A stretch of 22,796 nucleotides of DNA from a virus. How positions within the stretch are numbered: position 1 is the stretch's first letter; every line of letters begins with the position of its first letter. The notes under the pieces are model-generated. The model ran no database searches. It was not told the DNA's origin and saw only the letters and a list, made by a program, of their open reading frames with translations. The stretch lies in IMG/VR virus record IMGVR_UViG_3300001460_000231, positions 1 through 22,796 of that record. One strand, written 5' to 3'. This document shows, piece after piece, positions 1 through 22,796 of the stretch. A program made the translations under genes and the position numbers.

Positions 1-1
1 T

Positions 2-532
2 GAGAAGGGAAAAAAGGTTCCAGTAGGAACCATTACCAATGGGTATAAAAAGGTAAGAGAAGGAAAATGGGTTCCTGTTAAAAAGCAAGGTAAAAAAGCA
101 GATAGTAAAGCAGTACCAACAGAATCTACTCCAAAAACAGTAGAGGATTATTTGAAGGGTACAAAAATGGAGATCTTTGATTATGGTGGTCATACTGGAG
201 AGGGTGTTCAGGTTAAGAATATAAAGAACAAAGAGTTGAGGGATAGAGCCATGAAATATTCTACCGTTAAGACTGATACTAATGGGGTTGAAATGAGATG
301 GAAAACTTGGTCAGATTTGAAATACAGTGCTAAACAATTAGTAAGGGAAAACGATAGGGAGAAAATTAACTTGGTTGCTAAACCAGGTCCTTTATTGGTA
401 ACCGAAAAAGAGAAACCACAATCAAAGGAGATGTGGTCTGAGTCAGAATTGGAAGGTGCTAATAAAAATACTGACTCAAAAAATCCAGAAAGTAAGAACT
501 ATGAGGGTGACCTGACTTATTACTATGACTAA
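2..532 (+). CDS. Virion-cluster protein of unknown function, 5' end cut by window
   Basis: The frame is open from the first bases of the window to the TAA at 530-532, so the start lies upstream; 176 residues are visible. The first residues read EKGKKVPVGTI, followed by GKWVPVKKQGKK. The same arrangement (KMPIGTI, then GKWVPVAKTGKK) occurs at residues 30-57 of the JAB-domain protein two genes downstream, so the two share an N-terminal module. The visible EKG may be the end of the LSLN...FKGS..EKG tag seen in the next two genes, but the tag itself is outside the window. The remainder is charged and lysine-rich, with a low-complexity tail ending in DLTYYYD, and shows no enzyme motif I recognise. 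The next start follows after 18 bases. An internal ATG at 152 is possible but would discard the conserved module. Confidence 0.75.
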   Translation, partial: EKGKKVPVGTITNGYKKVREGKWVPVKKQGKKADSKAVPTESTPKTVEDYLKGTKMEIFDYGGHTGEGVQVKNIKNKELRDRAMKYSTVKTDTNGVEMRWKTWSDLKYSAKQLVRENDREKINLVAKPGPLLVTEKEKPQSKEMWSESELEGANKNTDSKNPESKNYEGDLTYYYD

Positions 533-550
533 AAAATAACTAAAGATACC

Positions 551-1024
551 ATGGACAATTTAAGTTTAAATACAGAGGACTTCAAAGGCTCTCCAGTTGA
601 AAAGGGTCTCCAGGGACTTGACAAAAGCCTATGGGCAAACATAAGGGCAAACAGGGGATCAGGTAAGCAACCAACTCCTGAGATGTTGGAGCAAGAAAGA
701 AAGATCAAGGCAAGCGAAAAAAAAAAAGAAATAACAAAGGCTGAGGGTAGTGGAATACCTGAGAGGTACAAAACAATGGGGTTCACCAAAGTAGGTCAAA
801 AGAAAAACTCTACCAGTAAAGGTAAGAAGTGGATGGTCCTGGCTAAAAAAGGTGATGAATACAAAGTGGTCCATGGAGGTGATGACAGCATGAAGGACTT
901 TTCTCAGCATAAAAATGAGGAAAGACAAGATGCATTTTGGAATAGAATGGGAGGAAAGACAGGTGAGAAGGCAAAGGATCCATTCTCTCCACTATATTGG
1001 CACAAAAAATTTGGAACCTGGTAA
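551..1024 (+). CDS. Small basic protein with N-terminal LSLN/FKGS tag and conserved C-terminal W-rich domain
   Basis: The product is 157 residues. Its N-terminus (MDNLSLN, FKGSPVEKG) matches that of the next gene (MSKLSLN, FKGSSIEKG) at the protein level although the DNA differs, which points to a selected tag. The middle is lysine-rich. The C-terminal 65 residues (KWMVLAKKG, YKVVHGG, DFSQHKNEER, FWNRMGG, DPFSPLYWHKKFGTW) resemble, from memory, a small domain found alone or appended to structural proteins in many phages and large viruses; its function is unknown to me. The start follows TAAAGATACC, the usual AT-rich initiation context here. A virion-associated or internal head protein is an inference from position and tag. 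Confidence 0.8.
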   Translation: MDNLSLNTEDFKGSPVEKGLQGLDKSLWANIRANRGSGKQPTPEMLEQERKIKASEKKKEITKAEGSGIPERYKTMGFTKVGQKKNSTSKGKKWMVLAKKGDEYKVVHGGDDSMKDFSQHKNEERQDAFWNRMGGKTGEKAKDPFSPLYWHKKFGTW

Positions 1025-1063
1025 CTGCAGGTTGTAAAGTCTTCAGACATAACTTAAAATAAA

Positions 1064-2290
1064 ATGAGTAAATTATCACTGAACATAAATTCATTTAAAG
1101 GTTCCTCAATTGAAAAGGGTTTCCTGGAGACTGACATTGAGAAAGCTAAGAAGATGCCAATAGGAACCATCTCCAGGGGCAGAAAGAAGGTTGCTGAGGG
1201 CAAATGGGTTCCAGTGGCAAAGACAGGAAAGAAAACCTCTCAGATGGAAGGTAAGTTGACCAGAAAGGACCTGGTTGAATTGCATACCCTGGGACAAAGT
1301 ACAGAGGATGAGTCCTGGGACAAATACTCTAAACTAATGAACAAACTTTTTGGAGGTAATCCAGAGATAGGTGTAAAACTTGCACTTAGTCAAACAGACA
1401 ATGCAGACAATTTTGCAACATTTGTATTAAACAAGTACAACATAAAGGATGACCAGGCACCAGATCCAAATGCACCAAACATATCCAAAGATGCAGCCAA
1501 ACTTAATCCAAATGGAACCTGGGACAATAAAGTTGTTGAAGACTACCTCAACAAAGTTGGAGGTTTAGGTGGAATAAAAGGAAAGACATCAGGTGATCTA
1601 TTAAATTATACCCTGAACTTCAACCTTATAAAACATTCAATGGATGTTGTGTTACAGCAAACAGATAAAAATGAGAGTATTCAGGCACTGGAGAACAGGT
1701 TAATTGCATCCAATGGCAATAAGTTTGAGTCAGCTATTGTAGTTGATAAGGATGGAAATCAACTCCTGGGTCACACTGACTCAGAAAAAAGAAAGGTTCA
1801 ATTTACTGAGTCTATGCAAGAGAAAATGAAGGGATCATTTGCATTAACACATAACCATCCAAGTTCCTCTGGACTATCTTCAGTTGACATGTTTCTTGGT
1901 TTAAAGTTGGGTATAAAAGAGATGAGGGCAATTGCACCAAAGTCAATATATGGATCAGGTACATTTGTAATGGTCAATAATTATCCAAATGCAGGTAAGG
2001 GTAATGGAGCAAGTTTCCAGGTTCAAAAGTTAGTGGATGGTATGAATGACTCAGAGTCACTGGTAAAGTCATATTTCAATGAAAAGATAGCCAGAGCCAA
2101 TGCAGATTCAATTGACAAAGAGATGGCTATAGCAAACGGTAGTCATTGTATGGAGGTTGCCATGCACACAGATACATTTAAGCAGGGCAGGATAGAGTTT
2201 TTCTTTGAGGATAAGAAAGGTAATAGAAAGAAGTTAGATCACTTATCTAAGGACCATAGAAATGCTCTTGACTCACTTTATGACATTTAA
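1064..2290 (+). CDS. JAB/JAMM-domain metallopeptidase-like protein with N-terminal tag
   Basis: The product is 408 residues. Residues 1-19 carry the LSLN...FKGSSIEKG tag; residues 30-57 carry the PIGTI...GKWVPVAK module shared with the first gene. The C-terminal half has a JAMM-type zinc site: SAIVVDKDGN at about 223-232 as the likely central strand, then T-H263-N-H265-P, with S272 and D275. The spacing is H-x-H-x6-S-x2-D, one residue shorter than classical JAMM but of the kind I recall from phage RadC-like JAB domains. Such domains act as zinc isopeptidases or proteases; the substrate cannot be told. The region between about 60 and 215 has no motif I recognise. Tag and neighbourhood suggest a virion or ejected enzyme; a tail-assembly (lambda K-like) protease is the main alternative. 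Confidence 0.75.
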   Translation: MSKLSLNINSFKGSSIEKGFLETDIEKAKKMPIGTISRGRKKVAEGKWVPVAKTGKKTSQMEGKLTRKDLVELHTLGQSTEDESWDKYSKLMNKLFGGNPEIGVKLALSQTDNADNFATFVLNKYNIKDDQAPDPNAPNISKDAAKLNPNGTWDNKVVEDYLNKVGGLGGIKGKTSGDLLNYTLNFNLIKHSMDVVLQQTDKNESIQALENRLIASNGNKFESAIVVDKDGNQLLGHTDSEKRKVQFTESMQEKMKGSFALTHNHPSSSGLSSVDMFLGLKLGIKEMRAIAPKSIYGSGTFVMVNNYPNAGKGNGASFQVQKLVDGMNDSESLVKSYFNEKIARANADSIDKEMAIANGSHCMEVAMHTDTFKQGRIEFFFEDKKGNRKKLDHLSKDHRNALDSLYDI

Positions 2291-2307
2291 TTACTATATT
2301 TGAAGGT

Positions 2308-2475
2308 ATGGAAGGCAAAAAAACATCAAAATACACAGATCAACTGGACAATATGGAGACCAAAGATGGTGAAATTATCCTGGATGATACTGAAAATGAG
2401 GAGGGGATCTACTCACATCTCATCAAAAAGTCCCAAAACAAACACAATTTAGGTGTTGACTTAGATCAATTTTAG
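2308..2475 (+). CDS. Small acidic protein, unknown
   Basis: This is a 55-residue ORF (MEGKKTSKYTDQL... ending DLDQF, TAG stop), rich in Asp and Glu in its middle. It starts 17 bases after the JAB gene and has the same codon style as its neighbours, including CCTGG words and AGA/AGG arginine. The sequence just upstream contains TTACTATATTTG, which resembles a Bacteroidota -7 element, but no good -33 partner is present at the normal spacing. It resembles the other short acidic ORF at 10650 in size and position (last small gene before a functional boundary), without clear homology. No function can be assigned. Confidence 0.6.
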   Translation: MEGKKTSKYTDQLDNMETKDGEIILDDTENEEGIYSHLIKKSQNKHNLGVDLDQF

Positions 2476-2510
2476 GTTCCTGGAGTAAAAAAATTCATTT
2501 AAAAGTAACC

Positions 2511-2526
2511 ATAATCAACTGATTAT
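2511..2526 (+). other. Weak hairpin in the junction before the small-gene cassette
   Basis: ATAATC, AACT, GATTAT forms a 6-bp AT-rich stem. It is followed by a run of ten A, CC and seven T at 2557-2565 and nearby, just before the first cassette promoter. It could slow transcription leaving the upstream block, but it is not a convincing intrinsic terminator because the stem is AT-rich and no T run follows it directly. Confidence 0.25.
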
Positions 2527-2567
2527 AAGGGTCTTAATTTTTTATTAAAAAAAAAACCTTTTTTTGC

Positions 2568-2597
2568 TTGTTTATTAAACAATTATGTTTAATTTAG
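2568..2597 (+). promoter_or_regulatory. Cassette promoter P1 with embedded palindrome
   Basis: TTG at 2568-2570, 19-bp spacer, TAATTTAG at 2590-2597. The spacer contains AAACA-ATTA-TGTTT (2577-2590). A C-poor leader of 51 bases (2598-2648) leads to the HTH gene. This copy has the most divergent palindrome core and -7 element of the eleven. Confidence 0.8.
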
Positions 2598-2648
2598 CAG
2601 TGTTGATGAGGTGAGGGGTTAGAGTTACTAATAGTTAAAAAGACAGCT

Positions 2649-3083
2649 ATGAAAGAGAAAATTGCAAAAGAGATTGAGGATCAAATCCATGAGTTAAACA
2701 GAAAGCAGGCTGCAGGAATACTGGATTGTTCATATAAGACTTACTTGAGCAGATTCAAAGCACTACAGAGAAAGTGGAAAAAAGCTAAGTACGGTCCAAC
2801 TCAAACTGATCAGATGAAATCATTTGGATCTAAGGTTACCAGGATCTGTAAAGGAGCCTATATCTATCATGGGGTTAACTTTAGAGTCAGGTTTGATGAG
2901 GATGCATGTGAAACAGTGTACTGGTCAATTGATGGCTTTACAGATCCTGTAGATGGATCGGAACAACCATATCACATATACGAGTGGTCTTGTGAGTGTG
3001 GAGAGTTTGAGACCAAAAAAGAGTTACTTCAAATGTTGTTTTGCTATGATCAGGAAATGAGTCAAAAAAAAGAAGTGAAATAA
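2649..3083 (+). CDS. HTH-containing protein, candidate cassette regulator
   Basis: The product is 144 residues and is the first gene of the cassette, under promoter P1. Residues 17-39 (NRKQAAGILDCS, YKTYLSRFKAL) fit a Fis/NtrC-type helix-turn-helix: the Asn-x-x-x-Ala-Ala first helix, a turn, and a recognition helix ending in L-x-R-x-K. A basic stretch (RKWKKAKYG) follows. The rest is a small domain with aromatic and acidic residues and two Cys pairs (residues near SCECGE and C57/C78 regions) with no family I know. DNA binding is plausible from the HTH. A role on the palindromic promoters of this cassette is an inference from position only. The start follows GTTAAAAAGACAGCT. Confidence 0.65.
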   Translation: MKEKIAKEIEDQIHELNRKQAAGILDCSYKTYLSRFKALQRKWKKAKYGPTQTDQMKSFGSKVTRICKGAYIYHGVNFRVRFDEDACETVYWSIDGFTDPVDGSEQPYHIYEWSCECGEFETKKELLQMLFCYDQEMSQKKEVK

Positions 3084-3096
3084 AATCACTTTTTCC

Positions 3097-3126
3097 TTGT
3101 CAGTTAAACAAATTTGTTTAACTTAG
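3097..3126 (+). promoter_or_regulatory. Cassette promoter P2 with embedded palindrome
   Basis: TTG at 3097-3099, 19-bp spacer, TAACTTAG at 3119-3126. The palindrome AAACAAATTTGTTT (3106-3119) extends outward to a perfect 20-bp palindrome, GTTAAACAAA/TTTGTTTAAC. The 55-base leader is G/T-rich and nearly free of C. It drives the HEIGH protein gene and the following ORF. Confidence 0.85.
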
Positions 3127-3181
3127 TGGTGTTGATGGGTTGAGGAGTTGGGTTTACTAATTATTTTTAAAAACAAAAGTC

Positions 3182-3586
3182 ATGAGAAGACAAAAGTTAA
3201 AAAACAAGGCAGCGTATGGAGCCAAAGTCATGAAGATGGATGACCAGGTTTATGCACTGAGGAGAAAGGTTATTGATGCCATCTATGAGGTGAAGAGAAG
3301 AGGTTATGATCTTCCAAGAATTGAGGTGAGGGTTGTTGAGGGTACAGAGGGTGCAACTGCCTATGCTTACACTGGTCGAAACATTATCCATGTTGACAAG
3401 AGGTGGATTGATCAAGACATCCAAATAAGAACTATGCATGAGATAGGGCATGCTACTTTTGGAGTTGGAAGGGTCCCTGGTTGTTTATTGATGGATTGTG
3501 AAGATTGGACCAGGTACAGTGTTGATCCAGAAAAGATCTTCAAGATATTTGATAAGTATTATAAGAAGTACACTAAAACAAAATAA
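3182..3586 (+). CDS. Small zincin-type metallopeptidase-like protein (HEIGH)
   Basis: The product is 134 residues. Residues 82-90 (IRTMHEIGH) hold the HExxH zinc-binding helix with H86, E87 and H90, preceded by a strand-like GRNIIHVDKRW segment as in zincins. A third ligand is not certain; D105, C106, E107 and D108 in the MDCEDW segment about 15 residues downstream are candidates. At this length only a minimal catalytic core could be present, so it may be a SprT- or IrrE-like fold, but I cannot assign the family. It is first in its transcript (P2), and the next gene starts 3 bases after its stop. An early-expressed protease that acts on a host protein is an inference. Confidence 0.7.
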   Translation: MRRQKLKNKAAYGAKVMKMDDQVYALRRKVIDAIYEVKRRGYDLPRIEVRVVEGTEGATAYAYTGRNIIHVDKRWIDQDIQIRTMHEIGHATFGVGRVPGCLLMDCEDWTRYSVDPEKIFKIFDKYYKKYTKTK

Positions 3587-3589
3587 GAC

Positions 3590-3874
3590 ATGAAAAAATT
3601 AAGTAGAGAGGACCTGGTGATTGCAATTGATAAGAGGTTCCCAGAGGTGAACTGTATGAGAACTGAGAGTTTTGATGGTTCTGAGGGTGGTGTGTGGATT
3701 AGTGGTGAAGATGGCATTGCAGATAAGAACGGTAAGCAGTTGTTTAGCTATTATGATGACAGTGAAAGGTATGAGTTTGGTATATTAAAAAGTGTGGCTA
3801 AGTTTCTTGAAGTGAGAGGTTGGTACGGTGAGTGGTATGATCCAGGTACATTAATGTTATGGGAGTCAGATTAA
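3590..3874 (+). CDS. Small phage protein with conserved GWYGEWYDPGT C-terminus, unknown
   Basis: The product is 94 residues and acidic. It contains GGVWISGEDGI, a Tyr-Tyr-Asp-Asp segment and a C-terminal RGWYGEWYDPGTLMLW. I recall similar small proteins in other phages, where the Trp-rich end is conserved, but no function is known to me. It is cotranscribed with the HEIGH gene, 3 bases apart. The stop is followed closely by promoter P3. Confidence 0.7.
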   Translation: MKKLSREDLVIAIDKRFPEVNCMRTESFDGSEGGVWISGEDGIADKNGKQLFSYYDDSERYEFGILKSVAKFLEVRGWYGEWYDPGTLMLWESD

Positions 3875-3887
3875 TTTCATTTTTTAC

Positions 3888-3917
3888 TTGGATATTAAAC
3901 AAAATTGTTTATCTTAG
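3888..3917 (+). promoter_or_regulatory. Cassette promoter P3 with embedded palindrome
   Basis: TTG at 3888-3890, 19-bp spacer, TATCTTAG at 3910-3917. Palindrome-like AAACAAAATTGTTT lies at 3897-3910. The 55-base leader contains only two C and has TTAATTTTTAAA at 3951-3962, ten bases before the ATG. Confidence 0.85.
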
Positions 3918-3972
3918 TATTCTGATTGAGGGTTGAGGTGTTGAGAGTTATTAATTTTTAAATTCAAATGTT

Positions 3973-4206
3973 ATGAAAAAGGAAAAGGTTTTAAAGTACA
4001 GTTGGGGAAGTTGGGATGCTGAAATAAGAAAGCATTCAAGAAGAGATGAGTATGTTTGGTCAGTATCTGATAAAGGTGGAGATGATACTTATGATTTATA
4101 TAGTGACATAGACAGTGAATTGGAGACTCTTGCTGAGGCTGAAGAGGATATGTTTATGGAGATTAGAGATAGAATTGGTCACTGCCCAGATCCACAGGTA
4201 AAATAA
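3973..4206 (+). CDS. Small acidic protein, unknown
   Basis: The product is 77 residues: a basic N-terminal 25 residues (MKKEKVLKY, IRKHSRRDEY) followed by a strongly acidic stretch (GDDTYDLYSDIDSELETLAEAEED). It is the only gene between P3 and P4. The ATG sits in the repeated GTTATG context, 10 bases after TTAATTTTTAAA. No recognisable family. Confidence 0.65.
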   Translation: MKKEKVLKYSWGSWDAEIRKHSRRDEYVWSVSDKGGDDTYDLYSDIDSELETLAEAEEDMFMEIRDRIGHCPDPQVK

Positions 4207-4219
4207 ATTATTTTTATGC

Positions 4220-4249
4220 TTGGATATTAAACAAATTTGTTTATCTTAG
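4220..4249 (+). promoter_or_regulatory. Cassette promoter P4 with embedded palindrome
   Basis: TTG at 4220-4222, 19-bp spacer, TATCTTAG at 4242-4249, with a perfect AAACAAATTTGTTT at 4229-4242. The leader is of the short class, exactly 23 bases to the ATG at 4273, like P9. Confidence 0.85.
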
Positions 4250-4272
4250 TGGTGTTGTTAAGAGAGATCGTT

Positions 4273-4392
4273 ATGAGAAAGTTAGGAAAGGTTATTGAGA
4301 TTGTTAAGGTTGTGGTTCAGGAGTTAAAAGTTTTAGTTGGGACTCCTGCCCAGAGCCAAGTTGGTGAGTTAGTTCAGTTAATTATTGTTTAA
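4273..4392 (+). CDS. 39-residue peptide related to the N-terminus of the 5701 gene
   Basis: MRKLGKVIEIVKVVVQELK... is a short amphipathic, Val-rich peptide. Its start is supported by the leader: TTAAGAGAGATCGTTATGAGA is almost the same as the sequence before the 8355 gene, which also uses a 23-base leader. The segment KVIEIVKVVVQELKVLV aligns with KVVKIVKAQVAEGKALV of the 5701 product, about half the positions being identical, so it may be a truncated paralogue. Alternatively the region is a long leader for the 4413 gene with a translated upstream ORF. The stop is 20 bases before the next ATG. Confidence 0.5.
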   Translation: MRKLGKVIEIVKVVVQELKVLVGTPAQSQVGELVQLIIV

Positions 4393-4412
4393 TTTTTAAA
4401 ATGTAAATTGTT

Positions 4413-4784
4413 ATGAAAACTAAAATTGAAAAGTACAGAAAGGGTATCATGGGAACATTAGAGTTTGATATGAAGTTACCAAAAATGAGAAAGTTCCAGG
4501 ACTTTATTGTTTATCCAATTGGACCTGGAGAAACTGTCCAGAAAGTCAAAGTTCAATCAGATACAAGAATTGGATATGTTCACCTTGATACTGGCTTGAT
4601 CCAGATGACTGGTAGCTATCCAGGAGGAGCCTACTTTCACCATTTAGCGTTTGATCTTAGAGATGTTGAGGTTATGACTCCAGAGGCATTGGAAGAGTTT
4701 AAGGAAGGTTTAAGAGTGACTGCAGGATCTAAGGTTGGTAAAAGTGTTATATTTTCTGACAACAGTGGTGCCTTTAAAATTTAA
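4413..4784 (+). CDS. Hypothetical protein, cassette
   Basis: The product is 123 residues of mixed alpha/beta character, with a basic start (MKTKIEKYRKG) and a central Gly/Pro-containing segment (YPIGPGETVQKV, SYPGGAYFHHLAFDL). No domain is recognised. Translation probably starts from its own signal: TTAATTTTTAAA at 4389-4400, then 12 bases to the ATG. It lies downstream of the 39-residue ORF in the P4 transcript. Confidence 0.65.
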   Translation: MKTKIEKYRKGIMGTLEFDMKLPKMRKFQDFIVYPIGPGETVQKVKVQSDTRIGYVHLDTGLIQMTGSYPGGAYFHHLAFDLRDVEVMTPEALEEFKEGLRVTAGSKVGKSVIFSDNSGAFKI

Positions 4785-4805
4785 AAAATAAACTTCCAAT
4801 ATGTC

Positions 4806-4835
4806 TTGGATATTAAACAAAATTGTTTATCTTAG
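4806..4835 (+). promoter_or_regulatory. Cassette promoter P5 with embedded palindrome
   Basis: TTG at 4806-4808, 19-bp spacer, TATCTTAG at 4828-4835, with AAACAAAATTGTTT at 4815-4828. The 60-base leader contains a single C. A GGAGG at 4856-4860 lies too far from the ATG (35 bases) to act as a ribosome binding site. Confidence 0.85.
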
Positions 4836-4895
4836 TGGTGTTGGTGGTTGAGAGAGGAGGTTTGGTTAATTGTTAATTTTTAAAATTTAATTGTC

Positions 4896-5126
4896 ATGAA
4901 AGGTTTATTAAGGTTACAGGAAGTTGATTTGATTATTAAAGGTCTGGAAGTTGAGAGAGGAGATTTGCAAAAGGGGTTAGATCCTTACCAGGGAAGGTTG
5001 TTGAGTCAGGAGTTGGGAAAGAAAGTTAGAAAGGCTCAGGAAAGAATTGGGGAGTTGGATGGTTTGATTGAGGTTTATGATGAGGAGAGAAGAGATCTTG
5101 AGTTTGAAAAAGCTATTGCAGGTTAA
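4896..5126 (+). CDS. Small predicted coiled-coil protein
   Basis: The product is 76 residues, almost wholly charged and helical, with Leu/Ile heptad-like spacing (VDLIIKGLEVERGDL, RIGELDGLIEVYDEERRDLEF). It lacks any catalytic motif or membrane segment. It is first of three genes under P5, with the ATG 11 bases after TTAATTTTTAAA. A partner-binding or host protein-inhibiting role is possible but unsupported. Confidence 0.65.
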   Translation: MKGLLRLQEVDLIIKGLEVERGDLQKGLDPYQGRLLSQELGKKVRKAQERIGELDGLIEVYDEERRDLEFEKAIAG

Positions 5127-5161
5127 TTAATTAAAGTTGTTAATTTTTAAAGTTTATTGTT

Positions 5162-5377
5162 ATGGATTTGAAATTTAAAGTTAGTGCACAGGGAAAAGGT
5201 TTTAAGATCTTTAAGTCAGAGGAGGATCGAGATGCTGAGGTTAAAAGGTTGGAGAGAAGTGGTTTTGTGATGCATGGTCAAGGTGACAGAGTATGGCATG
5301 AAGGTGAGGTTGTTCTTGAGACATACCTAATTACCAGTTACCAGATGAGCAAGATTGATGGATCTTGTGGTTGTTAG
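5162..5377 (+). CDS. Small hypothetical protein with Cys-Gly-Cys end
   Basis: The product is 71 residues: an N-terminal beta-like segment, a charged helix (SEEDRDAEVKRLERSGF), a second beta-like segment (VWHEGEVVLETYLITSYQM) and a terminal SCGC. The pattern could be a small beta-alpha-beta fold. The helix-then-GF pattern recalls AP2-like or double-stranded-RNA-binding-size modules, but not convincingly. The ATG follows TTAATTTTTAAA by 10 bases. Second gene of the P5 unit. Confidence 0.6.
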   Translation: MDLKFKVSAQGKGFKIFKSEEDRDAEVKRLERSGFVMHGQGDRVWHEGEVVLETYLITSYQMSKIDGSCGC

Positions 5378-5417
5378 TTAAAATAGTTCATTTAAAATAT
5401 TAAAAACAAAAATTGTT

Positions 5418-5594
5418 ATGGGAGATAGTTTTATTAAAAAGGTAGAGATTCATTTGACTTCAGAGGAGGAGTTTGTATTGGATTTGATGATCAAGGAAAG
5501 GTATGAGTACCTCATTGAAAAAGGTCTTACACATCAGGCAAAGGTCCTGGATGATACTGTTAAAAAGTTCCAGGAGCAGGGTGTTAATTTTTAA
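5418..5594 (+). CDS. 58-residue hypothetical protein
   Basis: MGDSFIKKVEIHLTSEEEF... ends in GVNF with a TAA inside another TTAATTTTTAAA copy (5584-5595). The ORF is short but has the repeated AAAAATTGTTATG start context, neighbour-like codons, and a predicted two-helix structure (SEEEFVLDLMIKERYEYLIEKG, then VLDDTVKKFQEQG). It is last in the P5 unit. No family recognised. Confidence 0.6.
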   Translation: MGDSFIKKVEIHLTSEEEFVLDLMIKERYEYLIEKGLTHQAKVLDDTVKKFQEQGVNF

Positions 5595-5613
5595 AAATAA
5601 TTTTATTTTATGC

Positions 5614-5643
5614 TTAGATATTAAACAAATTTGTTTATCTTAG
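5614..5643 (+). promoter_or_regulatory. Cassette promoter P6 with embedded palindrome
   Basis: TTA (not TTG) at 5614-5616, 19-bp spacer, TATCTTAG at 5636-5643, with a perfect AAACAAATTTGTTT at 5623-5636. The 57-base leader contains one C. The change in the -33 triplet may weaken this copy. Confidence 0.8.
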
Positions 5644-5700
5644 TGTTCTTGTTGGGTGAGGGGGTTGGTTTTATTAATGATTGTTAAAAATAGATGTGTT

Positions 5701-5961
5701 ATGGATTGTTTTGAAAAAGTTGTTAAGATTGTTAAGGCTCAGGTTGCTGAGGGAAAGGCATTGGTTGATTTGAGACCTGCCTTTGAGAAAGTGTTTAAAA
5801 AGAAAGACATTGACTTCCAGTTCATGCCTGCAGGTCACTTTGTTATTGGTGCAGTTCCTCCAGGTCATGATAAGGTTGTTGTGATCAGTAAAAGTGTGGT
5901 CCAGGTTGGTGACTGTGATCAGGTTGTTGGTCCTTATGTTGTTGGTTTTATTCAAGGTTAA
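5701..5961 (+). CDS. Small hypothetical protein, paralogous N-terminus to the 4273 peptide
   Basis: The ATG at 5701 gives 86 residues (MDCFEKVVKIVKAQVAEGK...). A GTG at 5656 in the same frame is rejected because it lies inside the conserved C-poor leader of P6. The N-terminal helix resembles the 39-residue peptide at 4273. The C-terminal half is beta-rich and Val-rich (GHFVIGAVPPGHDKVVVISKSVVQVG). It is followed by the next gene after 13 bases. Unknown function. Confidence 0.65.
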   Translation: MDCFEKVVKIVKAQVAEGKALVDLRPAFEKVFKKKDIDFQFMPAGHFVIGAVPPGHDKVVVISKSVVQVGDCDQVVGPYVVGFIQG

Positions 5962-5974
5962 AAATAGATAGATC

Positions 5975-6265
5975 ATGAAAGAGTTGAAAATTTTAGATGA
6001 GTTAGTTCAGTTGGATGTTGAAGGTTTAGGAAAGGGATTGTGTAAGATGCATGAGAGTGATCCAGACATGAAAGTAGTTTTAGCCTTTGGGATGTTAGAT
6101 GCAGGATTGTGTGAGTTGATGAGAAAGCATTTGAAAGCCAAGGTCCTTTCAAAGTTAAGTAAGGAGGCTAAGGATTTGTTCCCTGACTTAATTGAGGTCT
6201 ACATTAAGGAGTGTGCAGGGGCAGTTGAAAAAAGTGTTTACAAATATGCAAAAATGGTTGTTTAG
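5975..6265 (+). CDS. Small helical hypothetical protein
   Basis: The product is 96 residues, Leu- and Lys-rich, predicted mostly helical (LDELVQLDVEGLGKGLCKM, KAKVLSKLSKEAKDLF), with four Cys scattered without a metal-site pattern. Second gene of the P6 unit, starting after AAAAATAGATAGATC. Promoter P7 begins four bases after its stop. No family recognised. Confidence 0.65.
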   Translation: MKELKILDELVQLDVEGLGKGLCKMHESDPDMKVVLAFGMLDAGLCELMRKHLKAKVLSKLSKEAKDLFPDLIEVYIKECAGAVEKSVYKYAKMVV

Positions 6266-6268
6266 TCT

Positions 6269-6298
6269 TTGTTTATTAAACAAAATTGTTTATCTTTA
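6269..6298 (+). promoter_or_regulatory. Cassette promoter P7 with embedded palindrome
   Basis: TTG at 6269-6271, 19-bp spacer, TATCTTTA at 6291-6298, with AAACAAAATTGTTT at 6278-6291. The -7 element differs from the other copies at its last two bases. A 52-base leader with one C leads to the nucleotidase gene. Confidence 0.8.
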
Positions 6299-6350
6299 CG
6301 GTGTTGATGGGGTGAGGGGGTTGAGTTGTTGTTGTTTTAAATTTTAAGTT

Positions 6351-6752
6351 ATGGAAAAAAGAGTTGTTTACTTTGACATGGATGGGGTCCTGGTTCGTTA
6401 TCCAGTTCACAAAGATGAGGTCAAGAGTTTTATTGATCTCCCTCCCATTCCAGAGGTAGTTGACCTTTACAAAAGGTTGGTCAAAGATCCAAGGTATGAT
6501 GTTTACATTGCCAGTACTGCACCTTACAGTCAGCCACAGGCATGGATGGACAAAAGGTTGTGGGTTGAGAGATACCTTGGTGAGGCAGCCTTCAAGAGAT
6601 TGATCCTTACTCATCACAAACACTTGCTGATTGGTGACTATCTTATTGATGACAGGTTGGCAAACGGTGCTGCAGACTTCAAAGGTGATCACATCCAGTA
6701 TGTAGAAGGTGAGATGAGTATTGCAGAGGTTGAGAAAAGAATAGGTTATTAA
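6351..6752 (+). CDS. HAD-family 5'(3')-deoxyribonucleotidase-like phosphatase
   Basis: The product is 133 residues. HAD motifs appear in order: YFDMDGVL at 7-14 with nucleophile D9 and acid/base D11; IASTAP at about 53-58 (motif II); the lysine in HHKHLL at about 91 (motif III); GDYLIDDR at about 95-102 (motif IV acidic residues). The short cap and the STAP and DDR variants match the NT5C-type deoxyribonucleotidases common in phages, which remove phosphate from dNMPs. The role would be control of nucleotide pools during host DNA breakdown or phage replication; the exact substrate is inferred. First gene of the P7 unit. This is the clearest enzyme of the cassette. Confidence 0.85.
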   Translation: MEKRVVYFDMDGVLVRYPVHKDEVKSFIDLPPIPEVVDLYKRLVKDPRYDVYIASTAPYSQPQAWMDKRLWVERYLGEAAFKRLILTHHKHLLIGDYLIDDRLANGAADFKGDHIQYVEGEMSIAEVEKRIGY

Positions 6753-6771
6753 TCATTTAAAATTAAAGATC

Positions 6772-7221
6772 ATGAAAGAAGATTTTGTTTATAGAGAAGA
6801 GGTAAGAGTTTCAGGTTTAGCTTATCCATTTCAATTAGTAATTGAGCCATTGGACCTGCCAGTTATTTATTATATGACTGATGAGATTGAGTCAATAAGT
6901 AAGGTTGATCTAACTTCAATAAAACTAATTACAGGTAAAAAGTCATTCAGGTTAGTTACATGTGCAGGAGTTGATCTTCACAGTTCAGAGGGTGACAGCT
7001 ACAAAGGTGTTGAGGTTGTTAAGTTAAGTTATTCTGAAATGTTGGAAGTTCACAGGTACAGAACTGCAGATCCAATATCCAAAAAGGAATACCTGGAGTC
7101 TGGTTTGGCAGCAGCAAAGATGATGAAACCTGGAGAGGTTGACTTTGGGTTTGATGGTGTCTCCAGGGACAGATACAAAATGATATATTATTTGAGTGAG
7201 GAAATAAAAAAACTTGCTTAA
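6772..7221 (+). CDS. Hypothetical protein, cassette
   Basis: The product is 149 residues of mixed structure, acidic, with no membrane segment. The N-terminal half is beta-rich (VRVSGLAYPFQLVIEPLDLPVIYYM, TSIKLITGKKSFRLVTC); the C-terminal half is helical. It is cotranscribed with the nucleotidase (20-base gap, TTAAAGATC before the ATG). No motif recognised. Promoter P8 starts five bases after its stop. Confidence 0.65.
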   Translation: MKEDFVYREEVRVSGLAYPFQLVIEPLDLPVIYYMTDEIESISKVDLTSIKLITGKKSFRLVTCAGVDLHSSEGDSYKGVEVVKLSYSEMLEVHRYRTADPISKKEYLESGLAAAKMMKPGEVDFGFDGVSRDRYKMIYYLSEEIKKLA

Positions 7222-7225
7222 TAGT

Positions 7226-7255
7226 TTGTTAATTAAACAAATTTGTTTAACTTAG
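7226..7255 (+). promoter_or_regulatory. Cassette promoter P8 with embedded palindrome
   Basis: TTG at 7226-7228, 19-bp spacer, TAACTTAG at 7248-7255. AAACAAATTTGTTT at 7235-7248 extends to an 18-bp perfect palindrome (TTAAACAAA/TTTGTTTAA). The 54-base leader has two C. It serves three genes. Confidence 0.85.
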
Positions 7256-7309
7256 TATTCTGGTTGAGGGGGAGAGGTTGAGTTTATTAATAATTTAAAA
7301 AACAAAATT

Positions 7310-7615
7310 ATGTTTGAAATTTCAATGAAAAAAGTAGATGGTTCTGACTATGTTTCAATAATAGCAGAAAAGGGTAAGGCAAAGTTAGAGATCCTTTATT
7401 TTGGTCAGGACTTCTCTGTCCTGAGAACCATGTCTGGAAAGAGATCAGCAATTGCAAGTCCAATGGGAAAGTATTTCTTTGACTATGAAGATGTCTGTTC
7501 TCATTACAAACAGTTTACTGAGATCCTGGAGGACCAGGCAGATATGGTTGATTCTTATGTAGGTATGTTGGGATCACTTAAAGAGGCAAAAAAATTACTA
7601 AAGGTAAAAATTTAA
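7310..7615 (+). CDS. Hypothetical protein, cassette
   Basis: The product is 101 residues: a beta-rich first half (DYVSIIAEKGKAKLEILYFGQDFSVLR), then a helical second half (YKQFTEILEDQADMVDSYVGMLGSLKEAKKLL). It is first in the P8 unit and followed by the next gene after 4 bases. No recognised family. Confidence 0.65.
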   Translation: MFEISMKKVDGSDYVSIIAEKGKAKLEILYFGQDFSVLRTMSGKRSAIASPMGKYFFDYEDVCSHYKQFTEILEDQADMVDSYVGMLGSLKEAKKLLKVKI

Positions 7616-7619
7616 AGAT

Positions 7620-7859
7620 ATGAAAAGTTTTAAGTCAGTTGGAGAGATAAAGAAAGAGATCATGTCATTCAACAACACAGCATTCCTTAAAAAAGTGTTG
7701 ATCAGAGAAGGAGGTGAGGTTGTTGGTGTTGAGATGCACTTCCAGGGAACCAGGTTTGCACTGGAAGGAATTTACAGGTTGTTTAAAAAAGTGATCCACG
7801 TAAGCTATGAAGGGTCTTATATGATCTTTAAAAGAGAGGGTATTGGATCTTACAAATAA
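7620..7859 (+). CDS. Small hypothetical protein, cassette
   Basis: The product is 79 residues, basic, with an alternating hydrophobic pattern (VLIREGGEVVGVEMHFQGTRFALEGIYRLF) suggesting a small alpha/beta fold. It starts after TTTAAAGAT, a typical context here. Second gene of the P8 unit. Unknown. Confidence 0.6.
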   Translation: MKSFKSVGEIKKEIMSFNNTAFLKKVLIREGGEVVGVEMHFQGTRFALEGIYRLFKKVIHVSYEGSYMIFKREGIGSYK

Positions 7860-7868
7860 ATTAAAGAT

Positions 7869-8288
7869 ATGGAGGTAAAAAAACTACATAGGATTTTGAG
7901 TGAGGCTGCCAGGTTTGATGTGATGTTTAACACTACTGCAGTGACCGATAAGGGACTCAAGTTGAGTATCCAGGGCAAAGGTCCACAGGACTCACTTTTC
8001 CTTTACAGGAGGTTAAAACATCTCCTTTATGGTAGTGATGTTCCCTTTAAGGTTGCAACTGCCAGGAGGTTTGATCTGGATGACCAGGAGCAAAGTAAAA
8101 AGGCAATGACCATATATATTCCAGATCACCTGGACCATATTGAGTTTGCTGAGTTGGTTTATGCCAGGATCATGGATTATAAAGGTTGGTATGATATTAA
8201 AACTCCTACAAGTTATGATCACTATGCAGGTGGAATTTATTACAGGAGTGATAGAGATGGTAAGGGAAAATATATTCCTGCAAAATAA
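7869..8288 (+). CDS. Hypothetical protein, cassette
   Basis: The product is 139 residues. Segments include a helical start (KKLHRILSEAARFDVMF), an Arg-rich middle (LYRRLKHLLYGSD, ATARRFDLDDQEQ) and a Tyr/Gly-rich end (YDHYAGGIYYRSDRDGKGKY). It could bind nucleic acid by charge, but no fold is recognised. Third gene of the P8 unit; the ATG follows TTAAAGAT. A 63-residue frame at 8140 inside it is a shadow. Confidence 0.65.
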   Translation: MEVKKLHRILSEAARFDVMFNTTAVTDKGLKLSIQGKGPQDSLFLYRRLKHLLYGSDVPFKVATARRFDLDDQEQSKKAMTIYIPDHLDHIEFAELVYARIMDYKGWYDIKTPTSYDHYAGGIYYRSDRDGKGKYIPAK

Positions 8289-8301
8289 TTTTATTTTATG
8301 C

Positions 8302-8331
8302 TTGTATATTAAACAAATTTGTTTATCTTAG
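8302..8331 (+). promoter_or_regulatory. Cassette promoter P9 with embedded palindrome
   Basis: TTG at 8302-8304, 19-bp spacer, TATCTTAG at 8324-8331, with a perfect AAACAAATTTGTTT at 8311-8324. Short leader, exactly 23 bases, closely matching that of P4. Confidence 0.85.
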
Positions 8332-8354
8332 CGAAGTAATTAAGAGAAAGAGTT

Positions 8355-8711
8355 ATGAGAGATATTGTTCAGATAGATTTAGAGATTTTTGAAAAAACTG
8401 TGGCTTACAGGGGTGGGTACCAGGGGGTGTTTGGATTCAAAAAACCATTTGCTGATTTTTGTGTGATCCAGATGGATGACTTTGATAAAAGTTTGGTCCA
8501 GGACATTAAATTAAAACCAGGTCAAATAATTGCCAGGTATGAGACTGATACTTCTAAGATCAGCAGGAGTCAACCACTGATAAAAATAGATTATGTGAGG
8601 GGTCTGGTTTACTTTCTTACAGATCGTGCCTGTGAGGATGACATTGTTGAGTTTGAGAAAAGGGGTCAAAAAGTAATTTATATGAAATTAGATCCAAAGT
8701 TTATTGATTAA
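8355..8711 (+). CDS. Hypothetical protein, cassette
   Basis: The product is 118 residues, with alternating aromatic and charged segments (YRGGYQGVFGFKKPFADFCVIQMDDF) and a beta-rich end (LIKIDYVRGLVYFLTDRA). It is the only gene of the P9 unit and uses the short-leader start TTAAGAGAAAGAGTTATGAGA. No family recognised. Confidence 0.65.
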   Translation: MRDIVQIDLEIFEKTVAYRGGYQGVFGFKKPFADFCVIQMDDFDKSLVQDIKLKPGQIIARYETDTSKISRSQPLIKIDYVRGLVYFLTDRACEDDIVEFEKRGQKVIYMKLDPKFID

Positions 8712-8714
8712 AGT

Positions 8715-8744
8715 TTGTAAGTTAAACAAATTTGTTTATCTTAG
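8715..8744 (+). promoter_or_regulatory. Cassette promoter P10 with embedded palindrome
   Basis: TTG at 8715-8717, four bases after the preceding stop; 19-bp spacer; TATCTTAG at 8737-8744; a perfect AAACAAATTTGTTT at 8724-8737. Long leader of 58 bases. Confidence 0.85.
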
Positions 8745-8802
8745 TAGGGCAGATGGGGTTGAGGTGTTTAGGTTTATTAATTATTATTAAAGATTGTTTA
8801 TT

Positions 8803-9147
8803 ATGAAAGTTACAAGAAAAAGTTACCAGGAAAAGTACTCTGAGAGAAGTGAGTTAATTTGTGCAAAACAGTCTGCAGATCGTGCAGATGATATGCCAAG
8901 TTACTTTGAGGCTAAGGCAAGAATTGAGGAGTTGGACAAAGAGTTTTTTGACAAACTTCCAACTGTCAAGGTCAGTTTTAGTATTGGCAGTCGAAGTTAT
9001 TACCAGGAGGTTGTTAAGATAGGGAAAAGTTACTTCAAGTATGGAGAGTCACTTACTGCAGGTAGAGGTTACTATGGTGTTACTGAGATACCAGAGATCA
9101 CTGAGAAAATGACTCATGAAATGATTAGTGATAGTTATTATTATTAA
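8803..9147 (+). CDS. Hypothetical protein, cassette
   Basis: The ATG at 8803 gives 114 residues (MKVTRKSYQEKYSERSE...). A TTG at 8794 in frame is rejected because it is still in the leader and the ATG has the usual TTATG context. The first part is charged and helical; the second is Tyr/Gly-rich and beta-like (VSFSIGSRSYYQEVVKIGKSYFKYGESL), ending SDSYYY. Unknown function. First gene of the P10 unit. Confidence 0.65.
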   Translation: MKVTRKSYQEKYSERSELICAKQSADRADDMPSYFEAKARIEELDKEFFDKLPTVKVSFSIGSRSYYQEVVKIGKSYFKYGESLTAGRGYYGVTEIPEITEKMTHEMISDSYYY

Positions 9148-9159
9148 AATTAGATAGAG

Positions 9160-9480
9160 ATGAAAAAGATAAAATTAAAAATATTGAGAGGTAAGGTGTC
9201 CAGGGAGGAAAAGAGTCCTTATGTATTTTCAGAACTTATTTCAGAGAAAGAGGCACTGGATAAACTGACTGACAAAGCATCAGATGCACTACAGGAGTTT
9301 AGTAAGTTCAAAGGTGACATGGGACTTTTACCAGATGAGGTTAGGCAGTCTGATGAGTACAGGTCCAAAAAAAGGATCTTTGACCAGGAGTTTAAAAAAT
9401 TAAGAGAGGTTAACAGTTTATTGATGAAGTACTTTAAACCTGAGATGAGGCAAAGGTCAAAAGAAAAAAGAGGATATTAG
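9160..9480 (+). CDS. Charged helical hypothetical protein
   Basis: The product is 106 residues, very lysine- and glutamate-rich and largely helical (KEALDKLTDKASDALQEFSKF, KKRIFDQEFKKLREVNSLLMKYF), with a basic tail (RQRSKEKRGY). The TAG stop lies in the loop of a hairpin that looks like a terminator. Second gene of the P10 unit. A DNA-, RNA- or protein-binding role is possible from charge only. Confidence 0.65.
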   Translation: MKKIKLKILRGKVSREEKSPYVFSELISEKEALDKLTDKASDALQEFSKFKGDMGLLPDEVRQSDEYRSKKRIFDQEFKKLREVNSLLMKYFKPEMRQRSKEKRGY

Positions 9481-9489
9481 TCCTCTTTT
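9466..9489 (+). terminator. Stem-loop overlapping a stop codon, likely terminator
   Basis: AAAAGAGGA (9466-9474), loop TATTAG, TCCTCTTTT (9481-9489): a 9-bp perfect stem followed by a T-rich ATTTG. The stop codon of the preceding gene is the last three loop bases. Promoter P11 begins immediately downstream. Confidence 0.6.
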
Positions 9490-9491
9490 AT

Positions 9492-9521
9492 TTGCAATTT
9501 AAACAGTTTTGTTTATCTTAG
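9492..9521 (+). promoter_or_regulatory. Cassette promoter P11 with embedded palindrome
   Basis: TTG at 9492-9494, 19-bp spacer, TATCTTAG at 9514-9521, with AAACA-GTTT-TGTTT at 9501-9514. The core differs from the other copies while both half-sites are kept. The leader is 46 bases. Confidence 0.8.
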
Positions 9522-9567
9522 CAGGGTCAGTGTGACAGAGGTTATTAATTATATAAAGATCGTAGTT

Positions 9568-9768
9568 ATGAGCATTAAAGAGAAAATTTTAAGAGAGCAA
9601 AAAGCACTAAAAGTTTTGGCTGAGTTAAAGGATGAGGTAGAGGCATGTTTGAAATTTTTTATTGAGTCTGACATTAAAATATATGGATTCATTAAAAAGG
9701 GAACAGTTGAAGTCTTCAAGGTCCAGGGTGTTGAGTTCCCAGAGTTATTAATTAAGTTTGTAAAATAA
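9568..9768 (+). CDS. Small hypothetical protein
   Basis: The ATG at 9568 gives 66 residues (MSIKEKILREQKALKVLAEL...). A GTG at 9532 in frame is rejected because it lies only ten bases past the P11 -7 element. The N-terminal half is a charged helix; the C-terminal half is hydrophobic (CLKFFIESDIKIYGFIKKGT). No family recognised. The next ATG follows after 8 bases (AAAGATAGAT). Confidence 0.6.
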   Translation: MSIKEKILREQKALKVLAELKDEVEACLKFFIESDIKIYGFIKKGTVEVFKVQGVEFPELLIKFVK

Positions 9769-9776
9769 AGATAGAT

Positions 9777-10361
9777 ATGGAAAGTTTAAAGATTGAGTAC
9801 AGAGGATTTGTTATTGTTCCAAGTGATAGATTGGAGGGATGGTTCATGACTGAGTGTGATACAATGTGTGGAGAGACAGTTGCTGAGGTTCAGCAGGATC
9901 TTGACCAGATGATCATTGACCAGGCTAAAGAAAAGAAAGTAACCTATTACTTCCAGGGAGAGTTTGGTATGGGCATTAGGAAAGTCGAAGGTAGGTTGGT
10001 TGATATTGAGGTTAGGAAGTGGGCACAATACAGTTGTTCTCCTTCAATTAAAATGATACCAAAAAGAAAGAGGTTGATCAGGGAGTACAGGCAAACTTAC
10101 AAACCATTCTTTTTGGTCCTGGATGGATACGGTCATCCAGACTTAGATGATGGATACATTAAGTTGGAGTCTTCGGTTCCAGGTGTAACTGTTAAGAAGT
10201 CAAAATATACTTCCTTTGATCCAAGGTGGAAAGAGGAGGCAGGTTCAACACTTGACCAGTACCTCCAGGAAAGTGGATCAAAAATAATTGCTGATTATAG
10301 AGAGTCTTCAGGGTTCAGTTCATATACAGGACCTGTTTACTCAAGGTTAGGTTTAGAATAA
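9777..10361 (+). CDS. Hypothetical protein, largest of the cassette
   Basis: The product is 194 residues. The first 50 (IEYRGFVIVPS, GWFMTECDTMCGETVAEVQQDLDQMI) resemble a short module I recall from small phage proteins, in which a YRGY strand and a GxT(V)xEVxxxID helix form a beta-alpha unit. The remainder is basic in the middle (PKRKRLIREYRQTYK) and ends in a Tyr/Ser-rich tail. No catalytic motif is seen. Second gene of the P11 unit. Confidence 0.65.
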   Translation: MESLKIEYRGFVIVPSDRLEGWFMTECDTMCGETVAEVQQDLDQMIIDQAKEKKVTYYFQGEFGMGIRKVEGRLVDIEVRKWAQYSCSPSIKMIPKRKRLIREYRQTYKPFFLVLDGYGHPDLDDGYIKLESSVPGVTVKKSKYTSFDPRWKEEAGSTLDQYLQESGSKIIADYRESSGFSSYTGPVYSRLGLE

Positions 10362-10384
10362 AAACAATTTAAAAATAGAAAGTG

Positions 10385-10627
10385 ATGTCATTAGAGAGAG
10401 AAGTAAAGGATCTAAAAAAGATCCTTTTAGATCCAAGAATAAATTTGTCAGGGTTGTGTAAAACCATTAATAGACCAGGCTTGTCAAGAGCCTCCCTGGT
10501 AAATAAGATGAATGAAAAGCATGTTTGTAATTTAAACCAGGAGGATGTTAGGTTAATTAAAAAGTCCCTTAAGAAATTAAATTCAGATATTTCAAAAACA
10601 ATACTGTTTTCTTTTATAAATAAGTAG
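10385..10627 (+). CDS. Small possible DNA-binding protein, unknown
   Basis: The ATG at 10385 gives 80 residues; a GTG three bases upstream is less likely. The sequence LLDPRINLSGLCKTINRP, SRASLVNKMNEK, LNQEDVRLIKKSLKKL resembles small helical proteins with an HTH-like pattern (helix, turn, S-x-x-x-L-x-x-K-M) that I recall from phages, but I cannot name a family. A strong short hairpin (10405-10427) lies within its first codons. It is last in the P11 unit and marks the end of the cassette. Confidence 0.6.
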   Translation: MSLEREVKDLKKILLDPRINLSGLCKTINRPGLSRASLVNKMNEKHVCNLNQEDVRLIKKSLKKLNSDISKTILFSFINK

Positions 10628-10649
10628 AAAATTTTGTAAATTTATTATT

Positions 10650-10814
10650 ATGGCAAAAAAAACCAATATTTCAGATAAAGAACTGGACAGAGATCTTGTA
10701 AACTTAAATTTACCAGAGCCAGACATGTCTCCAGAGGATAGCATAGATGATTTGTCTTTCTATGGAGAGGCAACAAAAAAATTATTAAAGGATCAATTAA
10801 CTAAGAAAGACTAA
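10650..10814 (+). CDS. 54-residue acidic protein, unknown
   Basis: MAKKTNISDKELDRDLVNL... is acidic in its centre (LPEPDMSPEDSIDDL) and ends TKKD with a TAA at 10812-10814. The start is preceded by TTTATTATT. The codon style and CTGG words match the zeta-like gene that starts 12 bases later, so I place it with the late block, not the cassette. It could be an antidote-like partner of the kinase by position, but its sequence does not resemble the epsilon antitoxin. Confidence 0.55.
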   Translation: MAKKTNISDKELDRDLVNLNLPEPDMSPEDSIDDLSFYGEATKKLLKDQLTKKD

Positions 10815-10826
10815 AATATTTTTGAT

Positions 10827-11873
10827 ATGGCTAAGGGTAAAGAAGGGTTAGTCCCTGTAAAAAAAATGGTTCAACCTAAGTCAGGTAAGCCACATGTCAA
10901 AACATTCTGGATGAAACCTGGAGAGTTTGAGGAGCACAAAAGTAAAACCTCTAAGTCAACAGAGGACATGTACAAAAAAGATGGTAAGTGGACTGAAGAG
11001 AGAGGTAAAAAGCATGCAGCTACAGTAAAAAAAGTTGTTGAAAGTTGCCCATTTCCTCCCAAAGGTGAAAAGCCAAAATGTGTTTTATTACTGGGAGGAG
11101 CAGCATCAGGTAAGTCAACAGTTGTTGATAGGTTTGTTAAGCCAGAGATGGGAGGTAACTTTGGGACAGTAAATGTTGATGATGTCAAGGAAGACATAGA
11201 TGAGTATGCTCAGTTTGTAAAGGATGATGTTGCTACAGCAGCCAGTAGGGTCCATGAGGAGTCTTCAGAGATGGGTAAGGCAATTACATCATCAGTTATA
11301 CAAGATGGTAGGAATTTTATATATGATGCAGTCCTGGGTAATCCAGAGAAGGCAAAAAAAATGATAGCCTCACTTAAAGCCAAAGGTTATGAAGTTAGCC
11401 TGGTTGGTGTTAATGTAGATGCAGAGGAGTCACTTGATAGAGCATCTTTGAGAGCCTTTGGAAATGTAGAGCAGGGTGGAGATAAAGGAGGATCAGGAAG
11501 GATGGTACCTCCAGGAATATTACTTGATGGTCATAGAGGTGCATCCAGAACATTTGATGCAATAAAAGACATGGTTGATGGTGTTTCACTTTATGACAAT
11601 AATGTTGAATATGGAAAGGATCCTATAGCAGTTGTAACTGCACCTCCACAAAAAGTATTAAGAGAGGACCTTTACAGTGAGTTTAAAGGAAAGGCAGACC
11701 TTAATATTGCAGAGGCAGTAAACAGGTACAATAAAAAGCAAATAAACAAAGCAATTGATCTTATTCCAGATGCAGAGGAGTGGATACTTCAAAAAGCCAT
11801 CTCTGAAGAGACAAATGCTATAAAAAGAGAGGTTTATATCCATAAGTTAAATAGAATGAGATCCAGGGTATAA
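10827..11873 (+). CDS. Zeta-toxin-like P-loop kinase
   Basis: The product is 348 residues. Residues 85-97 (CVLLLGGAASGKS) form a beta strand plus Walker A loop; NVDDVKEDID at 116-125 supplies a candidate catalytic aspartate; RVHEESSEMGKA at 142-152 and GRNFIYDAV at 161-169 match the zeta-toxin pattern; DRASLRAFGN at 204-213 and GRMVPPG fit the lid and arginine region. Zeta toxins phosphorylate UDP-GlcNAc and block cell wall synthesis; other members act on small nucleotides, so the substrate is open. The N-terminal 80 residues (GLVPVKKMVQPKSGKPHVKTFWMKPG) are an extra basic module similar in style to the VPVKK modules at the window start. C-terminal about 90 residues are helical. It sits one base upstream of the holin-like gene. 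Confidence 0.75.
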   Translation: MAKGKEGLVPVKKMVQPKSGKPHVKTFWMKPGEFEEHKSKTSKSTEDMYKKDGKWTEERGKKHAATVKKVVESCPFPPKGEKPKCVLLLGGAASGKSTVVDRFVKPEMGGNFGTVNVDDVKEDIDEYAQFVKDDVATAASRVHEESSEMGKAITSSVIQDGRNFIYDAVLGNPEKAKKMIASLKAKGYEVSLVGVNVDAEESLDRASLRAFGNVEQGGDKGGSGRMVPPGILLDGHRGASRTFDAIKDMVDGVSLYDNNVEYGKDPIAVVTAPPQKVLREDLYSEFKGKADLNIAEAVNRYNKKQINKAIDLIPDAEEWILQKAISEETNAIKREVYIHKLNRMRSRV

Positions 11874-11874
11874 T

Positions 11875-12159
11875 ATGAAGGAGTTTTTTAAAAAAATAAT
11901 TCAATCGGACAGTAGGGAGAGTTCAAAGAGAGTAATGGCAATGTGGACTATGGTGTTAGTCTCCATTGTTGTTGCCTCTTCACTTTATGCCTTTATTTTT
12001 AAGGATAAGGGTGACCTGGTTGTATTGTTAGGATCACTATTAACATTTATACTGACTCTTTCTGGAATAGGAGCATACCAGGCAGTAAAAACAAAAACAA
12101 AGGTAAAGGAAAAGGAAAAAACTGATTTAGATAACCATGAAGATAAGCGTTTCATATGA
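11875..12159 (+). CDS. Two-TM holin candidate
   Basis: The product is 94 residues: a charged start (MKEFFKKIIQSDSRESSKR), TM1 at about 20-42 (MWTMVLVSIVVASSLYAFIF), a short KDKGD turn, TM2 at about 48-68 (VVLLGSLLTFILTLSGIGAY) and a highly charged tail (KTKTKVKEKEKTDLDNHEDK). This topology and position beside spanin-like genes fit a small holin. Similar SSKR-plus-two-TM proteins are, from memory, common in Bacteroidota phages. It starts one base after the zeta-like gene and overlaps the next gene by ATGA. An unrelated membrane protein is possible. Confidence 0.6.
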   Translation: MKEFFKKIIQSDSRESSKRVMAMWTMVLVSIVVASSLYAFIFKDKGDLVVLLGSLLTFILTLSGIGAYQAVKTKTKVKEKEKTDLDNHEDKRFI

Positions 12160-12515
12160 AGGGTTTACTTCAAATAGCACTGGTTTTAGTATTTTTTGTT
12201 ATGGCAGTTTGTATCTGGCATTATTCCAGTTCTTACTCCAGGGCAATAGAAAAACAAGAGTCTCTGACTGAATACCTTAATTTTCTTGAGTCAAAAATAG
12301 ATTCTATAGACAGTAATATTATTGTAAAAGAGAAAGAGGTTAGTCTTATAGGGCATAAAAATGATAGCCTTAATAAAAAAATTAAGTCCCTGGACCGTAA
12401 TGTTGGAAAAATTAAAATTGTTTACAATGATAAAATACTTAACATTAATGATCTTGGGATTGATAGCACACTCATCCTCCTGTCAAGTTTCTTATCCAAG
12501 GAAGTTGATCTATAA
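12156..12515 (+). CDS. Membrane-anchored coiled-coil protein, i-spanin candidate
   Basis: The product is 119 residues. A single N-terminal TM (residues 3-23, LLQIALVLVFFVMAVCIW) is followed by a coiled-coil region at about 30-85 (SLTEYLNFLESKIDSIDS, SLNKKIKSLDRN), matching the Rz-type inner-membrane spanin layout. It overlaps the upstream gene by four bases (ATGA), and its 3' end overlaps the start of the next gene in another frame, as in Rz/Rz1 pairs. A link between inner and outer membranes during lysis is inferred from topology, not homology. Confidence 0.55.
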   Translation: MKGLLQIALVLVFFVMAVCIWHYSSSYSRAIEKQESLTEYLNFLESKIDSIDSNIIVKEKEVSLIGHKNDSLNKKIKSLDRNVGKIKIVYNDKILNINDLGIDSTLILLSSFLSKEVDL

Positions 12516-12858
12516 GGGAGATACTGTTATTGCAATTACAGTTGATCAGTCAAAAAAAGTAAATAGAGCATTTCTTTCTGCAGGTTATTATAAGGAGGTT
12601 TCAGATTCAATGGACCTAAAAATTTGCATCCTGGAGGAGAAGGCAGCTAATGACTCATGTATAATCCAGGCAAAGGATACTATAATAAGATCATACAAAA
12701 GCATAGTGGACCTGCATGACCAGGCACAAATAAAATTGGAAAATGATTATAATGAATTAAGCACTCGGTATTCAAACTCTAAAAAATGGGGTAAGATAAA
12801 GAGTCAGGGACTGGGAGGCACTGCCATCCTGGTGCTATTACTTATTTTAATAAAATAA
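12427..12858 (+). CDS. Spanin-like protein with signal/lipoprotein N-terminus and C-terminal TM
   Basis: I choose the ATG at 12427, giving 143 residues beginning MIKYLTLMILGLIAHSSSCQ, because this yields a clean signal peptide with Cys19 as a possible, non-ideal lipidation site. An upstream in-frame ATG at 12361 would bury it. The middle is predicted coiled coil, with GDTVIAITVDQSKKVNRAF as a conserved-looking start, and the last 15 residues (GGTAILVLLLILIK) are a TM segment. A lipoprotein start plus a C-terminal TM is the u-spanin layout of phage T1. The first 89 bases lie inside the preceding gene in a different frame. Confidence 0.55.
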   Translation: MIKYLTLMILGLIAHSSSCQVSYPRKLIYKGDTVIAITVDQSKKVNRAFLSAGYYKEVSDSMDLKICILEEKAANDSCIIQAKDTIIRSYKSIVDLHDQAQIKLENDYNELSTRYSNSKKWGKIKSQGLGGTAILVLLLILIK

Positions 12859-12860
12859 AT

Positions 12861-13088
12861 ATGTGTAATTATTGTAGTTTCAACCACAAAACAGAGGATC
12901 ATGATGAGTTTATGAAATCAATGTCTCCAAAAGAAATACCTTTTCTTAAAGAAAAAGCCAGGTATAAAGATGCACCAAGGTTTCCCATGATATACAAATA
13001 TGAGGACCAGTTCAAAGACAATTACAAAAAAACAATACAGTCAATGTCAAAGGCACTGGTTAAAAAAATGATAAGTTTCGCCAAATAA
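12861..13088 (+). CDS. Small Lys-rich protein with CNYC start, unknown
   Basis: The product is 75 residues. MCNYCSFNHK places a Cys-x-x-Cys pair with His nearby, which could bind one metal ion or be coincidence. The rest is charged and helical, with no further Cys. It starts 2 bases after the spanin-like gene and is followed after 13 bases by the minor head protein. No family recognised. Confidence 0.6.
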   Translation: MCNYCSFNHKTEDHDEFMKSMSPKEIPFLKEKARYKDAPRFPMIYKYEDQFKDNYKKTIQSMSKALVKKMISFAK

Positions 13089-13101
13089 GTAAATAGTATT
13101 T

Positions 13102-14043
13102 ATGTATATCTTTTCTCAAAAACAGATACAGGAACTAATGGAGATCATTGATAACCATCAAATGATGTTTATAGGTACAAATGTGGGTATGGACTACCTT
13201 ACTGATAAAGAAAAAAATGTTTTATCCAGGGCAGGACTTGATGTGGATTCATTGGTTAACAGCAGGGGTTATGTGGATGAGGCATTCACTTTTGGAATAC
13301 TGTCATCAGCCATATCTGATAAGAGGGTAAAGGGCATGAACTATAAGGACTTTAAGAAGTTTGTTAAGTCAAAAAATTACATGCCATTGACAAATAAAGA
13401 GACAGCAGCCATTGATCACTTAAAGTATGAGACCTTTTCAGACATAAAGTGGTTGGGTGAAAGGGTAAAGAAAGATGTAAACACAGTAATAGTTGACAAA
13501 GATAAGGACTACAGGTCAAAATATGAGGACATAATAAGGGACTCTGCAATAAAGACAGTTGAGATGAGAGGGTCCATTAAAGACATGGTGTCTGAAATTG
13601 GAAATAAAACAGGTACCTGGGAAAGAGATCTGGGAAGGATTGCAGAATACACTTTACACAATGCATATGAAGAGGGTAGAGCAGCAGAACTTGAAAGAAG
13701 TTCAGGTCCAGAGGTCCTGGTTTATAAAGATGTTTATCCAGGATCATGTAAGCATTGTATAAAGCACTACCTTACAGCAGGGGTTGGTTCAAAGCCAAGG
13801 GTTTTCAAATTAGATGACCTGAGAGCCAATGGAAATAATGTTGGGAGAAAGGCAGCAGATTGGGTACCTACTCTTGGACCTATGCATCCATATTGCAGGT
13901 GCACTTTGAATGAACTTCCAGAGGGTTATGTCTGGAGTGAAGAGGAAGGTAAGTTTGTTAGAGGTAAAAGAGAATTAAAGGAAAAGGTCAGAAATCGTAG
14001 AAGGGTCTCTGTTAAAATAGGTGGTACTGAATACCAGGTCTAA
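13102..14043 (+). CDS. Minor head protein, SPP1 gp7/Mu gpF type
   Basis: The product is 313 residues. The N-terminal 130 are helical. The central region at 140-200 contains the typical helical run (AIKTVEMRGSIKDMVSEIG, GRIAEYTLHNAYEEGRAAEL) of head morphogenesis proteins. At 212-219, YPGSCKHC supplies C216 and C219, and at 259-267, GPMHPYCRC supplies H262, C265 and C267, the family's signature zinc-like motif. These proteins sit inside the head near the portal and help assembly and DNA ejection. A portal gene normally precedes it; here lysis-like genes do, so portal is likely further upstream. The tail is basic (KEKVRNRRRVSVKIGG). Confidence 0.85.
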   Translation: MYIFSQKQIQELMEIIDNHQMMFIGTNVGMDYLTDKEKNVLSRAGLDVDSLVNSRGYVDEAFTFGILSSAISDKRVKGMNYKDFKKFVKSKNYMPLTNKETAAIDHLKYETFSDIKWLGERVKKDVNTVIVDKDKDYRSKYEDIIRDSAIKTVEMRGSIKDMVSEIGNKTGTWERDLGRIAEYTLHNAYEEGRAAELERSSGPEVLVYKDVYPGSCKHCIKHYLTAGVGSKPRVFKLDDLRANGNNVGRKAADWVPTLGPMHPYCRCTLNELPEGYVWSEEEGKFVRGKRELKEKVRNRRRVSVKIGGTEYQV

Positions 14044-14097
14044 TCTAAAAATTTACTATATTTATTAATTAACTAATTAGGTTTAAAAAAAAAACAG

Positions 14098-14493
14098 ATG
14101 TCAAGATCAAATGAATATATAAAAAAGTTTGCCAGTGGGGAGATAGGGGCACCAGTAGGAGAGTTTACCAAAGAGATAGACATGTCAACTATTGGGTCCA
14201 CAGAAAGCGTAGATGTTTTTGATGAGTTTTCCTGGGCAGCACAAGTTATTTCTTGTCAGGTTGTTTCTGTAGGACTTGCAGGTACACTTAATGGTACGGT
14301 GGACTTAAGGCAGTCAAATGATGGTACAAACTATGATACAATAGGTAGCACTCAGACAGCATTAAATTCTGCAAATGCATCCAATACGGTTGAAAAGTCA
14401 AGTTTTAGTGGTAAGTATTTAGGTGCATTAATCACAAAAGGAGGTATTACAGGAGGAGTTATAAAATTAATTTTTATAGTTAAGCATCATTAA
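14098..14493 (+). CDS. Beta-rich virion protein, decoration candidate
   Basis: The product is 131 residues. After a helical start (SNEYIKKFASG), the rest alternates Ser/Thr/Gly with hydrophobics (TLNGTVDLRQSNDGTNYDTIGS, FSGKYLGALITKGGITGGVIKLIFIV), typical of a beta-sandwich in exposed phage structural proteins. VEKS occurs at about 98-101. It lies between the minor head protein and the C1q-like gene and has noticeably fewer CCWGG words than its neighbours. Capsid decoration or head-fibre role is inferred. Confidence 0.55.
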   Translation: MSRSNEYIKKFASGEIGAPVGEFTKEIDMSTIGSTESVDVFDEFSWAAQVISCQVVSVGLAGTLNGTVDLRQSNDGTNYDTIGSTQTALNSANASNTVEKSSFSGKYLGALITKGGITGGVIKLIFIVKHH

Positions 14494-14494
14494 T

Positions 14495-14950
14495 ATGGGC
14501 ATTGTAGTTGCATCAAGTACCTCAATTGGATCTGGTTCATCAGGAGTTAAGGTCCTGGTTCAAGGACAAATGAATACTACTCAAAGTTTCACTTCAGCAC
14601 CTGAGAGAGTTGATTATGTGGACTCTGGATTTGATGTAAATAGCGAATGGGACAATACAACTCATAGATTTACAGTTGCTGCAAGTGGTGCAGGTGTTTA
14701 TCAATTTACAAATCAAATTTTTATAGATAATGGTGGTGGGTGGATTCAATTATATTGTGAGAAAAATGGTGTTAAGGAAAGAATTACAGGAGTAGACTTA
14801 CATAGTTCTTGGGACTCGCCAATAGCAACTACAAATATTGCATTAGCAGTAGGTGATTATGTAGAGTTTTTTGTAGATTCCACTTCAAGTTTTTCTGTTA
14901 GTGCAACTTGGTATGCTTTAAATAACTTTCAGATAACTAAATTAGGATAG
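14495..14950 (+). CDS. C1q-like jelly-roll domain protein
   Basis: The product is 151 residues. The pattern from about residue 42 onward ([70 protein letters not shown]) fits a C1q/TNF-like jelly roll, in which the F-x-(V/P)-x-x-x-G-x-Y motif is characteristic. Phages use such domains on capsid or tail surfaces for adhesion. It follows the preceding gene by one base. Composition differs from neighbouring genes (one CCWGG in 456 bases), which may indicate later acquisition. Confidence 0.65.
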
Positions 14951-14969
14951 TAAGCATTTAATATGTAAA

Positions 14970-15866
14970 ATGATGGAGGGTATTAAAAAAATAGGAAAAT
15001 TTTTTGGATTAGTTAAAGATAATTTAACTGATACTGAAATTCAAAAAGGAATAATTTCAGAATTAAAAAGCCAGGAGTATTTGTTGGGGTCAGAAATATG
15101 TGAGTTAAACAAAAGACTGGAATTGAATGGAGAGAACTTTTCTATTTTTCAAAAAACAACCAGGGATAAAATAGAGAAAGGTTTTAAAGAGGGTGAAGGG
15201 TTGTTGGCTCATGCATCAGAAAGGTACTCCAGGGTAGATGACTCAATTTTAAACCAACTTTCAGAAAAACATTTTAACCTTAAAGAGGTACAGTCAAAAA
15301 TAAGTGTTATTGAAAAGGCAATTGACCCAGATGGAAAGGAAACTGGAAAAGGCAAAAAAACTTATGTCAATGCCATAATTCAAAATGAAAATAATGAGAT
15401 CTTATTTTTATTAAGATCAAGCAGTGACTCATTTGAACCAAATACATGGGGTCTTCCAGGAGGAAAGGTTGAGCCAGGTGAAAACCTAAAAGAGGCACTT
15501 TTAAGAGAGGTAAAAGAAGAGACAGGATTAACGGTGGTTGACTGTTTTCCAAGCAGGGTTGAAAAGTTTGATACTGGAGAAAAACACTATTACCATACTT
15601 TTGTAAAAGAGGACTGTTCTATAATTTCATTGAGTAATGATGAGCATTCAAATTATGCATTTATGTCCATGCAAGAAATTGAAAAGAGAGATGGGTACCT
15701 TGTAGACCTTAAGCAAAACATCCTGGAAATAATGAATCCATATGGACCTGTCAAGAAAGGTTTTGATACCCTGATTAAAGGACTTAGTGATGGCATTGAT
15801 GGAATTACAAGTGATACAGTTCAAGAAACATACCTTACCTGGTACAATAAAGTAAAAAAAGACTAA
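14970..15866 (+). CDS. Nudix hydrolase with coiled-coil N-terminus
   Basis: The product is 298 residues. The first 115 are predicted helical/coiled coil and contain IQKG, IEKG and IEKA tetrapeptides. A Nudix domain follows (about 130-235), with a complete box: G165, x5, E171, x7, R179-E180-V181-x-E183-E184-T-G186-L187. This class hydrolyses nucleoside diphosphates linked to another group; the substrate cannot be read from sequence. The C-terminus ([19 protein letters not shown]) is helical. The gene ends one base before the protease gene and is placed within the head cluster, so the enzyme may be packaged or used in assembly. Start could be either of two adjacent ATGs. Confidence 0.8.
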
Positions 15867-15867
15867 G

Positions 15868-17718
15868 ATGAAAGATACAACTCAAAACTTCAATTTTTTT
15901 ATTGATGACCTTAGAATAGAGAAGGCAAAAGATAATAAGGGTAATGATGTTATGAAAATAGGAGGTGTTGCCTCAACACAGGACCAGGACTCAGATGGAG
16001 AGTATCTGGACCCATCAGGTTTTGATGTATCTTACTTTATGGATCATGGATATATAAATTATAACCATCAGGCAAAGTTAGATCCAGAGGCAGTCATAGG
16101 TGAGCCTACCAGTGCCAGGGTAACAAGTAAAGGTTTGGAGATAGAGGCAACCTTATATCCAGATAATCCTTTGGCTCAAAAAGTATATAGTACAACTCAG
16201 ATGTTAGAGAAGTCATCCAAAAATAGAAGGATGGGTTTCTCCATTGAAGGTAAGGCAATGGAAAGGGACCTTTTGAATCCAAAAAGGATCAAGAAAGCAA
16301 TGATAACTGGATGTGCAGTAACACTGAATCCAAAGAATCCAAGTACACTTGTTAATATCATGAAGGGTGACTATGGTGATGAATTACCTCAGTATGATTT
16401 TGATAACAGTTCCTCCATTTCAAAGTCCCAGGAAGATAATCTGGTAGAACTTGAGAGGGATGGTAAAAGAATAATAATTGATAAGTCCATGAACATTAAA
16501 ATAATGGACCTGGAGTCAAAAAAAGATGACAAAACAGAGAAGTCACTGTCCACAGTATCTGGTGCAGCAATTTCAAAAGAGGATGTTGACAGGGAGACTA
16601 AAAATATAGAAGGTATAGATAAACCAAGAAAAAAAGTTAAATATTTATCAAAAAGTGAGGCTTACAATGAAATATTTGGTTATATTTATAAGTATTCTAC
16701 ACATGAAGATGTGGTGGAAAAGGCAAAATTAATGTATGAATTAACAGAATCTATTGTAAGAAGTAACAACATGGGAACTAACTTGGAGAACATAAAAGTA
16801 ACAAAAGAAGACATCAGTAAGGCTATTGAATTAATAAATGCAGTACCTGGATCAGAGTCAAAAGAACTTGAAACTGAAGAGATTGAAAAGTCAGTTGTGT
16901 CAAAACAAGCCATGGCTAAAAGCAAGGTGATGAAGGCAGATGAGGATGAAGGTACTGAAGATGGTCCAGAGAAAATGGACCAAAAGGAATCTTATGATGA
17001 TGAGGAGGTTGAGAAAGCATTGTGTGATGACAAAGAGTACATGAAAATGAAAAAGGCATGTGATGACTATAAAAAGTCATACAAGTCAAGAATGTACAAA
17101 GGAGAAATTGCAGGTTACCCTGCATGCAAAGATGCAAACATGGAATCTGATGAGAACGGTGCCTCTCTTGGTAAGGAGGGTGAGTTCATCAAAAAGACTA
17201 TGGGATCAATGGGATCAGGATCAGGATCTTTAAATAAAGGATTAGTTGATGAGTTAGTTAAAGGAATATCTTCAACTATTGAGGCAGGTCAAAGTAAAAA
17301 TAATGAAATACTTAAGTCTTTAGGAGTAATTGCCCAGGGTACACTTGAGCAAACTGAAAAACTTACAGGTGAAAATGCTGAGTTAAAGAAGTCCCTGGAG
17401 GATGCAATGGGAAGACTTCAAAGAGTTGAGGAGACTCCTATTCCATCAAGAACTGTACAAACTCAGTCTTTCAGAGAAAAGGAATCATTTGCTAAGTCAC
17501 ATGATGCAGCAAGAGGATCAAATGTATTACATGGAAAGTCTGACAGAGGACAGATAATGGACATCATAGAATCAAGATGTGGTTTTGATGGAGGAGAGCC
17601 AAATAAAAAGTTCATGAAATCACTACAAACATTTGAGTCTGAGAATGCAATAGAAAAGTCAGTACTTGGTGATTTGTCAAGAGAAGGAATTAATATTGAA
17701 GGTGTAAATATCCTTTAA
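15868..17718 (+). CDS. Prohead protease fused to scaffold-like region
   Basis: The product is 616 residues. The N-terminal 165 match the HK97/XkdF-type prohead protease: GGVASTQDQDSDGEYLDPSG at 32-51, YINYNHQA with candidate His67, MGFSIEGKA with candidate Ser125, then ITGCAVTLNPKNP. From about 180 to 616 the sequence is charged, helical and of low complexity, with acidic runs, a GSMGSGSGS linker near 449-457 and a coiled coil at about 480-525, as expected of a scaffold. Such fusions direct shell assembly and then self-degrade. Many [ILV]-x-K-[SGA] sites occur (LEKS, TEKS, VEKA, ISKA, IEKS, LNKG, LVKG, ILKS). It lies directly upstream of the capsid gene. Confidence 0.8.
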   Translation: MKDTTQNFNFFIDDLRIEKAKDNKGNDVMKIGGVASTQDQDSDGEYLDPSGFDVSYFMDHGYINYNHQAKLDPEAVIGEPTSARVTSKGLEIEATLYPDNPLAQKVYSTTQMLEKSSKNRRMGFSIEGKAMERDLLNPKRIKKAMITGCAVTLNPKNPSTLVNIMKGDYGDELPQYDFDNSSSISKSQEDNLVELERDGKRIIIDKSMNIKIMDLESKKDDKTEKSLSTVSGAAISKEDVDRETKNIEGIDKPRKKVKYLSKSEAYNEIFGYIYKYSTHEDVVEKAKLMYELTESIVRSNNMGTNLENIKVTKEDISKAIELINAVPGSESKELETEEIEKSVVSKQAMAKSKVMKADEDEGTEDGPEKMDQKESYDDEEVEKALCDDKEYMKMKKACDDYKKSYKSRMYKGEIAGYPACKDANMESDENGASLGKEGEFIKKTMGSMGSGSGSLNKGLVDELVKGISSTIEAGQSKNNEILKSLGVIAQGTLEQTEKLTGENAELKKSLEDAMGRLQRVEETPIPSRTVQTQSFREKESFAKSHDAARGSNVLHGKSDRGQIMDIIESRCGFDGGEPNKKFMKSLQTFESENAIEKSVLGDLSREGINIEGVNIL

Positions 17719-17804
17719 TAAAAAAATAATACAGACCGTTGAAGTAGGTGTTTCTACACTGATAGAGATCGTGAAAAATAATAACAATCCAAAAATTAAA
17801 GGAC

Positions 17805-19298
17805 ATGAGCAATGTTAGCGTAGATTTGGCTCAGTACGGTCATGGTGCAGGATTAGGGGATGATGCAATGGCATCAGTACCTCAGTCAGCAGAGGCAGTA
17901 CATGAGTTATCAAAGGCACTTGAGGCAAGATCAATCACAGGTAGAGAAACTACTGGTTTGACAAATGCATCAGGAGCACCACTTAAGGTAGAATCTTTAG
18001 AGAAAAACTTAAAGGTTTTAACTTTTACAGAAAATGACATCAGAACCTGGAAAAGGATTCCAAAGGCACCTGCATTCAACACAGTTGAGGAATACTTGCA
18101 GTTACAGTCTTATGGAGCAGACAGAGGAGGTTTTAATAATGAAGGTGAATTACCTGAAGAGGAGGATGCAACTTACGTTAGAAAGGCTGAGTTAGTAAAA
18201 TTCTTAGGAGTTACTAAGTCTGTTACTCATCCAATGACTCTTACAAAAACGTACATCGGAAACGCAGTACAAAGAGAAGTTACAAATGGTATCCAGTGGA
18301 TCCTTAGAAAAGCAAATAAAGGTTTGTTTTATGCAAATGCATCTTTGGTTCCTCAAGAATGGAATGGTTTATATACTCAGCATTATGTAAATGGTGGTTA
18401 TGCTAATTTAGATGCATACCAGGCAAACAATGAGTTGGTAGTTGATTTAAGAGGTAAGAGACTTAAGGAAGAGAATATTGAAACTGGAGCAGAGGCAATC
18501 GTGAGAGCGTTTGGTCAAGCAAATGTTTTAATTGCACCTCCAGTAGTTCACTCAAACTTTGTAAAGAACTTCCATGACAAAAAGTTAATCAATCCATCTT
18601 CAATTCAGGTAACTGGAGCGACAATGGGTCAAAAGGTTAATAAATTTGCATCTCAGTATGGTGAAATTGACCTTGAGTATGATATTTTTGCATCAAAGTC
18701 AGCACCAAAAGTATTAGGTGATGGAGCAACAAGCACAAAGGCACCTACAGCAGTTACATCAAACAGTGGGGCAACTCCTGTGGCAGCTAACTCTCAGTTT
18801 GCAGCAGCAGATGCAGGTAACTACGTTTATGCAGTTACAGCTAAGAATAGATACGGTGAGGCAGCACCAGTGAGAATCACAGGTGGAGCAATTGCAGTGG
18901 CAGCAGGTGATGGTACAGACTTGGAATTTACAGCAGGTGGTGGTACTTATGCAGCAACTTCATTTGTAGTTTACAGATCTAAAATTGGTGATACAGGAGC
19001 AGCAGCTAAATTATACCCTATCATTGAGGTATCTGTAGCAGAAAAAGCAGCAGGTTTTGATGGAGCAGCAGCAACAAAGGTAAGGGACATTAACAGATAC
19101 CTTCCTGGAACTGAGGAGGCTTTATTGTTACAAGATTCATCAGACATTTATGAGTTCAAGCAATTGGCACCATTAATGAAAATGCCTCTTGCACAATTAA
19201 GTCCTGCACAAAGATTTATGGTCTTACTTTATGGTACTCCAATTATGTACCAACCTAAAAAGGTTGTAAGGTTCATTAATATCGGAACTGCATCTTAA
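17805..19298 (+). CDS. Major capsid protein, HK97-fold type
   Basis: The product is 497 residues. It follows the protease/scaffold after an 86-base leader and precedes a strong terminator, the normal place for this gene. A flexible N-terminal region (1-65; LSKALEARS, ESLEKNLKV) may be cleaved on maturation. FTENDIRTWKRIPK, QREVTNGIQWILRKANKGLFYANASL and PPVVHSNFVKNF are typical of capsid proteins of large Bacteroidota phages and relatives. Residues about 305-432 form an Ala/Thr/Gly-rich insertion with a fibronectin/Ig-like pattern (NYVYAVTAKNRYGEAAPV, SFVVYRSKIG). The gene has more CpG and fewer CCWGG words than its neighbours, consistent with distinct codon choice for high expression. Confidence 0.85.
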   Translation: MSNVSVDLAQYGHGAGLGDDAMASVPQSAEAVHELSKALEARSITGRETTGLTNASGAPLKVESLEKNLKVLTFTENDIRTWKRIPKAPAFNTVEEYLQLQSYGADRGGFNNEGELPEEEDATYVRKAELVKFLGVTKSVTHPMTLTKTYIGNAVQREVTNGIQWILRKANKGLFYANASLVPQEWNGLYTQHYVNGGYANLDAYQANNELVVDLRGKRLKEENIETGAEAIVRAFGQANVLIAPPVVHSNFVKNFHDKKLINPSSIQVTGATMGQKVNKFASQYGEIDLEYDIFASKSAPKVLGDGATSTKAPTAVTSNSGATPVAANSQFAAADAGNYVYAVTAKNRYGEAAPVRITGGAIAVAAGDGTDLEFTAGGGTYAATSFVVYRSKIGDTGAAAKLYPIIEVSVAEKAAGFDGAAATKVRDINRYLPGTEEALLLQDSSDIYEFKQLAPLMKMPLAQLSPAQRFMVLLYGTPIMYQPKKVVRFINIGTAS

Positions 19299-19322
19299 GA
19301 GTAGAATTTAATATTCACATAT

Positions 19323-19354
19323 AAAGGGAGGAGATCTATTCTCCTCCCTTTTTT
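19323..19354 (+). terminator. Intrinsic terminator after the major capsid gene
   Basis: AAAGGGAGGAGA (19323-19334), loop TCTAT, TCTCCTCCCTTT (19340-19351) make a perfect 12-bp stem, followed by further T and a G. It lies 25 bases past the capsid stop and is the strongest terminator in the window. Confidence 0.85.
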
Positions 19355-19379
19355 GTTTTAATCATTTTTGCTACATTAG
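19352..19379 (+). promoter_or_regulatory. Possible promoter restarting transcription after the capsid terminator
   Basis: TTTG at 19352-19355 and TACATTAG at 19372-19379, separated by 16 bp, resemble a Bacteroidota promoter with a short spacer. The genes downstream of the terminator need a source of transcription, either this or readthrough. No palindrome of the cassette type is present. Confidence 0.3.
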
Positions 19380-19410
19380 ATGAAGTAAAAATTTAAAAAT
19401 AAATTAGACC

Positions 19411-19761
19411 ATGGTATTAATTAAGTCAAGTGTAAAAGGTCAGGTGGACTGTAAGGTTCAAATTTGCAATGAAGTAGTCACTTTTGATAGTAAAGGTATT
19501 GCAGAGGTTGGATCAAAAGAGAAGGCAAATGAAATTGTAAAAAAGTGGTCACCTTTAATTGTAATTATCAAAGGTGAGGTTAAGTCAAAAATTGAGGATC
19601 CAATTGATGGTCCAGATGAGTCAGGTCAAGAAATTGATTTAAGTGAGAAAACAGTTGATGAACTAAGAGATGTTTGCAAAGCAATTGATCTACCTTCAAA
19701 AGAATGGAAGAGTCTTAAAAAGTCAGAACTTATAGAGTACATTGAGGAAAAAATAAAGTAA
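19411..19761 (+). CDS. Small head-region protein with C-terminal HeH/SAP-like motif
   Basis: The product is 116 residues. The first 60 look like a small beta domain (VDCKVQICNEVVTFDSKGIAEVGS); a polar linker (DPIDGPDESGQEID) leads to a C-terminal helix-extended loop-helix (TVDELRDVCKAIDL, KKSELIEYIEEKIK) of the HeH/SAP/Rho-N type, often found in small proteins just after phage capsid genes. The role, perhaps head completion or DNA contact, is inferred. Confidence 0.6.
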   Translation: MVLIKSSVKGQVDCKVQICNEVVTFDSKGIAEVGSKEKANEIVKKWSPLIVIIKGEVKSKIEDPIDGPDESGQEIDLSEKTVDELRDVCKAIDLPSKEWKSLKKSELIEYIEEKIK

Positions 19762-19765
19762 GAAC

Positions 19766-20548
19766 ATGCCAAGTATAACACTAAGGGCACCATATAAAAG
19801 AAACCAGGGAGTTATGTCTCCATCAGAAATGATAGAAACATATTTTTTTGGTATTAGTTTATGTGATCCAAATGGAGATAAGATGAGTTCTGATGTTATC
19901 CAGTTGTATCTGGATTCAGCAACAGATGAAATAGAAAATTATCTTGACATAAGGATCAAAAAGCAGATCATAGAAGAGGACCTTGGTTTTTGGATGGATG
20001 ACTGGAAAAATTGGGGTTACATAAGAACTTCATATCCAGTGGTCAAACCTCACCTAATTGAGGGATTTATAAATGATGTTAGGCAGGTTACATATCCTCA
20101 GTCCTGGCTCAGTGCCAGAAAGACAAATGATGGAAGGACCTATTTTAGGACCGTAAACCTGGTACCAACAAATGGAACTACAGGAACAAATTCTCAAATT
20201 TACAGTGGAGTAACTCCACATTTGGGTTTTTATGGGAACAAACATATACCAAACTACTGGCAAATTACCTATTGTACAGGTTTTGATAAGGTCCCAGGTG
20301 ACCTGTTAAATGCCATAGGTAAATTGGCAGCTATAAATGTCTTCCATATTATGGGAGATTTGATCCTGGGAGCAGGTATTGCATCTCAGTCTATTGGAAT
20401 AGATGGACTTAGCCAGAGTATTGCAACAACATCATCAGCAACAAATGCAGGTTATGGTGCAAGGGTTTCAGGATACATTGCAGACTTAAAATTGTCAATG
20501 CCAAAACTCAGAGCATTCTATAAAGGAATGAACTTAACCAGTGCTTAA
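19766..20548 (+). CDS. Head-tail connector/adaptor candidate
   Basis: The product is 260 residues. The N-terminal half has a helical segment (SDVIQLYLDSATDEIENYLDIRI) as in gp6/gp15-type adaptors, whose DNA-tunnel ring joins portal to neck. The end has the pattern DLLNAIGKLAAINVFHIMGDL, ASQSIGIDGLSQSIATTSSA, which I recall from large-phage head-completion proteins. It follows the HeH gene after 4 bases and precedes other neck genes. The start MPSITLRAP is preceded by GTAAGAAC. The assignment rests mainly on position and pattern. Confidence 0.65.
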   Translation: MPSITLRAPYKRNQGVMSPSEMIETYFFGISLCDPNGDKMSSDVIQLYLDSATDEIENYLDIRIKKQIIEEDLGFWMDDWKNWGYIRTSYPVVKPHLIEGFINDVRQVTYPQSWLSARKTNDGRTYFRTVNLVPTNGTTGTNSQIYSGVTPHLGFYGNKHIPNYWQITYCTGFDKVPGDLLNAIGKLAAINVFHIMGDLILGAGIASQSIGIDGLSQSIATTSSATNAGYGARVSGYIADLKLSMPKLRAFYKGMNLTSA

Positions 20549-20553
20549 ATGAT

Positions 20554-21345
20554 ATGCCAAATAAACCAATAACAATAACTCCTCCTCCAAGTTTGGTAGG
20601 AAAGCCAAGTGTTAACTTGGAGAAGTCAGACTTTGAGGCACTAATAGAGCAAAAGGGTTATGATGTTTATCATGACAGGGCATTAAAGTGTCCATGTAAG
20701 CCAAGATCAGGTGGAGATGCACAGTCAACCTGTAAAAATTGTGGAGGTTCTGGATGGATATATATAAATAGACATGAGACCAGGATGGTTATCCAGTCCA
20801 TGAATATAGATACAAAATATAAAGAGTGGACCGAAGAGAGGTTGGGGTCAGCCAGGATCACAGCCAGGGATATTGATCAGTTGGCTTTTATGGACAGGAT
20901 CACATTGATTAATGCAGAGGCAGTATTTAGTCAGGTCCTACATCCAAAAAAAGAACCTGGTAATGCATATTTTTATGCAACTACCAGGTACAATATAAAA
21001 ACAATAAAGTACATATTCCTATTCAAAGGGGTTGGTTTAGTTTTACAGAGGCTAAATGAAACAACTGATTATACTTTGGTAAAGAACCAAATAAGACTTA
21101 ATGCCTCATTTAGTTCTGAAGTTAATCCAACAATTACTGTAAGATACATACATGAGCCTGAATTTACGGTCCTGGATCTTTCAAGAGATCTTATGTACTC
21201 AACAATAAAAGATAAGTGTACCACAACTGGTAAAAAAGAGATAGCATTTCCAATATCTGCAGTAGCCAGGAGAAGTCACTATATGCCAGATAGAGGAGAC
21301 TTTGAAGATGATGACTTACTTGACAATAGCTTTACAGAGGTATGA
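20554..21345 (+). CDS. Neck/virion structural protein with N-terminal zinc ribbon
   Basis: The product is 263 residues. Residues 46-63 hold C46-x-C48, then C60-x-x-C63 followed by GGSGW, a DnaJ-like zinc knuckle that I recall in structural proteins of large phages. Remaining sequence is mostly beta-like (IKTIKYIFLFKGVGLVLQRL, NPTITVRYIHEPEFTVLDL) with a final basic-acidic tail. Position between adaptor and gp10-like gene suggests a neck or baseplate-linked role. The stop overlaps the next start (ATGA at 21342-21345). Confidence 0.6.
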   Translation: MPNKPITITPPPSLVGKPSVNLEKSDFEALIEQKGYDVYHDRALKCPCKPRSGGDAQSTCKNCGGSGWIYINRHETRMVIQSMNIDTKYKEWTEERLGSARITARDIDQLAFMDRITLINAEAVFSQVLHPKKEPGNAYFYATTRYNIKTIKYIFLFKGVGLVLQRLNETTDYTLVKNQIRLNASFSSEVNPTITVRYIHEPEFTVLDLSRDLMYSTIKDKCTTTGKKEIAFPISAVARRSHYMPDRGDFEDDDLLDNSFTEV

Positions 21346-22121
21346 TATTACCAATACAAATAGATACTCAGTCCCTTGGTGATGAATTTCAACTGGGACA
21401 AAGTGATGTAGATAGTTTATTGGAGGCAGTTACTGCCCAGGCAAGAGCAGCAATTGCAATTGAATGGAGAAACCAGGCAAAAGGTGAACTTGGTAGTACC
21501 AGGAGTCGCTATATGAATAGTATCATAGAGGGGCAAGAGGGAAGGTTTACAGGTACTATTACTTTGGTTGGTCAACTTCCAAACATGATAGAAAATGGAG
21601 CCAGTGCCTTTGACATGAAAAATGGTTTTGCTAATAGTGATAAGAGAAAAACTGTACAAAGAAAAGATGGCAAACTGGGTTGGTATTTAACAATACCATT
21701 CACTTATGCCAGACCAGGATCTTTGGGAGAAAGTGAAAAGTTCTCTGGAGTACTTCCAATTGATGTAAATAAGGCACTATTAAAAGTAACAGAGGAAGAT
21801 CCAGATGCATCTTTGGGTGCCAGTGACATACCAGGTGAGTATGCTATTCCAAAGATAAGAAAGGAGATAAAACTATTTGATGGATCACTTGCACCTGAGT
21901 ATCAAAACAAGTCAAGTATATATTCAGGACTTAAGGTCCAAAAGAATCCATCAGGAGGAAGTCAGGTGATCTCCTTTAGAAGAGTTTCTGACAATAGTGA
22001 TGACAATTCCTGGATACATACTGGCATAGAGGCAAGAAATTTAGCTGACAAGGCTTTAAGAGAGGTTAAACTTGATGAGGTTGTGGGTGATGTTATTGAT
22101 GTATTTTTAAACGAACTATAA
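21342..22121 (+). CDS. HK97 gp10-like head-tail joining candidate
   Basis: The product is 259 residues. It opens with a helix (VDSLLEAVTAQARAAIAIEWRNQAKGEL), then RSRYMNSI, TGTITLVGQLPNMIENGASAFDMK and WYLTIPF. This helix, then YxxSI, then a beta strand ending LPNMIE(N/F)GxxAFDMK is the pattern of HK97 gp10-like neck proteins in large phages, with the GASAFDMK turn well conserved in my memory. It overlaps the preceding gene by four bases. The C-terminal region is helical and acidic. Tail-completion function is inferred from neighbours. Confidence 0.6.
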   Translation: MILPIQIDTQSLGDEFQLGQSDVDSLLEAVTAQARAAIAIEWRNQAKGELGSTRSRYMNSIIEGQEGRFTGTITLVGQLPNMIENGASAFDMKNGFANSDKRKTVQRKDGKLGWYLTIPFTYARPGSLGESEKFSGVLPIDVNKALLKVTEEDPDASLGASDIPGEYAIPKIRKEIKLFDGSLAPEYQNKSSIYSGLKVQKNPSGGSQVISFRRVSDNSDDNSWIHTGIEARNLADKALREVKLDEVVGDVIDVFLNEL

Positions 22122-22123
22122 AA

Positions 22124-22789
22124 ATGATACCAGAAATAGAACTACAGAGAGTTATTGATGTTGCCTTAAAAATAATAAGGAATGACATAACTCAAAACGG
22201 TGGGACTCCATCAGATACAATCCTACACTATTTATTGAACCAGGTAGGATCATTTGAGGGAAAGTATAATTTTTATGATCAGGCAGTTGACATTTTTTCA
22301 ACTAAAAACAAACATAATCCAAGATTCCTGGAAACCAGGTTGTTTTTTGATAAAGAGAGAGCCTCCATTCCAACAATTCATGTGATGGCAAATGGAGAAA
22401 ATGATAACAATAATGGAATAGGAGTTGACCAGGGTTACATGGATCAGCAGACAAATGGACTTGGGACTGCAATTAGACCAGTTTACAACAGGCACTTTAA
22501 TGCAAACTTTAGTATTGTTATTACTTCAGACAATAGTATGGAGACCATATTGATATTTTATGTGTTAAAAGCTATGTTAATCTCAGCCTTTGATCACATA
22601 CAACTTTCAGGATTTGTTAATCCTACAATAAGTGGTAGAGATATTAATATAAGTCAGGACCTGGTTCCAAATGGAGTATTTGCCAGGTCACTTGATCTTA
22701 AGGCAGGTTATGAGTTATCAGTTCCTGCAAATACATTTAAGTCAATAATTACTCAATTTTCAAATATTCTTAATCCAGTAATAAATTAA
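22124..22789 (+). CDS. Tail-terminator-like neck protein candidate
   Basis: The product is 221 residues. It follows the gp10-like gene by 2 bases and ends at the TAA 22787-22789 in an A-rich stretch at the window edge. The pattern (ELQRVIDVALKIIRNDI, then beta segments ASIPTIHVMANGE, FNANFSIVITSDNSMETILIFYVLKAML) fits the alpha/beta layout of tail-terminator proteins that cap the tail tube. Homology is not certain; a tail-sheath initiator is an alternative. Tail genes would be expected just downstream. Confidence 0.5.
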   Translation: MIPEIELQRVIDVALKIIRNDITQNGGTPSDTILHYLLNQVGSFEGKYNFYDQAVDIFSTKNKHNPRFLETRLFFDKERASIPTIHVMANGENDNNNGIGVDQGYMDQQTNGLGTAIRPVYNRHFNANFSIVITSDNSMETILIFYVLKAMLISAFDHIQLSGFVNPTISGRDINISQDLVPNGVFARSLDLKAGYELSVPANTFKSIITQFSNILNPVIN

Positions 22790-22796
22790 AAAAAAA

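Follow-up and report, generated by a model that had tools for sequence, protein, structure and literature searches.

Eleven predicted host-type promoters of a Bacteroidota myophage share an embedded palindrome that may serve as a common operator

Bacteroidota are major gut and aquatic bacteria, and gene timing in their virulent phages has been little studied. In Bacillus phage SPO1, some 26 small genes form the host-takeover module, a cluster of several operons behind strong host-type promoters; the account of these promoters considered here describes no palindromic operator (PMC6873191). In the Kayvirus vB_SauM-515A1, 58 dispersed host sigma promoters drive non-structural genes; the text mentions neither palindromes nor inverted repeats, and the early genes are not evidently shut down (PMC7698491). 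Cluster A mycobacteriophages such as L5 and Bxb1 carry 20-30 dispersed repressor sites (stoperators) per genome, the motifs of which diverge between subclusters along with the repressor (PMC6550527); these sites are asymmetric, lie mostly off promoters and serve lysogeny. In the CI/Cro-type operators of temperate phages a palindrome lies over the promoter. The DNA analysed here (the window) is a 22,796-nucleotide stretch of the IMG/VR virus record IMGVR_UViG_3300001460_000231. The window resembles the SPO1 module in having a cluster of small genes with host-type promoters in the same structural lineage, but its genes lack recognisable homology to known families. With the Kayvirus it shares a Herelle-like phage and many dispersed host-type promoters, and its phage group resembles the stoperator phages in having dispersed sites with lineage-diverging motifs. 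The window's sites are, however, symmetric and always located at the predicted -33/-7 elements. Compared with CI/Cro-type operators, they occur singly, one to each of 11 promoters, and the myophage that carries them appears to be virulent.

The window belongs to a SPO1/Herelle-like myophage of Bacteroidota, and its nearest annotated relatives are phages of Bacteroides and Chryseobacterium. The major head protein assigns the phage to the SPO1-like lineage; it also marks the structural (capsid) block of the window, in which no dyad promoter is present. The genes behind the promoters are small and non-structural, and most are without a recognisable family; the initial annotation put their number at about 23, and 23 open reading frames were indeed counted between 2649 and 10814. 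None of them has a homologue among the 108 relative loci searched, and the predicted fold of the first gene is of low confidence, too poor for use.

Table. Predicted features of the window, in whole-stretch numbering; each promoter-operator is given as a 30-bp span from the first base of the -33 triplet.
Feature	Position	Strand	Remarks
Promoter-operator 1	2568..2597	+	TTG 2568-2570, TTAAACA 2575-2581, TGTTTA 2586-2591, -7 element from 2590
Promoter-operator 2	3097..3126	+	
Promoter-operator 3	3888..3917	+	
Promoter-operator 4	4220..4249	+	short leader class
Promoter-operator 5	4806..4835	+	
Promoter-operator 6	5614..5643	+	TTA in place of TTG
Promoter-operator 7	6269..6298	+	-7 element TATCTTTA
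Promoter-operator 8	7226..7255	+	
Promoter-operator 9	8302..8331	+	short leader class
Promoter-operator 10	8715..8744	+	
Promoter-operator 11	9492..9521	+	
Gene block	2649..10814	+	~23 small genes, 11 putative transcription units behind promoters
First-unit gene, 144 aa	2649..3083	+	absent from near-identical G028
Weak metalloprotease match	3182-3586		within 23-gene block
5'-nucleotidase-like HAD protein	6351-6752		within 23-gene block
80-aa helical protein, possible XRE/Cro-like HTH	10385..10627	+	eleventh unit; weak regulator candidate
Major head protein	17805..19298	+	phrog_752 E = 1.2e-84; Bacteroides phage DAC16 46.9% aa identity

All eleven sites reported initially were recovered at their coordinates on the + strand, each with the invariant 19-bp spacer. 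A scan allowing up to 3 mismatches gave 11 motif matches in the window against a shuffle mean of 0.06 and a shuffle maximum of 1, and zero matches on the - strand. Every site is intergenic and oriented as the downstream gene: the -33 triplet begins 3-21 bp past the preceding stop codon (92 bp for promoter-operator 1), and some 20-60 bp separate the -7 element from the start codon that follows it. The annotated TTG at -33 is found in 10 of the 11 copies, the exception being the TTA at 5614. Similarly, the -7 element named in the annotation, TATCTTAG, is exact in seven copies; the remaining four have TAACTTAG (two copies), TAATTTAG (one) and TATCTTTA (one). In general terms this is TAnnTTAG in 10/11 copies and TATCTTTA in the other, one base off the consensus TAnnTTTG. 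The sigma-ABfr promoters of Bacteroidota have TAnnTTTG at -7 and TTTG near -33 (PMC7366714); the window's sites have both a corresponding -7 element and a TTG near -33 at a compatible, AT-rich spacer, which supports the proposal that the layout is that of Bacteroidota promoters. The eleven elements are thus predicted to be promoters of the host housekeeping RNA polymerase, of the sigma-ABfr type, TTG-N19-TAnnTTnG. Given this host-type -33/-7 layout, an N4-type system, which combines a hairpin promoter with a virion-encapsidated RNA polymerase, is unlikely. Searches of 16 records for sigma region 4 (PF04545) gave nothing above cut-off. Two features go beyond the original description: an A/T-rich tract lies ahead of -33, and in most copies the conserved stretch runs on into a C-poor, G-rich leader.

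The dyad itself is larger than the AAACA-N4-TGTTT first described. Both half-sites are kept in all copies, and TTAAACA-N4-TGTTTA (7 + 6 columns) is unchanged in 11/11, with substitutions in 0/143 arm cells; its overlap with the -7 element amounts to two bases (TA) rather than one. Neighbouring spacer positions are variable: the 4-bp core varies, as had been claimed (7/44 cells), and so do the flanks (16/44). Conserved arms around a free core are what an operator for a dimeric regulator would show. The left arm has no minority cells (0/77), whereas the rest of the spacer has 23/88 (Fisher p = 1e-7), in copies that, lying inside one phage, are not fully independent of each other. Neither constraint on the -33 and -7 elements alone nor a uniform, recent duplication can therefore account for the conservation of the left arm. 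We also compared arm symmetry with 200 spacer shuffles in seven dyad sets and in two negative controls, DAC16 and G027, which have dispersed host-type promoters without a dyad; phages of the DAC16 type are available in culture. Symmetry exceeded all 200 shuffles in six of the seven sets (window, G004, G005, G006, G054 and G037), whereas in G045 the mean arm of 5.36 fell within the values given by shuffles (maximum 5.64); in DAC16 and G027 it was not above the shuffles.

Relatives beyond the closest one lack the window's dyad sequence. Loss of the half-sites in relatives that keep the -7 element had been named beforehand as an outcome that would speak against an operator, and taken literally this is what is seen; nevertheless, a dyad survives at the same place in several lineages. 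G004 (12 sites) and G005 (14 sites) have dispersed promoters with AAAGATA-N9-TATCTTT overlapping -7, G043 has the same dyad type as G004, and the 14 dispersed promoters of G006 have AAATATA-N5-TATATTT overlapping -7. Sites in G004, G005 and G006 score 28-64, compared with no more than 10 for reversed-sequence controls, and additional dyads occur in G045, G046, G037, G054 and G058. G005 has no sites between 23.7 and 70.1 kb, the home of its terminase, tail sheath, baseplate and portal genes. Because the half-site sequence shifts while the dyad stays in place, an operator is still the reading we follow, though a modified one, and the kept layout with altered mirror sequence suggests a fast-evolving control switch. 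Together, left-arm conservation and the sequence-shifting dyads favour the proposed dimeric protein site. G023, with six clustered TATAG-type promoters and Shine-Dalgarno sites but no such dyad, was set aside as a different system.

Across 566-2632 the window is matched at 99.3% identity by the contig G028, which has two copies of the TTAAACA-type promoter. The counterpart of promoter-operator 1 has its 4-bp core inverted; the other is located some 25 kb off and is followed by a leader that is likewise G-rich, so the site is not limited to the gene cluster. A second promoter class in G028 comprises three sites without TTG, in which TAAACT-N4-AGTTTA is shifted upstream by 7 bp and so covers the -33 position. 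The junction at which G028 lacks gene 2649-3083 is at a contig end, and an assembly misjoin is possible. In IMG/VR the exact promoter pattern has zero matches; a relaxed pattern fits 34 stretches, of which many are coincidental matches inside coding regions of aquatic phages.

Our preferred reading, which we consider reasonably probable, is that the promoters are of host type and include an operator at which a dimeric regulator encoded by the phage acts, most likely to repress early genes; promoter function, a dimeric binder and repression over activation are what we infer from the arrangement of the sites. The host housekeeping RNA polymerase would fire the early or host-takeover genes from all eleven promoters, in each of which a putative operator takes up part of the spacer and reaches into the -7 element. 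A dimeric DNA-binding protein of the phage, most likely bound to TTAAACA-N4-TGTTTA, would then exclude RNA polymerase from the -7 region, and the whole block would be shut off together following a first burst. In the wider phage group, constant architecture with lineage-specific dyad sequence is what co-evolution of the operator with the specificity of its regulator would produce. The unrelated temperate phage G030 also speaks for this reading: TAAACA-N4-TGTTTA is present at about six of its promoters, and one of these sites stands immediately before a gene for a CI-like repressor (PF07022, above cut-off). The regulator could instead turn the promoters on, by MerR-like action in the spacer or by recruitment, since the dyads sit between -33 and -7 and the second class in G028 resembles an activator position. 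We consider this unlikely: with near-consensus -33/-7 elements, a normal spacer and an A/T-rich upstream tract, no activator should be needed, and the extension of the dyad into -7 is the classic spot for polymerase exclusion.

Early-promoter cassettes have been described in T4-like phages, and the repeated promoters might likewise be recombination joints of mobile cassettes for the gain and loss of host-takeover genes, with the palindrome incidental to regulation. Leaders are similar between copies, and the G028 junction, at which gene 2649-3083 is missing, falls inside a promoter/leader; but this junction may be the misjoin mentioned above, the arms never vary although the adjoining spacer, the core and the upstream sequence do, and recombination alone does not explain a different dyad at -7 in relatives, making this account improbable. 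Slightly less probable still is a host-encoded regulator exploited by phages. TAAACA-N4-TGTTTA promoters are common to several apparently unrelated phages (G028, G030 and the G029/G035/G036 group). Among 84,980 genomes of bacteria and archaea, however, the exact promoter pattern has a single match, which lies in SAR86 and is probably due to chance. Related phages moreover bear different dyads, and the known Bacteroidetes LexA operators, GGA-N5-TCC and CTAA-N5-TTAG, do not match (PMC8565304). Symmetric bidirectional promoters are known (PMC12825309), and in G004/G005/G006-type relatives the left arm repeats the -7 element exactly on the opposite strand, which could let polymerase start both ways. 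We nevertheless give this very little credence: the reversed left arm of the window (TGTTTAA) does not fit TAnnTTTG, the genes on either side of the sites run in the same direction, and G005 has no TTG 19-20 bp before the reversed element.

Temperate immunity of the lambda or L5 type would be expected to involve an integration gene and a CI-like repressor. Neither an integrase (PF00589, above cut-off) nor a CI-like HTH_3 match (PF01381) was found in the window, G028 or the dyad-bearing relatives, records that may be incomplete, and a lambda-like lysogeny role is therefore unlikely. If the preferred reading of a phage-encoded repressor holds, the early block would be controlled by one protein per phage, with the operator sequence as a lineage-specific code; co-infecting relatives could exclude or cross-regulate one another even without lysogeny, and the sites would offer ready-made regulated promoters for Bacteroidota genetics. 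A bolder generalisation, in our view doubtful, is that the whole clade of virulent SPO1-like Bacteroidota phages runs early transcription through a private, fast-diverging operator-regulator pair in every early promoter. The factor might repress where the dyad overlaps -7 and activate where it replaces -33, as in the second G028 class, so that the phage would switch from early to middle genes with neither a sigma factor nor an RNA polymerase of its own.

As to the regulator, synteny and co-occurrence suggest a winged-HTH protein as the leading candidate. Its gene is present in G028 (at 18532-19395), G005, G006, G043, G045, G046, G054 and G058, but also in two phages that gave no dyad, G027 and G059. 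G028 encodes a further candidate, a 79-aa HTH-like protein at 41051-41290. It is missing from the dyad-bearing G037 and G039, which contradicts this family as sole regulator. Its absence in G004 arises because the contig stops exactly at the expected gene position; the gene is present in G043, whose identity to the query equals that of G004. Within the window, the 80-aa protein of the eleventh unit has no Pfam HTH match and no homologues in phage records or IMG/VR. Its AlphaFold2 model has a pLDDT of 61, and 15 of its 21 Foldseek matches are C.Esp1396I or XRE regulators, all at E > 1.

All eleven copies of the 30-bp element (TTG-N6-AAACA-N4-TGTTT plus the -7 element) are present on the + strand where the initial annotation had placed them, against an expectation of 0.06 from shuffled sequences, and a pattern scan gave no copies on the - strand of the window. 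Alignment of the copies confirms conserved half-sites around a variable core and extends the proposed dyad to an invariant TTAAACA-N4-TGTTTA, with 0 of 143 variable cells in the arms, 7 of 44 in the core and 16 of 44 in the spacer flank. The left arm is required by no promoter model, and on its own differs from the remaining spacer columns with p = 1e-7. The exact TATCTTAG occurs in seven copies, and the TTG claimed for every copy holds for all except that at 5614, which has TTA. Upstream conservation ends around -20 from the TTG, the -33 element is preceded by an A/T-rich tract, and in most copies 50-60 bases of G-rich, C-poor leader follow.

The sites occupy gaps between small genes and share the orientation of the gene that follows; their distance from the upstream stop codon is 3-21 bp, except at the first site, where it is 92 bp. 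Behind them stand about 23 genes, grouped into eleven units. Nearly all of these genes lack recognisable families, and the 108 relative loci searched contain no homologues. In its layout the block recalls the host-takeover module of SPO1, which has 26 small genes (PMC6873191); we infer early expression. Past 10.8 kb the window carries head genes, including those for the maturation protease and the major head protein. The major head protein shares 47% identity with its counterpart in Bacteroides phage DAC16 and also resembles those of SPO1-like phages and Chryseobacterium phage MA9V-3. The early block (2600-10600) is C-poor on its sense strand, at 11.1%; the head-gene block has 14.2% and the near-identical relative G028 13.9%.

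Dyad-bearing sites in the window and in related phages
Genome	Sites	Strand	Promoter layout	Dyad
Window	2568, 3097, 3888, 4220, 4806, 5614, 6269, 7226, 8302, 8715, 9492			
Window	10596-10609, within 3' end of HTH-like gene 10385-10627		no promoter elements	AAACA-N4-TGTTT (twelfth)
G028 class 2	L197 10777-10805, 16420-16448; L198 4985-5013; each ahead of a gene	-	dyad-N5-TAnnTTnG	TAAACT-N4-AGTTTA
G004	12		TTG-N20-TATCTTTA	AAAGATA-N9-TATCTTT
G005	14		TTG-N20-TATCTTTA	AAAGATA-N9-TATCTTT
G006	14			AAATATA-N5-TATATTT
G043, G045				AAGATA/AGATA type
G037, G038				AAATATA-N5
G054				AAATATA-N5/7
G058				AAGTATAA-N3-TTATACTT

Conservation of the half-sites in relatives, also anticipated, holds in G028; the window's dyad sequence was not found in more distant relatives, several of which have dyads of other sequence. 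G028 (69 kb), from a relaxed-pattern scan of IMG/VR, is 99.3% identical to window 566-2632 and carries a homologue of the first site, in which both arms are retained and the core is exactly inverted (TAAT vs. ATTA at 2582-2585), as a hairpin-mediated flip would give. The gene at 2649-3083 is missing from G028, the junction lying within the promoter/leader, possibly due to a misjoin at the contig end. A second copy with a similar G-rich leader lies about 25 kb off, in the recombination/replication region. The three class-2 promoters of G028 (chance expectation essentially none) have no TTG, their dyad sitting 7 bp further upstream, over the -33 position.

A repeated-dyad search revealed dyads in several relatives (G004, G005 and G006), and a second set, traced via a polymerase-like protein, contributed G043, G045, G037, G038, G046, G054 and G058; in G039 the dyad is located further upstream. 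With the relatives' sites picked by -33 and/or -7 only (left arm unused), dyad strength surpassed every one of the 200 spacer shuffles in G004, G005, G006, G054, G037 and the window's own 11 sites; G045, DAC16 and the relative G027 fell short of this. Since these last two have plain dispersed promoters, a Bacteroidota promoter does not by itself entail the dyad. The terminase-to-portal block of G005 has no dyad sites.

We propose that host polymerase would read the early promoters and that a phage dimer, bound to the embedded operator, would block the -7 region. We favour repression, since the promoters appear strong on their own, with near-consensus elements, a normal spacer and the A/T-rich tract upstream. 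The class-2 sites would also allow for a protein that both represses and activates. The strongest hint that TAAACA-N4-TGTTTA can be a repressor operator comes from G030, a temperate phage that carries integrases as well as a CI-like repressor (PF07022): the sequence occurs there at about six promoters, one directly upstream of the repressor gene. The single match of the exact promoter in 84,980 cellular genomes is probably chance. Lysogeny immunity, or a phage sigma factor of the region 4 family, is not indicated, as integrase, HTH_3 and sigma region 4 all failed to pass cut-off in the dyad-bearing SPO1-like records, which may be incomplete.

Candidate regulators, none proven, include a winged-HTH protein syntenic in G028 (weak ArsR-like match), G005 (Pfam DeoR-like HTH over cut-off) and G006. 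It is found in 8 of 10 dyad lineages, being missing from G037 and G039, and also in G027 and G059. A 79-aa family, HTH-like by eye only, occurs in all ten and elsewhere only in MA9V-3 and G059, while the window's 80-aa protein (10385-10627) weakly resembles XRE regulators.

Kayvirus early promoters are likewise dispersed and host-type, but the paper mentions no inverted repeat (PMC7698491). The sites of Cluster A mycobacteriophages are scattered too, and their divergence follows that of the repressor; unlike the window's dyads within promoters, they lack symmetry and most of them lie outside promoters (PMC6550527). The open-access literature searched contained no description of the arrangement in Bacteroidota phages.

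G023, a relative by major head protein, has six clustered AATGAAT...ATATAG promoter-like elements followed by Shine-Dalgarno sites (L137, 3-9 kb), apparently an independent repeated-promoter system. A tmRNA gene is annotated in the SPO1-like MA9V-3 (L157, 22766-23124). Adjoining the window's head genes, the protein of 10827-11873 has a Zeta-toxin-like P-loop kinase domain (PF06414, E = 9e-32). Finally, successive proteins of window 551-2290 and G028 1698-5175, and also of G005, have in common an N-terminal motif of the LSLN-x(3)-FKGS-x(2)-EKGF type, which may serve as a shared tag for targeting or packaging.
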